Positions 1 to 64,000 of a stretch of 64,000 bases of DNA are shown piece after piece. This DNA is from Cupriavidus sp. D39 (lineage in GTDB: Bacteria; Pseudomonadota; Gammaproteobacteria; Burkholderiales; Burkholderiaceae). The notes beneath the pieces were generated by a model. That model was not told where the DNA came from. It saw only the letters and a list, made by a program, of their open reading frames with translations, and did no database searches. Where the stretch lies: assembly GCF_026627925.1 (NCBI RefSeq), contig NZ_JAPNLE010000001.1:496001-560000 (forward strand), read 5' to 3'. Numbering within the stretch: position 1 is the stretch's first letter; each line of letters begins with the position of its first letter. The position numbers were made by a program, and so were the translations under genes.

Positions 1-1
1 G

Positions 2-1528
2 CGTGTGGCAGCGCAGCGGCTCGCGATCGAACTGCTCGAACGTCTGAAAACCTTGATCGACCTCGGTCTCGGCTATCTTGCGCTGGACCGTGCGACGCCA
101 ACGCTGTCCTCCGGAGAACTGCAACGGCTGCGGCTCGCGACGCAGTTGTCGTCACAACTATTCGGCGTTGTTTACGTGCTCGACGAGCCGTCTGCCGGAC
201 TGCATCCCGCGGACGGCGATGCGTTGCTCGAAGCGTTGCAGCGCCTGAAGGCTGCGGGCAATTCCCTGTTCGTGGTCGAGCACGACATTGGCGTGATGCG
301 GCGCGCCGACTGGCTCGTCGACGTGGGCCCGGATGCCGGCGAGGCGGGCGGACGTGTGATCTACAGCGGACCACCCGCCGGCCTTGCAGATGTCGAAAAC
401 TCGCGCACACGCCGCTACCTGTTTGCGCAAGGCGAGTTAGAGGCGCAGGCGAGCGAGGCTGCGACCCGTCCGCGCCGCGAGTCCCGCGGCTGGCTGCGGC
501 TCGAAGACGTGACGCGCAACAATCTGCACAATCTTGCTGCGGATTTTCCACTGGGTTGCCTGACCACGGTAACGGGCATCTCGGGCTCCGGCAAGTCCAG
601 CCTCGTGAGCCAGGCGCTGACGGAGCTTGTGGCGGAACATCTCGGGCGCGCAGCCGATCTTGCCGAAGACGACGAAGTCGACCCGCTCTTTGCCACCCTG
701 CCCGTCACGACCGACGGGCGGATCACAGCCGGCATGGACAAGATCAAACGTCTCGTGCGCGTCGACCAGAAGCCGATTGGCCGTACGCCGCGCTCGAATC
801 TCGCGACCTATTGCGGGTTGTTCGACGCTGTGCGCAAGCTGTTCGCCGCGACTCCCGCTGCACGCAAGCATCGCTACAGCGCCGGCCGGTTCTCGTTCAA
901 CGTCGCGCAGGGGCGATGTCCGACGTGCGAGGGCGAAGGCTTCGTGATGGTCGAGCTGCTGTTTTTGCCCAGCGTCTACGCGCCCTGCTCGACCTGTCAG
1001 GGCAGCCGCTACAACCCGCAGACGCTCGAGATTCGCTGGCGCGAGCGCAATATTGCCGAGGTGCTGGCGATGACCGTGGACACCGCATGCGACTTCTTCG
1101 TCGACGAGGCGCAGGTGATGCGCTCACTGACTGGGCTCCGTGATATCGGCCTCGGCTATCTACGGCTTGGTCAGCCGGCCACCGAGCTCTCCGGAGGCGA
1201 AGCGCAACGCATCAAACTTGCGACCGAGTTGCAGCGTGCGCAACGCGGGGATACGCTCTACATCCTCGACGAGCCGACGACCGGTCTGCATCCAGCCGAC
1301 ACCGATCGCCTGATGGTGCATCTGCATGGGCTCATCGATGCCGGCAATACTGTGGTGCTGGTCGAGCACGACATGCGTGTCGCGGCGCAAAGCGACTGGA
1401 TCCTCGACATCGGCCCGGGTGCGGGAGAAAGCGGCGGGAGGATCGTTGTGAGTGGCGTGCCGGAGACGGTGGCGCTCGCCGTGGACAGTCGTACCGCGAG
1501 CTATCTGCGGGCCGTGATATTTCGTTGA
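2..1528 (+). CDS. Excinuclease ABC subunit A-like ATPase (UvrA family), 5' end outside window
   Basis: C-terminal ~508 residues of a UvrA-family DNA-damage recognition ATPase; the frame is open at the left edge. It contains the end of the first ABC module (LSSGELQRLRLATQL signature, LDEPSAGLHP Walker B, VVEHD switch) and the whole second module: Walker A GSGKSSL near residue 198, a zinc module with CPTC and CSTC pairs around residues 300-330, signature ELSGGEAQRIKLA, and LDEPTTGLHP. Canonical UvrA acts with UvrB and UvrC in nucleotide excision repair. The divergent wording suggests a second, UvrA2-like paralogue, but the missing N-terminus prevents a firm choice. Confidence 0.93.
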   Translation, partial: RVAAQRLAIELLERLKTLIDLGLGYLALDRATPTLSSGELQRLRLATQLSSQLFGVVYVLDEPSAGLHPADGDALLEALQRLKAAGNSLFVVEHDIGVMRRADWLVDVGPDAGEAGGRVIYSGPPAGLADVENSRTRRYLFAQGELEAQASEAATRPRRESRGWLRLEDVTRNNLHNLAADFPLGCLTTVTGISGSGKSSLVSQALTELVAEHLGRAADLAEDDEVDPLFATLPVTTDGRITAGMDKIKRLVRVDQKPIGRTPRSNLATYCGLFDAVRKLFAATPAARKHRYSAGRFSFNVAQGRCPTCEGEGFVMVELLFLPSVYAPCSTCQGSRYNPQTLEIRWRERNIAEVLAMTVDTACDFFVDEAQVMRSLTGLRDIGLGYLRLGQPATELSGGEAQRIKLATELQRAQRGDTLYILDEPTTGLHPADTDRLMVHLHGLIDAGNTVVLVEHDMRVAAQSDWILDIGPGAGESGGRIVVSGVPETVALAVDSRTASYLRAVIFR

Positions 1529-1680
1529 TTTCGTTGATCTGGTGGGTCGGCGGGGCACGCCGAAAACGCTTTGATGGGACCGCGTTCGGCCACGAGCCGT
1601 CATTGGCTCACATCAACCATTCGACATCCGGGAGGCAGTTCGACTCCTGAAAGCGGTCGCCCAAGGGCGAACTTGGACGA

Positions 1681-2196
1681 TTGCTCATTTTTGATGCGGA
1701 GAAGCTACTGCCCTTGACGCAGCGCATTAGCACCATCGCCGCGATCGGCGCCGCCCTCACCTTTTCCGCCTCGCCCGCGTCAGCGCTCGGCGTCCTCGCC
1801 TACGGCGACGAGCCGGTGGGTGATCCCGGCGGCGTCGTGCAGGATCTGATTTCGACTGAGTTCGAGCGCTTTTTTAGTGCTGCCGGGACGGTCCTGGTGA
1901 TTCACTACGATACGGTACAGCTGGGAATGGACCGCGTGTGCCACGCCACCGTCGGCATCAGCGCGGCACCCGAGGCCGGAGCCACCGCACGGCTTCCCGC
2001 TTGGCGTTTCAACGCGACCCGCTTGATCCGGAACCATGGGAATGTTGACGTGGCTGGCAGACGTGAGTGCCTCACCAGCGCGATACACGAGGCCGCACGA
2101 AACATGATGCAGGTGCCAATCCCCGAGTTGGCAACGCGCAGCAAGGCCTCGCTTGTCGGGGCGCGCAACGCCAAGCGTGCCGGACGGGACATTTGA
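1681..2196 (+). CDS. Hypothetical secreted protein
   Basis: Unrecognised protein of up to 171 residues. A signal peptide is visible (basic QR, hydrophobic stretch IAAIGAALTF, then SASPASA as a likely cleavage site near residue 36), so export to the periplasm or beyond is inferred. The two cysteines in the mature part, in DRVCHA and RRECLT, could pair. Two TTG starts are possible, at 1681 and 1714; the second lies 12 bases after a GGAG and puts the signal peptide right at the N-terminus. No known domain was recognised. Confidence 0.5.
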   Translation: MLIFDAEKLLPLTQRISTIAAIGAALTFSASPASALGVLAYGDEPVGDPGGVVQDLISTEFERFFSAAGTVLVIHYDTVQLGMDRVCHATVGISAAPEAGATARLPAWRFNATRLIRNHGNVDVAGRRECLTSAIHEAARNMMQVPIPELATRSKASLVGARNAKRAGRDI

Positions 2197-2274
2197 CGGC
2201 CCCCGGCTGCCCGGCCTTGACTTCGAGCCTGCCCCTGTAGATTGGATGTATATTCCATCACCCCCGTGCTTCCG

Positions 2275-2782
2275 ATGCAGGCCCACCCCACGCAACTCAG
2301 CCTCTTCGATGAAATCGCTCGCGCAACCGTCGCGCGGTCGCCGGCTCGCCCATTGGTGCTGATGGCCTGCTCGGCCACGAAGCTCAACCGCCCTGCCCCG
2401 CCATGGATCTGTATCGCGGCGTCATGTATGAAACGTTTCGCGCGCATGTGCGAGCTGATGCGCAGCCCCAGGTCATCATCCTCTCCGCGCAGCATGGCTT
2501 TATCCGCCCACCGCTCCTCGGCCGCGCGTATCACCCGACGGTAGTGCATGCCACCGGCGAGGAAGACCGGGCCGACCCGGTCGGGCCACGCCGCACCGGC
2601 CATCGCCGTCGACAGGCCCGAGAGCATGATCTCCGCGCGAACCGCGGTCATACGGGCATCGTAGGGGGCAATCTCCGCATCCGGCTGGCGCATAAGGTTG
2701 GTGCTGGCAGTGCGCCGACGATCATGGAAACCAGCGGTGGCACCGGGATGCAGCGCTCCCACCTCGGCCAGTATCTGGCCTA
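2275..2782 (+). pseudogene. DUF6884-like gene disrupted by an internal inversion and a frameshift
   Basis: The plus strand from ATG 2275 encodes the family-like N-terminal half (PLVLMACSATKLNRPAP, then after a one-base shift near 2395-2402, MDLYRGVMYETFRAHV and VIILSAQHGF). The next part is on the minus strand, read from about 2687 down to 2509 (PDAEIAPYDARMTAVRAE, then VGPVFLAGGMHYRRVIRAA). The C-terminus returns to the plus strand after 2690 (PTIMETSGGTGMQRSHLG, stop at 2782). Re-inverting 2509-2686 restores one open frame apart from the single frameshift. DUF6884-type proteins are uncharacterised and often plasmid- or phage-borne; the family call is from memory of the motif order. Confidence 0.7.
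2498..2697. repeat. Imperfect 11-bp inverted repeats at the ends of the inverted segment
   Basis: The left arm CTTTATCCGCC (2498-2508) and right arm GGCGCATAAGG (2687-2697) are inverted and match at 9 of 11 positions. They sit exactly at the two ends of the segment whose reading direction is flipped inside the DUF6884-like gene, so they are the likely crossover sites. Confidence 0.7.
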
Positions 2783-2784
2783 AC

Positions 2785-2943
2785 CAATGATGCCAACCAG
2801 ACACAGCGGCATGTTGGCAAAAGAAGCGGCGACCCGGTCGCCCTTGAGTTGCTTCCTCAACACGGTCTTACCATGCCTCGTTAACACCATGCACCTGAAA
2901 TACAGTTTTCGCCAAGTCGATACCAACGGTCGTGATCTTCATG
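2785..2943 (-). pseudogene. IS110-family transposase, N-terminal remnant
   Basis: Read from ATG 2943, the minus strand gives MKITTVGIDLAKTVFQVHG, the typical start of IS110-type DEDD transposases including the first catalytic Asp. One extra G after the codons for VNE shifts the frame, and the next frame continues GKTVLRKQLKGDRVAASFAN and MPLCLVG. Only about 53 of the usual ~330 residues remain. The remnant abuts the end of the DUF6884-like pseudogene. Confidence 0.75.
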
Positions 2944-3064
2944 TCGAACGCTCCTCCTTCTTACAGTAGGTTACGCAACCCTTCCACTATCGCATCTCTG
3001 ACGCGATTGGGTTGTGAGTTGGGGGCGTCCATACCAATGGATCCCGGCGTGCCCAATTCAGGCA

Positions 3065-3088
3065 CTAAATGTGGTCCACCACATTTAG
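3065..3088. repeat. Perfect 11-bp inverted repeat
   Basis: CTAAATGTGGT, two bases, then its exact reverse complement ACCACATTTAG. It lies in a gene-free stretch between the IS110 and IS91 remnants. It could be an operator-like palindrome or part of a lost element end; no T-run follows, so a terminator is less likely. Confidence 0.5.
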
Positions 3089-3289
3089 CAGAGGTTCCTT
3101 GGTTAGCGGTCGCGGCCGCTGCGTATGAACAGCCCCTGCGGAGAGCACGCGACCGGTAGCCAAAAAACCGTTTGTGCTAAACCGCTCCACGGGCGGTAGC
3201 GTCTATGGGCATTGAAAGGTCGCCGCGATGATCCGGCGCGATCCACACGCGTAAGCCGCCCACGGGACTGCGGTGAAGTGAGGATGGCG

Positions 3290-3877
3290 ATCGTGCGATG
3301 CCAGTGTAAGGGTGGACATCGCGAGATGAATCGGGCAGCTTTCAGACATTTCCATGCAGAAAGACCTGGATGGAGCAAGCCCGGGCGCGTTGCCCGCAGG
3401 AATAATGGACACGTGGTCGAGGGCAATGCCAACAGATCAGTGAACATGGTGAGGGGCGGCGCACGCGGAAGTGCACCCGGCAGGAACGTTTCGATGCATA
3501 CCATGTGACCCTTGGCGCAGATGGGGCAATCGTGTAGCGACCTGCCGGTGAGTCGCTGGTAACGGTCACGGTAGTCGTCCATGACGCTGGAGGTGTCGTC
3601 CGCTGGGGCCACGACGCCGAGCAGCCGGCGGCAGGCGGCAGGCGGCAGGCGGCAAGCTTGGCTGCTCGGTGGCGATTGGCCAGCAGGCCGTAACTGCGGA
3701 TGTGCTTGAAGCCGTCGGGCAGGACGTGCAGCAGGAAGCGGCGGATGAAATTCGTCGGCCGCGAGCGACATGGTCCGGCTTGCGGCCCCATGTTTGTAGT
3801 CCTTCCAGTAGGCTGACCAGAACCATGACGCGGGTGTCCGCTTTCGAGAAGGCCACGAGTCGCTCAGGCATTCGCAT
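3290..3877 (-). pseudogene. IS91-family (Y2) transposase, C-terminal remnant
   Basis: Pieces in different minus-strand frames join to give the usual IS91 C-terminal order: SAYWKDYKHGAASRTMSLAA, DEFIRRFLLHVLPDGFKHIR, YGLLANRHRAAKLAACRRLL, then DDYRDRYQRLTGRSLHDCPI and CAKGHMVCIETFLPG with its CxxC pair. The catalytic N-terminal part is gone. One frameshift comes from expansion of a 7-base repeat (3627-3654). It overlaps the 3' end of psiE by about 14 bases, so the deletion junction lies there. Confidence 0.7.
3627..3654. repeat. GGCGGCA x4 tandem repeat
   Basis: Four perfect copies of a 7-base unit inside the IS91 remnant. Two copies would keep the reading frame through the KLAACRRLLG region; four copies add 14 bases and break it, which looks like replication slippage. 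Confidence 0.85.
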
Positions 3878-4430
3878 CCTGATCGTTGCCGTCCCGTTCG
3901 ATGCCTCGTTGATGCGCCGCCTTCATGGGCGCAGATTTGCCTTGTTCAGCCATCGCGGCATCAACCGGGTCGTCGCGCTGGCGCATCAGCCAGTAAACGA
4001 TGCCAAGCGCAACCAATGCAGCCGCAAGAGCGGCGATATGCGCGGGCGGCGTGGCCGGGTCGAGAATGATGAATTTGCGCGCTATCGCCAACAGGGCAAT
4101 GAGGATGACGGTCTTGACTTGGACAATGTGGTCGCGCCGCACCATAACCCTGGTGATTGAATGCTTGAATTCCATTGCGATCAGCAGTGTCATGACCATG
4201 CCGAACACCGATTGAAACGTCCCATGATCCAGCGGGTTCAGTGCGCCCGACATAAGCAACATGGCGACCGCGCGTATCAGTTGCCAAAGCGATACGACAA
4301 TGATCACTGAAACCACTGCGCTCAGGATGTGGGCAACGATCTGCTCGAAGCGCTCATAGAAGCTCAGAACGCGCCACTGCAGCCGATATGCATCGAGATC
4401 CTTGCGCAGGCCGCCTCTTTCATTCCTCAT
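3864..4430 (-). CDS. psiE: PsiE-family membrane protein
   Basis: A 188-residue protein of the phosphate-starvation-inducible PsiE family. The hydrophobic segments IVAHILSAVVSVIIVVSLWQ, VFGMVMTLLIAMEF, VILIALLAIARKFIIL and HIAALAAALVALGIVYWLM give four likely inner-membrane helices. The motif AMEFKHSITRVMVRRDHIVQ, followed by VKTVILIALLAIARKFI, is characteristic of the family. The molecular function is unknown; the name comes from phosphate-regulated expression in E. coli. The charged C-terminus (HQRGIERDGNDQDANA) may be altered, since it runs into the IS91 remnant. No pho box was identified. Confidence 0.85.
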   Translation of the reverse strand: MRNERGGLRKDLDAYRLQWRVLSFYERFEQIVAHILSAVVSVIIVVSLWQLIRAVAMLLMSGALNPLDHGTFQSVFGMVMTLLIAMEFKHSITRVMVRRDHIVQVKTVILIALLAIARKFIILDPATPPAHIAALAAALVALGIVYWLMRQRDDPVDAAMAEQGKSAPMKAAHQRGIERDGNDQDANA

Positions 4431-4529
4431 GGTTCACCCTTCCAGATAGTTAGACATCGACGGAGCGGATTGAGAGGGAAGCCGGGGGCATGAGCCTCTC
4501 CGGGCTGGGATTAGGGCTTCCTTAACATA

Positions 4530-4735
4530 TTAGGGTGCGGAATCCGCAAAGTCATTTAAAATTCCATATCCGGCTTTTGATATCGGCACGCCGTGCACAC
4601 GCTCGCCCATCCAGCGGCGCAAGGACGAATGCGCCATCGGCCGGCCGAAGAGAAGGCCCTGCGCAAGGCGTACTCCCTGGCAATAAGCCTAGCCCGCTGG
4701 TCCTCGGTTTCCACGCTCTCGGCTATGTCTTGACC
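4530..4735 (-). pseudogene. EAL-domain C-terminal fragment
   Basis: The minus strand gives DIAESVETEDQRARLIA and, after a one-base shift, VRLAQGLLFGRPMAHSSL and RRWMGERVHG before a stop at 4530. This matches the end of cyclic-di-GMP phosphodiesterase EAL domains (the AEGVET, AQGYLFGRP region). It is probably the detached 3' end of the dCache-PAS gene at 5499-6752, which lies on the same strand and lacks its output domains. Confidence 0.7.
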
Positions 4736-4741
4736 TTTTCG

Positions 4742-5395
4742 ATGCGACTCGGCACTGCAACGCCGGGCTCCGCAACGCGCGAGGTCGTTGTAGACATCGA
4801 TCCGCTAGCAGAGCATCCGCCGCATGACATTGAGAGGTACCACGTGCTCTCCGCGCCGAGTCGCGTTCATGTTCCTCAGCGCACCACCGAAGGACTGGCG
4901 GAGGCGCTCGCCAATGGCACACAAACGCGTGCATTCGAGAAGCTTCTGGAACGCTTGGCGGAACATCAACTCGTCAAGCTCGCACATGCCATGAGCATTA
5001 CCCTTGCGCCGTGCTCGACCATGTCGCCACTTGAGGCGCGAGCATCGATCGACAAGGTGCTCGACGGGCAGCCGCAGCAAATTTGGCGCATGGTCACGTT
5101 CGTGGTTCAGGGCTTGAAGGAAGCAATGATCAAGGGAAACTTGGAGGCCATTGTCCCGGTGCTTGACGGTCTAATTGCCCATGATGCTCAATCGGCGAGC
5201 GGCTTGTCGCGGCAGGCCGACGCGACTTTGGTCTTGGCCAAAGCCGCATTGGGCGCGCAGATAGAAGAAGACTGCGCGGCAGGATTGCTCACAGAGGTGC
5301 GGATCGCAGAACTCATGGGTAGAGGTCCGGGCCTCCACATCGTGGGCCATGCTGTGCTGGCTCCAGTGCTTGAAGGTCTTGGTGTGGCCGCGTAG
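4742..5395 (+). CDS. Hypothetical protein of unknown family
   Basis: An unrecognised protein of about 217 residues from ATG 4742; the frame is open further upstream to 4535, but that part overlaps the EAL remnant and does not look coding. It is largely predicted helical (e.g. AFEKLLERLAEHQLVKLAHA; QIWRMVTFVVQGLKEAMI; VLAKAALGAQIEEDCAAGLL), without a signal peptide or membrane segment. It lies on the opposite strand between the two halves of the broken dCache/EAL gene. No clear Shine-Dalgarno was found, so the start is uncertain. Confidence 0.45.
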   Translation: MRLGTATPGSATREVVVDIDPLAEHPPHDIERYHVLSAPSRVHVPQRTTEGLAEALANGTQTRAFEKLLERLAEHQLVKLAHAMSITLAPCSTMSPLEARASIDKVLDGQPQQIWRMVTFVVQGLKEAMIKGNLEAIVPVLDGLIAHDAQSASGLSRQADATLVLAKAALGAQIEEDCAAGLLTEVRIAELMGRGPGLHIVGHAVLAPVLEGLGVAA

Positions 5396-5498
5396 GTGAT
5401 TACAAGCCGTCAACACAACGCCCACATTACCGACTCACGGTAAGTTCTGTATCGCTGGCACCCTTGGTATGGTCGCAGGGCATGGATTTTCAACACGG

Positions 5499-6752
5499 TC
5501 ACGAAGAATGGGGAGATCGTTCTGCGCTGTGCGCTGGACTCGCGCGAGCGGTCGCATCGGGGGAGGGACGGCGGCCCTGATACAGGTGGTTGATAAATTG
5601 CTGCGGTGTAGCGCCGCGCAATTCCCCGAGCGAGACGCCGAGCAAGCTGCAGAGCGCCGGATTGGCGTCATCGATCACGAGATTCCTGTCGAAGACACCA
5701 ATGCCTTCGTCAACGGCAAGAAAGAGCGCATGGAGATGCTGCTTTCTCTCATTCAGGCTGCGGGTCACCACTGCTTCCCGGTCTGCCGGCAAGGCCAGAT
5801 TTTTGATGGCCTTTGCCTGGCGGAACTGGAAGTAGACAATAAGCGCAGAAATGGCGCTCGCGAGCATGACAATCACCATCAGTCTGCTCCGGTACGCCGC
5901 CAAGGCCTCATGCACGTTGTAGCCCACCACCACGGCGAGATCGCCCCGTGACAGCCGTTGGATGCCGAATATGCGCTCGATGCCGTCGATGGGGCTCTCA
6001 CCAATGACTTGCGCGTCTCCGGGCCCGGAGAGGGCTTTTCGGACTTCGGAGCTTGCCGGCACGAACTGCCCAGGCGTGGCGCTCGACCCGCTCGAGCGCG
6101 CCCGGAATATAAAGTCTTCAGTGCCGAGCACCCCGATCACGCCTTTGTTACCGAGGTAAATACTCTTGTAGACATTGGTTAGCGAGAGCGGATCGAGCGA
6201 TACCACCACGACTCCGCGGAAACGCCCGTTCGGCGCGACGATGCCTTTGGATAGCTGCACCACCCAGCGTCCGGAGATGCGGCCGACCAGGGGCTTGCTC
6301 ACATACAGTGTCGGCCGGGGATTGTCGATGTGAACGCGAAAATGCGCGCGGTCGGATAGGTCCAGCGGCTCAAACGCTGGATTGGTGGAAGCCCTAATGC
6401 GCCCTGTCTCGTCCAGGACCGCCGTCTGCAGGAACGGCTCGGTGGCGAGATCGCCGTTGCGGGTCCATTCTGCAAGCGGCAATTCAGGGCCTAGCTCAAT
6501 CACAGCACCCCCGATCAGTGAGGTCAATTGGTCCGCTTCCATCATCGTTCGTTCGACACTCTGGCCGATCGCGAAGGCGAGCCGACTGGCATCGGCATTG
6601 ATTCGGCCGATGGAGGTACCTCTGTCCCAGCCTGCCCACAACGCTACGGCGACCCAGATGCCTACAATCAGTGCGATGGCGGTCCCCAGGGGCATGAACA
6701 AGCGCTGCCGGATGGCGGCAGCCGCTGCGGGCCGATAGGTTTCCAGTCTCAT
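5499..6752 (-). pseudogene. dCache-PAS sensor, C-terminally truncated diguanylate cyclase/phosphodiesterase
   Basis: From ATG 6752: a basic N-terminus, a membrane helix at about residues 20-43 (LGTAIALIVGIWVAVALW), a periplasmic dCache-like sensor (~45-280; PTLYVSKPLVGRISGRWVVQ is typical), a second helix (MVIVMLASAISALIVYFQF), then a PAS start (ALFLAVDEGIGVFDRNLV, DDANPALCSLLGVSLGEL). The sequence then turns into Pro/Ser/Arg-rich text and stops at 417 residues, where GGDEF or EAL output domains would be expected. An EAL tail sits about 760 bases downstream on the same strand. The gene appears split by replacement of its middle. Confidence 0.75.
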
Positions 6753-7165
6753 GGCGTTCGGTTTGATATTAAGGTGTGAATGCGAGGCGCGACGGACGCA
6801 CTAGCGGCGGAAACCCTCGGGCAAAAAGCGTATGAGACGCAGGTGGGGCTTAACTATGCGCAGCCTCGAAAGCCGATCGTCGCACAGGCGGCCGAACGCT
6901 GTATCGGCTTTGCCATGTGCAACTGATGCGCGGCTGTTCCTATGTTTCTTGCGCCTCCAGGGCGCAATCGGCATGCACTAAGTGTGGAGTCGGAAACAGT
7001 ACCAGTTGCAGCAAAACCGACAGTATCAGATGGCTTTGTTAGTTCCTCCGTTGGTGTGACGGCCACTCTGAGGCCTTGCCGCGAAAAAAGGCGGACGCAA
7101 GCACGCAGGCGCCTCAGGAGACGGGCAAGCGCCGGCCGAGGCATTGAAGCGGCAGTTGCAGGAAC
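6753..7165. other. Gene-free stretch
   Basis: No convincing coding sequence. A 9-bp inverted repeat AAAGCCGAT/ATCGGCTTT occupies 6869-6877 and 6903-6911 with a 25-base spacer, too wide for a clear terminator. The segment separates the dCache remnant from the sigma-54 regulator remnant. Confidence 0.5.
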
Positions 7166-7618
7166 TGCGCTAATTTTCGGCTGGGCTTCCAACTGGACGA
7201 GACGGGGCTGCTGGCAGCGGCGCAGCCAGTTCTCACGTCCTATGCCTGGCCGGGCAATGTGCGCGAACTCGAGAATATCTGCGAACGGATGGCGGCGTTC
7301 TTCTCCCAGTGGGAAGACAAGGAAAAGATCGCCTTCGACGAACTGCACCATGACTGCCCGGAACTCTATAGCCCCAATGCTGGCCAGACCGACCAAGGCG
7401 GCGCCGGACAGCCGCGCGAGCGGGCACTGACGGTGCTGGCACTATGCGGCGGCAATCGCCAGGAGGCGGCCCGTCGCCTCGGCGTCAGCCCGCCACGCTA
7501 TAGCGCTGGCTGCGGGAAGCTGACACAACGGCTGCGGCTATTCCCCCGTGAACGCTGCCGGCCGCCGCTGCTGAAAGTGTGCCACGCCTTCCTTGAAATC
7601 CGCGCTCTGGATGCTTAG
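7166..7618 (+). pseudogene. Sigma-54-dependent regulator (PrpR-like), C-terminal fragment
   Basis: The plus frame reads RLGFQLDETGLLAAAQPVL, TSYAWPGNVRELENICERMA, then a Fis-type helix-turn-helix LTVLALCGGNRQEAARRLGV. The WPGNVREL motif is the end of the AAA+ sigma-54 interaction domain. The normal continuation of the recognition helix (RTTLWRRL-like) is lost through a shift (SPPRYSAGCGKL), and the AAA+ core and sensor domain are absent. The tail overlaps the end of the convergent crotonase gene. Such regulators often control propionate or fatty-acid genes, which fits the neighbouring acyl-CoA cluster. Confidence 0.7.
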
Positions 7619-8350
7619 GAACATTTCCTGGTTGGCATCCATAATCGCCTCGCCGAGGCTTTGATACGGGGTCTCCCACAGTTGCCGCTTCATCACGCGA
7701 ATCGAGCGCGGCGACACATTGTCGGCGAGATCGCGCGCGTAGCTGTGCGCCTGGGCCAGGAGCGCATCGGGCGGCGTGATCCGGTTGACCAGTCCCATGC
7801 GCAGCGCCTCTTCAGCCGTGACCTTGCGCGACGACAGCAGCAGATCCGCAGCATGCCCCGGGCCGACCACGCGCGGCAGTATCCACGCGATGCCGTGCTC
7901 GGCGATCAGGCCCCGCTTGGCGAAGGCGGTGCTGAAGACCGCAGTCTCGCTGGCGAAACGGATATCGCTGTAGAGCGCCATGATCAAGCCCAGCCCGGCG
8001 GCCGCGCCGTTGACGGCGGCAATGATTGGCTTCTGTACCGCCGGGAAGTAGGAATAGCGCGTTTGGTAATCGGCGCGGCGGTTCATATCAAAGGGGCGCA
8101 TCCACTTCTCCTCCCGAATATCGCCCGGAGGTAGCACTTCCAGCTCATCCATATCCATGCCCGCGCAAAACCCGCGCCCGGCGCCGGTCAGGACGATGGC
8201 ACGCACGTCGCGATCGCAGTCGGCCTGTTGCATTGCCTCGCGGATTTCCGCCTCCATGATCCGGGTCAGCGCGTTGAGGCGATCGGGGCGGTTGAAGGTG
8301 ATCTTGGCGACCAGGTCGCTGACTTCATACTTGACTTGCTCGTAGGCCAT
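7538..8350 (-). CDS. Enoyl-CoA hydratase/isomerase family protein
   Basis: A 270-residue crotonase-fold protein. N-terminal strand VAKITFNRPDRLNALTRIM, oxyanion-hole motif GAGRGFCAGMDMDELE, second oxyanion loop VNGAAAGLGLIMALYSDIRF, and LIAEHGIAWILPRVVGPG. It lacks the first hydratase glutamate (GLGL instead of a CEF-type motif) but keeps Glu in AEHG, so isomerase or another crotonase reaction is as likely as hydration. Start ATG 8350. It is the last gene of a minus-strand group with aldehyde dehydrogenase, a second crotonase and an acyl-CoA synthetase. Confidence 0.9.
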   Translation of the reverse strand: MAYEQVKYEVSDLVAKITFNRPDRLNALTRIMEAEIREAMQQADCDRDVRAIVLTGAGRGFCAGMDMDELEVLPPGDIREEKWMRPFDMNRRADYQTRYSYFPAVQKPIIAAVNGAAAGLGLIMALYSDIRFASETAVFSTAFAKRGLIAEHGIAWILPRVVGPGHAADLLLSSRKVTAEEALRMGLVNRITPPDALLAQAHSYARDLADNVSPRSIRVMKRQLWETPYQSLGEAIMDANQEMFLSIQSADFKEGVAHFQQRRPAAFTGE

Positions 8351-8386
8351 GACTGTGTCCTTGTGGTTGCATGCGCGTTGTGGTGT

Positions 8387-9810
8387 TCAGGCGGGAAGCT
8401 GGATGGCGCGCGGTTCGACGAATTCCTCGAGTCCGGCGACGCCGTTCTCGCGGCCCACACCGGATTGTTTGAAGCCGCCGAACGGCGCCAGCGAATTGAA
8501 CCGGGCGCCGTTGATGTCGACCTGGCCGGCACGCAGGCGCGAGGCCACCGCCATGGCTTGCTGCGGATCGCTCGACCAGACCGCGGCCGCCAGTCCGTAG
8601 ACGGTGCCGTTGGCAATCGCGATGGCCTCCTCCAGCGATTCGTAGGTCATCAATGTGAGTACCGGGCCGAACACCTCCTCCTGGGCAATCCTGGCGTGCG
8701 CGCCGACATTTCCGAGCACGGTAGGCGGCACGAAATAACCTGCGGAGGGTTGTTCGCTGGCATCCCGCCCGCCTGCGATCAGTTCGGCGCCTTCGGCAAG
8801 CGCGGCGTCGATGTAACCCAACACGCGCTCGCGTTGCTGCGCGGACAGCAGAGGCCCGAGCGTGGTGGCCGGCGCCATCGGGTCGCCCATGACATAGCCG
8901 GAGATGCCCTGCCGCAGCAGTTGCACGCAGGTTTCGTAGTGCGTGGCTGGTACCAGCAAGCGTGTGGTCGCGGTACAGGTCTGTCCGCTATTCAGGAAGC
9001 AGGCGCCCAGCGCATGGCGCATCGCCAACGGAAGATCCGCGTCGGGCAGCACCACGGAAGCCGACTTGCCACCAAGTTCGAGCGCTACCCGCTTGATGCC
9101 CGCGCCCGCCACACTGGCTACGCGCCTGCCAGCGGCGGTCGAGCCGGTGAACGACACCATATCCACGTCGGCATGGGCGGCAAGCGTCTCGCCCACCACC
9201 ACGCCTTCGCCCATCACCATGTTGAAGACCCCGCGCGGCAGGCCGGCGGCTGCGGCCGCGCGCACCAGCGCGAACGCGGCTGCCGGCGCCAGCTCGGACG
9301 GCTTGAGCACCACCGTGCAGCCGGCAGCGAGCGCTGGCGCCACCTTGGCCGTGATCTGGTGCAGTGGATAGTTCCATGGCGTGATGCACGCCACCACGCC
9401 GGCGGCTTCCTGGGTAACCACCGAATGCCCGATCTTGCTGCTGAAGTTGAAGCGCTCGGCCAGGTCCGCATACGTCGCCCACGCGGCCACCGGTCCTTGT
9501 ACCTGGATGCGCCGCGACAGCTTGAAGGGCATGCCGACCTCGCGCGTGATGGCTTCGGCCAGGAAGTCCCCTCCTGCGCCAGCAACGCGCCAATGCGGCG
9601 CAGCGCGGCCGCCCGCTCGGCCACCGGCGTGCGCGACCAGCCTTCGAAGGCCAGTTTCGCCGCGTTCACCGCCGCGCAGGCTTCGCCCTCGCCGGCCAAG
9701 GCAACCTCGGCGAGTGGCTGTTCTGTGAAGGAGTCCAGAAGGGTCAGGCTCGCACGCGGCGCAAAATCTCGCGACGCGCCATCGATATAGGCGTGCTGAT
9801 AGTAATGCAT
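8387..9810 (-). CDS. NAD(P)-dependent aldehyde dehydrogenase, frameshifted
   Basis: About 475 residues from ATG 9810 (MHYYQHAYIDGASRDFAPRA). The N-terminal part ends at ALLAQEG and continues in the next frame as DFLAEAITREVGMPFKLSRR; one missing base in the C-run 9568-9571 explains this. Catalytic features are intact: ITPWNYPLHQITAKVAPALA (cofactor fold), FTGSTAAGRRV, ELGGKSASVVL with the general-base Glu, and NSGQTCTATTRLLVP with the nucleophilic Cys. It oxidises an aldehyde to an acid; the substrate is not predictable. It lies between two crotonase genes in a minus-strand catabolic group. Confidence 0.88.
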
Positions 9811-9894
9811 TGAAACTCGAATCGGAATAAAGAAGTGTCCACACCGGCTGCGGACTGCGCACACAGGGTGCGGGCGCAGTCCGCGCGGTTGGCG

Positions 9895-10692
9895 TTAAGC
9901 CGCGGTTTCGCGTTCGCGGCGACGGCGGCCGCGAGCATCCAGGAAGCCACGCATGATTGCCTGGGGTTCGCCGGTGGCATATTCGTCGCGGTGATAGCGG
10001 ATCACCGCGGCACAGGCCTCGTCAAATCCGGGCTGGGTCAGCACGCGGAAACGCTCCTTGGTCAGCCGCACGGCATTGACGGGCAGCTCGGCGAACTCAC
10101 TAGCGATCTCCATCGCCTTGGACAACACTTGCCCCCGCTCGGCCAGGACATTGAGGATGCCAAGCTGATAGGCGCGCTCGCCCGTGATCAGGCGGCCGAG
10201 CAAGGACATCTCCACATTGTGCGACCGGCTTAGGAACAGCGTCATCAGGTAGGAGCCGAGAATGCTGGCCAGGCCGACACGCACTTCGGGCTGTCCGATC
10301 GACATGTCGGCAAAGCCGACGCGGATATCGGCCAGCAAGCCGATCTGGAAACCGGTGCCGGCTGCGGTGCCGTTGAAAGCCACCACCAGCGGCTTGTCAA
10401 GATTGCGCACGGCCTGGAACATGGCACGCTGGTGCCTCATCCAGCCTTCCACTTCCTCGGTCTTAAAGCTGGCCGCCTCGGCCAGGTCTTGCCCGGAAGA
10501 GAAAGCGCGATCCCCGGATCCGGTCAGCACGATGGCGCGGATGGCGCCATCGGCATTGAGGTCTTCCAGCGCGGCGATCAGTGCATCGCGCATCGGGCCG
10601 CTGATGGCATTGAGCGACTCGGGATGATCGAGCGTCACCAGGGCTATCGCTTGCCGGCGTTCGACGCGCACGTACTGTTTCATCGTGTTCAT
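9895..10692 (-). CDS. Enoyl-CoA hydratase/isomerase family protein
   Basis: A 265-residue crotonase. ALVTLDHPESLNAISGPMRD, oxyanion motif GDRAFSSGQDLAEAA (Ser replaces the usual Cys), FNGTAAGTGFQIGLLADIRV, and IGQPEVRVGLASILGSYLM in place of the common PGGGGTQ motif. The same unusual GLASI-GSYLM wording occurs in the crotonase at 16072-16842, so the two are paralogues. The C-terminus is Arg-rich (RGRRRRERETAA). Start ATG 10692; it lies 98 bases downstream of the acyl-CoA synthetase. Confidence 0.9.
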   Translation of the reverse strand: MNTMKQYVRVERRQAIALVTLDHPESLNAISGPMRDALIAALEDLNADGAIRAIVLTGSGDRAFSSGQDLAEAASFKTEEVEGWMRHQRAMFQAVRNLDKPLVVAFNGTAAGTGFQIGLLADIRVGFADMSIGQPEVRVGLASILGSYLMTLFLSRSHNVEMSLLGRLITGERAYQLGILNVLAERGQVLSKAMEIASEFAELPVNAVRLTKERFRVLTQPGFDEACAAVIRYHRDEYATGEPQAIMRGFLDARGRRRRERETAA

Positions 10693-10790
10693 AGCTTCAT
10701 TTCCTCAACGGTTTTTGCTGCGTGGGGCGCTACCGCTCACGCTGACGGAGTGGGCATGCGGCTGGCGCTCGATCAGGGCGTCGACGATCA

Positions 10791-12853
10791 CTACGCCTTC
10801 CCCGCGGAGCGGACCATCACAGGGTTCAAGTCGATCGAAGCGATCTCGCCACCGCTGCGCTGCATGACCGCTGCAACGGCAACCACCGCATCGCACAGTG
10901 CCATTACATCCATCGGGGCTTCGCCGCGCACGCCGGCAAATAGCGGCGCCACACGCAGCCGGGAGAGCGCCGTGCGCACTTCCGCGGCGTCGAACGGCGG
11001 CACCAGCAAGCAGAAGTCAGGCATGGCTTCGATGTACTTGCCGCCGTCGCTGACCATGATCACTGGCCCGAACACCGGGTCGGTCTTGCCGCCGATGGCA
11101 AACTCGCGGCGGCCGCGCTCCATCCGCGCCACGATCACGCCGCCCCACGGCACCCCCAGCGTGGCCATGCCGTCGCGGCAGGATTCGAAAGCGCTGCGCA
11201 CGGCGTCTTCGCTGTTGGCATTGAGGAAGACCAGCCCATACTCGGATTTGTGCGGCAGGGCTTCGGAACACGCTTTCACCGCTACCGCGCCGCCCAGTTG
11301 CCGCCAGGCGGCAAGCGCTTGGTCCACGTCGTGGCACACCCGGTATGCGGCCACCGGCAGCCCGGCGCTAGCCGCTACGGCCAGGCTGTCGGCTTCGCTG
11401 AGGAAAGGCGCGGCGCCTTCGGGCAGCACGATGCCTTCGCCATCTGGCGCTGCGGGCAGCACCGCATGCATCAGCGCGAAGTGGCGCGAGGCCTGGTCCA
11501 GCGCCAGCATGGCTTGCCGTTCACTGGTGAAGGTGACCAGGCCGCGCCGCCGGAATGGCGCCAGCGCCGACGCCAGGGTGGCGGTCACCACCACGGTCTT
11601 GCCGGTCGCCGCCTCGAAGGCCGCCGTATCTTCGGCGAGGCGCTCTAGGTCATAGCCGGCGCCCGCCACCGGCAGGCTGATCAGGTACAGATCGCCCGCG
11701 GGATCCTCCCCCAGCGCCCGTAGCACGCCGCCCAGCGCGCCGCTGTTACCGAGCAGCGCCGTAGTAAGATCGATCGGATTGGAACACGTCGCAAATGACG
11801 CCAGCGCCTCCTTGATCCGCTCGCGTGTGGACGACGCCAGCTCTCCCAGCTGCAAGCCCAGTTCGTCCGCCATATCCGCGCACATCACGCACGACGAGCC
11901 GCTATTGCTCACCACTACCAGTCCGCGCCCGAGCGACCGCGTGCCCTTGAGGTACAACTCGGCCACATTGACGATACTCGCAGGATCGGCCACGCGCCAG
12001 ATAGCATGGCGGTGCAGGAAGGCGTCCACTACGCCATCTTCATTGACCAGGGCGCCGGTGTGGGACTGCGCCGCCGCCATGCCGCTGGCGCTGCGCCCAG
12101 CCTTGAGCATGACGATGGGAATCCCCTTGCGGCGCGCCTGCGCGGCCGCCGCCACCAGCACTTCGGGATCTTGCAGGCTCTCCATGTAAAGCACGATCAG
12201 CTTGATCGCCGGGTCTTCGGTGACAACCTGTGCCAGCTCCGATACGGTCGTGTCGGCCTCGTTGCCGGTCGCCAGTACATAACGCACGCCTACCCCGCTC
12301 GCGCAGCAAGGTGTACAGGGCAGCGCTGGTGGCACCGCTCTGGCTGACGATAGCCACCGGCCCGTCTTGCGGTGCCAGTTGCGTGAACATCGTGCTGAAG
12401 TTGGCCACGGCGCCGTTGCTGAAGTTGGCGAGACCCTGGGAGTTGGGGCCGACCAGGCGCATCCCGGCGCGCGCAGCCACCTGGGCCAGTTCGGCTTGCT
12501 GCTGGAGGCCGTCTTCACCGGTTTCGCCAAAGCCGGAACTAAGAATGATGGCCGTGCGCACGCCTCTGGCGGCGCAGGCGCGCACCGTGGTTGCCACCGC
12601 GGCGCCGGCTACCGCCACGATGGCAAGATCGGGCGCCTCCGGCAGCGAGGCCACATCGGGGTAGCAAGGCAGGCCTTGCACCACGCTGCGGGCGGGATTG
12701 ACCGGGTAGATATTGCCGGCATAGCCGAAACGCCGGAGGTAGTCGACGGGCCGGCCACCCACCTTGTCCGGATTATCCGATGCGCCGATAATGGCAACGG
12801 ACTTCGGTGCCAGTGCGGCAGCGAGAGAGCTTGGGTCTGGTATCCATATGCAT
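10791..12853 (-). CDS. NDP-forming acyl-CoA synthetase (fused alpha-beta), frameshifted
   Basis: About 686 residues, joining three frames. From ATG 12853 a CoA-binding Rossmann domain (PKSVAIIGASDNPDKVGGRP; YPVNPARSVVQGLPCYPDV), then a ligase-CoA domain (RYVLATGNEADTTVSELAQV; the catalytic-type His in AAQSHTGALVNEDGVVDA), then an ATP-grasp domain (AVKACSEALPHKSEYGLVFL; GGKTDPVFGPVIMVSDGGKY; SIDLNPVMV). Frameshifts lie near 12833-12835 (an extra base in the G-run) and 12293-12296. The family interconverts acyl-CoA plus ADP/GDP with free acid plus ATP/GTP. The neighbouring CoA-thioester genes suggest it handles the pathway acid or product. Confidence 0.85.
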
Positions 12854-12882
12854 TGTTAGTTGTGATGCCACGTCGGCGCAGC

Positions 12883-13854
12883 TCAGTCGGCGCTGACGCC
12901 CGCTTCCTTGACCACGCAGGCCCATTTGGCGGTTTCGGTCTTGATGTAAGCGGCAAACTCGGACGGAGTGTCACCAATAGCATCCGCGCCTTGCGACTGC
13001 ATCCATTTGCGCATCTCCGCGTCGCGTAGGATGGCAACCAGGTTCTTGTTCAGTTTGTCGACGATGGAGGGCGGCGTGCCTGCCGGCGCGAGGATGCCGA
13101 ACCAGGCGGTGGCCTCATAGCCCGGCAAGCCGGCCTCCGCCATGGTCGGCACATCAGGCAAGACCGGCGAGCGCTTGGCGCTGGTGACGGCCAGTGCGCG
13201 CAACTTGCCACTCTTCACATAGGGTGCGACGGAACTGTCGAACATCAGATTGATCTGCCCGGCAAGCAGGTCCGACACTGCCGGCGCGCTGCCTTTATAC
13301 GGCACGTGCAACATCTTCACGCCGGCCATGCTCTTGAACAGCTCGCCCGACAGGTGAATGGTGCCGCCCGTGCCCGATGAGCCGAAACTCAGCTTGTCAG
13401 GATTTGCCTTCCCGTAGGCAATCAGTTCGGACACGTTTCGCGCCGGTATCAACGGATTGACCACCAGGATATTCGGCACTTCGGCCACCAGGGTGATGGG
13501 CGCGAAATCCTTGATGTGGTCATAGGGCAATCGCTTGTACAGGCTTGCATTGATCGCCTGGGTCGCGGCCGATCCCATCAACAAGGTGTAGCCATCGGCG
13601 GGCGATTTGGCGACCACCTCGGCACCGATGTTGCCGCCGGCGCCGGCACGGTTATCGACGATGACCGACTGCTGCACCCGCTCCGACAGCGCCTTGGCGA
13701 CCGCCCGCGCGAGCAGGTCGGTCACACCGCCCGGGGTGTAGGGCACCACCAGCCGGATCGGCTTGTCGGGATAAGCGGCGTGCGCCTGCACCGCGGCCAG
13801 GGGCAACGCCGCAAGGACTACCATCGCGCGCAGCAGACAAGGAGGAATCTTCAT
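12883..13854 (-). CDS. Bug-family (TctC) periplasmic solute-binding receptor
   Basis: A 323-residue tripartite tricarboxylate receptor. Signal peptide MKIPPCLLRAMVVLAALPLA with cleavage near VQAHAA; mature start YPDKPIRLVVPYTPGGVTD; family motifs VDNRAGAGGNIGAEVVAKSP, ADGYTLLMGS, HVPYKGSAPAVSDLLAGQIN, and LPDVPTMAEAGLPGYEATAW. Bug proteins bind small carboxylates in the periplasm, and many lack dedicated membrane partners. Here no TctA/TctB gene is present. It is divergent from the LysR gene at 14006, which may control it. Confidence 0.93.
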   Translation of the reverse strand: MKIPPCLLRAMVVLAALPLAAVQAHAAYPDKPIRLVVPYTPGGVTDLLARAVAKALSERVQQSVIVDNRAGAGGNIGAEVVAKSPADGYTLLMGSAATQAINASLYKRLPYDHIKDFAPITLVAEVPNILVVNPLIPARNVSELIAYGKANPDKLSFGSSGTGGTIHLSGELFKSMAGVKMLHVPYKGSAPAVSDLLAGQINLMFDSSVAPYVKSGKLRALAVTSAKRSPVLPDVPTMAEAGLPGYEATAWFGILAPAGTPPSIVDKLNKNLVAILRDAEMRKWMQSQGADAIGDTPSEFAAYIKTETAKWACVVKEAGVSAD

Positions 13855-14005
13855 TTTGGGTTGTCTCCGATATGTTTTTTGTTTGGCGTTGCCAGAGCTT
13901 TACGCCTCTCGGCAGCAAATACCCGGCGAGTTTAGCAACGGCGCCGCCATGCTCCTATAGAATCACCGGGATACCAGATATACAAAATTCAAATGGGATA
14001 CGCGT

Positions 14006-14908
14006 ATGGAACTCAAGGCGCTCCGCGCTCTTGTCGAAGTGGCGGAGTTTGGGAATATCTCGCAGGCGGCGGTCGTGCTCGGGCTGACCCAGCCGTCGCT
14101 GAGCCGCATCATCGCCACCCTGGAGAGTGAGCTGGGCGGCCCGCTCTTCTACCGTACCGGGCGCGGCGTCACGCTGACCGAACTGGGAGAGGCTGCCCTA
14201 CCCAGGGCAAGAAGCATGGTGGTCAACGGCGAACAGCTCGTAGCAGATATGCGCGATTTGGGCCAGGCGCCATCGGGCGTGGTAACGCTGGCGCTGCTGC
14301 CTTCGGTGATGCGCGGCATCGCCGGCGACCTGTTCGAGGTAGTGCGCCGGGTGTACCCGGCCGTGCGGCTGCGCATGCTGGAGGGCTTCAGCGGCCAGAT
14401 CGAAGAGTGGCTGGCAGAAGGCCGCGCCGACATCGCGTTGCTCAGCCGCTATCGGCATGCGCAAGCGAGCGTCGAAGAAGTACTGACCGTCTCGCAATTG
14501 ATGCTGGTAGGTATGCGAAACAGCGAGAGTGGTGGCAAGACGGTGCGCTTCCGTGAACTGGACGGGCTGCCGCTGGTCCTCCCGGCGAGCCCCAACGCTT
14601 TACGCGTCGCGGTCGACGACGTGGCGCGGCGCCTGCACGTGGGGATCGACGTGGTCATCGAGGCAGATTCGCTGGAGGCGCAGAAGTCGATCATCAGCCG
14701 TCAGGGATGCTACGCCGTGCTTAGCCCGCAGACCGTCGCCAAGGAAGTTGCCGCTGGCCAGTTCGAGGCGCGCCGCATTGTCGATCCGGAGCTGCCGCGG
14801 CTAGTTGTGCTTTCCACCACCACGCATCGGCCACTCAGCCGCGCGGCGCGGGAGGTGGCGCGCATCGTGCGTCGCCTGATCGGCGAGCCCGAGGCTGAGT
14901 CCGCATAG
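14006..14908 (+). CDS. LysR-family transcriptional regulator
   Basis: 300 residues. N-terminal winged helix MELKALRALVEVAEFGNISQ, AAVVLGLTQPSLSRIIATLE, ELGGPLFYRTGRGVTLTELG; C-terminal effector-binding fold (VTLALLPSVMRGIAGDLFEV; ADIALLSRYRHAQASVEEVL). It lies divergently from one Bug receptor gene (151-base gap) and directly upstream of a second Bug gene and a crotonase on its own strand. It probably controls one or both units in response to a pathway acid or CoA ester. Confidence 0.93.
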   Translation: MELKALRALVEVAEFGNISQAAVVLGLTQPSLSRIIATLESELGGPLFYRTGRGVTLTELGEAALPRARSMVVNGEQLVADMRDLGQAPSGVVTLALLPSVMRGIAGDLFEVVRRVYPAVRLRMLEGFSGQIEEWLAEGRADIALLSRYRHAQASVEEVLTVSQLMLVGMRNSESGGKTVRFRELDGLPLVLPASPNALRVAVDDVARRLHVGIDVVIEADSLEAQKSIISRQGCYAVLSPQTVAKEVAAGQFEARRIVDPELPRLVVLSTTTHRPLSRAAREVARIVRRLIGEPEAESA

Positions 14909-15022
14909 TGCGGCGGTGCATGCAAAAAAAGGATATCTGATATAGCGCGCACTCTCTATGGCTGAACTCCGGCAATCCCTACACTTGCCGGCGCGCCTCC
15001 ACAGAGAGGCGAGCATCTATCC

Positions 15023-16014
15023 ATGGAGACGACCTTGAATGCCTTAGCTTCACTCCGGAGCGCTCTCGTACTGTCCTGTGCGCTCGCCGCAGCGCCCTTG
15101 GCCAATGCACAGCCCAGCTATCCCGACAAACCAATCAGGATAGTGGTGCCCTTCCCGCCAGGCGGCCCGACCGACTCGATGGCCAGGCTCGTAGCCCAAT
15201 ACCTCGGACAGCAATTGAGCCAGTCCGTCATCGTCGACAATCGCGGCGGCGCGGGCGGCAATATCGCCACCGAGGTGGCGGCCTCATCTCCAGCCGACGG
15301 TTATACCCTGTACTTCGGTACCACCGGTACGATGGCCATCAATCCGTCCTTGTACCGCCACCTCAAGACCGACCCGATCAAGGCCCTCGACTCTGTCGGC
15401 TCGGTAGCATCGACACCCAATCTGCTGGTCGTCTCGCCAACCCTGCCGGCCAACAACATCAAGGAATTGATCGCGCTTGCCAGGCAGAAGCCGGGCTCCT
15501 CACCTTCGGCTCCGCGGGTAACGGCAGTTCGAACCATCTGAGCGGCGAGTTGTTCAGGTCGATGGCAGGCATCGATATCACGCACGTCCCATACAAGGGT
15601 ACCGGCGCAGCGTTGACCGACCTGTTCGGCGGCCGCATTTCCATGTTGTTCGACACCGTCGCCAACCAGGTCCAGTTTATCGCTTCGGGCAAAGTCAAGC
15701 CGATCGCCCTGACCGGCGCCCACCGCTCCGAGGCCCTGCCCCAGATCCCGACCATCGCCGAATCCGGACTACCGGACTTCGACGTGACGATCTGGTTCGG
15801 CGTATCCGCGCCCAAGGGCACCCCGCCCGAAGTCGTCAAGCTCCTGAACCTGCGGCTGCAGAAGGCGCTCGCCATGCCGGAAGTCAAGTCAAAACTGTCT
15901 GCACTCGGCGCGCAGCCGATGCCCGGCACACCCGCTGACTATACCCGGCTGATCCAGGCCGACACGGCTAAATGGGCCAAGGTGGTCAAGCTAACTGGTG
16001 CCACGCTGGACTAA
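15023..16014 (+). CDS. Bug-family (TctC) solute-binding receptor, frameshifted
   Basis: About 330 residues from ATG 15023 (METTLNALASLRSALVLSCA, cleavage near ANAQPS). Motifs: YPDKPIRIVVPFPPGGPTD, VDNRGGAGGNIATEVAASSP, ADGYTLYFGTTGTMAINPSL. The frame stops at 15541, while the next frame continues LTFGSAGNGSSNHLSGELFR, HVPYKGTGAALTDLFGGRIS and LPQIPTIAESGLPDFDVTIW. Adding one C near 15496 joins them. It binds an unknown carboxylate in the periplasm. The crotonase gene follows 57 bases downstream. Confidence 0.9.
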
Positions 16015-16071
16015 TGTGGTTTTTTCAAATAAGTCTGGTACGGGGCAACCGCGCCAGGCAGGAGTGAGGAT

Positions 16072-16842
16072 ATGACACAGAATGCCGTCGAAGTGACCGT
16101 GACGGACGCGGTCGCGCTGGTCACGCTGAATCGGCCCGAGCGAATGAACGCGGTGAATGCGGAACTGCGTGCCGGGCTGATTGCAGCGCTTGGCGACCTC
16201 AACCGGCGCGACGACGTGCGCGCCGTGGTGCTTGCCGGCCAGGGCTCGCGCGCCTTCTGCGCCGGTCAGGACCTGAACGAGGCCGCAGCGATGGACTGGA
16301 AGCAGATTGCCAGCTGGCTTACCCATCAACGGGCTACGTACCAGGCGATCCGCGACCTGGACAAGCCTTGCGTTGCCGCGGTGCAAGGGGTGGCAGCGGG
16401 CGCGGGCCTCCAGATCGCGCTGTGCGCAGACTGGCGCATCGCCACGCCGGAAAGCCGCTTGGGCCAGCCCGAGGTGAAAGCCGGCCTGGCCAGCATCGTG
16501 GGCTCCTACCTGATGACCCTGCATGTCGGGCACACGCATAACGCGCAGCTTTCGCTGTCAGGCGACCTAATCTCGGGTTCGCGCGCCTATGAGATCGGCC
16601 TGGTCACCGAGGTTTGCGAAGCGGATCAGTTGATGACCCGCGCCCTCGCGCGTGCGCAGGCGATGGCAGCACAGCCGCCAACGGCGATCCGTATGTCAAA
16701 GCAGCGCCTGCGGGCCATGAGCCAGCCGGGCTTCGACGAAGCCTGCGTGGCAGGCATCCGGGCTCAACTCGAGTGCTATGCCGATGGCGAGCCGCAGCGG
16801 GTGATGGCTGAGTTTATTGGGAGGCGAGCGGGCAAAGTTTGA
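16072..16842 (+). CDS. Enoyl-CoA hydratase/isomerase family protein
   Basis: A 256-residue crotonase. VALVTLNRPERMNAVNAELR, oxyanion motif GSRAFCAGQDLNEAAA, VQGVAAGAGLQIALCADWRI, and LGQPEVKAGLASIVGSYLMT, which replaces the common PGGGGTQ loop. It is paralogous to 9895-10692. A GGCAGGAGTGAGGAT ribosome-binding region precedes ATG 16072. It probably forms a unit with the upstream Bug receptor; the hydration, isomerisation or hydrolysis step cannot be chosen from sequence alone. Confidence 0.9.
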   Translation: MTQNAVEVTVTDAVALVTLNRPERMNAVNAELRAGLIAALGDLNRRDDVRAVVLAGQGSRAFCAGQDLNEAAAMDWKQIASWLTHQRATYQAIRDLDKPCVAAVQGVAAGAGLQIALCADWRIATPESRLGQPEVKAGLASIVGSYLMTLHVGHTHNAQLSLSGDLISGSRAYEIGLVTEVCEADQLMTRALARAQAMAAQPPTAIRMSKQRLRAMSQPGFDEACVAGIRAQLECYADGEPQRVMAEFIGRRAGKV

Positions 16843-16850
16843 TAGGTTGC

Positions 16851-16877
16851 GGCGGGGCCATCGTCGATAGCCCCGCC
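16851..16877. terminator. GC-rich hairpin between convergent genes
   Basis: GGCGGGGC (16851-16858), an 11-base loop, then GCCCCGCC (16870-16877): a perfect 8-bp stem between the convergent ends of the crotonase (16842) and the Bug gene (16919). No T-run on either side, so efficient intrinsic termination is not certain. Confidence 0.5.
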
Positions 16878-16918
16878 CTACAGTTCGGCCGTATGGATCC
16901 CGCCCGGCCGCGGCCGGA

Positions 16919-17890
16919 TCAATCCACCCGAATATTGCTCTCCTTGATCAACCGGCCAAGCCGCTCCGATTCCATCCTGACCTTCTCGCGGAATTGCTCC
17001 GGGTCGCTGGCAATGACATTGAAGCCCTCACTCTTGAGCCGCGCGTTGATGTCCGCGAACTCCAGCGTCTTGCGCAGGCTGGCCTCGATCTTCGCCAGCA
17101 CGTCCTTGGGCACGCCCTTGGGCACCATCATGCCGACCCATGAGTTCGCCTCATACCCCGGCACGAACTCCGCAATGGTCGGGACATCAGGCAACTGCGG
17201 CACGCGCGCCTGGCTGCCGATGGCGAGCGCCCTGACCTGGCCGCTCTTAACGTATTGCATCACTACCGGAAGCGTGGTGACCACATAGTTGATCTCACCG
17301 CCGAGGATTGCAGTCAGCATCGGGCCGCCGCCCTTGTAGGGAACGTGAGTGGCGGAGAAATTGGCCTGCGAGGCAAACGCCAGTCCGTACAGATGGTTGG
17401 ATCCCCCCACGCCGGAGGATCCGTAGGTTACCTTGTCCGGATTGGCCTTGGCGTAGGCAATCATCTTCGGCACTGTCTGCGGCGCGAAATTCTTCGCGGT
17501 GGCAAGCAACATGGGGGCGCTCACCATCAGGCTGATGTAGTCGAACGAACTGAAGGTATCGTACTTGATGTTCCTGTAGAGATGCTGGTTCACTGCATGG
17601 GAGTCGAATACCATCAGCAGCGTGTAACCATCGGCCGCAGCCCTGGCCGCTTCGTAGGTACCGATCGTACCGCTGGCACCACCCCTGTTGTCGATGATGA
17701 CGTTCTGGCCCAGGTACTCCGACAGCGTCGGGCCAATGATCCGCGCAACATGATCGACCGAGCCGCCAGGCGGGAACGGCACGATCAAACGGATGGGCCG
17801 GCTGGGGTAGCTTTGGGCCCCTGCCGTGGCAGCGAACGACGATAGGATGGCCGCTGCCAGCAGCATCCGGACTTTTCCAGGCTCGTTCAT
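16919..17890 (-). CDS. Bug-family (TctC) periplasmic solute-binding receptor
   Basis: 323 residues from ATG 17890; the upstream open frame lacks signal-peptide character, so this start is preferred. Signal peptide MNEPGKVRMLLAAAILSSFA with cleavage near ATAGAQ. Family motifs: YPSRPIRLIVPFPPGGSVD, IDNRGGASGTIGTYEAARAA, ADGYTLLMVFDSHAVNQHLY, HVPYKGGGPMLTAILGGEIN, LPDVPTIAEFVPGYEANSWV. It is the last gene of a minus-strand group with AcuI-like reductase, acyl-CoA dehydrogenase and CoA-transferase, suggesting the same carboxylate is captured and then degraded. Confidence 0.93.
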   Translation of the reverse strand: MNEPGKVRMLLAAAILSSFAATAGAQSYPSRPIRLIVPFPPGGSVDHVARIIGPTLSEYLGQNVIIDNRGGASGTIGTYEAARAAADGYTLLMVFDSHAVNQHLYRNIKYDTFSSFDYISLMVSAPMLLATAKNFAPQTVPKMIAYAKANPDKVTYGSSGVGGSNHLYGLAFASQANFSATHVPYKGGGPMLTAILGGEINYVVTTLPVVMQYVKSGQVRALAIGSQARVPQLPDVPTIAEFVPGYEANSWVGMMVPKGVPKDVLAKIEASLRKTLEFADINARLKSEGFNVIASDPEQFREKVRMESERLGRLIKESNIRVD

Positions 17891-17969
17891 GATCTGTCTC
17901 CTCCTTGTTGTGTGGTGACGTCGCGCGCCCTGGCCTATTGGCTGGCCTGTCTGGTCGCGAAGCGGGTCT

Positions 17970-18956
17970 TCAGCCGCCGACATTGACTACCAGCCGTCCC
18001 CTGATCTTTCCGCTGATCAGGTCCGCAGCCGCGGCGCATGCCTGCGCAAGCGATATCTCGCTGGTGTTGGCGGCGAGTACCGATACCGGCAACTCCTTTG
18101 CTAGCCGCTCCCAGGCTTCGACGCGCTCCGCGCGTGGGGCGTAGACACTGTCGATGCCCAGCAGTGTCACACCGCGCAAAATGAAGGGCGCTACGCTGGC
18201 GGGAAAATCGATGCCCTGGGCCAGCCCGCAGGCAGCAACCAGCCCGCGATACTTCATGCTGGCGCAGACATTGGCCAGCGTGTGGCTGCCGACGCAGTCC
18301 ACCGCGCCTGCCCAGCATTCCCTTTGCAGTGGCTTGCCGGCCTGCGAGAGCGTTGCCCGGTCGATCACCCGCGCGGCCCCGAGCGCGGTGAGATACGTGC
18401 TTTCGGCAAGACGGCCGGTCGAAGCGGTCACGGTATAGCCGCGCAGCGCAAGCAGGGCGATGGCGATGGTGCCAACGCCGCCGTTCGCGCCTGTCACCAG
18501 GACGGCCCCGCTATCCGGCCTCAGGCCATGTCGCTCCAGCGCATTCACACAGAGCATCGCCGTATAGCCCGCCGTACCGATCGACATCGCCTGGCGTGTG
18601 CTCATCCCGGCGGGCAGGGGCACCAGCCAGTCGCCATTAACACGGACGCGCTGCGACAGCCCGCCCCAGTGCGTCTCGCCTACACCCCAGCCATTCAGGA
18701 CGACAGCGTCACCTGGCCGGAAGCGTTCGTCGTCGCTGTGCTCGACCACGCCCGCGAAGTCGATGCCCGGCACCATGGGGAACTTGCGTACCACGGGGGC
18801 TTTGCCTGTGATCGCCAGCGCGTCCTTGTAGTTGATCGTCGAGAATTCAACCCTCACAGTCACATTGCCTGGCGGAAGCCGATTGGTATCCAGGTGGGAA
18901 ATGGCGGCCTGGGTTGCGCCGCCGCTGTCCTTCTCAAGGACGATTGCATCAAACAT
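17970..18956 (-). CDS. acuI: Zinc-free MDR reductase, AcuI/YhdH-like (acrylyl-CoA reductase family)
   Basis: 328 residues of the medium-chain dehydrogenase/reductase family, YhdH/AcuI branch. MFDAIVLEKDSGGATQAAIS, STINYKDALAITGKAPVVRK, FPMVPGIDFAGVVEHSDDER, the nucleotide-binding motif VLVTGANGGVGTIAIALLAL, and GLAQGIDFPASVAPFILRGV. AcuI reduces acrylyl-CoA to propionyl-CoA with NADPH. Here it sits with an acyl-CoA dehydrogenase and a class III CoA-transferase, so reduction of an enoyl-CoA intermediate is plausible; the exact substrate is not shown. Confidence 0.85.
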   Translation of the reverse strand: MFDAIVLEKDSGGATQAAISHLDTNRLPPGNVTVRVEFSTINYKDALAITGKAPVVRKFPMVPGIDFAGVVEHSDDERFRPGDAVVLNGWGVGETHWGGLSQRVRVNGDWLVPLPAGMSTRQAMSIGTAGYTAMLCVNALERHGLRPDSGAVLVTGANGGVGTIAIALLALRGYTVTASTGRLAESTYLTALGAARVIDRATLSQAGKPLQRECWAGAVDCVGSHTLANVCASMKYRGLVAACGLAQGIDFPASVAPFILRGVTLLGIDSVYAPRAERVEAWERLAKELPVSVLAANTSEISLAQACAAAADLISGKIRGRLVVNVGG

Positions 18957-19049
18957 CTACGCTCCTCTCCTACTGAAATGGGATCTTCCCGGGGTCGGCC
19001 GGCTTTTTCCGAGCCGGACCGGTCTGGTGTACGCGAGCGTTCAGGCGGG

Positions 19050-20204
19050 CTACGCCAGGGTCGCGCCGATTCTCTCGTTCATCATTTCGGTTGTGCCATC
19101 AGCAAATCCGATCGCCTTTGCCGCCAGCAGATGCTTTGCCAGCACGTTGTCGTCGCCCATCCCGACCGCACCCATCGCTTGCATGCATCCGGCGATCGCC
19201 GGGAGACACTGCTCGCCGGCAAACTTCTTGGCCATCGCGGCAGCCAGGATGGCTTCCTTGCGCTCCTGGTCGATCAGCGTGGCGGCGCGATACGTAAACA
19301 TGCGCATGGCTTCCAGCGTCGTAGCCACATCGGCGAGCGACCAGCGCAGGCCCTGGTGCTCCAGCAGGGACTTGCCGAATGTCTTGCGCTTGCGCGCATA
19401 AGCCAGCGCAATATCAAGGCTGGCCGCCACCATGCCGCAAGCCATGGCCGCAATATGCGTGCGAGCCTTGTTGACCCCGGCCATCGCCTGCGCGAATCCC
19501 TCGCCCGGCGGATACAGGACATGGTCGTCCGGTACGTGGTACGCGCTCAACGTGAAGCCGCCAATGCCGGCCGCACCCATCGCGGCGAACGGATCGAGCG
19601 GACCGCGCGTGAAACCCGGATTCCGGCCGTCGGCAATGAAGCAGGCGATACCTGCCGCCCCTTTCGCGAGGTTGGTCTGGGCGAAGGTCAACAACACATC
19701 GGCGCGGGCGGCATTGGCGATCCAGCGCTTGGCGCCATCCAGGCGCCAACCGTCAGTCACGCGGCTCGCGGTGGTGGTGATAGCGGCGAAATCGCTGCCA
19801 GCCTCCGGTTCGGACATTGCGGTGCAACCCACCGAGTCGCCGGCGAGCATGGGCGGCAGGAAGCGGTCCTTGGCCACCGCGGTCCCGTGGGCGGCGATCC
19901 GGGCTGCGGCATTGTGATGGTTGATCAGCGCGAACGCGAAGGGAAAATCGACACGTGCGAGTTCCTCGGCCACACGGGCCCGCACCAAATAGCGCATGCC
20001 GTGCCCGCCAAGCGCTACCGGGATTTCCATGCCGCCCAGGCCGATGCCGCAGGCCGCGCGGATCGTCGCGCTGGCCCACTCGTGCGCGCCGGCCGCCAGG
20101 CGGGAGGCAGGCAACACGGTTTCCCCGGCAAACTCACGGGCCGCCGTGATCAACTGGCGGGCCTTCGTGTCCAGTAGTTGGTCAAACTCCTGGGTCAGGT
20201 CCAT
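19050..20204 (-). CDS. Acyl-CoA dehydrogenase
   Basis: A 384-residue FAD flavoenzyme forming enoyl-CoA from acyl-CoA and passing electrons to ETF. GLGGMEIPVALGGHGMRYLV, CTAMSEPEAGSDFAAITTTA (FAD/substrate signature), WRLDGAKRWIANAARADVLL, AQAMAGVNKARTHIAAMACG, GKSLLEHQGLRWSLADVATT, and C-terminal FADGTTEMMNERIGATLA. The stop lies one base from the start-side neighbour: CoA-transferase ends at 20206 and this gene starts at 20204, so co-translation is likely. Confidence 0.93.
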   Translation of the reverse strand: MDLTQEFDQLLDTKARQLITAAREFAGETVLPASRLAAGAHEWASATIRAACGIGLGGMEIPVALGGHGMRYLVRARVAEELARVDFPFAFALINHHNAAARIAAHGTAVAKDRFLPPMLAGDSVGCTAMSEPEAGSDFAAITTTASRVTDGWRLDGAKRWIANAARADVLLTFAQTNLAKGAAGIACFIADGRNPGFTRGPLDPFAAMGAAGIGGFTLSAYHVPDDHVLYPPGEGFAQAMAGVNKARTHIAAMACGMVAASLDIALAYARKRKTFGKSLLEHQGLRWSLADVATTLEAMRMFTYRAATLIDQERKEAILAAAMAKKFAGEQCLPAIAGCMQAMGAVGMGDDNVLAKHLLAAKAIGFADGTTEMMNERIGATLA

Positions 20205-20205
20205 A

Positions 20206-21405
20206 TCAGGATTCCGCCCGCGCGGTACGTATCGCGCCGGCTGCTTCCATGCGTTCGATATCGCTGGCGTTGTATCCCGCCCGCTCCGTCAATACGGCGA
20301 CCGTGTCTTCGCCAAGCGCGGGCGGATAGCTCAGCGGCGCGGCGCCGGCATATTTGAAGGGATTGCCGAGCAGGCGGGCGGACTTGTCGCCGCTGCGGCT
20401 TGCCGCGGTCTCTACCATGCTGCGGGCTTCGATGAGGGGGTGCGCCAGCGCTTCGTCGACACGCTTGATCACCGCTGCCGGCACGCGCGCATCCGCGAGC
20501 AAGGCTTCCCATTCGGCGGCGGCCCGGGTACGCATGGTGCTGGACAGTTCCACCGTCAGTTCTTCCACGTGCTGGATGCGGGCGGAAGCACTCGCGAAGC
20601 GCGGGTCGTCGATCAGGCCGTCGCGGCCGATGGCGGTGCAAAACTTCTGCCAGAACGCCTCGCCCGTTGGTGCCACGGCAATATAGCGGCCATCGGCTGT
20701 CGGGTAGGCATCGCTCGGTGCGATCATCGCGTGCCGCGCGCCCAGCGCCGATGGCATTTTTCCGAACGACAGGAAGCCCTGCGCCTGCCAGCTCAACATC
20801 GCGATCTGTGCGTCGAACAGCGAGAGCTGCACGTGTTCGCCCACGTTCGTGCATTCCGCCTTCAGCATGGCCGCCACCGTCGCCAGCGCCAGGTACAGCC
20901 CGCCGGCAAGGTCCGCCACCTGGTAGCCGACCCGCACGGGCCGGCCGCCTTCGTCGCCCGTGATGCCCATCACGCCCGCCATGGCCTGCAACACGAGGTC
21001 GAACGCCGGCGCCTTGGCGTACGCACCCTTGTCATCCAGCCCGACGATCTGCGCAACCGCGATGCGCGGATTGATAGCCTTCAAGGACGGGTAGTCCAAC
21101 CCGAGCCGGTGCGGCACATCCGGCGCGAAGCCATAGATCACGGCATCGGCGGTACGCACCAGCGCGTAGAAGGCCTCGTTGCCTTCCGGGGTCTTCAGGT
21201 CCAGCGCGACACTCCTCTTGCCGCGGTTGACAGACAAGAAAAAGGCCGAGTCCTGCGTGTCCGACAGGGGCGGGACCGAACGCGCAAAGTCGCCGTCTAT
21301 CGGCTCGATCTTGATGACTTCGGCACCGAGCTGCGCCAGCAGTTGGCCTGCGAAAGGGCCGCCCAGCACCCAGGTAAGGTCGAGAATGGTCTTGCCGCTC
21401 AGCAC
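20206..21405 (-). CDS. Class III CoA-transferase (CaiB/BaiF family)
   Basis: 399 residues. MLSGKTILDLTWVLGGPFAG, LAQLGAEVIKIEPIDGDFAR, VNRGKRSVALDLKTPEGNEA, IVGLDDKGAYAKAPAFDLVL, and VGYQVADLAGGLYLALATVA with the conserved Asp that forms the enzyme-linked acid intermediate. It moves CoA from a donor thioester to a carboxylate, giving an energy-neutral activation step. First gene of a minus-strand unit with the acyl-CoA dehydrogenase, reductase and Bug receptor, divergent from a LysR gene. Confidence 0.93.
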   Translation of the reverse strand: MLSGKTILDLTWVLGGPFAGQLLAQLGAEVIKIEPIDGDFARSVPPLSDTQDSAFFLSVNRGKRSVALDLKTPEGNEAFYALVRTADAVIYGFAPDVPHRLGLDYPSLKAINPRIAVAQIVGLDDKGAYAKAPAFDLVLQAMAGVMGITGDEGGRPVRVGYQVADLAGGLYLALATVAAMLKAECTNVGEHVQLSLFDAQIAMLSWQAQGFLSFGKMPSALGARHAMIAPSDAYPTADGRYIAVAPTGEAFWQKFCTAIGRDGLIDDPRFASASARIQHVEELTVELSSTMRTRAAAEWEALLADARVPAAVIKRVDEALAHPLIEARSMVETAASRSGDKSARLLGNPFKYAGAAPLSYPPALGEDTVAVLTERAGYNASDIERMEAAGAIRTARAES

Positions 21406-21665
21406 GTGGTTTCCTCATGCATTGATATGTTCTGTCGCTGGCGCGCGGCGATGCGGATATGGCCTGGTATGGGATCGCGTGCCCTGCTCAACCGGCCGGT
21501 GCAAAAATCTCACATCGCACGCTGCCGCTCGGGTACGCCGCTGGCCGGCATCACCAGTCGCCGAAAAACTCCGGCATGCAGCGAACGGGAGTGCATTGAA
21601 TCACGGGAAATAAAGGGAGGGCAAAGCATATAATCTGACAACCAGTGTGAGATTTTCTAACGACG

Positions 21666-22595
21666 ATGAGCCGCCTTCCCCCACTAAACTCGATCCGGGC
21701 ATTCGAGGCGGCCGGCCGGCACCTGAGCTTCACTCGTGCAGCCGAGGAACTCTGTGTTACGCACGGCGCCGTCAGTCACCAGGTCAAGACGCTCGAGGAA
21801 TGGCTGGGCGTGCCCTTGTTCCGCAGGCTCGGACAGACCGTTCAGTTGACCGACCAGGGACGCCTGTATCTGGCTACGGTGAGTCCCGCGCTCTCAGCGA
21901 TCGCCTCCGCATCCAGAAGCCTGAGTCGTCATGAAGTGCTGAGAGTCAATGCGTTGCCATCCTTCATCATGCGCTGGCTATTTCCGCGGCTGGTGTCGTT
22001 CCGGGCGGCGCACCCGACCATCGAGGTCGACATCTCGACCGGCCTCGAACCCGTGGAAGAGTTGTCCGGCGATATCGATGTGATCATCCGCCGCGAGCCG
22101 GATACCGTGCCCGGCCTGGTCAAGCGAAAATTCATCCCTGAGATGCATTTCCCAGTTTGCGCGCCGAGCCTGTTGAAGGACGGCAGGCTCGAGGGAATCG
22201 GCGACTTGCGCCATCACACGCTGCTGCATTGCCGGGCGCGGCCGACGGTTTGGAACGACTGGCTGAAAGCGTTCTGGCAAGACAGCCTGGTGCCCGCGCA
22301 GTCGCTCCAGCTCGAACACCTTTACTTCGCCCTGCAGGCGGCCCTCGACGGGCTGGGTGTGGCGATGGGACCGTCCTCGCTGGTGGCTTCTGATGTGGCT
22401 TCCGGCAGACTGGTGATTCCGTTTGGCCGCAGGATGCTGCCTTGCCGGAACTATTTCATGATCCTGCGGCAGGAGCGCCAGCATGACCCGGTGGTGAAGA
22501 CCTTCTGTGACTGGCTCGAAAGGGAGGGAGAACAATTCGAGTCGGATCTGGGAGTGATTCTGGAGAAAGTCTTTTCGGCTGATCGGTATTGCTAG
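21666..22595 (+). CDS. LysR-family transcriptional regulator (GcvA-like)
   Basis: 309 residues with a GcvA-type start: MSRLPPLNSIRAFEAAGRHL, SFTRAAEELCVTHGAVSHQV, EWLGVPLFRRLGQTVQLTDQ. The C-terminal half has the effector fold (INALPSFIMRWL-type strand at about 95-105; DIDVIIRREPDTVPGLVKRK; LDGLGVAMGPSSLVASDVAS). Divergent from the CoA-transferase operon with a 260-base gap, so it is the natural candidate for its control. Start ATG 21666. Confidence 0.93.
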   Translation: MSRLPPLNSIRAFEAAGRHLSFTRAAEELCVTHGAVSHQVKTLEEWLGVPLFRRLGQTVQLTDQGRLYLATVSPALSAIASASRSLSRHEVLRVNALPSFIMRWLFPRLVSFRAAHPTIEVDISTGLEPVEELSGDIDVIIRREPDTVPGLVKRKFIPEMHFPVCAPSLLKDGRLEGIGDLRHHTLLHCRARPTVWNDWLKAFWQDSLVPAQSLQLEHLYFALQAALDGLGVAMGPSSLVASDVASGRLVIPFGRRMLPCRNYFMILRQERQHDPVVKTFCDWLEREGEQFESDLGVILEKVFSADRYC

Positions 22596-22824
22596 GCGCG
22601 AGCGGGGTGCAGCGACGAGAGCCTGGTGGGCTGCTGTGACTCCGCCGGCTCTTACATGTCCCGCCCCTTCTTTGATGGCGCGGCCGCCGGGTTGCGGCGA
22701 TTTCCGCCCGGCAAAGGCGGGTTGCTCAAAGGACTGTTTCCCAGTGCCAGCTTATGTTAGATTAATTCATTATTGATTCCTTCGATCGCTACTATGTAGT
22801 AGTAGCAGTGATTGTCCAAGCCGA

Positions 22825-23766
22825 ATGTCATCCTCCCTTCAGGTCCGGCGCGCAGCCGCGGGACTCGTCAAGACCCATAATTTCTCTCCCAAAGCAATCA
22901 TTAGCACGATATTTGGCGACATGATCGTGCCCCACGGCGGTTCGGTGTGGCTCGGCAGCCTGGTCGAAGCGGCGAAACAGTTCGACATCAAGGAGGCGCA
23001 CGCTCGTACCTCAATCCTGCGTCTGGGCTATGAGGGATGGCTGCACGGCGTGCGCGTCGGCAAGCTCAGCTATTACGGGATGACCGAGGACAGCCTGCGC
23101 GACTATGTGACGTCCGTCTATGGCACGCCGAACGACTCGTGGAGCGGCGAGTGGTTCATCCTCTTCACCGGAACCGCCGATATACCGAAGCCGGTCTACG
23201 CGAAGCTGCGACAGGCGCTGGTCTGGGAAGGCGTCGGCCAACTGGCGCCGCACGTCTTCGTCAGCCCGTCGCCGGACATCAATCGGGTAACCAGGATCCT
23301 GGATGAGTTCGGCCTGACGGAGCGGATTCAGATCCTCAAGGCCCATCCTCTGGAGGGCAAGGACCCCGACCAGATCCGCAAGATGGTCCGGGTCGCCTGG
23401 GCTATTGCCGATATCGAGCGCAAATACTATACGTTCCTGGAGCGGTACCGACCGGTCAAGCAGACCCTCGACCGCAATGAGGACGCGCTCGACCCGGAGT
23501 CCAGCTTCGTGATCCGGATCCTGCTGATCCTCGAGTATCGGCTGATCGCATTGCGCGACCCGCACCTGCCATCGACGCTGCTGCCGGCTTCCTGGTCCGG
23601 TCATGCCGCATTTACGCTTTGCAAGACCCTGTACCAGCAGGTGCTACCCGGATCGGAAGCCTACCTCGCGAGCATCGTGCGCACGCTGGACGGCCCCTTC
23701 AAGCCCGCGGGACCGATGTTGTGGAGCCGCTTCGGCGGACTATCCGAGGTCGCGATCCCGGCCTGA
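22825..23766 (+). CDS. PaaX-family transcriptional regulator
   Basis: 313 residues. N-terminal PaaX winged helix (SPKAIISTIFGDMIVPHGGS; VWLGSLVEAAKQFDIKEAHA; RTSILRLGYEGWLHGVRVGK), middle domain (WSGEWFILFTGTADIPKPVY; LRQALVWEGVGQLAPHVFVS), and the PaaX C-terminal domain (FVIRILLILEYRLIALRDPH; LPSTLLPASWSGHAAFTLCK). PaaX represses phenylacetyl-CoA catabolic genes and is relieved by phenylacetyl-CoA. It is convergent with the epoxidase operon that ends at 23859, so it probably senses a CoA ester of that pathway. Confidence 0.93.
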   Translation: MSSSLQVRRAAAGLVKTHNFSPKAIISTIFGDMIVPHGGSVWLGSLVEAAKQFDIKEAHARTSILRLGYEGWLHGVRVGKLSYYGMTEDSLRDYVTSVYGTPNDSWSGEWFILFTGTADIPKPVYAKLRQALVWEGVGQLAPHVFVSPSPDINRVTRILDEFGLTERIQILKAHPLEGKDPDQIRKMVRVAWAIADIERKYYTFLERYRPVKQTLDRNEDALDPESSFVIRILLILEYRLIALRDPHLPSTLLPASWSGHAAFTLCKTLYQQVLPGSEAYLASIVRTLDGPFKPAGPMLWSRFGGLSEVAIPA

Positions 23767-23858
23767 CTCCCAAACAGCGTCCCTAACAGCCACCTAACGA
23801 CCCCGCTGCCGGACGCCACGATGGCCGAGGTCCGACGCAAGCGCCCCGTCCCCTGCGG

Positions 23859-25262
23859 TCAGCGCGTGGCGATCGAGCCGACCGCCAGTTGCTCGGACCC
23901 GGCCAGCTTGCGACGCGCCCTGTCCGGTCCCGCCTTGTCGAGCTCGGCCTGGTCGATCCGCTTCCAGCCCGCGAAGTCGACCCAGCGCAGTCCGCGCGAC
24001 CTGAGCAGCGGCTCGATGCCCGACGGCACGGAACCATCGCCGGCCGCCGATAGCGACACCTCCGCGCACGCCTTGGCAACCACCGCATGCGAATCGATCC
24101 GGTTGGTGCCGATCGCTCCCGACGGACCACGCTTGGCCCATCCGACCACGTACAGGCGCTCCCTGAGCTTGCCATCGCGATGGTGCAATACGCCACCCGA
24201 GGCGCCCAGTCCGAAGCGATCATGAAAATCGTAGCCGACGCAGGTCACAACCAGGTCGGCCGGCAGCGTCAACTCGCGCAAGCGGCCCGCATCGCTTTCC
24301 CGTTGTGCGGACCTCGATACGAAGCGAACCGCGCCCACCCGGTCCGGCGCATCGGCCGCGGGCAGGAAGGCAACCGGTTCGAGGTCGAAGCACAGCCGGA
24401 CCGCCCGCCTCGGTTCGATCGGCTGACCAGCGGCTTCGATGGCATCGGAGACCGGCAACGCCAGAATCTCCTGCAGCAAGGCAGTTGTCGCTTCCCCGCC
24501 GTCGAACCCGGTCTGCCTGGCAGCCGGATCCAGTGTGATCCGGCCAGACGCCAGGCGCGCGAGTTCGCGAAACTCGTGCAGCGAAAACTTTGCGTACCCG
24601 GGGCTGCGCCTACCCACGACATTGACCGCGTCGATCGGCGCGTTCGATAGCGCATCGGCGACGACCGGCGACAAATCCGATCCGGCATACCCGTCCCGGC
24701 GTTTGACGAGCTGCCGCGTGACATCGAGCGCCACATTGCCGGCACCGATCACCACGACCTGCCTGGTTCGCGCGAGCAGTCCGGATGCATCGAGCGCCTC
24801 CGGATGGTCGTTGTACCAGCTCGCAAACGCCCCGGAACCCAACACCCCGGGCAAGTCCTCGCCAGCCACGCCGAGTTTGCGGTCGCGGTTGACGCCGGTG
24901 GCCAGGATCACGCCATCGTAGTGCGCCATCAGCTCGTCGAGAGACACGTCGCGGCCAACGCAAACGCTGCCGAAGTAGTGCACCCGTTCGTTCGCCAGAA
25001 ATCGTTCAAGCGTGCGCACCACGGCCTTGGTCCCCTGGTGGTCGGGCGCCACGCCATATCGGATCAGACCGAAGGGCGTCGGCAACCGCTCAATCACGTC
25101 GACCAGCGCCAGCGGATCCTGGCGCAACAGCGCCTCGACCGCATAGCATCCGGACGCGCCGCTGCCCACCACGGCGAACCGACGCGTCGATCGCTTGATT
25201 GGGGTGCAGGCTACGGCGTCCGGAGACGCCTCGTTTGGCACGCTAGTGGCATCCTGCATCAT
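23859..25262 (-). CDS. FAD/NAD(P)-dependent ferredoxin reductase (adrenodoxin reductase-like)
   Basis: About 467 residues from ATG 25262 (or the next codon, ATG 25259). FAD motif RFAVVGSGASGCYAVEALLR, PTPFGLIRYGVAPDHQGTKA, GVILATGVNRDRKLGVAGED, NADP fold VVVIGAGNVALDVTRQLVKR, and C-terminal VVGWAKRGPSGAIGTNRIDS, the FprA/adrenodoxin-reductase signature. It should move electrons from NAD(P)H to a ferredoxin or flavodoxin, here probably to feed the di-iron oxygenase at 27247. Its start overlaps the epoxide hydrolase stop, the fourth gene of a tightly coupled operon. Confidence 0.92.
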   Translation of the reverse strand: MMQDATSVPNEASPDAVACTPIKRSTRRFAVVGSGASGCYAVEALLRQDPLALVDVIERLPTPFGLIRYGVAPDHQGTKAVVRTLERFLANERVHYFGSVCVGRDVSLDELMAHYDGVILATGVNRDRKLGVAGEDLPGVLGSGAFASWYNDHPEALDASGLLARTRQVVVIGAGNVALDVTRQLVKRRDGYAGSDLSPVVADALSNAPIDAVNVVGRRSPGYAKFSLHEFRELARLASGRITLDPAARQTGFDGGEATTALLQEILALPVSDAIEAAGQPIEPRRAVRLCFDLEPVAFLPAADAPDRVGAVRFVSRSAQRESDAGRLRELTLPADLVVTCVGYDFHDRFGLGASGGVLHHRDGKLRERLYVVGWAKRGPSGAIGTNRIDSHAVVAKACAEVSLSAAGDGSVPSGIEPLLRSRGLRWVDFAGWKRIDQAELDKAGPDRARRKLAGSEQLAVGSIATR

Positions 25263-26469
25263 AATGCGAAGTCCGCATGTCGGTAGCAGGCGCGCAGGCT
25301 GTCGACGAACTCGCGGGGCTTGAGCAGCGCCGGAAAGTGACCACCGTCGGCGAAGTCTTGTCGAAATCGCAGGTTGTGGCCGCGCTCCACCCATCGCGTG
25401 GGCGGCGCGGGAAAAACCCTTTGCCAAAGAATGAACAACCGGTCGGGACCTCACAGCGTTGGCCTGGGGCAAGTTCGTGGCGGCCATGGCGATCCGCGTA
25501 GTAGATCCAGCTGGCGGTAGGCAAGCTGCGTGAGAACCAGTACAGGCTTGCGAAAGTGAGCATCGTGTCTCGCGAATGCCTTGGCAGGTCGCCGGTGGAA
25601 GACCCGCACCAGCCGTGATACTTGTCGACCAGCCATGCGGCAAGGAATGCAGGCGAGTCCGCCAGGCCGAATCCGAGGGTCGTCGGCCTAGTGGCCTGCG
25701 TCTCGCGATATCCGCCATCGCGCGCCAATCGCTTCTGGATGTCCGCAATCCAGTGCTTCTCGTCGCCATCCAGGGGCTGCGCCGGAACCACGGCGGGACG
25801 CAATCCAAGCATGCTCAGGTGGAGCCCGGTCAAAACCTGCGGCGCATCGACGGCGAGCCAGCTCGAGACAACCGCGCCCCAGTCGCCGCCATGCGCGAAG
25901 AAGCGGTCGCAGCCGAAACTCTCGACCATCATCGTGCGCAAGCCCACGGCGATCTCCCTGGCGTGCAGAGGCTGCAGCGGCGGATCGGAGAAGCCAAAGC
26001 CCGGCAGCGACGGCACGATCACGGTGGCCCCATCCTGCTCCCGTCCACCCGAGCGCTCTGGATGCGCGATCGCGTCAATGACGCCGAAGAACTCGAACGG
26101 AAGGCTGGGCCAGCCATGCGACAGCACGATCGGCGGCAAGTCGGGATTGGAGCCGACTTCCACGGTCACGTGAATGCGCAGGGTCGAACCATCGGGAAAC
26201 GGGACCGGCACCAGGAACTGGGCGAATCGATTCAGATGCGCCTCGGCGGCCCGCCAGTCGTAGCCGTTGGCCCACCACTGCGTCAGCTCCCGTAGATAAG
26301 CCACGGGCGGGCCGTAGCGCCAGTCGGCCCGCCCCGGTTCGATCGGCATCGGCGTGGCCCGCAGTCGGCGCTGCAGGTCATGGAGCGCGTCGTCGCCAAT
26401 GTTGACGCGGAATGGTTCGGCATCGCGCGGCGGAAGGACCAGGCGCGGCCTGGCTCCGGCGCTAGCCAT
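25259..26469 (-). CDS. Epoxide hydrolase (alpha/beta-hydrolase, EHN family), frameshifted near 3' end
   Basis: About 403 residues from ATG 26469. EHN N-terminal domain (FRVNIGDDALHDLQRRLRAT; YLRELTQWWANGYDWRAAEA), oxyanion/HGWP motif PPIVLSHGWPSLPFEFFGVI, PSLPGFGFSDPPLQPL, nucleophile-elbow region FAHGGDWGAVVSSWLAVDAP with Asp, and the C-terminal His in FADGGHFPALLKPREFVDSL. That last part needs a one-base correction near 25413-25421. It hydrolyses an epoxide to a diol. It overlaps the upstream crotonase and downstream reductase genes, which ties epoxide opening to the epoxidase. Confidence 0.9.
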
Positions 26470-27247
26470 GACGGAACACCGGCTTGCGCTTCTCGGCGAA
26501 CGCGCGCATCGCTTCCTTCTGATCGTCCAGCGCGAACGTCGCATGCAACATGCGCCGCTCGAAATGCAAGCCCTCGCGCAGCGGGGTCTCGAAGGCGGCC
26601 TGGATCGACTCCTTGATCATCAGGACGATCGGCCGGGAAAAGTCGCCGATGCGCCGCCCGACTTCCATCGCGCGCGCGAGGTGCTCTCCACGTCCGACGA
26701 CTAGCGAGACGATGCCGATCCGTTCCGCCTCGGTGGCGTCGATGATCCGCCCCGTCAGGCACAATTCCATCGCCTTCGCCTTGCCGATCGAGCGCGCCAG
26801 ACGCTGTGTGCCACCGCCCCCGGGAATCGTCCCGACGGCCACTTCAGGCTGTCCGAAACGGGCCGTCTCGTCGGCGATCACGATGTCGCACATCAGCGCG
26901 AACTCGCAACCGCCGCCCAGCGCATTGCCCGCGACCGCCGCGATCACCGGCTTGCGGCACGCGTTAATCGCATCCCAGTCGCGCGACACGAAGTCTTCGA
27001 GATAGGCGCCGGCAAACGTCTTCTCGGTCATCTCCTTGATGTCGGCACCGGCGCAGAACATGTCAGGCCCGCCGGTGAGAATGATCGCGCCTACCGCCGG
27101 GTCGGCCTCGAAGCCGCGCACCACCGCGACGAGCTCGGCGATGAGCTGGCGGTTCAGCGCATTGCGTGCCAGCGGGCGGTTCAGCGTGGCAATCCCCACG
27201 CCATCTCGCACCTCGCGCAGTACGGTCGTCATTGTCGGGTGCTCCAT
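26462..27247 (-). CDS. Enoyl-CoA hydratase (PaaF-like crotonase)
   Basis: 261 residues from ATG 27247, which overlaps the stop of the di-iron oxygenase (TGATG). GVGIATLNRPLARNALNRQL, oxyanion motif GGPDMFCAGADIKEMTEKTF, AGNALGGGCEFALMCDIVIA with the first catalytic Glu, FGQPEVAVGTIPGGGGTQRL with the second Glu region. Both glutamates support true hydratase activity, as in PaaF and classical crotonases. It probably hydrates a 2,3-unsaturated CoA thioester downstream of ring or chain opening. Confidence 0.93.
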   Translation of the reverse strand: MEHPTMTTVLREVRDGVGIATLNRPLARNALNRQLIAELVAVVRGFEADPAVGAIILTGGPDMFCAGADIKEMTEKTFAGAYLEDFVSRDWDAINACRKPVIAAVAGNALGGGCEFALMCDIVIADETARFGQPEVAVGTIPGGGGTQRLARSIGKAKAMELCLTGRIIDATEAERIGIVSLVVGRGEHLARAMEVGRRIGDFSRPIVLMIKESIQAAFETPLREGLHFERRMLHATFALDDQKEAMRAFAEKRKPVFRHG

Positions 27248-28062
27248 CAAACCACCATCCGGGACTCGAGTTCGGCGTCATCCATCGCATAGCCCATGCG
27301 CATGTCGTAGTCGGGCTCGACGCCGTCGACCCATTCCAGGCCGCTGTCCTTGAGCCGCGTGCGCAGCAACTCCAGGTACTGCGCCTGGGCCTCCTCCGGG
27401 CGCATGATCTTCAGGCCCATCTCGTAGTAGCGATCGAAATTCTGCGACTGCGAGTCACCGCTCAGGCTGGGACGGCCATACATGCCCATCCCCATCGCCA
27501 TGAACTTCGGCACACGACGCTGCAGTCGATCGCGGGCCTTTTCGCCGCCGAACTCGATGCATCGTTTCACCCCCCACAGGCCGAATCCCATGTGGCCCAC
27601 CTCCTCGCGCGCGATCCGCTCGGAGACGCGAGCCCACGGCAGATACGAGCAATTCTGGTACTGCCCCAGGAAGATCACGGCGGCAGGTGTGGTTGCGCAG
27701 GACATCATGACGACGTCCTCCCAGCACTGGAACTGATCCTTCCAGAACCCGCGGCGAAAGCCATTGATGATGTTGACCTTTTTCGGGTCCGGGTTGTCAG
27801 GGTTGTCACGCAGTTCCTCGAGGCGCGCCTTGACGTCGACACCCAGCTCTTCGAGCAGCGTCCAAAGGTAGAAGGCGTGGCCGTACTCCTCCATCGTCTT
27901 CTTTGCCAGGCGATACGCCTCTTCCGGTCGCGGGGCGAACTGCATGTTCTCTCCGACGCGTTGCGCGCCAGCGTACTCGGAGTCGGCCTGAAAGCTTAGC
28001 AAATGAATCAACGCCCGCTTGTAGTCGTCAGGCAGCGAGTCACCCTTTTCGTAGCACTTCAT
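27247..28062 (-). CDS. PaaA/BoxB-like di-iron CoA-thioester epoxidase subunit
   Basis: 271 residues from ATG 28062, preceded by GGAG six bases upstream; a TTG start at 28152 would lie inside AT-rich promoter-like DNA. Family PF05138 (phenylacetic acid catabolic) is recognised from SLPDDYKRALIHLLSFQADS, the ligand motif KTMEEYGHAFYLWTLLEELG (ExxH) and the second ligand motif AREEVGHMGFGLWGVKRC (ExxH). Such enzymes epoxidise aromatic CoA thioesters with O2. Unlike PaaABCDE or BoxAB, no PaaB/C/D/E or BoxA gene is present here; reductase, flavodoxin and epoxide hydrolase are the neighbours. The substrate is unknown. Confidence 0.85.
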   Translation of the reverse strand: MKCYEKGDSLPDDYKRALIHLLSFQADSEYAGAQRVGENMQFAPRPEEAYRLAKKTMEEYGHAFYLWTLLEELGVDVKARLEELRDNPDNPDPKKVNIINGFRRGFWKDQFQCWEDVVMMSCATTPAAVIFLGQYQNCSYLPWARVSERIAREEVGHMGFGLWGVKRCIEFGGEKARDRLQRRVPKFMAMGMGMYGRPSLSGDSQSQNFDRYYEMGLKIMRPEEAQAQYLELLRTRLKDSGLEWVDGVEPDYDMRMGYAMDDAELESRMVV

Positions 28063-28191
28063 CGTCAGCTCCAGTGATGGTCGAATACGGTTGCGCTGGC
28101 CGTTCTCGGCCTGCTCTGTTCCCAAGATATGATACCTTTTAATATTCGTCAATCATATTTTTGTATTACATATAACGACGTCAGCACGTGA
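28063..28191 (-). promoter_or_regulatory. AT-rich promoter region of the epoxidase operon
   Basis: 129 bases between DUF2889 and the oxygenase gene, sharply AT-rich compared with flanks. The plus strand reads AATATTCGTCAATCATATTT then TTGTATTACA at 28141-28170. Part of this (TATTC, TCAAxCA, ATTTGTnTTA order) recurs at 35716-35744 and partly in three other intergenic gaps of the cluster, so a shared operator is suspected. Confidence 0.5.
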
Positions 28192-28730
28192 TCAATCGAC
28201 CGGCTTCTGGAACCAGCGCGGGAAGAACTGCCGTACCGCCTCGCCGTCGGATCCCAATCCGCGACACCTGTCCAGGGGCGGTGGGCGCTGCGTTTGCGTT
28301 CCATCGTCGCGAACCGGATAAATCACACCGGCGAAAGACTGGATCGCCAGCGTCGGCAGCATCAGCGCCATATCCGACAGGTGACTGCATCCCTGCCTTG
28401 ATCCAATCCTCTCCCTGAGGCGCGCCCGAAATCCGTCAAAAAGGTTCAAGCCGACCAGCAACGCGTAGTCATCGGCGGCGGCCTGGCAGGAGCCGTCGAA
28501 GGGAACCGCCTTCATGTCGGCTGTGGCGGCGGTGACGCATCCCTGCGTGTCCACCGTGAGCACAAAGGTCAGTTGTGAATCGGCGTTCCCGCGGGATGAT
28601 CCCGGGCACCACCCGCAAATACCTGCGTCTTGCGATCGCTGAGCGAAACCTCCAGATCCCACAGGCCGTCATCGCGCATGAACGCCGCCAGCTCAACCTG
28701 GCGCAGGTGCATCAGTTGTCGTGCGACCAT
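28192..28730 (-). CDS. DUF2889-family protein, frameshifted
   Basis: About 179 residues from ATG 28730. First frame: MVARQLMHLRQVELAAFMRD, DGLWDLEVSLSDRKTQVFAG, PAGTPIHN; it stops at once, and the next frame continues LTFVLTVDTQGCVTAATADM and ends LDRCRGLGSDGEAVRQFFPR. One missing C near 28582 explains the break. The order (DGLWD, G-PIH, DRC-L-dG-eVV-FPrw) is that of DUF2889, whose function is unknown although members occur near aromatic-acid gene clusters. It lies upstream of the oxygenase on the same strand and divergent from the flavodoxin. Confidence 0.75.
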
Positions 28731-28835
28731 CGTCACATCCCCTCCGCCGCCGGTTTTCCCGGCAATGATTCTTGCACTACAAACGAATGTTCTCTTATCA
28801 TAGATTTGTCTTTCGACTACACAAGAGGATTTGAC

Positions 28836-29303
28836 TTGGATTCCGCCCTGATTCTGTTTGGCACCCAATCCGGCAATGCGGCGATGGTCGCGGAGACGAT
28901 CAAGTCGGCGTTGGAACGCGCGGGCGTCCGGTGCGAACTCGCCCCCGAGAATGGCACGGAGCCTGACCTCATCGCGCGCCAGCAATGGCTGCTGGTTTGT
29001 TGTTCGACCCACGGCGATGGCGACGTACCCGACCACATGCTGCCGCTGATCGACGCGATCGGGCGCGCGTGCCCGGACCTGTCGTCGCTTCGCTACGGCG
29101 TGATTGCACTGGGAGACCGCACGTACAGCGATACCTTCTGTTTCGGCGGCAAGCGTATCGACAGCCTGCTCCGGGACCGGGGCGCGCAGCGCGTCGGCGA
29201 ACGGTTGGAAGTCGATGCCTCCACCCAGCCGTTCGCCGACGAAGTCGCCTTGGCATGGCTTCAGGGGTGGATCGAACAAGCGCGAAAGTCGGTCCTCGCT
29301 TGA
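28836..29303 (+). CDS. Flavodoxin-domain protein
   Basis: 155 residues from TTG 28836, chosen because AAGAGGA at 28823-28829 is well placed and the fold begins immediately. FMN phosphate loop LILFGTQSGNAAMVAETIKS, WLLVCCSTHGDGDVPDHMLP (loop over the flavin), RYGVIALGDRTYSDTFCFGG. This is a MioC/CysJ-type flavodoxin module standing alone. It probably shuttles electrons from the reductase at 23859 to the oxygenase at 27247; that link is inference from position. It shares an AT-rich divergent gap with DUF2889. Confidence 0.88.
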   Translation: MDSALILFGTQSGNAAMVAETIKSALERAGVRCELAPENGTEPDLIARQQWLLVCCSTHGDGDVPDHMLPLIDAIGRACPDLSSLRYGVIALGDRTYSDTFCFGGKRIDSLLRDRGAQRVGERLEVDASTQPFADEVALAWLQGWIEQARKSVLA

Positions 29304-29374
29304 CGCCGATACCGACGCTTGCCACGCGGCATCGGCGGGACCCTCCGGTTGCGTCCCTTCCGCCCGGCACGTCT

Positions 29375-30148
29375 CTATCGCGCGTCGATCCGCATGTCGT
29401 CGGCGCCGATGTAGATGCGGTTCCAGGTGGGCCCGATCAGCACCTCGCCAATGCACGCCCGGCGCGGTGCGACAACTACATAGCGGATCAGATCGCCGAG
29501 ATCCTCCGGCTGTAGCATCTTCGCAAGGTCCTCGGCCGATGGTGGTACTGGCCGGGTCATCAATATTGGTGTCGCGACCTCGCCTGGCATGATCAGCGTT
29601 GCGCAGATTCCGTTACGTCCCTCTTCGCAGTTGAGCGATTCGGTGAGCGGCGACAGCGCGCACTTGGCCGCGCCGTAGGCCATGCCGGCAATGGGCAGGA
29701 ACTCGCGCCCGGCCCAAGATGAAACGATCACGATCTTCCCGTCATGCTGCGCCCGCATGCCCGGTAGCACCGCATGCGTGCAATGGACGACGCCATTCAG
29801 GTTCACGCCCACGACCTTGTTGTAATCGTCGAGGGTGAGGTCCTTCCAGAAGCGCCCGGGAACGTTCAGGCCGGCCGAGCACACGAGGATCGACACCACC
29901 CCGATCGACTCGGCGATAGCGCTCGCGGCCTTCGCCACCGCGGCGCAATCGCTGACATCGAGCGGCAGGCTCGATGCTGCCAGGCCTTCGGCGGCGAATT
30001 CGCTGACCGCCTTGTCCAACTCGCCAGCCCTGCGGCCGGAGAGGACTACGTGCGCACCCTCCCTGGCCAGCGCCCGGGCGGCCTCGCGGCCGATGCCGGA
30101 GCCACCCCCGGTCACCCAGGCAACCTTGCCCGCAAGTTGATTCGACAT
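29375..30148 (-). CDS. Short-chain dehydrogenase/reductase
   Basis: 257 residues, classical SDR. NAD(P) motif AWVTGGGSGIGREAARALAR, VLVCSAGLNVPGRFWKDLTL region with the NNAG-equivalent SAG, catalytic Ser in KIVIVSSWAGREFLPIAG, and YxxxK as AYGAAKCAL. Arg in LSGRRAGELD after strand 2 suggests NADP(H) preference. It oxidises or reduces a hydroxyl/keto intermediate. Last gene of the minus-strand Liv transport group (64-base gap from livF), so it probably belongs to the same pathway. Confidence 0.92.
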   Translation of the reverse strand: MSNQLAGKVAWVTGGGSGIGREAARALAREGAHVVLSGRRAGELDKAVSEFAAEGLAASSLPLDVSDCAAVAKAASAIAESIGVVSILVCSAGLNVPGRFWKDLTLDDYNKVVGVNLNGVVHCTHAVLPGMRAQHDGKIVIVSSWAGREFLPIAGMAYGAAKCALSPLTESLNCEEGRNGICATLIMPGEVATPILMTRPVPPSAEDLAKMLQPEDLGDLIRYVVVAPRRACIGEVLIGPTWNRIYIGADDMRIDAR

Positions 30149-30211
30149 GTCAGCTCCTTCAGGTCAGGCGGCGGCATCCGCAGTGTGCCGGCCGAGACCG
30201 GTTCCTTCGAT

Positions 30212-30919
30212 TCAGCGGCCCAGGTACGCTTCCCGAACCCTTGGGTCGGCGGCAAGAGTGCTGGCCGCTCCTTCCAGCGTGATCGTACCCGTCTCCATCA
30301 CATAGGCCCGGTCGGCTAGCCCGAGCGCGGCATTGGCGTTCTGTTCGACCAGCAAGATTGTCATCCCGTCCCGCTTTAGCTCGCGCAGCGTCGCAAAGAT
30401 CTGTGCGACGATCAGTGGAGCCAGCCCCATGCTCGGCTCATCCAGCAGCAGGAGTTTCGGACGTGACATCAGGGCACGTCCGATCGCCAGCATCTGCTGC
30501 TGTCCGCCGGACAGTTCGCCGGCGCGCAATTGGCGCATCTGCTCAAGGACCGGAAATGCGTCGTAGACCCAACGCAAGCTGGTCGCATATGACCCGTTCT
30601 TCCTGCCTCCACTCCAGGCCCCGAGTTGCAGGTTTTCCTCCACGGAAAGCGGACCAAAGATCTGCCGCCCCTCCGGTACCTGCGCAATACCGAGCCCCAC
30701 GCGGCGGAAGGCCGGAATACCGGACAGGCGCTCGCCACGGAACCAGTACTCGCCCGAAGAGATCGGCTGCACCCCGGAAATGGCGCGCATCAACGTGGTC
30801 TTTCCGGCGCCGTTCGCACCGATCACGACCACGACTTCGCCTTCCGCGATCTCCATCGAGATGCCATGCAGTACTTCAATCCTGCCGTAGCAGGAACGGA
30901 CGTCACGCACCGACAGCAC
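30212..30919 (-). CDS. livF: Branched-chain-type ABC transporter ATPase LivF
   Basis: 235 residues. Walker A VVVIGANGAGKTTLMRAISG, signature AGELSGGQQQMLAIGRALMS, Walker B LLLLDEPSMGLAPLIVAQIF, LLVEQNANAALGLADRAYVM: the LivF wording. It powers uptake by the LivHM permease. Its start overlaps the 3' end of livG by 17 bases. In this cluster the importer more likely carries the pathway carboxylate than an amino acid. Confidence 0.95.
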   Translation of the reverse strand: MLSVRDVRSCYGRIEVLHGISMEIAEGEVVVVIGANGAGKTTLMRAISGVQPISSGEYWFRGERLSGIPAFRRVGLGIAQVPEGRQIFGPLSVEENLQLGAWSGGRKNGSYATSLRWVYDAFPVLEQMRQLRAGELSGGQQQMLAIGRALMSRPKLLLLDEPSMGLAPLIVAQIFATLRELKRDGMTILLVEQNANAALGLADRAYVMETGTITLEGAASTLAADPRVREAYLGR

Positions 30920-31688
30920 TTAGTTCTCCTTGTGTCTGTTCCGTGCCCAGATATGCCTCAATTACGGCAGGATCGCTCTGGACTTCCACGGCGCACCCTT
31001 CGCTGAGCTTGCGGCCGTAATTCAATACGACGATGCGGTCAGATATTTTCATCACCAGGCGAATATCATGCTCGACCAGGATCACTGACACGCCCGTGCC
31101 CGCGATGTACTGGATGATCTCGTCGATCTCCTCGGTCTCGCGCGGATTGCAACCCGCCGCCGGTTCGTCCAGCAGCAATACGGAGGGATCCACCGCCAGC
31201 GCCCGCGCAATTTCCAGCCGCTTCAGCGCACCGTACGGCATCGAGCCCGCCGGCTGATCGGCATACCTGCCAAGCCCGATATGCTCGAGCAAGATCATCG
31301 CGCGCTCGCGGGTGGCAGTGTTCTGCCGCGATACCGAGGGTAGGCCCAGGAGGTGAGCCATAACGCTGCGCCGTTCGTGCACGTGGTGGCCGACCATCAC
31401 GTTCTCGACAGCCGTCATCTGGAAGAAAATCTGCAAGTTCTGAAAGGTGCGGGACAGGCCGCGCCTCGCCAACTCGTGCGGTGCCAATCCGGTGACGTCA
31501 TCGCCGCCCAGCATCACGGTTCCGGCCTTGGGCCGATAGACGCCGGAAATAAGGTTGAACAGCGTCGTCTTTCCCGCCCCGTTGGGGCCGATGACCGACA
31601 GGATCTTGCCGCGGGCCGACTTGAACGATACGGCGTCCAATGCGCGCACACCGCCGAATTCGATGCCAAGATTGTTGACTTCAAGCAT
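30903..31688 (-). CDS. livG: Branched-chain-type ABC transporter ATPase LivG
   Basis: 261 residues from ATG 31688 (MLEVNNLGIEFGGVRALDAV); an upstream in-frame extension is Arg/Cys-rich and is rejected. Walker A LSVIGPNGAGKTTLFNLISG, YRPKAGTVMLGGDDVTGLAP, signature PYGALKRLEIARALAVDPSV, Walker B LLLDEPAAGCNPRETEEIDE (Cys where Leu is usual). It pairs with LivF at the LivHM permease. It overlaps livF. Confidence 0.94.
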   Translation of the reverse strand: MLEVNNLGIEFGGVRALDAVSFKSARGKILSVIGPNGAGKTTLFNLISGVYRPKAGTVMLGGDDVTGLAPHELARRGLSRTFQNLQIFFQMTAVENVMVGHHVHERRSVMAHLLGLPSVSRQNTATRERAMILLEHIGLGRYADQPAGSMPYGALKRLEIARALAVDPSVLLLDEPAAGCNPRETEEIDEIIQYIAGTGVSVILVEHDIRLVMKISDRIVVLNYGRKLSEGCAVEVQSDPAVIEAYLGTEQTQGELSAVGA

Positions 31689-31692
31689 GCCC

Positions 31693-32648
31693 TCACCCGC
31701 CCTTTCGCAGGGCCGCCTGCAGCGTCGGCACAATGCCCGACCGAAGAAAGATCATGGACAGGATCAGCACCCCACCCAGGAACGCGTGCTCATAGTCGTG
31801 CAACACGGTCAGGAACTGGGGGAGGATCAACAGCAGCGCCGCACCCACGACCGCCCCCAGGACCGATCCCATCCCGCCAAGGACCACCATCGTCACCAAC
31901 TGGAGCGAGACCAGGAAGTCGCTGACCCCAGGCGTGATGTGCCCGTTCATCAGCGCGAGCATCGCCCTGCCGCAGCCGCGTAGACCGCCGACAATACGAA
32001 GGCCACCAGCTTGTAGCGCGCCACGTCGACCCCGGCCACCGACGCCGCGATCTCGCTGCCGTGAATGGCCCGTAGGGCCCGCCCCGTCGGACTGCGCTCA
32101 AGATTCACCGCCAGCATGGCACCCAGCACCAGCACCCCACCCGCAACCCAGTACCAGGCCTGTGGACTCCTAAGCTGCCAGCCGAACGCGCCAAGACGCT
32201 GAACCGACATGCCGTCCGGCCCGCCAGTCCATTGAACCTCATTGACCAGGACAATGGAGACGAGGATGCCGAACCCGAGCGTCGCGGCCGCCAGGTAATG
32301 CCCCTTCAGCCGAAGAATCGGGCGGCCGATCACAAACGCCAGCAAGCCCGCGAGCAGCAGCCCGCCGACCAGACTGGCTCCGGAGGGGACGCCCAGGCGC
32401 GCCGGTCCCAGCGCGACCGCATAGGCGCCAATCCCTACGAACCCGCCATGACCCAGGCTCACCACCCCGGCGTAACCCATCAGGATGTTCAGGCCGATGA
32501 CGGCCAATGCAAAGACCCACGCGATCGCAAGAACTCGGTAGTGATAGTCAGAGGCAAGCACGAACGGCAGCATGGCAATGATCGATGCAAGGACGATTGC
32601 CTCACGGCGAGAGCCTGCACGGCTGCGCAAAGAATCAAACACGTTCAT
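31693..32648 (-). CDS. livM: Branched-chain-type ABC transporter permease LivM, frameshifted
   Basis: About 318 residues from ATG 32648. Hydrophobic throughout; family motif LMGYAGVVSLGHGGFVGIGA. The first frame ends SAVYAAAAGRCSR; the next resumes MLALMNGHITPGVSDFLVSL and QLVTMVVLGGMGSVLGAVVG, GAALLLILPQFL. One base missing from the CCC run at 31965-31967 explains it. Inner-membrane permease subunit with LivH; its start overlaps the livH stop by 14 bases. Confidence 0.9.
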
Positions 32649-33507
32649 GGCCCCCCTTTCCCAACAGCCCGCTGGGGAAGGCGAACAGCACCAGCACGAT
32701 GATCAGGAACGCCGAGGCGTCCTTGTACTGGGAGGACAGGTAACCGGCGGCCAGCGCCTCGGTGAGGCCGACCAGCAGGCCCCCGATGACGGCGCCGAGC
32801 GGGCTGCCCATGCCGCCGAGGATGGCAGCCGCGAAGCCTTTGAGAGCGAGCATCGCGCCCATGTCATAGCTGACCAGGGTAATCGGCGCGATCAGGATTC
32901 CCGATAACGCACCAATCCCCGCCGACATCGCAAAGCTGAATCGGGCGATCGATCGGACGTTGATGCCGACCAGTTGCGCTGCCATGCCATTGGCGGCTGT
33001 AGCGACTATAGCGCGGCCGAGCATCGTGCGTTGCGCCAGCACGAACAGCCCAGCGAATATGAGTACGGCGACAACAATCAGCAGCAAGCTCTGGGGTAGG
33101 ATTACCGCGCCGCCGATTCGGATTGGTTCTTCGCCAACCAGCCCCGGGAGGGACTTGGGAGCGGCTCCGAACGCAACCTTTGCGAGGCCACGGATCAGGA
33201 TAGACGCCCCGATCGTGATGATGATCAACACGAAGATCGGGGCGCCGCGTGCGGGCCGCATTGCGAGATCGTAGAGCAGCAGGCTGATGACGCATGTGGC
33301 GACAATGGCCAGCAGGCCGGCCAGAGCGAACGGGAGCCCATAGGAGATCCCCAGCGCTGACAGCATGCCGCCCAGCATGACGAACTCGCCCTGGGCGAAG
33401 TTCACGACCTCGGAGGCGTTGTAGATCATGGTGAATCCCAGGGCCACGACGCCATAGATGGCGCCGATGGTGATCCCGGCAAACACGAACTGCAGGAGTT
33501 CGGACAT
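32635..33507 (-). CDS. livH: Branched-chain-type ABC transporter permease LivH
   Basis: 290 residues, multi-spanning. MSELLQFVFAGITIGAIYGV, VALGFTMIYNASEVVNFAQG, EFVMLGGMLSALGISYGLPF and KGFAAAILGGMGSPLGAVIG, GGLLVGLTEALAAGYLSSQY are classical LivH motifs. It follows the binding-protein gene by 35 bases and overlaps livM, as expected for one operon. Confidence 0.95.
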   Translation of the reverse strand: MSELLQFVFAGITIGAIYGVVALGFTMIYNASEVVNFAQGEFVMLGGMLSALGISYGLPFALAGLLAIVATCVISLLLYDLAMRPARGAPIFVLIIITIGASILIRGLAKVAFGAAPKSLPGLVGEEPIRIGGAVILPQSLLLIVVAVLIFAGLFVLAQRTMLGRAIVATAANGMAAQLVGINVRSIARFSFAMSAGIGALSGILIAPITLVSYDMGAMLALKGFAAAILGGMGSPLGAVIGGLLVGLTEALAAGYLSSQYKDASAFLIIVLVLFAFPSGLLGKGGHERV

Positions 33508-33542
33508 GGTTTTTAGCTCGTGGGAGAGGATGCGGTGGCGGC

Positions 33543-34690
33543 TTACTTGGCGATCACCCAGCCACCATTGCGTATATCGACCATGTAGAGCGAGCGGTCG
33601 TCGATACCCAGATGATCGTCCTTGCTCATGTTGAAGACCCCGGTGACGCCGACATAGCCCTTGGTCCTTTCCAGTGCATCGCGGATGGCTTTGGGATCAG
33701 CGGTGTTGGCCTTCTTGATCGCATCGACCAACAGCATCAAAGCATCATGGGCATAGCCGCCAAAGGTAGAGGCTTCGCCCCCCGTGATCGCGCGAATGGT
33801 CCCGGTGTAATCGAGCGCGACCTTCTTCACCGGTTCGCTGTCAGGCAGCTTGTCGGCAATCACCAGCAGTGGCGAGGTCACACGCACGCCATCGGAGGCA
33901 CTTCCTGCGAGCTTGATGAAGGCCGAAGACGCTGCGCCGTGCGCCTGGTACAGCGGAACCGTCATGCCGAGTTGACCATAATTGCGTGTCACTACCGCCA
34001 GCGCCTGGCCGAAACCGCCAACCAGCAGCGCATCGACACCGGATCGGTTCTTGATCTTCGTCAGCTGCGGCGTCATGTCGCTGTCAGTTGGATTGAAGGT
34101 TTCGTCCACCACGATGGATATGCCGTTGGCTTTGGCGGCGATCGAGCACTCGTTGCGTAGCGTCTTGCCCGCTCCGTCGGTGCCATTGATCATGGCAATC
34201 CGCTTGAAGCCGTGCGCCTTCAGGTCCGCTATCTGCTTGCGGCAAACCATCCGGTCGGTATGCGGTGTCTTGTAGACGTAGGCGCGAGGGGTTCGACGAT
34301 CTCGATTCCGGCTGCCAGGGACACCAGCGGAATCCTCGCGTCCTCGAAGACTTGGGCGACGGCCAGCGTGATGCCGGTAGTGCTCGGGCCGATGGCAGCC
34401 ACCACTTTGTCGGAGTCAACCAGGCGGGAAGCGAATGTGCGTGCCGTGTTGGCGTCGGTCGCATCGTCATACATGATCAGTTCGATGGGCCGGCCCAGCA
34501 CGCCGCCGGCCTCATTGATCTTCTTCACATAGTGCCGCAGCGTGATGTCCTGCGGCTCGCCGAGAAACGAAGCCGCCCCGGTCTTGGAGATGATCGCGCC
34601 AATCCTGATCGGCTCCGCAGCCATCGCCCACCCAGCGCCGAGGGTCGCCGCTGCCACTGCCGCCAGTGCAAATCTCTTGATGCATTTCAT
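33543..34690 (-). CDS. Liv-type ABC transporter substrate-binding protein, frameshifted
   Basis: About 382 residues from ATG 34690. Signal peptide MKCIKRFALAAVAAATLGAG with cleavage after WAMA. Mature start EPIRIGAIISKTGAASFLGE; ELIMYDDATDANTARTFASR. The frame breaks after GIEIVEP; the next frame continues AYVYKTPHTDRMVCRKQIAD, FKRIAMINGTDGAGKTLRNE and VGGFGQALAVVTRNYGQLGM. One base missing from the G-run at 34288-34291 joins them. Periplasmic receptor for LivHMGF; such receptors often bind aromatic or other carboxylates in catabolic clusters. Confidence 0.9.
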
Positions 34691-34892
34691 GGTCCCCTCC
34701 AGAACGTTTCCGGGATTTATCGTTTATCTTCAGTGCTGGCCTTAGCCGGCGTCCTAGGAGCGTTGGGTCTCGTCCCATTGTGTTCCGAGGGGGCGCCAGT
34801 GAGACACAGCATAGCAGCGTCACTACGTTATGGAATCCTCGTATACGCTATTTGTATTAGATTGAAAGAGATCGGAAGGGGTTCGGGCCGGG

Positions 34893-35666
34893 TCAGCGCC
34901 CGCGAAAGACCGGTTTTCGCTTGGCATTGAAGGCGGACACGCCTTCGCGGTAATCGTCGGTGCGCGCGAGTTCACCCTGGAGTTCCGCCTCCGCCTCCAA
35001 CACCTGATCCAGGCTCATGGTCTCGGCCCGCCGCAGCAGCGCCTTCTGCTGCAGGAACGCCAGGGTGGGCCCATCAGCGCAGGTTTGCGCGAGCGCCATG
35101 GCCTTAAACTGGAGGTCGGCGTCGGGCCAGCACCGGTCCGCCAGACCGATGGCGGCGGCGGTCTGGCCATCGATCGCCTCGGCGCCATAGATCATCTCCA
35201 GCGCGCGCCCTTGGGAGATGCGGCTGCGCAGCAGGAAATGGCCTCCGCAATCCAGCGCTGCGCCGAGGCGGGCGAAAGGGACGGCGAAGCGGGCCGATTG
35301 CGCGGCGTAAACCACGTCGCACGCGAGCGCCAACCCTAGCCCGAACCCCATCGTTGCGCCATTGACCGCAGCGATTGTTGGCTTGCGGCATGCATGCACG
35401 CCCGCGATCACCGGATTCATCTGTTCGGCAAGGATCGCGCGGGCATCCTCGTCACCCGTCGCGCCAGAGAGATCGCGGCCGGCACAGAACCCGCGTCCTG
35501 ACGCGGTAATGAGTAGGCAGCGAACCCCGTCATCGCTCGAAGCATCTGCCACTGCCGCGCCGATCGCCTCGGTCATCCGTGGGGTCACCGCATTGAGCTT
35601 CTCAGGCCGGTCCAGTCGAATCTCCATGACTGCGTCGTGCCGCTGAATTAGTATCCCGTTGTCCAC
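34893..35666 (-). CDS. Crotonase-family protein, PaaG-like (enoyl-CoA/epoxy-CoA isomerase type)
   Basis: 257 residues. MDNGILIQRHDAVMEIRLDR, oxyanion motif ASGRGFCAGRDLSGATGDED, VNGATMGFGLGLALACDVVY, then RLGAALDCGGHFLLRSRISQ, where Asp precedes GG as in PaaG (D-x-GG) instead of the hydratase Glu. PaaG isomerises ring-1,2-epoxy-phenylacetyl-CoA to the oxepin and also shifts double bonds. A PaaG-like function would suit the PaaA-like oxygenase, but an epoxide hydrolase is also encoded, so the route may differ. Confidence 0.85.
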   Translation of the reverse strand: MDNGILIQRHDAVMEIRLDRPEKLNAVTPRMTEAIGAAVADASSDDGVRCLLITASGRGFCAGRDLSGATGDEDARAILAEQMNPVIAGVHACRKPTIAAVNGATMGFGLGLALACDVVYAAQSARFAVPFARLGAALDCGGHFLLRSRISQGRALEMIYGAEAIDGQTAAAIGLADRCWPDADLQFKAMALAQTCADGPTLAFLQQKALLRRAETMSLDQVLEAEAELQGELARTDDYREGVSAFNAKRKPVFRGR

Positions 35667-35755
35667 TTCGTCTCCCTTCTCGTTGTTTGGGCCCGGCCAA
35701 TGTAGTACATTTTATATTCCTCTCAAACAATATTTGTCTTATTTGGAGACAAGAT

Positions 35756-36184
35756 ATGACTAATGGAACGATGCCCTCCGAGAACGAAACCGGTCGCCGC
35801 ACGGCGCTGGAGCGATTTGGCTACGGACGGCTCGAAGTGAAGGTTTCCGACGAGGAACTGGAACGCGAATGGGCGCTGCTGTTGCCGGACTTTTCCAGTC
35901 CGGCGGCGCCGGCTACCCGGCTGGCCGCACTGGCGCCGCATCTGCGCAAACTGGCGGCGGAACATGTCCGGCAGCGGCGGGCGGCCGATCGGCTGATGCT
36001 CCAATGCGACGAGGCGCACGCTAGGATCGCCACCGAGGGCGCGCGACCCGAGCTTGTCGAAGCCTATGCTGTGGTGCGCGACAGCTTCGAGCAAGCCGTC
36101 GAAGACTTTGCCGCGCACCGCGAGTTGCTGGCGAAAGTATTCAGCTCTTCAAAGCCAGAAAGCGATCGCGTTCGGCCCGCTTGA
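35756..36184 (+). CDS. Hypothetical helical protein
   Basis: 142 residues from ATG 35756 with TTGGAGAC as ribosome-binding region. Unrecognised; mostly charged helix (VSDEELEREWALLLPDFSSP; LAALAPHLRKLAAEHVRQRR; AYAVVRDSFEQAVEDFAAHR), no membrane segment or signal peptide. It is the only plus-strand gene in this part and its 3' end overlaps the 3' end of the AMP ligase by 44 bases. It shares an AT-rich divergent gap with the PaaG-like gene, so co-regulation with the cluster is likely. Confidence 0.6.
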   Translation: MTNGTMPSENETGRRTALERFGYGRLEVKVSDEELEREWALLLPDFSSPAAPATRLAALAPHLRKLAAEHVRQRRAADRLMLQCDEAHARIATEGARPELVEAYAVVRDSFEQAVEDFAAHRELLAKVFSSSKPESDRVRPA

Positions 36185-37667
36185 GGATCTTTCCCGTCCC
36201 GCCGCGGATCAACGCGTCGCGCATCTCGATCGACTTGGGCACCTTGTATTTCGCCAGACGCTCGCGTGCCCAAGCTCGCAGTTCCTCCGTGAGCCCGTCT
36301 TGAGAGTCGCGCAGGACCACGGCGGCGTGGACGGCTTCGCCCCAGTGTGGATCCGGCACGCCGAACACACAGACTTCGAGGACAGCCGGATGCGCAGCGA
36401 TGACGTTCTCGACCTCGATCGGATAGACGTTGTAGCCGCCTGAGATGATCATGAACTGCTTGCGATCTACCAGGTACAGATAGCCATTCTGATCCATCTT
36501 CCCCATGTCTCCCGTCATCAGCCAGCCATTTCTCTTGGCTACCGCAGTCAGTTCCGGCTCGTTCAGATAGCCTTGCATTACGTACCCCCTGCACGGCGAC
36601 CTCACCGATCTCTTCCGGCTCACAGGGGGTGCCGTCAGTCCGCTGCACCTGGACTCGCGAATGCTGCATCGGGAGCCCGCAAGACTCCAGAATCCTCGGA
36701 TTGGTTGTCAGCGCTAGCGAATGGTCCTCCGGGCTGAGCGTCGTGAAAAAGCCGCCGCAGGCCTCGGTTGCGCCATACAATTGCTCGAACGAGGCATTCG
36801 GGAAGGTCGCCGCCGCTCGCCGGATCAGCGCCGGCGGAGTGGGCGCGGAGCCATAGGTAATGCGCCGGACGCTCTGAAGATCGCGTGTGCGCTTCTTTTG
36901 CTCCTCGCAGCAGGCGTTTAGCATCGTCGGCACAAACAGGACCCGGGTGACCCGGTTGGCATCCATCAGATCGAGGGCATAGCCGGGTTCGAAGGCCGGC
37001 ATCACCACCGTGGTGAATCCCTTGGCAACGTTCCACACCGCCAGCAGGCACGGCGTGCCCGCGCCGGGAAAGCAATGGAGCCAGACATCGTCCCTGCGGA
37101 AATCCAGATCGAGCAGCGAATGGCCGATCGAATAGTTGATCGCCTCGTGGGACCAGATCGCGGCCTTCGGCCTTCCGGTCGATCCCGTCGTATAGCAATA
37201 CTGCGCAATCCCATGGTACACGTCGGTCACCGGCGCGCCGGCATGCCGCTCGATCAGCTCGCCATAATCGCCGAATGCCGTCTGCGCATCGCCGGCGCCG
37301 ATCACACGGAGGCCATCGATGGTCGGGGCCAGCGAACGATGCTCATCTTGGACGAACAGCATGCGGGCTCCGCAATGCCGCAAGAGCGTATCGATTTCGC
37401 CGGCCGCCATGCGGTAGTTCACACCGACCCGGATTGCACCGATGCGCGCGGCCGCGTAGATCAGTTCGGTAAGCACCGGACCATCCTTGCTCAGATTCGC
37501 AACGGGGTCTCCTGGGCGAATACCAGGGATACCATCCCGGCAGCCAGCGCGTCGACGCGGCGATCGACCTCCGACCATGTATGAGACAAGCCTGCATATA
37601 CGTAGGCCGTCTTGTCCGGCCAGCGGCGTGCCGCGTTGCGCAACATGTCCGAGATGGTTACTTCCAT
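36141..37667 (-). CDS. AMP-dependent acyl-CoA ligase, two frameshifts
   Basis: About 508 residues from ATG 37667 (MEVTISDMLRNAARRWPDKT). Motifs: IRPGDPVANLSKDGPVLTEL, P-loop YCYTTGSTGRPKAAIWSHEA, FEQLYGATEACGGFFTTLSP, GWLMTGDMGKMDQNGYLYLV, RKQFMIISGGYNVYPIEVEN and the adenylation Lys in GGTGKILKRAERDR. Breaks near 37523 (one base short) and in the C-run 36585-36589 (one base long) are corrected to join frames. It activates a carboxylic acid to its CoA thioester, the expected entry step for the epoxidase pathway. Confidence 0.88.
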
Positions 37668-37745
37668 TGCCGTTCCTCCGTTCGATTTGTCCCCGGCGCA
37701 GCCGCTTACGCCACTGCTATTATTTACTACATTTACGTTTTACCG

Positions 37746-37765
37746 TATGCAAATAATGTTGCATA
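37746..37765. promoter_or_regulatory. Inverted repeat upstream of the acyl-CoA ligase
   Basis: TATGCAA, six bases, TTGCATA: a perfect 7-bp dyad about 80 bases upstream of the ligase start, in AT-rich DNA (37715-37770) inside a GC-rich genome. Likely operator or promoter region; the bound regulator is unknown. Confidence 0.5.
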
Positions 37766-37770
37766 TACGG

Positions 37771-38051
37771 GTTTCTTCGGAGCCGCGGCGCGCGGCTTCA
37801 TTCGCTGATCGACGGCTCTTGGCCCCGATCGTTGGGATGCCGGCGCGCTGCGACTCATGACGGCCGGGACATTGCTGGAGCAGCACGGGGATTCCCAGTT
37901 CAGACGGCCGAATACTCAACGGAGGGTACTGGGCTGGACCATCCTAGTGGGCGCCGAAGGCGCATACCGCCGGCGATCTCGCGAAGGCGTTCCGGGCAAT
38001 CGCGGCTTGGCGGGCCTTGCCCTTCATCGGGGTGCCGAGTGGCAGGGTTGG
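37771..38051. other. Gene-free stretch before the mobile-element zone
   Basis: No coding sequence, RNA gene or element end could be supported here. It separates the ligase promoter from the first ISKra4-like end. Confidence 0.4.
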
Positions 38052-38182
38052 TGTTGAGGGAAACGGCTGAGGGAGCCGTTAAAAATCCTGAGAAGCCGAC
38101 GCAACGGAGTATCGTCTTCGTAACAAAGGGACGGAGGTTCCATGCGATGCACGATCGTTCTTGAGTTCGATGATGGCGATGG
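38052..38182 (+). mobile_element. ISKra4-like element, left end only
   Basis: 131 bases nearly identical to the left end at 55975-56097, from TGTTGAGGGAA through CGCAACGGAGTATCGTCTTC to the start of a transposase gene (ATG at about 38141, MRCTIVLEFDDGDG). The gene is cut after about 14 codons by the ~480-bp repeat that follows. A short dyad AACGGCT/AGCCGTT lies at its start. Confidence 0.6.
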
Positions 38183-38664
38183 CTGTTGCAGATCGCTATT
38201 TCGGCTAATGGCGACCTCAAATTCCGCAAATGTGGGTGCCAGCCAGGATAGATGAAGGAAAAACGCTCTTCTCCTGCCGATGCTCGCGAGTGCTTTCAAT
38301 GGAGATCTCCCTGGCGCGCAGGTCGTGGCGTGAACGCGGATCGCCAGAATACCCCTATTTTTCCGATCTTTCGCGAGGTCATACGCATGGCTCCACCGAA
38401 CTATCACCCTCCCCGTCCGCCCTGCCCGGCCAGCAATAGAATTTCGCCGACACCGGCTCGGCGTGGCCCGTGTTAGCCGAATTAATGATCCGCCGCGCCG
38501 TATTAGGGGAATCGTTGGACATGGACGGAAAATGGCGTTGCTCTTGCACAACGGCAAAAATCGCCACTGAACGGCCGTTTCGCAATATAGATCAATGGTT
38601 TACAGCCATGTGATTGCTAGCTGATATAGCGGTCACCGCTAGCGGAATTAACGATCCTCAACAG
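38183..38664. repeat. ~480-bp interspersed repeat, copy A
   Basis: One of three copies (also 39563-40054 and 56369-56837), all in the same orientation. Imperfect terminal inverted repeats: the left end CTGTTGCAGATCGCT, the right end reading inward CTGTTGAGGATCGTTAATTC. Near the right end the TTAGCCGAATTAATGATCC-type motif recurs in tandem, like internal transposase-binding sites. No convincing protein is encoded. MITE-like; the parent element is unknown. Confidence 0.75.
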
Positions 38665-39431
38665 TTGCGGTCCGAGTCGGTACAGCAGCCTCTCGACGTT
38701 GTCGCGCAGGTTGCACAGCAGATGCCAGCGATCGGAGACTTGCCTGGCTGCCGGCAGCGCGATGTCGACCGCCTCGGAGTAGGCCCCCGCCCGGTCCCTG
38801 GCGACGATCTCGATCGATGGGTGCGCACGCATCCACGCGGTCACCGCAGTTGTTTCCTGCCGGCGAACACTTCGATCGGCTCACGTCGCTCCAGGTCGAC
38901 GATGATCGTTCCGTACTGGTGACCGCGCGCGATCGCCCAGTCATCGATGCCGACGACCCGCGGTCGTGGTTTGCGCTTGCGCCCAGGAGCTCTTCGCAAC
39001 TCCCGCAGCACGGTGTCGGCACTGGTGCGCAAGCCCAAGACGTTAGCAAGCCGGGCTGCCGCCTCACCACCGAGGGCGTGGCCCAGCGCGTGCAACGCCC
39101 GAGCCTGTGATCGCGTTCGACGTTGATGCCGACCGGCCAAGGCGTTGATGTTCTCGGCAAACGTACGACGGGGGCAGCCGGCATTCGCACACTTGAAGCG
39201 ACGCACCTCCACGGCGAGAACGACCCGCTGCTCAAGCATCGGACGTTCTTCCAGCCTGCGCACATAGCTGCCGTGGAGTCGGTTACTCCAACGACGGCAG
39301 GCAGGACAAGGTGCCGCGCGAACCGTACTGCAGGCTTCGACAGTGATGGTCTCCCCTCGCGCGTCGCTGGAGACGACGCGCTTACCCACACGGGCGAGAA
39401 TACGATCGATCCCACCGAGAACTTGGCTCAT
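38665..39431 (-). pseudogene. ISL3-family transposase, C-terminally truncated
   Basis: From ATG 39431 (MSQVLGGIDRILARVGKRVV): zinc-finger region APCPACRRWSNRLHGSYVRR with a second CANAGCPRRTFAEN motif, helix-turn-helix part, then the DDE-type start RPRVVGIDDWAIARGHQYGT (catalytic Asp). A one-base shift near 38855 precedes TAVTAWMRAHPSIEIVARDR and DRAGAYSEAVDIALPAARQV, QVSDRWHLLCNLRDNVERLL. The reading runs into copy A of the repeat and the last ~150-200 residues are missing. It is flanked on both sides by ~480-bp repeats. Confidence 0.85.
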
Positions 39432-39562
39432 GGTAACGATCAACGTAGGGCTAGATCGGCACGAAATCAAGCCCTCGACGCGGCCGTCACACAAAGTGCG
39501 GTCCGCGGATGTGCCGACTCCGCCTCCCGGGCCAACCTTCACTGCAACCACTCCGGCAGTAA

Positions 39563-40054
39563 CTGTTGCAGATCGCTAATTCGGCTAATGGCGATCACTA
39601 ATTGTGCAAATGTGGGTGCCAACCAGGATGGATTTACGATGAAGGTGCAAGATGCCCTTTGTCCTGCCGACGCTCGCGGGCGCTTTCAATGGAGAGCTCA
39701 CCGTCGCGCAGATCGTGGTGTGAACGCGGATCGCCAGAATAGCCCTATTTTTGGGATCTTTCGCGAGGTCATACACATGGCTCTACCGAACTATCACCCT
39801 CCCCGACCGCCCTGCCCGGCCCGCAATAGTATTTCGGCGACACCGCCTCGGCGTAGCCCGCGTTAGCCGAATTAATGATCCGCCGAGCCGTATTAGCCGA
39901 ATTATTGGGCAGGGACAGGGAATGGCGTTGCTCTTGCACAACGGCAAAAATCCCCAAAAAGATGCTAGTTCTACATATAAATCAATAGGTTACAGCCATG
40001 TGATTGCTAGCGGATATAGCGGGCGCCGCTAGCGGAATTAACGATCCTCAACAG
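39563..40054. repeat. ~480-bp interspersed repeat, copy B
   Basis: Same family and orientation as copy A (starts CTGTTGCAGATCGCTAATTC, ends GGAATTAACGATCCTCAACAG minus its first base). With copy A it brackets the truncated ISL3 transposase. No obvious target-site duplication on its flanks. Confidence 0.75.
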
Positions 40055-40139
40055 CAGCTTCATGCGCCCCTATCTCGCAGCGCGGATGGATGCAGAGCCA
40101 GCGCCGCTGACAATCAAAGATAAGGTATGACGACGCCTG

Positions 40140-40538
40140 CTACCGGCAAGGCCAGTTCGCTCCGCTCGGAGGCAGGCGCGTACTAAGCCCCCGCCTCGGA
40201 GGACCCAACTGCAGCCAGCTGGGAAAGCGGCCATCGAATTCCTGCGGAGAAATATCGCTCAGATGCGAACTTGCCTCGTTCGGGAGCGCCACACTGAGTT
40301 CCTTGTGCCATAGCACCAGCCCAGCCATCCGAACGACACGGACGCGCTCCTCTCTCGGAACGGGGTAGGCGGAGACATGTGCGGGAACTGCCACCAATCG
40401 AACACGCCGGCGCAACTCATAACTCAACCACCCCGACGAGTCGCGTCGGACCAATCGCATGGTCGCGACATGCCGATGCAACCAAATCGCTCGCAAGACC
40501 AGAAGAATTAGAAACAGCACCGATACCCGTAACATCAT
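40140..40538 (-). CDS. Hypothetical membrane-anchored protein
   Basis: About 132 residues from ATG 40538. One N-terminal membrane segment (VSVLFLILLVLRAIW), then a basic cytoplasmic or periplasmic part (MRLVRRDSSGWLSYELRRRV; RLVAVPAHVSAYPVPREERV). No family recognised. It lies downstream of the small His-rich membrane ORF on the same strand and adjoins repeat copy B. The codon pattern is less GC-biased than neighbours, so transfer is possible. Confidence 0.45.
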   Translation of the reverse strand: MMLRVSVLFLILLVLRAIWLHRHVATMRLVRRDSSGWLSYELRRRVRLVAVPAHVSAYPVPREERVRVVRMAGLVLWHKELSVALPNEASSHLSDISPQEFDGRFPSWLQLGPPRRGLSTRLPPSGANWPCR

Positions 40539-40659
40539 GTAGCTCCGCTGTGATGCAGCTACTCCCCTAAAAAAACTAGGACTGCCCGCCAACCCGGCAA
40601 GTGTGACCAATAGGGATCTTTTTGTATATAGGGCTTACTACTTGCAACATTCCTCCATC

Positions 40660-40794
40660 TCACAGGCCTGCCGAGATTGCCTCCCACACTAGGTAAGCTA
40701 GTGCCGGCACCAGCAACCAGACCGCAATCGCCAAGTAGTACCGCGCACCGTGATGAGGCGGGTTGGCATGGAAGTGGTGGATCAAGGGTTTCAT
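40660..40794 (-). CDS. Small His-rich single-span membrane protein
   Basis: 44 residues from ATG 40794, with GGAGG five bases upstream (40800-40804). The N-terminus has a His cluster (MKPLIHHFHANPPHHGARYY) followed by one membrane helix (LAIAVWLLVPALAYLVWEAI). No family recognised. Good ribosome-binding site and clean helix make it more convincing than a random frame; a metal-binding or small regulatory role is possible but unproven. Confidence 0.55.
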   Translation of the reverse strand: MKPLIHHFHANPPHHGARYYLAIAVWLLVPALAYLVWEAISAGL

Positions 40795-41023
40795 AGGGGC
40801 CTCCGGCACGATTGCGAAGCACAAAGACCTCTTTTCGAGGATAGGTCTGCCTTCAGCGAGTTACAACGCAAAGCGTATGCCATGCATCAGCCATGGTTGC
40901 GCCTCTGGCGTCTCCTGCCCGCCAGCATAGAACAGGTGCGTGGCCAAGGGTAGGACGCCGACCGATTGCGTTCGCCGTAGGGCTTACTTATGCTTCTTTC
41001 ACCAAGACACCCGGAGCGACGTG

Positions 41024-41221
41024 ATGCCGCAGGACTTCATAGTTTTTGCGACACGAACTGGCTGGAGCTTAAGAGTCGCCGGGGAAACCACGGCAATCCT
41101 GGAACACGAAACGCGAGACGATGCAGTTCGCTTTGGATTCGCAGTTGCCTCGCGAAAAGGCGTCAAGTTGTACGTTCAGAAGGCCGAAGACGAGACTTTG
41201 AGCCTATGGGGTCAGCAATGA
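41024..41221 (+). CDS. Small hypothetical protein
   Basis: 65 residues from ATG 41024, GGAGCGAC upstream. MPQDFIVFATRTGWSLRVAG, ETTAILEHETRDDAVRFGFA, VASRKGVKLYVQKAEDETLS. It resembles small DUF2188-type stress-linked proteins in length and in its beta-strand pattern, but that is only a resemblance. Stands alone between unassigned stretches. Confidence 0.55.
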   Translation: MPQDFIVFATRTGWSLRVAGETTAILEHETRDDAVRFGFAVASRKGVKLYVQKAEDETLSLWGQQ

Positions 41222-41766
41222 CTTGCTGCGATCCAGTCACATACCCAGTGCGCGCATGATCGGTACGGCCCCGGATCGGCGGGAAGCCCGCCACCGTGGA
41301 ACAAGCCCACACGAAGCAGGATGCGGTCCCGTTGGACTCAATTGCCGGCAATCCCGGCAAGTATTCACGTTCGTGAGAGAGTCCGTTTTCCCGACGCCCG
41401 GCCAGTGCAGTTTAGTTTTGCTGGGACGGCGGACGGATAGGACGACGTTCGCCACGTGAGAGGGGGCGCTTCGGTCCACCAGCCTATTTGCGCAGCGAGC
41501 GCGATGCGCGCACGAAGCCACGCAGGAGCGCCACCAGATCGGTTGGACATCATTCCCCCTGGAAAACCTTGCACACCACCAAGACCTGATGCCAGGCAGC
41601 CCTATCGCAGGAGGCCAGGCTCTCTCCTGCCGAGCAGATTGACAGGGCGATGGAGAGAAAATTAGGCGGTTAATTGCATGAAAATGTGAGGACCGACAGT
41701 ACTAATATCGGTTCTGCGCTGCCCTGCGGAGGTTTCTCTTGGGCGGGCAGTATTGCAACCTATTGA
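41222..41766. other. Gene-free stretch
   Basis: Several short frames exist on both strands, but none has a ribosome-binding site, a recognisable motif or consistent codon use. It ends where the patatin-like gene is cut off, so a rearrangement junction probably lies near 41760. Confidence 0.4.
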
Positions 41767-42051
41767 TTAATAGGTGTACCTCTCTGCCGGTTGCGCCACA
41801 GCACGCCAGAAGTCGTGCAGCGCCGGGCGCGCGCCGTCGTGGCCACCCTGCAACAGCCCATATGCCAACACGGCGGCATTCATGGCTCCTGCACTGGTCG
41901 CGCCGACACCCTCAATAGTAAGCCGCCCGTCCCCAAGCAACTGGTCGAGCACGCCCCACGGGAACGCACCGTGCATCCCGCCGCCCTGCAAAGCGAGTGC
42001 GATCGGCTTTTGCGCGCCATTACCCCGCTGTCTTCCGTTCGTTGTAGCCAT
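41767..42051 (-). pseudogene. Patatin-like phospholipase, N-terminal fragment
   Basis: 94 residues from ATG 42051. Contains the oxyanion GGG motif PIALALQGGGMHGAFPWGVL and the nucleophile region GVGATSAGAMNAAVLAYGLL (GxSxG-like ATSAGA). The catalytic Asp half is missing; the frame ends at 41767 soon after FWRAVAQPAE. RssA/patatin acyl hydrolases usually exceed 280 residues. It begins 30 bases after the cyclase gene on the same strand. Confidence 0.75.
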
Positions 42052-42081
42052 CCCGAAGCTCCTCGGTGGTGCTGCTGGGCA

Positions 42082-43275
42082 TCATGGGCGCTGCGCGTCG
42101 TTCCGGCTGGTCAGGAACCACGTGCGCAGCTCACCCACGCCTTTGGCTGCAATCGTGCCACGCTCCTCGAACAAGAATGGCTCCGCGAGGTACTGCCGGG
42201 TGGCCTCCGTAATCTGCACGCGACCGGCCACGCCATGGGACTCCATACGGCTGGCGATATTGACGGCGTCGCCCCACAAGTCATAGATGAACTTGCGCTT
42301 GCCGACGACGCCGGCCACCACCGCACCACTGTTGATGCCAACACGCAACTGCAAGCTGTAGCCGCTGCGCGCATTGAAGCCGGCCAGCGCGTCGATCATG
42401 TCCAGCGCCATGTGCGCCGCCCGTGCTGCGTGATCGGCCGCCGCGACCGGCAGCCCTGCGGCAGCCATGTAGGCATCGCCGATGGTCTTGATCTTCTCGA
42501 GGCCGCGATGGTCGGCAATGCTGTCGAAGTCGGTGAAGATCTCATCGAGCACCGCCACCAGCCGCTCGGGGTTCATGCCGGCAGAAAAGCGGGTGAATTC
42601 AACGATGTCGGCGAACAATACAGTTGCCGCCTGAAAACTGTCGGCAATCACTCCGGGGTGCGCCTTCAGGCGCTCGGCAATCGGGTAGGGCAGCACGTTG
42701 AGCAGCAACCGCTCCGACACCTGCTGCTCCGCGACGATCTTGTCGTACAGCTCCTTAAGCTCGTCTCTCTGATGGCGGATCAGCTCGCGGCTGGTCTCCA
42801 GCGCCTGTTCGGCTTGCCGGCGCTCGACGATCTCCTGCTGCAGCTGCGCGTTTTGCGCCTCCAGCCGCTGTTGCATCGCATGCAGGTTCAAGTGCGTGCC
42901 GACCCGCGCCATCACTTCGTCGATCTGCAGCGGTTTGGTGACATAGTCGACCCCGCCCGCCTTGAACGCAGTGATCTTGTGCTCGGTCTCGGTCAGCGAG
43001 GTCATGAAAATCACCGGGATCTTTCGGGTGCTTGCCAGCGCCTTCAAGCGGCGGCAGACTTCAAAGCCGTCCAGTCCCGGCATCATCACGTCGAGCAGGA
43101 TCAGGTCCGGCTGTACAAAGTCGGCGCGTTGCAGCCCTTCTTCGCCGTCCTGCGCGACGACGATCCGAAAGCCGTGGTCCTCAAGACTTTCCACGATCAC
43201 GTCCAGGTTGGCTGGCGTGTCATCCACAATCAGGATCGTGTGGGTGCCCGTTTCCTGTGCCGAGGTCGCCGTCAT
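42082..43275 (-). CDS. Response regulator with class III adenylate/guanylate cyclase domain
   Basis: 397 residues. REC domain (TILIVDDTPANLDVIVESLE; DLILLDVMMPGLDGFEVCRR with the phospho-Asp; VDYVTKPLQIDEVMARVGTH), coiled coil (~125-180; EAQNAQLQQEIVERRQAEQA), then a class III cyclase (ATVLFADIVEFTRFSAGMNP with the metal Asp; EKIKTIGDAYMAAAGLPVAA; VAGVVGKRKFIYDLWGDAVN; ASRMESHGVAGRVQITEATR). It makes cAMP or cGMP when phosphorylated, presumably by the hybrid kinase whose stop overlaps its start (ATGA). Confidence 0.93.
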   Translation of the reverse strand: MTATSAQETGTHTILIVDDTPANLDVIVESLEDHGFRIVVAQDGEEGLQRADFVQPDLILLDVMMPGLDGFEVCRRLKALASTRKIPVIFMTSLTETEHKITAFKAGGVDYVTKPLQIDEVMARVGTHLNLHAMQQRLEAQNAQLQQEIVERRQAEQALETSRELIRHQRDELKELYDKIVAEQQVSERLLLNVLPYPIAERLKAHPGVIADSFQAATVLFADIVEFTRFSAGMNPERLVAVLDEIFTDFDSIADHRGLEKIKTIGDAYMAAAGLPVAAADHAARAAHMALDMIDALAGFNARSGYSLQLRVGINSGAVVAGVVGKRKFIYDLWGDAVNIASRMESHGVAGRVQITEATRQYLAEPFLFEERGTIAAKGVGELRTWFLTSRNDAQRP

Positions 43276-45187
43276 GGCGCTGGCCTCCTTTCCAGGTGCC
43301 GCTCCACAAGGCTTAGAATGGCTTTGGACTGGTACCCCTTAGCCAACAGGCGCAGTTGGTCGGCGAACGGACGATAGCGCTCATCGAGCTCGGCTAAGTG
43401 AGCGGCGCGCTGCACTATGTCGCGCATGTTTCCCTCCCGCGCCAGACGATGCAGGATTTCCATCTCCTGCGCCGGTGGCACCAGCAGCGGCCCGGGCGCC
43501 TGATGTTCGGGAGCGGATCTCGCTGGCGGCGCTGCGTAAGTCCAGCTGAGCTTCAGCAGGCTGGCGATCTGTGCCAGGAGCATGCCGAAGTCGATCGGTT
43601 TGGGCTGGAACGCGCTCATTCCGGCTGCCAGGCTGCCCTCTTTGTCGCCACCGGAAGCGCTGGCGGAAATCGCGATGATCGGCACATCCTTCTGGGCCGG
43701 CAGCTGGCGCAGGCGGCGCGTGGCTTCCAGCCCGCCCATCTCCGGCATGACGATGTCCATCAAGATCAAGTCCGGGCGCAAGGTTTGGGCTTTTTCCAGT
43801 CCCTCGCAGCCGTTTTCCGCCTCGACCATCTCAAAGCCGACCTGGCCCAGCATGTCGACCACCACGGCCCGATTCTCGGCCACATCATCGACGACCAACA
43901 CCTTCTTGCGCGGTCCCTGATAGCCGGTCACGACCCCTGCGGCAGACGGCGGCGCGACCTCGAGCTCGACCACCGGCAGTTCCAGCTCGAACCAGAAGGT
44001 GCTGCCCTGGCCGATCCGGCTCTCGACCCGGATCTCGCCCCCATCAGGCGCACAAAGCGCTGGCTGATGGCCAGGCCCAGGCCGCTGCCCCCAGCCGGCG
44101 CTGCGCGTCGCCGCCTTGCTCGAAAGGCTGGAAGATGGATTCCAATTGCTCCTCGCGGATGCCAATGCCGGTGTCTTGCACTTCGAAGCGCAGCCGGGCG
44201 GGAGAAAAAACGCACCCGCAGGCTGACCTGACCGCGGTCGGTGAACTTGACCGCATTGGCCAGCAGGTTGAGCAGCGCCTGGCGCAGCCGCTTCTCGTCG
44301 GCGCGTATGCCGCCGGGCAAGTCCGGCGCGGTGTCGCAGATAAAGGCCAGCCCCTTCTGCTCCGCCTTGACGCTGATGATCTCGGCAATGATGCGCAGGA
44401 ACTTGACCAGCGGGATGTCGGTGAGGCTGAGCTCCTGCTTGCCGGCTTCGATCTTGGCGAAATCGAGTACATCGTTGATGAGCGTCAGCAGTTGCTCGCC
44501 GCTTTGCTGGATCACGCGCAGCCCCGCGACCTGCCGCTCGCCCAGCGTGGTGTCCCGCAGCAGTATCTGCGCGTAGCCAAGAATACCGTTCAGCGGCGTG
44601 CGCAGCTCATGGCTCATGCTGGCAAGGAAATCAGATTTCGCGCGGTTGGCTCTTTCCGCCGCGGCCTGCAGCTGCTTTTGGTCCTCAATGTCAGTGCTGG
44701 TCCCAACCCATTTGACGATATGTCCATTCAAGTCTTTAAGCGGTAATCCGCGGGCCAGATGCCATCGATAAATGTCATCGGAGGCTCTCTTCCAGCGGTA
44801 TTCAGTTTCATAATCTTCACCGCTCTTTAATGAGCTCGTCCAGCGATCGATGGTGGGTTGCAAATCATTCGGGTGGAGTGCTTGAGTCCAGCCCCACCCT
44901 TGGAGTTGCTCAAAAGTAAGTCCCGTATAGGTGATCCACCGTTGATTGCTGTAGTCGATCCAACCATCCGGCATGGCTGTCCACACTATTTGGGGCATCG
45001 CATCTGCAAGCGACCTGAAGCGCCGTTCGCCCTCATCAATTTCGTCTGCTAAAGAAGGCAATTTTTCCGGGGGCTGGACATGTTTGCCTACCTGAATAAG
45101 AGAAAAAATATTGTTGGCAGCGCGCCCACGCTTTGCTAGTCGCGGCCCATCGATCAAGGCGTCGTCCGCTTCCACCAACCCGTGCAA
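43272..45187 (-). CDS. PAS hybrid histidine kinase, three frameshifts
   Basis: About 640 residues. PAS ([40 protein letters not shown]), HisKA with phospho-His ([20 protein letters not shown]), HATPase ([57 protein letters not shown]), receiver ([40 protein letters not shown]), and a helical C-terminus. Breaks near 44213 (extra T), 44095 and 44045 (G-run short by one each) fall in homopolymers. Soluble, no membrane helix. It overlaps the cyclase gene, forming a two-component pair. Confidence 0.87.
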
Positions 45188-45797
45188 ACGGTATTACTTA
45201 TCCCGTTCACTCATCACCGGGCCATACGCAGCATAGTGTGTGCCGTGATCGATGACACGTCAAGCTGCTCGGACCAGCGCAAAGCGGAAATGCCGCCCTT
45301 GTCCGAAACCGTCAGGCATATGGCCGAGAACCATTTCTGCAGCGGCAGTTTGCTGGTGCGAACCCAGCCTCACACGGCCGCCAAACGATCTGATTACTCG
45401 TTCCTAGCCCCATATCACTTTCCCTCTAACATGCAGCGCATCTCGTCTCATGCGAACTGTGAGTGCCATTTTCCAGTGCGCAAGTAAGGCTAACCGGTAT
45501 CGATACAGTCAAGACACAGAGTTAAGATCACTTACGTTCAAATCAAGCTCCCGCGACAGAGAAAAAAGTATCGTGCACCCTTTTCAGAATCACGCGGGCC
45601 GTGGGTCGTGCCAGCCGACCAGAACAGCACCATGCCCAGCCCAAGCGCTTTCCCGTTCTCAACGAAATCGCCGGGCAAGAACATGAGCTGTTTCATCGGC
45701 TACCGAGCAAAATGCGCAGGAGTCTTAGCCTCAGGGGCGAAGTAGGGGTTATGAGCCGGAACCCCAGATTTGCCGGAAGTCTTTTTGATTCAGCAGG
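45188..45797. other. Gene-free stretch
   Basis: No supported gene. The base composition drops toward AT between 45400 and 45560, unlike the flanks, which suggests foreign or decayed DNA. Confidence 0.4.
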
Positions 45798-46240
45798 TTA
45801 GACGTTATTTTGCGCAGCAAAGGCCTGATTCATTTGCCGCGCGCGCTGGATTTCGTCGCCATGCAGGTACATCGAGGTTGTTACGATTGATGCATGCCGT
45901 AGGTTATCGTGCACTGTCATCAATTCGGCACCCCGGGCCAGCGCGTGTGACTATGCCGTATCCAGTGAGGGCTCTCGCACGGCGAAGCTTTTCGGCGGTC
46001 ATTGGATGATCGGCTTGGATCACGTCCGCTGCCCGCGTGAAGAAACGTCGCATCACCCGCCACAGGCGCGCACCGGCAATGCCAGCGATGCCGTCCTCGC
46101 CAGGGCTAGCGACCAGCGGCATTTTGGGGTTCCAGCCCGCCGGCGTGACGCTCGTCAATGATCGAGGTGTAGTCGGCCGTATCCATGTCCGGATATCGCA
46201 CCGGCACGATCTGCCTGGCGAGCTCGACGAAAGCACAAGC
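45798..46240 (-). pseudogene. Tyrosine recombinase (integrase), degraded C-terminal part
   Basis: Pieces in several minus frames give the integrase C-terminal order: GIAGARLWRVMRRFFTRAAD, DHPMTAEKLRRA, SPHWIRHSHT (the HxxR box), HALARGAELMTVHDNLRHAS, IVTTSMYLHGDEIQRARQMN with the likely nucleophile Tyr, stop at 45798. At least two frameshifts; the N-terminal DNA-binding part is not visible. Probable remnant of an integrated element. Confidence 0.7.
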
Positions 46241-46334
46241 AGTTCCATTGTCGCTTCTCCGTCCGCCATACGGCCCGTGGAGATGGTCACTCCCCCGACT
46301 AGTTCGTTGTCCTGTCGCGGCTTACTTCCAAGCG

Positions 46335-46460
46335 AATCGAGCACGGGGGCTGCGTCCCGAAGCCGCCCCGCGCGATGCTGAATGGGGCGAGCGGTATTTT
46401 CACATCAGCGATCCCGACGGTCATGAGTTGAGCTTCGCGAAACTGTTAGCGGCGGCGTAG
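46335..46460 (+). pseudogene. VOC/glyoxalase-family C-terminal fragment
   Basis: The last ~41 residues only: RPEAAPRDAEWGERYFHISD, PDGHELSFAKLLAAA, the typical end of vicinal-oxygen-chelate proteins (metal-ligand Glu in DPDGHELSF). Nothing upstream continues the fold; it abuts the integrase remnant. Confidence 0.6.
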
Positions 46461-46484
46461 AGGGTCGCGTGGGCTCTCAGCCAG

Positions 46485-47153
46485 TTAGGGCCTTGCTATC
46501 AACTGATGATGCGCATTAACGCCAATCTCACCGCGCATCTTTCCGTGTGTCTTTCCATCTGAATGGTAGACCACAAGAACTGCGTTGTCGTGAGTGATGG
46601 TTGTCGGTGAAACTGTGCTCAAGATGGCCTTGCCCTCGGCATCTGCAACAGTATCGTTGTCTGTGCCATTCCCATCGAGTGGCGTGAAGCCAATCGGCTT
46701 CTGCTCAAAATGATTCTCGAACAGGCTGTAGTGTCCGTGGGGCTTCAGACCTGAGAGAATCACGGTGACCTTCTCCCGCCCATCGGGCTGCGGCGTCAAG
46801 ATGACCTGTCCCTTGGCACCAAGCCAGGCGCCGAGCGACATATCGAGAGGCTGGCCCGATGCGCTCATGATAGGTGAGCTCGGTGCATCCATAATCAACG
46901 CATTGCGCAAGCCAGCGCTTCGCTTGATATTCTGCGGGCCGAGTGCTGCCGGCGCCCCCGGCGCGGCAACAAACACTTGTGGGTCCAGTGGCGGTTTCTG
47001 GTGTGTCTCACTCGAGAAGAATGCCGCATGGGTTTCAAAGTCCAGCGCTCGGCTATCGCTGGCCGCATGTGCTGCCATGGCCGTCAAACCTCCCAGGCCA
47101 ACCAAGCACGCAGCGACGGTGCGCTTGAGTTTCAGGTTTTTTTGTGCATTCAT
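46485..47153 (-). CDS. Secreted hypothetical protein
   Basis: 222 residues from ATG 47153. Signal peptide MNAQKNLKLKRTVAACLVGL with a hydrophobic core and cleavage near AAHAAS. The mature part has beta-rich wording (GQVILTPQPDGREKVTVILS; LKPHGHYSLFENHFEQKPIG; TITHDNAVLVVYHSDGKTHG) with many His residues toward the C-terminus. That resembles a small extracytoplasmic beta-sandwich, possibly metal-binding, but no family was assigned. An intact gene in a zone of decay. Confidence 0.7.
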   Translation of the reverse strand: MNAQKNLKLKRTVAACLVGLGGLTAMAAHAASDSRALDFETHAAFFSSETHQKPPLDPQVFVAAPGAPAALGPQNIKRSAGLRNALIMDAPSSPIMSASGQPLDMSLGAWLGAKGQVILTPQPDGREKVTVILSGLKPHGHYSLFENHFEQKPIGFTPLDGNGTDNDTVADAEGKAILSTVSPTTITHDNAVLVVYHSDGKTHGKMRGEIGVNAHHQLIARP

Positions 47154-47260
47154 GCTCTTTCCTTGGTGAGTAGTCTCAAACTCCGAGTGTGCCAACCCGG
47201 CAACTGATTTAAGGCAGAAGCGCGGGCGTGTCGCGCTGCGCTGGGAGCGGTGCGATGAGC

Positions 47261-47700
47261 TCATCCTGAGCGCGGAGCTTGTCCGCTACCCAGGCCATGC
47301 AGGCCGGACAGCGGCACCCTTTGGGCGACTTCCGGGTTGAAGTGGAACCAGCGCCTTTCCGCAGGTGTGCACCGAGGTCCAGCGTGGCCGTGAACGAGTA
47401 GCTCTTCTCCCGCTTGGCGCGCAGGCTGTGGTCGCCGCTGTAGGTGGCAGAAATGCGGGCTTGCGTTGCCAGACATAGGTGGTCTGGCCATGGAAGGGGA
47501 AGCGGTCGGCCTGCGCGTCGGCCGGCGGCACCGCTTCGTCGCCACCGGCGGCCTCGGCCCGCGCCTGGCCGACCGGTGCCAGCGCCAGCGCCAGCGCCAG
47601 GGCAAGCAACAACGCCGCGGCTCTGGCAGGCTCGGTTGTTTTGCCAGAGCCATAGACGCAGGCCCAACGTGATGTGCTGCGCGATAAGCGTGAACAGCAT
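47261..47700 (-). pseudogene. Carbohydrate-porin-like outer-membrane protein, truncated and frameshifted
   Basis: From ATG 47700 (MLFTLIAQHITLGLRLWLWQ). Pieces: a hydrophobic leader LLLALALALALAPVGQARAE, then RFPFHGQTTYVWQRKPAF, ATYSGDHSLRAKREKSYSFT, ATLDLGAHL and NPEVAQRVPLSGLHGLG. The FHGQ-TYVWQRKPAF and SYSFT pattern is the start of an OprB-like/carbohydrate-selective porin family. At least two frameshifts and loss of most of the barrel. Confidence 0.55.
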
Positions 47701-48208
47701 GCTTCCTCCCCACAGGCTTCTATGGCCTGCGTAGGCATGGGCGGCCGACGACCTGCAGGTCGCGCACGAGCGCACACCGCGGCAAGCAGCCCGCTTGGGT
47801 CGAACAACGCTAAGTGGGAGTGGCTCGCGCGGAGAACCCGCACAAGAAACCACTACCTACCTGTACCGGCCAGGCAGTGGCGAGGAAACGCCTGGACTTG
47901 CCTGGCCGTTCAGAGTTTGGCCGAGGGCCAACTAGAACAGCTGTCCATGGAAATGAATCCGTAGTTGTGACGGGGCGAAGCGTAGCGTAGCAAACGCCAT
48001 GCAAGCTGCGCAACTGTTTTTTGGGGCGGGCGCCAAAGTAGCAAATTTGCAGCACCTCAATGGCCCTCAGACGGCACTAGCGCAAGCTGTGCCGGCGGCA
48101 CTCGATGGCAGAATCGTAATCCAACCGTCAGGTTCGCGTGGGTCTCGGTTCTCTAGACTTGCTTACAAGGCTGGATAAGCCGTTTGTTAAGCAAACAGGA
48201 GAATCAAC
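47701..48208. other. Gene-free stretch
   Basis: No coding sequence could be supported on either strand. The last ~20 bases before 48209 carry the ribosome-binding site (CAGGAGAATCAAC) of the next gene. Confidence 0.45.
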
Positions 48209-48562
48209 ATGAAAATGTTGAAGAGAATGGTGCTCGCCGCCGCCACCTTCGCTGCGCTTGGTTCTGTCGCTGGTGTGGCAAGTGCAGGCGTTACCTCGCC
48301 ACGTGACTCGTTCACCGACGGTGGACATTCGATGGGGACTCGCGACCCATTCACCGACGGCGGCCACTCCATGGGGGCTCGCGACCCGTACACGGATGGT
48401 GGCCGGAGCCGCGCAAGTCAAACCGACGCACGTGTCCTCTCCGCGAGCGCTGGGAAGTTTGACGCGTTTACGGATGGTATGCGCTCGACCGACAGCCCCC
48501 GCGACCCGTTCACCGACGGCGGCAACTATGCACCCCAAGATGCGGAACCAACCGTTGCATAA
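48209..48562 (+). CDS. Secreted protein with DxFTDGG repeats
   Basis: 117 residues from ATG 48209; CAGGAGAATCAAC upstream. Signal peptide MKMLKRMVLAAATFAALGSV with cleavage near ASAGV. The mature protein is built from D-x-[FY]-T-D-G(-G) repeats beginning at residues 33, 46, 59, 85 and 99; the first three have a 13-residue period (RDPFTDGGHSMG). Low complexity, no Cys. Function unknown; the acidic Asp/Thr/Gly repeats could bind cations. Short repeat proteins with TDG motifs are frequent in Burkholderiaceae, from general knowledge. Confidence 0.8.
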   Translation: MKMLKRMVLAAATFAALGSVAGVASAGVTSPRDSFTDGGHSMGTRDPFTDGGHSMGARDPYTDGGRSRASQTDARVLSASAGKFDAFTDGMRSTDSPRDPFTDGGNYAPQDAEPTVA

Positions 48563-48931
48563 GCAGCGTAACAGGGAGCTTGGGACTCGGCGGGCCACCA
48601 AATCGAATCCGTTTAAAGTCCGCCCTTTCTAAGGCTGACTATTATGAGCAAGACTGTTCGATTCCGCTGCGTTCTTGGCTGTGGCTACTTTGAAATCATT
48701 TGCGGCACCCCATTAGCCGCGCGACTGCGAACCCTACTGCGGCGGTCAACACCAAGCCGACAGGAATTCATAAAACGGCAACAACAGCTGCAGAGTCTAG
48801 TCTACGGCGAGTCCACGTGGGCCGCCGACGATTCAAGGGCGTGGGGCGACACGTGACAACTCTAGTTGGGGCAGAGCAGGATACTTGCCGAAAGCCTGGG
48901 CCGAGCCCCGGCAGCTTGTAATGTCTGCATG
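48563..48931. other. Gene-free stretch
   Basis: An open frame at 48644-48856 has no recognisable motif and its ribosome-binding site is weak, so it is not annotated. Nothing else seen. Confidence 0.4.
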
Positions 48932-49193
48932 AGTAACCCCACAAACTCAGGAGAACTGTATGTCCGGAATGTGGCGCTTTTTGGGCCTCGGAACATGGGG
49001 GCTCCCATGGCCCGCAATCTACTGAGCAACGGCTTTTCCGTAAATGTCTTCAATCGCTCAAGAGCGCGTGCAGAGGGATTGATAGCGGACGGCGCGATTG
49101 TCTCGGATACACCCGCTGACGCTGTTGTTCCTGGTGGAATCGCTGTAACGATGCTGGCTAACGATTTCGCGCTTGAAGCCGTGACGCTGGGCC
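48932..49193 (+). pseudogene. Beta-hydroxyacid dehydrogenase (HIBADH family), N-terminal fragment
   Basis: Reads NVALFGPRNMGAPMARNLLS, NGFSVNVFNRSRARAEGLIA, DGAIVSDTPADAVVPGGIAV, TMLANDFALEAVTLG, the NAD(P)-binding N-terminus of the 3-hydroxyisobutyrate/6-phosphogluconate dehydrogenase family. The Rossmann motif is GPRNMG where GLGNMG is expected; an extra G and a missing A nine bases later would explain it. The gene is cut at 49193 by the IS5-type remnant. Confidence 0.7.
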
Positions 49194-50133
49194 AAGGGGC
49201 GGCCGGCCCAGCATCGCGCCCGAGAAACTGCTGCGGGCCATGCTGCTGCAGGTACTCTACAGCATTCGCTCTGAACGGCAACTCATGGAGCAAGCGCACT
49301 ATAACTTGCTGTTTCGCTGGCTCATTGGTTTGGCAATGGACGACGCAGTCTGGGTGCCCACCGTGTTCACCAAGAACCGCGAACGCCTGATCAAGCATGG
49401 TGCAGTGATCGAATTTTTCAACGAAGTGCTGGCTATCGCGCAGAAGAAGGACTGGCTGTCCGGTGAACACTTTATCGTGGACGGCACCCTTATTCAGGCT
49501 TGGGCCGGCCACAAGAGCTTTGCGCAAGGATGGCTATGACAAAGACAACGACGATTGTGGCAACTTCAAGGGTCGCAAGCGCAGCAACGAGACCCACCAG
49601 TCCAAGACCGATCCCGATGCCCGGCTCTATCGCAAAGGCAAGACCGCCAGCGATTTGCGTTACATGGGCCATACCCTGAGCGACAACCGCCATGGCTTGG
49701 TGGTCAGCGCCGTTGTGACCAGTGCTGACGGGTATGCAGAGCGCGTGGCCGCCAAGGTCATGGTCAACGATGCCCGGCAGGTGGCTGCCGATCCGGACAC
49801 GGAGATCACGCTGGGCGCCGACAAGGGTTATGACGCGCAGGAGTTTATCGAGGCTTGCCTTGAGATGAAGGTCACACCCCATGTGGCACAAAACACCTCG
49901 GGGCGACGTTCGGCTGTTCCAGATGCAATTGCCGGCAGCAAGGGCTACGCCATCTCGCAGCAAAAGCGCAAGCTGATCGAACAAGGCTTTGGGTGGGCTA
50001 AGACGGTGGACCCATGGGCCAGGTGATGGTGCGAGGGCTGAAGAAGGTCGACCAGGTGTTTGTGTTGGGCATGGCCGCTTACAACCTCGTGCGTATGCGC
50101 TCGCTGGGACAAATCCGTCCGCTGTGGCAGTAA
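49194..50133 (+). pseudogene. IS5-family transposase remnant
   Basis: GGRPSIAPEKLLRAMLLQVL, YSIRSERQLMEQAHYNLLFR, WLIGLAMDDAVWVPTVFTKN, then HFIVDGTLIQAWAGHKSF (catalytic Asp), then in a second frame KDGYDKDNDDCGNFKGRKRS, TLGADKGYDAQEFIEACLEM (second Asp), QQKRKLIEQGFGWAKTV (Glu), and in a third VLGMAAYNLVRMRSLGQIRP with a stop at 50133. The first ~50 residues and the left inverted repeat are missing. Breaks near 49515 and 50009. Confidence 0.85.
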
Positions 50134-50292
50134 TCGCGGTAAGGAGGCTGGAAACGGGCGTCAAACCACCGAAAAAGCCGATGAAGTGGCGCCGAAGTTT
50201 CGGCATGTGAAAAATGTCAGGGCACCAGCCGCGCAGGGCGGAAAGCTCGCCCTTGTGCCGGGTGTATTTCAGCAGCCTGCTACTAACGAGAG

Positions 50293-51099
50293 TCACCCGC
50301 CTAGCGCGGCCTTCGCCATCAGCCCGAGCGCCACGCAGATCAACGCCCCCGCGAAACCCACCTGTACATGCAGCGCGGAGAGACGGTGCGAGACCAGCCG
50401 CCCGGCCACCATGCCGGCGGCCGTCGCCAGGCTGAACCAGAGCGTCAGGTGGAGCGGCAGCGGCGCGCCGTGCAGGACCGTCACGACAACACCGCCGCTG
50501 CCGATCAGGGCGATCACCATCAGCGACGTGGCGACGATGCCATGCATCGACACGTTGGTCAGCTTGCGCAGCATTGGCACGATGATGAAGCCGCCGCCCA
50601 CGCCTAGCAGTCCCGTCATCAGCCCGGTCAACGCGCCGGTTGCCGCGAGTGCGGCCCCGGTGGTCCATGACCAGATCAGCCGCCCGGTGTCGGGGTTGAT
50701 TTGGCCGACGCAAAGCCATGAGTCCGCGCTGTCCGGACGCCCGCGCCGCAAAGCCTGTGATAGCAGCCTTCCGGCCACCACCAGCATGACAGTGGCAAAC
50801 AGCGCCAATAGCACGCGTTGTGGCAACGCGTGCGCAAGGCGTACGCCGAGCGAGGTCAGCGGCACGCCCGCCGCGGCCATGAAAAGCGCGGCGCGGTAAC
50901 GGACGAGGCGCTGCCGGAATGCTTCAAGCGCGCCGATCGCAGCGCTGCCCGCCACGGCAACCAGCGCTACCGGCGTCGCCTGCTGCATCGGCCAGCCCAT
51001 GCCGGCAACCAGTGCCGGAACGGCCAGGATGCCGCCACCCGCGCCGGTCAGGCCGAGCACCGCGCCAACGATGGCGCCGAGGATAAGTGAAGTTAGCAT
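50293..51099 (-). CDS. TauE/SafE-family membrane exporter
   Basis: 268 residues, about eight membrane segments. Internal duplication typical of the family: LGLTGAGGGILAVPALVAGM in the first half and GLLGVGGGFIIVPMLRKLTN in the second. TauE/SafE proteins export sulfite or sulfoacetate-type anions. Directly downstream of the sulfide:quinone oxidoreductase (34-base gap), so sulfite or thiosulfate efflux after sulfide oxidation is likely. Confidence 0.92.
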   Translation of the reverse strand: MLTSLILGAIVGAVLGLTGAGGGILAVPALVAGMGWPMQQATPVALVAVAGSAAIGALEAFRQRLVRYRAALFMAAAGVPLTSLGVRLAHALPQRVLLALFATVMLVVAGRLLSQALRRGRPDSADSWLCVGQINPDTGRLIWSWTTGAALAATGALTGLMTGLLGVGGGFIIVPMLRKLTNVSMHGIVATSLMVIALIGSGGVVVTVLHGAPLPLHLTLWFSLATAAGMVAGRLVSHRLSALHVQVGFAGALICVALGLMAKAALGG

Positions 51100-51132
51100 G
51101 GAAAATCCGACAGGTTGTGAGCCACCGCTGCG

Positions 51133-52799
51133 TTAGCCCACGAGTTCAGGCCGCACCATCCACTCGCGCCCCTTGAGCATCCCGTGCCAGTAAAGCGGCG
51201 GCAGGATGCGCTCCTTCAGCAGCCACGCGAGGCGCGACGGATGCTTGCCGTCGATCAGCCAGCTCGGCAGCGTTGGCGCGACCTTTCCGCCATAGAGGAA
51301 TTCCGCGAGCACGATCTTGCCGCGTTCGACGGTCAGCGGGCATGAGCCGTAGCCGTCGTATGCCGCTTCGCCCCGGACCTTCCCCAGGCCCGCAAGCACG
51401 TTGTGGGCGACGACCGGTGCTTGCTTGCGCGTGGCGGCGGCGGTCTTCGCATTCGGCGTATTTGCGGCATCGCCTAGCGCGAAGACGTTTGAGTAGGTCT
51501 TGTGGCGTAGCGTCGCCTGGTCGACGTCGACCCAGCCCGCGTTATCGGCCAGCGGGCTGACGCGGATGAAGTCCGGTGCCTTCTGGGGCGGCACCACGTG
51601 GATCATGTCGAACTCACTAGTCACCGATTCCACGTTGCCGTTCTCGAGCGTGTGCCTGAAAATCGCGCGTTTGCCGGGGCCGTCTATCGCAATCAGGTTG
51701 AAGCCGAAGTTGAGTGCGATGTCGTAACGCTTGACATACTCCATCAGGGCCGGGACATAGTCGGCCACGCCGAACAACACCGCCCCGGCATTGAAGAACT
51801 GGACATCTATCTGCCCGAGCCGGCCTGAACGCCGCCAGTGATCCGAGGACAGATACATCGCCTTTGCGGCGCCCCGGCGCATTTGATCGGCATCGGCGGC
51901 TGGGTGAATAGCGCGCGACCGCCCTTGAGCTGGCGCACGAGCTGCCAGGTATAGGGAGCAAGATCGTAGCGGTAGTTGGACGTCACGCCATTTTGGCCAA
52001 GGGTTTCCGGCAACCCGTCGATAGCATGCCAGTCCAGCTTCAGTCCCGGACAAACGATGAGCTGCCTGTAGCTCACCACCCGGCATCCTTCGAGAACCAC
52101 CGAATTCTTTTCCGGCTCGAACGCTGCCACTGCGGCCTTGATCCAGTGCACCTTGCGAGGGAGCACGGCGGCCATCTCGCGCGCGGTGGTCCCGGGATCG
52201 AACACACCGGCTCCGACCATGGTCCAACCTGGCTGGTAATAGTGGACGTCGGCGGGGTCGATTACGGCGATGTCGAGGTTGCGGTCGCGCGCGAGCAAGC
52301 TCGAGGCTGCCGCCACGCCCGCGGCGCCTGCGCCGATGATCACAATGTCGTGACTGGCCACGGCTACTTCGACGGGCACCTTGCCGCCGTTGGCGATACG
52401 CCGTGCCAGCGCGGACAGGTCATAGCCTGCTGCCTTGCCGGCGGCGATGATGTCCGGCAGCGGCCGGCGGGGCGCTTCGGATAGCGCCCACAGCGTCGCG
52501 GCACGCATCCCGGTGCGGCAATAGGCGAGCACCGGCTTCGGCAGTGCCTGCATCAGTTCGCCGAACTGCGCAGCCTCGGCATCGCCGACCTTGCCGGACT
52601 CGATGGGCAGGTAGTGGGTCTCGATACCATGTTCACGGGCCGCCGCCTCGATCTCGCTAAAGTTGGGCTGGTCGGAACCTTCTCCGTCGGGGCGATTGCA
52701 GACGACGGCGCGAAAGCCAGCGTCCGCGATCGCACGCAGGGCGGATGCGGCAATCTGTTGCGATACCGCCAGGTCGGCCGTCAGTTTCTTGATGTCCAT
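51133..52799 (-). CDS. sqr: DUF442 phosphatase-like/sulfurtransferase domain fused to sulfide:quinone oxidoreductase, frameshifted
   Basis: About 555 residues from ATG 52799 (AGGAGAAG upstream). Residues 1-110: DUF442-type domain (DAGFRAVVCNRPDGEGSDQP; PKPVLAYCRTGMRAATLWAL with the CRTGxR phosphatase-like loop). From ~145: SQR FAD domain (ASHDIVIIGAGAAGVAAASS; DPADVHYYQPGWTMVGAGVF; PMPIKCAGAPQ), then, after one missing base in the T-run 51863-51865, KAMYLSSDHW, FNAGAVLFGVADYVPALMEY, NVFALGDAANTPNAKTAAAT and WYWHGMLKG-like PPLYWHGMLKGREWMV. Oxidises sulfide to sulfane sulfur at the quinone pool. Follows the persulfide dioxygenase gene. Confidence 0.88.
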
Positions 52800-52838
52800 C
52801 AACTTCTCCTGTTGCTTCTATTAACGACGTGGACCGGC

Positions 52839-53730
52839 TCAGATTGCGTTGAGGGGAATTTTGAGATACGGCACTCCGTTATCTTCCGGATCGGGCATAT
52901 GTCCGGCGCGCATGTTGACCTGCACTGACGGCAGCATCAGCACCGGCATGTTGAGCGTCGCGTCGCGCGCGGTGCGCATCGCAACGAAGGCCTCTTCGCT
53001 GATACCGTTGCGTATATGGACGTTGTGCTCGCGTTCCTCGGCTACCGTGCTGACAAACTGCAAAGGCCGCCCGCCCGCCTGGCTGGTAGTCGTGGCACAT
53101 GTACAGCTTCGTGTCCGCCGGCAGGCTCAACACCTTGTTGATTGACCGGTAGAGTGTACGGGCGTCGCCGCCGGGAAAGTCGCAGCGCGCGGTACCGTAG
53201 TCGGGCATGAACAGGGTGTCCCCGACAAAGGCTGCGGTCTGCGCGCCGTCGCTGACCACATAGGTCATGCAGGCCGGCGTATGGCCCGGGGTATGGATGG
53301 CGCGCGCCTGCAACGCTCCGACCGCGAATGTTTCGCCGTCGAAGAGCAGGTGATCGAACTGGCTGCCATCGTGCGCGAATCTCGAGCCGGCGTTGAACAG
53401 CTTGCCGAACACGTCTTGCACGCGCGTCACCTGCGCGCCGATCGCAATCTTTCCGCCGAGTCTTTCCTTGAGGTAGGGCGCGGCGGACAGGTGGTCGGCG
53501 TGCACGTGGGTTTCGAGAAGCCACCGAACCTTCACGCCCAGCTCGTGGACGCGAGAGACTAGCTTGTCGGCTGTCATTGTGGAGGTACGGCCTGACTTCG
53601 GGTCATAGTCGAGGACGCTGTCGATCAGTGCACAGTCGCCCGTGCGGACATCCAGCAAAAGGTAGCTGATCGTCCAGGTACCGGGGTCGAAGAAGCCTTC
53701 GACCAGCATGGGGCTCGTGGTATTCAACAT
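52839..53730 (-). CDS. pdo: Persulfide dioxygenase (ETHE1-like MBL-fold), frameshifted by a 4-base repeat
   Basis: About 295 residues from ATG 53730. MBL metal motif WLLETHVHADHLSAAPYLKE, ARAIHTPGHTPACMTYVVSD, AAFVGDTLFMPDYGTARCDF, LYMCHDYQPGGR, and after the frame change PLQFVSTVAEEREHNVHIRN, GISEEAFVAMRTARDATLNM. The break is at GCGG x3 (53067-53078, reverse strand); two copies would keep the frame. It oxidises glutathione persulfide to sulfite with O2. First gene behind the sigma-54 promoter at 53782-53796. Confidence 0.88.
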
Positions 53731-53781
53731 CCTCTCCTCAAACGAATGGAGCTTGCGAAGCTGCAAGGCCAGCCAATCAAC

Positions 53782-53796
53782 ACAAGAACCGTGCCA
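53782..53796 (-). promoter_or_regulatory. Sigma-54 promoter for pdo-sqr-tauE
   Basis: Minus strand TGGCACGGTTCTTGT: TGGCAC, five bases, TTGT, nearly the -24/-12 consensus TGGCAC-N5-TTGC, 50-65 bases before the pdo start. A sigma-54 activator (FisR) is encoded divergently. Confidence 0.8.
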
Positions 53797-53901
53797 CCTC
53801 ACCCCGATTGATCTCTGTTAGGTAACCCTTTGATTTGTATTAACATTCCTCTTCCATCGGGTTGCGTCACAGCCCTTGGAACGGCCGTCTGGGGTCGAGG
53901 G

Positions 53902-53946
53902 CTGCCATTTCTGGCAGTCAGGTGGCAGGGATGGCAGTCGTGGCAG
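53902..53946. promoter_or_regulatory. TGGCAG array, probable FisR upstream activating sites
   Basis: CTGCCA at 53902, then TGGCAG at 53912, 53923, 53932 and 53941; the first two form an inverted pair with a 4-base spacer. They lie 105-165 bases upstream of the sigma-54 promoter, a normal enhancer distance, and just upstream of fisR. Assignment to FisR is inference. Confidence 0.55.
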
Positions 53947-53982
53947 TGTCGACGTATAGTGAGGTCTACTGGAGCCGCCGCC

Positions 53983-55380
53983 GTGAAATCCCCTAAGCCG
54001 TCCATACCCATCACGCCCCTCGTAAAGACCTCGGCCGGGTCGCCTCAAGCGCTGGATGTCGACGCCCTCGTGTCGTATCTGGAGCACGACGCTCAACCCA
54101 TGATCGTGCTCGATCCCGAGTACCGCATCCTCGCTGCCAATACCGCTTATCAACGTCAGTTCGGCGTCGCCAGCCAGCCTCATGTGGGCCGCAAGTGCTA
54201 TCAGGTCTCGCATCACTACGACGTACCTTGCGACCAGGCGGGCGAGCACTGTCCAATGAAGCGGGCCTTTGAGCTGCGCGGCCCCGACCGCGTGCTCCAC
54301 ATTCATCACACACCTCGCGGGCCTGAGCATGTCGATGTCGAATTGCGGCCGATATTCAATGCGCAGCAGGAGGTAGTGGCTTACGTCGAGCGGCTCTCCA
54401 CGGTACGCGGCGCGTCCGCCAAGCCGAGCGCGGAAGGTCTGGTCGGGCGTTCGACGGCGTTCAACGCGGCGATCTCGGCGTTGCATCGCGTCGCACCTTC
54501 GATGCTGCCCGTCCTACTCCTTGGAGAATCCGGAACCGGCAAGGAACTGTTCGCGCGCGCCCTTCATGAGGCGAGCGAGCGCGCGCAACGCCCTTTTGTA
54601 GTCGTCGACTGCTCCGGCATCACGGAGACCTTGTTCGAGAGCGAACTCTTCGGCTACGAAAAGGGCGCCTTCACCGGCGCAGCCGCCCGCAAGCCCGGTC
54701 TGGTCGAAACCGCACGGGGCGGGACGCTGTTTCTCGACGAAATCGGCGATGTACCGCTGTCGATGCAGGTCAAGCTGCTACGCCTGATCGAATCCGGCAC
54801 GTTCCGCCGGGTCGGCGGCATCGAGACCTTACGCGCGGATTTCCGACTGGTGGCGGCGACGCACAAACCTTTGCGGAAAATGATCGACGACGGCCGATTC
54901 CGCCAGGACCTCTACTACCGCATCAGCGCATTTCCGATTCACTTGCCGGCGGTGCGCGAGCGCCCGGACGACATCGCGCTGCTCGTCGACTCGATACTGC
55001 AGCGTATTGGTAGCGCGCAAGGCGCGGCAGGCACTGCTGCAGGCCGCAAGTTCAGCGTCGCACCGGACGCTCTCGAGAAACTCCATGCCTATTCCTGGCC
55101 AGGCAATATCCGGGAACTGCGCAACTCGCTCGACCGGGCCTGCCTGCTGGCCGATGACGGGGTGATCCGGATCGAACATCTGCCGGGTGACATGATGGCG
55201 GGAGAGGCGGCGTATCTGGAGAGCAGCGCGGGCTCGACCTCGATTTCGGCGCGCGGCGAGCTCACTGATCGTGAGCTTGTACGGCTGGTGGAGGGGTTTT
55301 CAGGGACACGCAGCGCCCTCGCTGCATACCTTGGGATGAGTGAGCGCACGCTGTATCGTCGACTGAAAACGCTAAGGTGA
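53983..55380 (+). CDS. fisR: Sulfane-sulfur-sensing sigma-54 activator FisR
   Basis: 465 residues from GTG 53983 (GGAG nine bases upstream); a longer frame from 53830 runs through the TGGCAG sites and is rejected. Sensor domain with three cysteines at 72, 83 and 90 ([24 protein letters not shown]); the 11- and 7-residue spacing matches that known for FisR of Cupriavidus. AAA+ domain: [40 protein letters not shown] (GAFTGA), [37 protein letters not shown]-terminal Fis-type helix-turn-helix [20 protein letters not shown]. Activates pdo-sqr when persulfide modifies the cysteines. Confidence 0.93.
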
Positions 55381-55709
55381 GTGGGCGGCGGGAGGTAGTC
55401 TGGGTTTCCATAGCCGGTGACAGCGGGGCGGGAAATGTTGGCGGCAAGCATTTCGGTAACGACCATTGCGCTGCACCCTGGCTCTCTGAAGGTCAGCGCA
55501 CTTATCACCAGGTTTGGATGCGCGCTCGGCGTCACATCAACGAGGGTCCTCGACTTGAGGGACGCGGCAGCGCCGAAGTGACAAATTGGGGATTCGCACA
55601 TGGTGGGCCGTTTCAGGCGTCCGCTTTAGGGAGCAAACTTGAAGAGCCGCTCATGTTAAGCGTTGTCCGACTCAAGCCCTTGTCGGCGCCGTGGGGCCGC
55701 ATGCCGGTT
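55381..55709. other. Gene-free stretch
   Basis: About 330 bases after fisR with no supported coding sequence or clear terminator hairpin. Confidence 0.4.
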
Positions 55710-55970
55710 TCATTCGGACGACGCACCGGCCCTGCCGACCAGGAACCAGGTATGCACCCGACCCATACCCTTGGCGAGAATGGTACCGCGGTCCTCGAGC
55801 AGGAACGCCTCGCCCAGCAGCCTCCTGGTGGCTTCCGTGATTTGCACGTGTCCCCGGCCACGCCCCTCGGCCCTTCTGCGTTCCATGATCTCCTGCTTCA
55901 GCAGCAGCGTTTTGCGCCTCCAACTGCTTTCGCAAGGCGTGCAGGCGCAGGTGCGTGTTGACGCGCGCTA
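55710..55970 (-). pseudogene. Response-regulator cyclase, internally deleted paralogue fragment
   Basis: Minus-strand reading (with one frame change) gives RVNTHLRLHALRKQLEAQNA and KQEIMERRRAEG, matching the end of the receiver and coiled coil of the cyclase at 42082-43275, then at once GHVQITEATRRLLGEAFLLE, DRGTILAKGMGRVHTWFLVG, matching its C-terminus. The ~190 residues between, that is the catalytic core, are deleted. The fragment abuts the ISKra4-like end at 55975. Confidence 0.75.
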
Positions 55971-55974
55971 TTAT

Positions 55975-56368
55975 TGTTGAGGGAAGCCGTTAAAAAGTAT
56001 CTGGGAAGCCGGCGCAACGGAGTATCGTCTTCGTAACACGAGACGGAGGCTGCCATGCGATGCAGGATCGTTCTTGAGTTCGATGATGGCGATGGAACCG
56101 CGGTCAAGCGAGTCGAGGTAATGCGGCTTCACCGGGGCGCCGGAAGTCAGGCCTCCGGCGACGTCGGCCTGTCCCTGGCCGAAGGCAAGTCATTGGTCAA
56201 TTGCATCCAGCAGGAGTTCGTCGTCGAGCAGCTCGAGCGTCTTTGCACGTCGCGTTGAGCGTGCTTGGCCTGCGGCGTGCTCCGTCGCCTGCACGATAGT
56301 CATTGCTCGGAGTTGAAGACCACGCTCGGGAAGGTTTTCTACTGCCGCGAACGATGGAAAGCCTGCAA
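55975..56368 (+). pseudogene. ISKra4-family element: left end and transposase N-terminus
   Basis: Starts TGTTGAGGGAAGCCG like 38052. Transposase from ATG 56055: MRCRIVLEFDDGDGTAVKRV, DVGLSLAEGKSLVNCIQQEF, then after a stop in another frame ACGVLRRLHDSHCSELKTTL, GKVFYCRERWKACKC. The FDDG, LAEGK and zinc-like C-x2-C pattern with LGKV are the ISKra4 N-terminal hallmarks. Cut at 56368 by repeat copy C; the DDE half is missing. Confidence 0.65.
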
Positions 56369-56837
56369 GTGTTGAGGATCGTTAATTCCGCTAATGGCGA
56401 CCACTAATTACGCAAATATGGGTGCCAGCAGGATAGATGAAGGAAAAACGCTCTTCTCCTGCCGACGCTCACGAGCGCTTTCAATGGAGATCTCACTGGC
56501 GCGCAGATTGTGGCGTGAACGCGGATCGCCAGAATACCCCTATTTTTCCGATCTTTCGCGAGGCCATACGCATGGCTCTACCGAACTATCACCCTCCCCG
56601 TCCGCCCCGCCCGGCCAGCGATAGAATTTCGCCGACACCGGCTCGGCGTAGCCCGCGTTAGCCGAATTAATGATCCGCCGCGCCGCATTAGCGGATTCGT
56701 TAGACATGGACGGAAAATGGCGTTGCTCTTGCACAACGGCCAACAACACCATTGACCGGTCGTTTCCCCATATAGATCAAAACCATGTGATTGCTGATAT
56801 AGCGGTCACCGTTTGCGGAATTAATGATCCACAACAG
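56369..56837. repeat. ~480-bp interspersed repeat, copy C
   Basis: Third copy, same orientation as A and B. The left end TGTTGAGGATCGTTAATTCC is nearly an exact inverted copy of its right end (GGAATTAATGATCCACAACAG minus its first base). The right end lies inside leuD, whose last residues and stop it supplies. Confidence 0.75.
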
Positions 56838-57474
56838 AATGGAATAGCCAGGGCTCGCTTTGCATGCGTTGAAATTCGAACTTTCTGATTTCCTCTTGAT
56901 GCTGCAAGCTTTGGCCAATCTCGTCGAGTCCGTTCATCAACAGATCGCGTCGAAATGAATCGATTGCGAATGACAAGACAAGGTCATCACCGAACTTGAT
57001 CTGTTGGCGACCAAGATCGATCGTAATGGGATTGTCCTGGCCGCGATTGATCGCCGCAAACATCGTATTGATCTGCTCAGTCGAAAGGCATACCGGCAAG
57101 ATGCCATTCTTGATGCAGTTGCCATAGAAAATATCGGCGAAGCTCACGCCGACGAGCGCGCGAATTCCCCACTGCGCCAGGGCCCACGGCGCATGCTCTC
57201 GGCTCGACCCACAACCGAAGTTGGTGCGGCATAACATGATCCGCGCCCCCGCAAATCGGGGCTGGTTCAATGGAAAATTCGGGTTGGGCTGCCGCCGGCT
57301 GGCGTCCATACCCGGCTCTCCGCGATCGAAATAGCGCCATTCATCGAATAGATAGGCGCCAAAGCCGGTACGGCCGATCATTGCCATGTACTGCTTGGGC
57401 AGGATCGCATCGGTATCCACGTTATCCCGGTCGATCGGTACGGCGATCGACGTCAGCGTGTCGAATCGTTCCAT
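56821..57474 (-). CDS. leuD: 3-isopropylmalate dehydratase-type small subunit (LeuD-like), 3' end supplied by a repeat
   Basis: 217 residues. MERFDTLTSIAVPIDRDNVD, TDAILPKQYMAMIGRTGFGA, NFGCGSSREHAPWALAQWGI (swivel-domain signature), VSFADIFYGNCIKNGILPVC, FEFQRMQSEPWL. The final residues HSVVDH and the TAA stop come from the end of repeat copy C, so the native C-terminus has been trimmed by a few residues, probably harmlessly. Forms the swivelling subunit with LeuC two bases upstream. The neighbours hint at a catabolic dehydratase rather than leucine synthesis. Confidence 0.92.
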   Translation of the reverse strand: MERFDTLTSIAVPIDRDNVDTDAILPKQYMAMIGRTGFGAYLFDEWRYFDRGEPGMDASRRQPNPNFPLNQPRFAGARIMLCRTNFGCGSSREHAPWALAQWGIRALVGVSFADIFYGNCIKNGILPVCLSTEQINTMFAAINRGQDNPITIDLGRQQIKFGDDLVLSFAIDSFRRDLLMNGLDEIGQSLQHQEEIRKFEFQRMQSEPWLFHSVVDH

Positions 57475-57476
57475 GA

Positions 57477-58892
57477 CTATCTCCCACGTAGGCGCGATAC
57501 ATCGACAAAATGGCCCGCCAAAGCCGCTGCTGCGGCCATGGCGGGACTGACTAGATGCGAACGGCCGCCGCGCCCCTGACGCCCCTCGAAGTTGCGATTC
57601 GACGTCGATGCGCAGCGTTCACCTTCCTTGAGGCTGTCGTTGTTCATTCCCAGGCACATCGAACAGCCGGCATCGCGCCATTCGAAACCCGCCTCCAGAA
57701 AGATCCGGTCCAACCCCTCCTGCTCCGCCTGCAGCTTGACACTGCCCGACCCTGGCACCACCAGCGCCTGAGCGATCGTCGGCGCGACTTTTTGCCCCCG
57801 CACGACTCGCGCGGCAATGCGCAGATCCTCGATACGCGCATTCGTGCATGAGCCTATGAATACCTTATCCAATCGAATGTCCTGGATGGCGAGACCGGGT
57901 TGAAGCTCCATGTAGGCGAGTGCGGATGCCATGGATTTTCTGCGTTGCGGATCGTTCTCGGTCGCGGGATCAGGCACGTAGCAGTCAATGTCCGTCACCA
58001 TGCCCGGCGACGTTCCCCAGGTCACCTGAGGCCGCAGCGCAGCGGCATCGAAGCGCAGCGACCTGTCGAAGGTGCTATCCGCATCGCTACGCAAGGTCGA
58101 CCAATAGGCTGCCGCAGTGTCCCATTCCGCGCCCGCTGGCGCACGGGGTCGCCCATGCAGATACGCGAGGGTCACGTCATCCACGCCGATCATGCCGCAG
58201 CGCGCACCCGCTTCGATGGACATGTTGCACAACGTCATGCGCGCTTCCATGTCCAGCCCCCGCACCGTCTCACCGTCGAACTCGATCACATGGCCATTCG
58301 CGACATCGGTACCCCACCGGCTGATGATCGCCAGAGCGAGATCCTTGGCGTAGGTCCCTTCGGGAAGAGCGCCATCAATCGTGATCCGCATAGTTTTCAT
58401 GCGCTTCATGACCAGGCACTGCGTCGCCAGGAGATGCTCGATGTCGGAAGTCCCGATACCAAATGCCAAGGCGCCGAAGGCGCCATGCGTGGACGTATGG
58501 GAATCGCCGCACGCGATGGTCATGCCGGGCAGGATCTCGCCCTGCTCCGGTCCGACGACATGAAGAATGCCCTGGCGAACGTCTTGCAATGCGTAGAACG
58601 GGACGCCGTACTCCGCGCAGTTCCGGTCCAATGCCTGGACTTGCAAGCGCGCGATCTCACTATGCATTCCGCGTTCCCGGTGAACCGTCGGAATATTGTG
58701 ATCCGGCGTCGCAATAGCCGCTTCTGCTCGCCACATGCGGCGCCCTGCCAGCCGAAGCCCATCGAACGCTTGCGGGCTCGTGACTTCGTTCATGAGGTGA
58801 CGATCAATATATAGAAGCGCCGAGCCGTCATCTGCTTCGCGCAGGACATGTCGGCGCCATAGCTTTTCATATAGCGTGAGGGATTGATTCAT
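57477..58892 (-). CDS. leuC: 3-isopropylmalate dehydratase-type large subunit (LeuC-like)
   Basis: 471 residues, aconitase superfamily. [80 protein letters not shown], and the [4Fe-4S] cysteines in [20 protein letters not shown] and [20 protein letters not shown], with [20 protein letters not shown]. Catalyses hydration/dehydration of a 2-hydroxy dicarboxylate with LeuD. In this setting (maleate-isomerase-like, MFS and LysR neighbours) citramalate, maleate or an alkylmalate are also possible substrates. Confidence 0.92.
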
Positions 58893-59061
58893 TTCTGCGA
58901 ATCCAAGTAACTAGATTCAATTAACCAGCTTCAAATAACCACCTTCGAGGCCATCAGGAACATGGTCGGTGTAGGAGGCGTAGGCACGGGGCATACTTCC
59001 GGAAATTGCATTGGAAACCACGCATCAATCTGCGTATGTTCCTTAGCGCATATCTTCGTGG

Positions 59062-59970
59062 CTAAAATGCAAAATCATGGAAAATCTCCTGAATCTGCGA
59101 ACGAAACCAACGCTGCGCCACATCTTTGTCGTCCCTCGGATGCCATACCAGGTCAATGGCGAGCGAAGCGTTTTCGAGCGGAAGCGGAAAGGTAAGGAAT
59201 TTCTGGAATCCTTCTGCATGCAGCCAATGCTTGGGGACGACCGCCACCAGATCGGTGGTTTCAATGACCTCGCGCATCTCGAGCCAACTCGGCACGGTCA
59301 TCGCGATCTTGCGTTCATGACCGAGGTTGGCGAGTTCATCGTCGATCAGGTTGGTGCCGACTCCACTGATCGCGATCTTCAGGTGGGTCAGACTGAGATA
59401 ATCTGATAGATCGAGCTTTGATAGTCCGGGATAGCGAGCGGCGCTCATCACGACCACGAAATGGTCTTCAAGCAATCGGACACTGTTGCTCAGACCAGCG
59501 ATCCTGGAACGCAGGGCGAGACGCACCTGCACCTCGCCCTGGCTAGTCTTCTGTTCGATGTCCTGAGGGCTGAAATGCTTGACTTCCAGACGCGTCGACG
59601 GTGCCTGCTCGCGTAGCCTCCGACAGAGGCGCGGAAGCAGATACACCCCGGCATAGTCGGATACGCGCATTTTGAAGACTTGCGTCGAGGTGGTCGGATC
59701 GAACTTGCTGCCCTGTATCACCGCTTGTTCGATCTGTTGCAACGATCCACTAATCATGCTTGCCAGCAAGAGTGCCTGTCCGGTGGGAATCATGCCGTCT
59801 GCGGTACGCACCAGCAGCTCATCCTTGAACGTCACCCTAAGGCGTCTTAGCGCATGGCTCGCAGCCGACTGGCTGATGCCGACGCGCTGGGCAGCCTTGG
59901 TCACACTTCGTTCTTCTACCAGTGCTTCCAATATGACCAGGAGGTTTAGATCAATGCTGCGCAGATTCAT
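59062..59970 (-). CDS. LysR-family transcriptional regulator
   Basis: 302 residues, NodD/LinR-like branch. MNLRSIDLNLLVILEALVEE, RSVTKAAQRVGISQSAASHA, LRRLRVTFKDELLVRTADGM; effector domain VFKMRVSDYAGVYLLPRLCR, VRLLEDHFVVVMSAARYPGL. It lies on the same strand as, and upstream of, leuCD (169-base gap) and downstream of the maleate-isomerase-like gene (48-base gap), so it is embedded in the operon rather than divergent. Probably controls this locus. Confidence 0.93.
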   Translation of the reverse strand: MNLRSIDLNLLVILEALVEERSVTKAAQRVGISQSAASHALRRLRVTFKDELLVRTADGMIPTGQALLLASMISGSLQQIEQAVIQGSKFDPTTSTQVFKMRVSDYAGVYLLPRLCRRLREQAPSTRLEVKHFSPQDIEQKTSQGEVQVRLALRSRIAGLSNSVRLLEDHFVVVMSAARYPGLSKLDLSDYLSLTHLKIAISGVGTNLIDDELANLGHERKIAMTVPSWLEMREVIETTDLVAVVPKHWLHAEGFQKFLTFPLPLENASLAIDLVWHPRDDKDVAQRWFRSQIQEIFHDFAF

Positions 59971-60018
59971 CGGTGACAGACTTGGCTGACGAGCGGGGGA
60001 ACGGAACTCTCCCTCGTC

Positions 60019-60735
60019 TCAATGAGAGAAAAGCGTGCCGTATCCTTTGACCTTATCATCAATTCCGCTCGTGCGCAGCGCATTCCACACCATGACCTGG
60101 TTGCTCGTGATGACGGGCCGTTCGAGCGCTTGTTCCAGGCGCTCGATCACTTCCGCCGACCGGATGGCGGTACAGCTGATGAAATAGGCGTCCGCTACCG
60201 ACGCTGCATACTGTATCGCTTGATCGAAAAAGACGTCCGGCGCCAGCTTTCCCATTTCCGCATTCGTATTCAGGCCGAGACCGTGATGATGGACGACTTC
60301 CAATCCATGGTGCGCCAGGAACGCGATTTCTCGCTGATTAACTGCGTCAAGGTAAGGGGTAAGGAGAACAATTTTCCTGGCACTTAGGGTTTCCAAAGCG
60401 GTGACAATCGCGGACCCGGTGGAAAAACAGGGCAGTCCGGTCGCATGTTCGATGCTCGCCATGATTTCGTCCTGCAATGGCACGCTGTACGTCGATACCG
60501 CGGTGCAGTGAAAAATCACCCGCTCCACACCGGCGTCTGCCAGCATGGAAGCGGCAGGCCCGACGCCCGCCGCCATGGCAAACAATTCTTCTGAACCGGT
60601 CCCTTTAAGTGGAAGACGCGTGACGTAGGCTGCCACGCCATCGGGCAGCATGGCCTGTATCTGCGGTTCAGCAATGAAATTGCCCGAAGGCACGATAATG
60701 CCCAGTCGTGCGCGTTCACCGTAGTTGATTTGCAT
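60019..60735 (-). CDS. Asp/Glu racemase superfamily, maleate isomerase/arylmalonate decarboxylase-like
   Basis: 238 residues from ATG 60735. LGIIVPSGNFIAEPQIQAML (in place of the PSSNTTVEPE of maleate isomerase), VERVIFHCTAVSTYSVPLQD and ADAYFISCTAIRSAEVIERL, each with a Cys-Thr at the two expected catalytic positions, and VLLTPYLDAVNQREIAFLAH. Family members isomerise maleate to fumarate or decarboxylate arylmalonates. Next to a LeuCD-type dehydratase this suggests processing of an unsaturated or hydroxylated dicarboxylate. Follows the binding-protein gene by 22 bases. Confidence 0.85.
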   Translation of the reverse strand: MQINYGERARLGIIVPSGNFIAEPQIQAMLPDGVAAYVTRLPLKGTGSEELFAMAAGVGPAASMLADAGVERVIFHCTAVSTYSVPLQDEIMASIEHATGLPCFSTGSAIVTALETLSARKIVLLTPYLDAVNQREIAFLAHHGLEVVHHHGLGLNTNAEMGKLAPDVFFDQAIQYAASVADAYFISCTAIRSAEVIERLEQALERPVITSNQVMVWNALRTSGIDDKVKGYGTLFSH

Positions 60736-60757
60736 TGCGTGCGCCCTCTGTTTGCTC

Positions 60758-61675
60758 TCAGGACTTCGATTCGGCAAGCGACTGGCGCGCCTGGCCAAGA
60801 TAGACCGGGTTGATGTATTCCGCAGCAGAGGTCTTGGCGCGGCCCGGAAGGGCGCGGATCAACGCGCTGATGTCGATCAGTGCCTGTATGGAGTTGGGAT
60901 TGGCCGCCGCATCGCGTGGAAAAATCTCGTCCCGGCTGTACTCTTCCCACGCGCGGTCTGCATAATCTGCGCTGATCCCACTGTGCTGCATAGCGATCTC
61001 ACGGCATCCCATCTTGTTCGCATAGAACCAGTCATGCGCTTCGATGTATGCCTTCAAGAAAGCCACCACGGCCCCGGCGTTTTCGTTGGCCCACTTTGCG
61101 GAAACGTTCAAGGAGGTGAACTGGAACCACGGGAATTCATCGCGGGGTTCGCACAACGAGGTGTAACCCTGGTCGAGCGCGATATAGTTCAGCGGGATGC
61201 CCTGCAGCCCCGCATCGATCTCCCCATTCTGCAACTTTTCCCAGCGCGACAGGATCGGTCCGACCGCCACGATGGTGTAGTCGCGGGGATGCTCCAGGCC
61301 GTGAGCGGAAAGGATCTTCATCACAAGTGAAGAACTGCCAGCGTCCAGCGAGGAAACACCTACCACGCCCCCACGCAACTGTGCGATGGTCTTGATATCG
61401 GGGCGCGCGATGAAAGAAAACGGCAAGCGGTTGACGTTGCCAGCAATGATCTCCAGATCGCTGCCCGTCTCGCTGCCCAGGATCACGTGTTCAGTCACCC
61501 CAAGCGATAGCTGGAGCCGGCCATCGATCAAGCGGTCCGTGACTTCGTCGATCGGTTCATACAACTCGATCGAGACATCCAGCCCGTGCTTCCTGAAGAA
61601 TCCGGCGTCTTGCGCAATCCAGAGAGGCATGTTGAAATAATTGCGCGATACTGCGCCGGCTTTTAGCGAAATCAT
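60758..61675 (-). CDS. NMT1/ThiY-type ABC substrate-binding protein without signal peptide
   Basis: 305 residues from ATG 61675 (MISLKAGAVSRNYFNMPLWI). SsuA/THI5-like fold: AQDAGFFRKHGLDVSIELYE, LIDGRLQLSLGVTEHVILGS, LRGGVVGVSSLDAGSSSLVM, NGEIDAGLQGIPLNYIALDQ. No export signal is seen, even in the upstream extension, and no ABC permease or ATPase gene is nearby, so it may act in the cytoplasm, as some NMT1-like enzymes and sensors do. Between the MFS and isomerase-like genes. Confidence 0.85.
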   Translation of the reverse strand: MISLKAGAVSRNYFNMPLWIAQDAGFFRKHGLDVSIELYEPIDEVTDRLIDGRLQLSLGVTEHVILGSETGSDLEIIAGNVNRLPFSFIARPDIKTIAQLRGGVVGVSSLDAGSSSLVMKILSAHGLEHPRDYTIVAVGPILSRWEKLQNGEIDAGLQGIPLNYIALDQGYTSLCEPRDEFPWFQFTSLNVSAKWANENAGAVVAFLKAYIEAHDWFYANKMGCREIAMQHSGISADYADRAWEEYSRDEIFPRDAAANPNSIQALIDISALIRALPGRAKTSAAEYINPVYLGQARQSLAESKS

Positions 61676-61742
61676 TGTTTCTTCCTTTAAAGCGAAAAGA
61701 GTAATACCACGAGTACTGTGACGAGGACGGTCACCAGTAATG

Positions 61743-63070
61743 TCACAACTGGCTGGCGGGCTTTGATGCCATGGGCTGGTCGCCCCGGATCGGCTCCGTC
61801 CAGTCGACAAGGATCTGCCTGCGTGTCAAAGTCAGGCTTGCCAGCGATCCCAAAAGCAGCAGCGCGCCGGCAATCGCAAAGGCCGCGGTAAAGCCGCCGC
61901 TGGACGCAACGGCATAGCCGGTGACGATGGGCGCGGCAAGACCGAAGACATTACCGCCCAGTATGAGCAAACCTACCGCCACTCCCGAATGCGCCGGGTC
62001 ACCTAGAAGATCGTTAGTCAATGCGATATTCATCGACATGGCCGTGGACACGCATGTAAGCGCCAACGAAATGATCAGCACGATTGCCCACATCGAATCC
62101 ACGAATGGCAGCGCGAATACGACCGATCCGAGGAGCAGCATCACGAAGATCATGTTGCGCCTGGCACCGCGTGCAAGCGCTTCGCTCGTCAGCAGCCGGT
62201 CGCTGAGATAACCCAGCATGATGCCGAGCACACAGGCGCTGGCATAGGGCGCGGCAGTGTAAAGGCTGCTCTTGACGACATTCATGCCGCGAGCGCGCTC
62301 GAAATAAGTGGGCAGCCAGGTCAGAAACAGATAGACGGTATATCCGGCGCAGCCCTGAGTCAGTGCCAGGCCCCACATTGTCTTTTCGGCGAGCAGCTTT
62401 TCCAGCCCGCCAGAAGCGCGTTTCTTCGCGGCGGCAGAATCAGTGGCAACCGCCGGCGTGGCCGAATCGTTGATCAGCACGCGTTCTTCCGCCGAAATCC
62501 ATTTTGCCTGTGCAGGAGTGCGGTACAAGATCCACCAGAACACGCCTAGGCATATGCCCACTGCGCCAGTGACCAGGAACGAGCCGCGCCACCCGACTTG
62601 CGCGATCAACCAACCCACGAAGATGCCGCCAAGAGCCGGGCCCGCATAGGAGCCGGCGTTCAGGATCGCGGCGGCGAGTCCACGTTCGGTCTTGGGCGCC
62701 CATTCGCGGATGATCCTGCTGCCCGAAGGGTAAGACGCCGCTTCGCCAATACCCAGGAGAAGTCGGGATCCCAAAAGCAAGAAGAAGCTGGAGGCGAGGC
62801 CGGTCAAAACGCCCCCACTGACCAAACGATGAGCGCCAGTGCCGTAACCTTTCGGGCGCCGAAGCGATCGACGACCAAGCCGGCCGGAATCAGGCAGAAC
62901 AGATACGTCCACAGGAACGAAGAGAACATGTATCCCAATTGAATCGGGGAAAGTTGGAAGGTGGACGCAATGGAGCTTGCGGCAACCGACAGGTTGGTCC
63001 TGTCGACGTAATTCACCGCGTTCATAAGGAACATGGCGAAATACACTAGATAACGGCGATTTGTGCACAT
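61743..63070 (-). CDS. MFS transporter, anion:cation symporter (ACS) type, frameshifted
   Basis: About 442 residues from ATG 63070 (MCTNRRYLVYFAMFLMNAVN). ACS signature YVDRTNLSVAASSIASTFQL, QLGYMFSSFLWTYLFCLIPA, GLVVDRFGARKVTALALIVW; the frame breaks at VWSVG and resumes GVLTGLASSFFLLLGSRLLL, GEAASYPSGSRIIREWAPKT. One base missing from the C-run 62812-62816 explains it. Twelve membrane segments in all. ACS carriers import organic anions, such as dicarboxylates or sugar acids, with protons; probable importer for the leuCD-linked pathway. Confidence 0.9.
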
Positions 63071-63533
63071 ATCGTCTCCTGATTCTCGTTGGCCGCCGTG
63101 GAGGCGGCGTTTGTTTGAGACAATGGTGCGCAACTGGCGAGGAAAATGCCAACTCATAGTCGTCAGGATGTACATGAATCGAGTGCATGTGTTTTTTGAC
63201 CTACATGGAAGATGTTTCCAGGCGTCGCTGGGCACAACAATTCACAATGTCTCAGAGCCACCTCTTTCAAGGTGATCAAACGACACGCCCAGCCTTGAGA
63301 ACACGCAGGGTAGAGACATGTTCCAGCGCTTTGCGCATGTGGTATGTGGTGCCCGGCCCTCGCGCCGGCACGGATAGAAGGTAGTCCAGGCTGCGACCCG
63401 GCAAGGACCAACCCCCACCTCGGCTTCGTGCCGCGTCAGTCCGCAAACGAAATCAAATAGCTTGCAAGGGGGAGCGTATCGCGCCAGACCTACCTACGCT
63501 GAAATCCAATGTTAGAGGGGGCGACCCCTTACC
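63071..63533. other. Gene-free stretch
   Basis: No coding sequence supported. It should hold the promoter of the MFS-leuCD unit; no clear -35/-10 or dyad was recognised. Confidence 0.45.
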
Positions 63534-64000
63534 CTACTCGATCGCGATGCCTGGCGGCATGCACGCACGCGCGCGGCGGCGCCAGGCCGCCGCGCCGCGG
63601 ATCATCGCGGCCGCGTTGGCTTCCGCCACCGCTACCGCGGTCATGTTGACGATGCGGCGGGTGGTAGCTTGCGGGTTGAGGATGTGCACCGGCTTGGCCG
63701 CGCCCAGCAGGATCGGGCCAATGGTGACGCCTTGCCCGCCCGTGATCTTGAGCAGGTTGAAGGCGATATTGGCCGCGTCCAGCGTCGGCATGACCAGCAG
63801 GTTGGCGCTGCCGGCCAGCTTGGTGCCCGGCAGGAAGTGACGGCGCACGTCCTCGACCAGGGCGGCGTCGCCCTGCATCTCGCCTTCCACTTCCAGGTGC
63901 GGTGCCTCGCGGGCCAGGATCTCCTGGGCCACACGCATCTTCTTGGCCGACGGGCGGTTCGACGAGCCGAACATCGAGTGCGACATCAGCGCCACCTTCG
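63534..64000 (-). CDS. maeB: NADP-dependent malic enzyme, C-terminal phosphotransacetylase-like domain (partial)
   Basis: The last ~155 residues; the gene continues past the right edge. VALMSHSMFGSSNRPSAKKM, RVAQEILAREAPHLEVEGEM, QGDAALVEDVRRHFLPGTKL, SANLLVMPTLDAANIAFNLL, KITGGQGVTIGPILLGAAKP. This is the PTA-like tail found in MaeB-type malic enzymes (malate to pyruvate), where it binds acetyl-CoA as an allosteric domain. A stand-alone phosphotransacetylase would share this part; the MaeB wording (VEGEMQGDAAL; ANLLVMP) favours malic enzyme. Confidence 0.88.
   Translation of the reverse strand, partial: KVALMSHSMFGSSNRPSAKKMRVAQEILAREAPHLEVEGEMQGDAALVEDVRRHFLPGTKLAGSANLLVMPTLDAANIAFNLLKITGGQGVTIGPILLGAAKPVHILNPQATTRRIVNMTAVAVAEANAAAMIRGAAAWRRRARACMPPGIAIE

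Follow-up and report, generated by a model that had tools for sequence, protein, structure and literature searches.

The closest described counterparts of the locus reported here are two aerobic CoA-ester ring epoxidases, the phenylacetyl-CoA 1,2-epoxidase PaaABCE and the benzoyl-CoA 2,3-epoxidase BoxAB. In the Paa route, the epoxide is isomerised by PaaG and cut by PaaZ, and in the Box route it is cut by BoxC. The window, a 64,000-nucleotide stretch of the genome of Cupriavidus sp. strain D39, encodes a relative of both enzymes, Oxy, beside an epoxide hydrolase of the EHN type. A preliminary description had read the genes as a four-gene operon for a possibly distinct CoA-thioester epoxidation route; a separate clade of the oxygenase and the recurrence of its linkage with EHN agree with this idea, though CoA-thioester epoxidation itself is at the level of a prediction.

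Results

In a profile search, Oxy matched PF05138 with 74.6 bits against a cut-off of 28.5. Its open reading frame spans 28152–27247 on the minus strand, and the start was set at 28062 because its relatives begin with MKCYEKGD. On alignment, none of the six di-iron ligands was missing (E29, E59, H62, D116, E154, and H157), bearing out, beyond the two ExxH motifs, the earlier assignment as a di-iron PF05138 oxygenase, and the complete set was common to 51/51 rows of the Oxy clade and 12/12 PaaA rows. Structure comparison returned the PaaA chains of PaaAC structures as the top solved matches, and the two known ring epoxidases were the nearest families by sequence and fold. The equivalent of PaaA Lys68 was conserved in all 51 clade rows, and position 25 was Gln in all 51 and likewise in 3/3 BoxB rows, where it corresponds to Gln116, which hydrogen-bonds benzoyl-CoA (PMC5489048). 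Oxy could alternatively be a di-iron oxygenase other than an epoxidase, either a hydroxylase or a desaturase with a CoA ester or a free acid as its substrate, and EHN could have been recruited for a different step, as the PF05138 fold is common to other ferritin-like oxygenases (aldehyde-deformylating oxygenases and VlmB were lower-ranked matches, with E above 1e-3) and Glu49, through which PaaA forms its lysine bridge, is replaced by Val in 51/51 clade rows. However, the two epoxidases being the nearest relatives and the linkage of EHN at all seven offshoot loci described below make this alternative quite unlikely.

The phylogenetic tree included 51 of 76 Oxy, 14 of 19 second-subunit, 12 of 23 PaaA, and 12 of 23 PaaC rows, together with 3 of 4 BoxB loci, the other rows having been dropped ahead of any counting. 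All sampled Oxy rows formed their own clade (SH-aLRT 99), PaaA formed another (SH-aLRT 99), and the BoxB rows stood apart, placing Oxy outside both families. Furthermore, Oxy scored 64.6 bits against the PaaA equivalog TIGR02156 (cut-off 280), gave no match to the BoxB equivalog TIGR03225 at 1e-3, and is 271 residues long versus 471 for BoxB. By tree and profile, Oxy is neither PaaA nor BoxB. Under even sampling, the clade was rare: it occurred in 2 of 399 genomes at the level of the order and in 1 of 398 at that of the phylum, and both counts include strain D39. All matches in plasmid records were below 60% identity to Oxy; among the 20 listed, 11 carried a feature name, in each case paaA.

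The operon of four genes proposed earlier proved too small, the module reaching 37.6 kb with genes for a DUF2889 protein, an SDR oxidoreductase, a Liv transporter, a second crotonase (ECH2), a CoA ligase, and a protein of about 140 residues (Table 1). The TGATG overlap of the Oxy stop and ECH start (27249–27245), the flanking PaaX-family gene, and the adrenodoxin-type reductase were all confirmed, and ECH and EHN overlap by 8 bases. The two Glu positions characteristic of hydratases are conserved in ECH, and ECH2 retains the D of DCGG. The Fld reading frame begins at 28575, with 28836–29282 aligned, on the strand opposite to Oxy. The LivFGMHK subunit names follow homology. Of the 43 Oxy loci from other proteobacteria, 42 had a homologue of the 140-residue protein, whose model matched nothing among solved structures (best E 0.25). 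The order and orientation of the genes around Oxy are repeated on L022, a contig of 9.9 kb; the arrangement is therefore not due to chance.

Table 1 Features of the module, with positions in the window
Feature	Position	Strand	Basis or remark
PaaX-family repressor	22825..23766	plus	TIGR02277, 236 bits (cut-off 264.6)
Red, reductase	23859..25262	minus	Homologue L060 matches FprA/adrenodoxin reductase
EHN, epoxide hydrolase of microsomal/juvenile-hormone type	25259..26469	minus	PF06441, 93 bits; HGGDWG
ECH, enoyl-CoA hydratase type	26462..27247	minus	PRK05862/PaaF-like, under both cut-offs
Oxy, PF05138 di-iron oxygenase, 271 aa	27247..28062	minus	PF05138 match; ligand alignment
DUF2889 protein	28192..28727	minus	Homologue L046; frame-broken near 28572
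Fld, MioC-like flavodoxin	28836..29303	plus	Under MioC cut-off
SDR oxidoreductase	29375..30148	minus	Aligns in one frame
LivFGMHK ABC transporter	30212..34690	minus	LivM broken near 31965, LivK near 34286
ECH2, PaaG-like crotonase	34893..35666	minus	TIGR02280, 200 bits (cut-off 345)
Conserved helical protein, ~140 aa	35756..36184	plus	No Pfam match
AMP-binding CoA ligase	36064..37578	minus	Probably frame-broken near 36586

Compared with L022, EHN of strain D39 has a frame shift near 25414, upstream of the GGHF motif. The EHN assignment thus holds for the PF06441 domain and the in-frame HGGDWG, but the reading frame proposed for it, 25243–26544, is not intact; similarly, the ATGATG junction is present at the Red start (25262), but GGHF and the EHN stop at this junction lie in another frame than HGGDWG. 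In the five offshoot copies inspected (L022 and L025–L028), HGGDWG and GGHF share one frame. DUF2889 (aligned as 52 + 125 residues in two frames), LivM, and LivK also show one frame change apiece relative to intact homologues, as does, less surely, the CoA ligase, whose homologues are at 27–35% identity. The broken EHN frame reflects either assembly error or decay, and open-reading-frame length statistics from eight further stretches gave no preference for one or the other. Five frame-broken genes in one catabolic island would be expected of a decaying remnant, none of it working in this strain. However, Oxy, ECH, Red, Fld, SDR, LivF, LivG, LivH, and PaaX align in a single frame, uncorrected long reads also produce single isolated indels, and the EHN motifs are in frame in the copies inspected, so that decay of the module appears improbable.

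The window Oxy belongs to an offshoot of the wider Oxy clade. EHN was found near Oxy at 7/7 loci nearest to the window and at 0/65 others, a contrast that comes from one clade and hence from one origin. Within this offshoot, EHN occurred in two gene orders, Oxy-ECH-EHN-Red (L022) and EHN-Red-Oxy (L026 and L028), which argues for functional coupling. The window EHN and its L026 homologue matched the family of microsomal and juvenile-hormone epoxide hydrolases (e.g. PDB 4i19 and 1qo7) but, unlike these, have genes for a di-iron oxygenase and for enzymes of acyl-CoA metabolism linked to them. Fld accompanied Oxy at 6/7, Red at 5/7, and PaaX at 6/7 offshoot loci, of which L022, L023, and L027 are short stretches; Red was not found at L023 and L027, nor Fld at L027. 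The eight offshoot rows have their own fixed residue at six positions, and five of these positions lie on ligand-carrying helices in the structure model.

Partner proteins were searched for in the genome of strain D39 and related genomes. Genome-wide, strain D39 has no second PF05138 (PaaC-type) protein, no PaaB, and no PaaZ or PaaN2 over cut-off (27 of 34 PaaN2 candidates scored), and thus, within the reach of these searches, no such partners outside the window; PaaN2 was searched for since the PaaZ model TIGR02278 is a poor marker of the phenylacetate pathway, genomes with canonical PaaA also being without a match. PaaE was absent among the module genes examined, and inspection of flanking genes revealed no recognisable BoxA or BoxC. 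The absence of partners claimed earlier is accordingly genome-wide for PaaZ over cut-off and covers the examined nearby genes for PaaE, BoxA, and BoxC. One PaaK over cut-off, unlinked to the module, and a single true BoxB, a separate gene, lie on contig C9. Five of the offshoot genomes searched lack PaaA (G000, G060, G061, G062, and G064); in these, there was no second PF05138 or PaaA-model match, no PaaB, and no PaaZ or PaaN2 over cut-off, and the four alphaproteobacterial ones (G060, G061, G062, and G064) had no PaaK at E 1e-100. Cupriavidus UYMMa02A carries the offshoot module plus two canonical PaaA copies.

Outside the offshoot, 16 of 22 sampled proteobacterial genomes had neither PaaA nor PaaB over cut-off; all 16 encoded a second PF05138 protein and 15 a PaaK over cut-off. 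This second subunit, with Lys in place of the bridging Glu, was found at 19 loci (7 proteobacterial and 12 others), a count used instead of those from the locus scan, which are inflated by cross-matches to Oxy. In all eight clusters fetched, phenylacetate genes surrounded the degenerate second subunit and a flavodoxin, with homologues of PaaG, PaaI, and PaaJ adjoining the subunit. This variant phenylacetate cluster, present in Terasakiella, Novispirillum, Oceanospirillum, and a Propionivibrio MAG, apparently is an undescribed replacement of PaaABCDE.

Discussion

The window shares with PaaABCE the PaaA fold, the six ligands, Lys68, and a PaaX-type regulator and crotonases near Oxy, but differs in the placement of Oxy outside the PaaA clade, in the lack of the partners searched for, in the flavodoxin and FprA-type reductase adjoining Oxy, and in the addition of EHN. 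With the variant phenylacetate cluster, it shares the Oxy clade and, in many members, Red, PaaX, the 140-residue protein, Fld, and the Liv transporter; unlike the window, that cluster has the second subunit, PaaK, PaaG, PaaI, PaaJ, and often PaaN2, and EHN was not found near its Oxy. Fld and Red also occur in the wider clade and are therefore uninformative on the substrate of the offshoot.

The oxygenase of the offshoot could still epoxidise phenylacetyl-CoA, as that of the wider clade probably does, and EHN could be a clean-up enzyme removing only leaked epoxide, because the PaaA and BoxB pathways handle their epoxides without hydrolysis. The PaaK and PaaG/PaaI/PaaJ genes of the wider clade, the PaaX and PaaG-like crotonase kept in the window, and the PaaK of strain D39 are in line with this reading. 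However, PaaZ and PaaN2 over cut-off and a second subunit are lacking in strain D39, G060–G062, and G064, the latter four have no PaaK at E 1e-100, ECH2 scores far under the PaaG cut-off, and strain UYMMa02A keeps the module alongside two canonical PaaA copies, rendering this reading unlikely.

The gene content of the offshoot is consistent with a separate route in which an acyl-CoA is epoxidised and the epoxide hydrolysed, and we infer a CoA-ester substrate other than phenylacetyl-CoA. Considering these results, we propose a pathway to which we assign about even chances. The Liv transporter would import a carboxylic acid, and the CoA ligase would form its CoA thioester. Oxy, receiving electrons from NADPH via the FprA-type reductase and flavodoxin, may epoxidise a C=C bond of the thioester, in a ring or elsewhere, and EHN may open the epoxide with water to give a vicinal diol-CoA, which ECH, ECH2, and SDR would take towards beta-oxidation. 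PaaX may repress the module until the acyl-CoA builds up. The broken EHN frame in strain D39 and the PaaK of its genome both count against this pathway.

Tentatively, and at slightly below even chances, the flavodoxin-driven PF05138 clade may stand beside PaaABCE and BoxAB as a third class among the aerobic ring epoxidases of CoA esters. Its main form, which pairs an active with a degenerate subunit, would replace PaaABCDE in phenylacetate degradation, and its partnerless offshoot, with EHN added, would yield diol-CoA intermediates from a different ring acid. In the literature searched, which lay outside subscription journals, no title or abstract described the clade, its cluster with a linked flavodoxin, or the offshoot with EHN.

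The cluster suggests an undescribed attack on CoA-bound ring compounds. PaaA/PaaC or a shared Pfam architecture has been used in surveys as a marker of phenylacetate degradation (PMC13186573); if our reading is correct, such surveys would count another enzyme system together with PaaABCDE in representatives of Rhodospirillales, Rhodocyclales, Oceanospirillaceae, and others. Aerobic CoA-dependent ring degradation would then gain flavodoxin as an added electron donor and, through the offshoot, water-mediated opening of the epoxide.

RESULTS

Oxy forms a clade separate from PaaA and BoxB

The PF05138 di-iron oxygenase of the window (Oxy) scored 64.6 bits against the NCBIfam PaaA model (cut-off 280) and 29.8 bits against the PaaC model (cut-off 133), and had no match to the BoxB model at 1e-3. 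A 301-aa ORF was rejected as the Oxy gene, being a start-codon extension; relatives begin at MKCYEKGD. A single scan of GTDB genomes yielded 72 Oxy loci. A tree was built from 92 rows (51 Oxy clade, 14 second PF05138 subunits, 12 PaaA, 12 PaaC and 3 BoxB) by a quick search in which the program flagged long branches. Each group was set apart from all others by a single branch (SH-aLRT 99, 96, 99, 99 and 100, respectively). Oxy fell outside both PaaA and BoxB, the placement on which its proposed distinctness depended; the joining order of the groups is poorly supported (SH-aLRT 44 for Oxy with PaaA).

With the BoxB ligands given in PMC5489048 (Glu120, Glu150, His153, Asp211, Glu240 and His243) as reference, the six di-iron positions, on whose completeness the proposal also depended, were complete in 51/51 Oxy and 12/12 PaaA rows; the Asp column holds Ser in all three BoxB rows, which is taken as an alignment slip. 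Position 25 is Gln in every Oxy and BoxB row (51 and 3) and His in 11 of 12 PaaA rows. Lys68 of PaaA is conserved and Glu49 of PaaA replaced by Val in 51/51 Oxy rows. The AlphaFold model of Oxy (mean pLDDT 84) best matched PaaA chains (3pw8_C: 22% identity, TM 0.70), followed by a Sulfolobus relative, PaaC and BoxB. Searches of open-access literature turned up no paper on this clade, judged by title or abstract.

The window module is larger than four genes

The preliminary description proposed a translationally coupled four-gene operon, comprising Oxy, an enoyl-CoA hydratase (ECH), an epoxide hydrolase (EHN) and a reductase (Red), with PaaX next door. The coupling was confirmed, as the TGATG overlap joins the Oxy stop to the ECH start and the ATGATG junction holds the Red start, with ECH and EHN overlapping by 8 bases; the size was not, as module genes reach 37.6 kb (Table). 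PaaX does lie downstream on the opposite strand, and a MioC-like flavodoxin (Fld) lies upstream, also on the opposite strand. The Red homologue of locus L060 matched FprA (E 3e-75) and adrenodoxin reductase (E 1e-73) in the PDB. The ~140-aa protein, which might serve Oxy as a subunit or chaperone, matched no solved structure. The gene order recurs elsewhere: L022, a 9.9-kb contig of a betaproteobacterial MAG, repeats Liv-SDR-Fld-DUF2889-Oxy-ECH-EHN-Red-PaaX.

Comparison with intact homologues revealed frame breaks in five genes (Table), while Oxy, ECH, Red, Fld, SDR, LivF, LivG, LivH and PaaX aligned in a single frame. In the epoxide hydrolase gene, HGGDWG and GGHF thus lie in different frames. 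Five single breaks in neighbouring catabolic genes may represent assembly error or decay. In the L025 epoxide hydrolase (about 7.6–8.8 kb), the N-terminal part is out of frame with the rest of the ORF, which may mean a frame break or a wrong start in this copy as well.

Features of the window
Feature	Position	Strand	Remarks
Oxy	28062–27247	minus	271 aa; PF05138 74.6 bits (cut-off 28.5)
EHN	near 25414		frame change
DUF2889	near 28572		frame change; beyond the proposed operon
LivM	near 31965		frame change; LivKHMGF transporter, beyond the proposed operon
LivK	near 34286		frame change; same transporter
~140-aa protein	35756–36184		conserved, helical, no Pfam family; beyond the proposed operon
CoA ligase	near 36586		frame change, less sure; beyond the proposed operon
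SDR, PaaG-like crotonase	up to 37.6 kb		beyond the proposed operon
Separate cluster	7538–12530		two crotonases, aldehyde dehydrogenase, ATP-grasp acyl-CoA synthetase; TctC receptor adjoins
Receiver–cyclase	42082–43275		response regulator receiver fused to adenylate/guanylate cyclase domain; second receiver gene and histidine kinase adjoin

The window Oxy belongs to an offshoot with epoxide hydrolase

The window Oxy and L022–L028 (the betaproteobacterial MAG, a Rhodoferax MAG, three Phenylobacterium, Tsuneonella and Cupriavidus UYMMa02A) formed one clade of eight rows (SH-aLRT 100). EHN occurred at 7/7 offshoot loci versus 0/65 others, a contrast that does not represent 72 independent cases because the offshoot has a single origin. 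Gene order varies, from Oxy-ECH-EHN-Red (L022) to EHN-Red-Oxy (L026/L028), but linkage is conserved. Six positions are fixed specifically in the eight rows (T56, M120, C122, I130, M158 and V245), all except V245 lying on ligand-bearing helices of the AlphaFold model.

The claim that partners are missing agreed with genome-level searches for PaaB, a second PF05138 protein, PaaN2 and PaaZ, which covered the genomes of the window and of L024–L028: the window's own genome (rated 97.8% complete) and G060, G061, G062 and G064, three of these last four being isolates, lacked PaaB and had no PaaN2 or PaaZ over cut-off. The own genome yielded no second PF05138 protein, nor did the other four yield a second match to the PaaA model, which does detect the second subunit in other genomes; PaaK was not found in these four at 1e-100. 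The own genome carries one PaaK over cut-off (G000:C9:3740266–3741522) and a canonical BoxB on the same contig, and no canonical PaaA, PaaB, PaaN2 or PaaZ over cut-off, whereas 35/35 same-genus genomes have a PaaA-range match (26–32% identity). In Cupriavidus UYMMa02A, canonical PaaA is present in two separate copies, and PaaN2 also occurs.

HcaE-like and HsaD-like genes at L024 and an HcaD-like gene at L026, all under curated cut-offs, together with FadD-like CoA ligases at L024, L026 and L027, hint that the offshoot substrate is a ring acid distinct from phenylacetate.

A degenerate second subunit accompanies Oxy in the wider clade

Among 43 proteobacterial loci outside the offshoot, several on short stretches, neighbours were the ~140-aa protein (42), Red (38), PaaX (35), LivH (13) and Fld (10). 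A ~318-aa metallo-beta-lactamase-fold protein recurs near Oxy at L045, L046, L050, L051, L053, L060, L061, L062, L064 and L068.

PaaA over cut-off was present in 7/36 searched genomes, and PaaB in the same seven of 37. The 36 include 22 proteobacterial non-offshoot genomes (G065–G086; G066 is betaproteobacterial), of which six contain both systems and 16 had neither PaaA nor PaaB over cut-off. All 16 showed at least two PaaA-model matches, 15 had PaaK and nine PaaN2 over cut-off; single absences are weak here because 12 are MAGs with completeness not given, the four isolates being Marinobacterium arenosum, two Terasakiella and Roseospira.

PaaN2 lies 0.65–1.2 kb from the second PF05138 place in 15/18 genomes with PaaN2, and PaaK over cut-off, read from coordinates, within about 6.1 kb of it in 17/22. 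Eight clusters (L121–L128) were fetched because a single contig carried both PaaK and the second PF05138 place; PaaK in 8/8 clusters therefore reflects selection, as partly does PaaN2 in 7/8 genomes. Not selected for were the flavodoxin adjoining the second PF05138 gene and homologues of PaaG, PaaI and PaaJ, each in 8/8; PaaF matched in four and PaaY in six. The queries typed as PaaK (679 of 646 bits), PaaG (404 of 345), PaaJ-type thiolase (712 of 597), PaaI (140 of 119) and PaaY (332 of 320), while the PaaF query, a cut-off piece, was under its cut-off (278 of 371). In Terasakiella brassicae (L121), 19.5 kb hold the PaaX end, Oxy, the ~140-aa protein, Liv genes, PaaK, PaaJ, PaaI, PaaG, PaaF, the second subunit, Fld and PaaY.

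In the second subunit, the bridging Glu is Lys in 14/14 tree rows and in seven aligned fetched proteins, and by eye in the eighth (L126). Asp116, Glu154 and His157 are kept in 14/14 rows, Glu29 in nine and His62 in six. The second subunit is probably non-catalytic, like PaaC.

Red, Fld and the ~140-aa protein were not found at the remaining 22 loci, of which 17 bear the labels Obscuribacter(ales), Melainabacteria or Cyanobacteria and one (L070) the label Proteobacteria; 21 of the 22 have a 4Fe-4S ferredoxin-like match, and the second subunit lies within 12 of the stretches. L066–L093, mostly Obscuribacterales/Melainabacteria, place the clade in non-photosynthetic relatives of cyanobacteria; in several of them, a second PF05138 protein is present along with a small 4Fe-4S ferredoxin immediately downstream. 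L086 (Paenibacillaceae MAG) has two near-identical Oxy copies separated by about 2.2 kb, and its stretch also contains Liv transporter and PaaX-like genes.

DISCUSSION

We infer the activity, substrate and product of the window module as follows. In the reading that fits best, Oxy would epoxidise an acyl-CoA with flavodoxin as electron donor, EHN would open the epoxide with water, and steps by the hydratase, PaaG-like crotonase and SDR would follow. ECH retains both Glu positions of the hydratase class and the PaaG-like protein the Asp of DCGG. The window's own genome lacks B and C, in contrast to PaaABCE, which requires PaaA, B, C and E (PMC4498308).

A 2026 survey (PMC13186573) uses PaaA and PaaC as markers that every one of its 825 PaaK-containing proteomes retains; BoxB, flavodoxin and cyanobacteria gave no match in its main text. 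Considering the cluster content and the degenerate second subunit, the wider clade looks like a variant PHENYLACETATE system, in which a PaaA-like active subunit and its PaaC-like partner, together with flavodoxin and an FprA-type reductase, appear to replace PaaABCDE.
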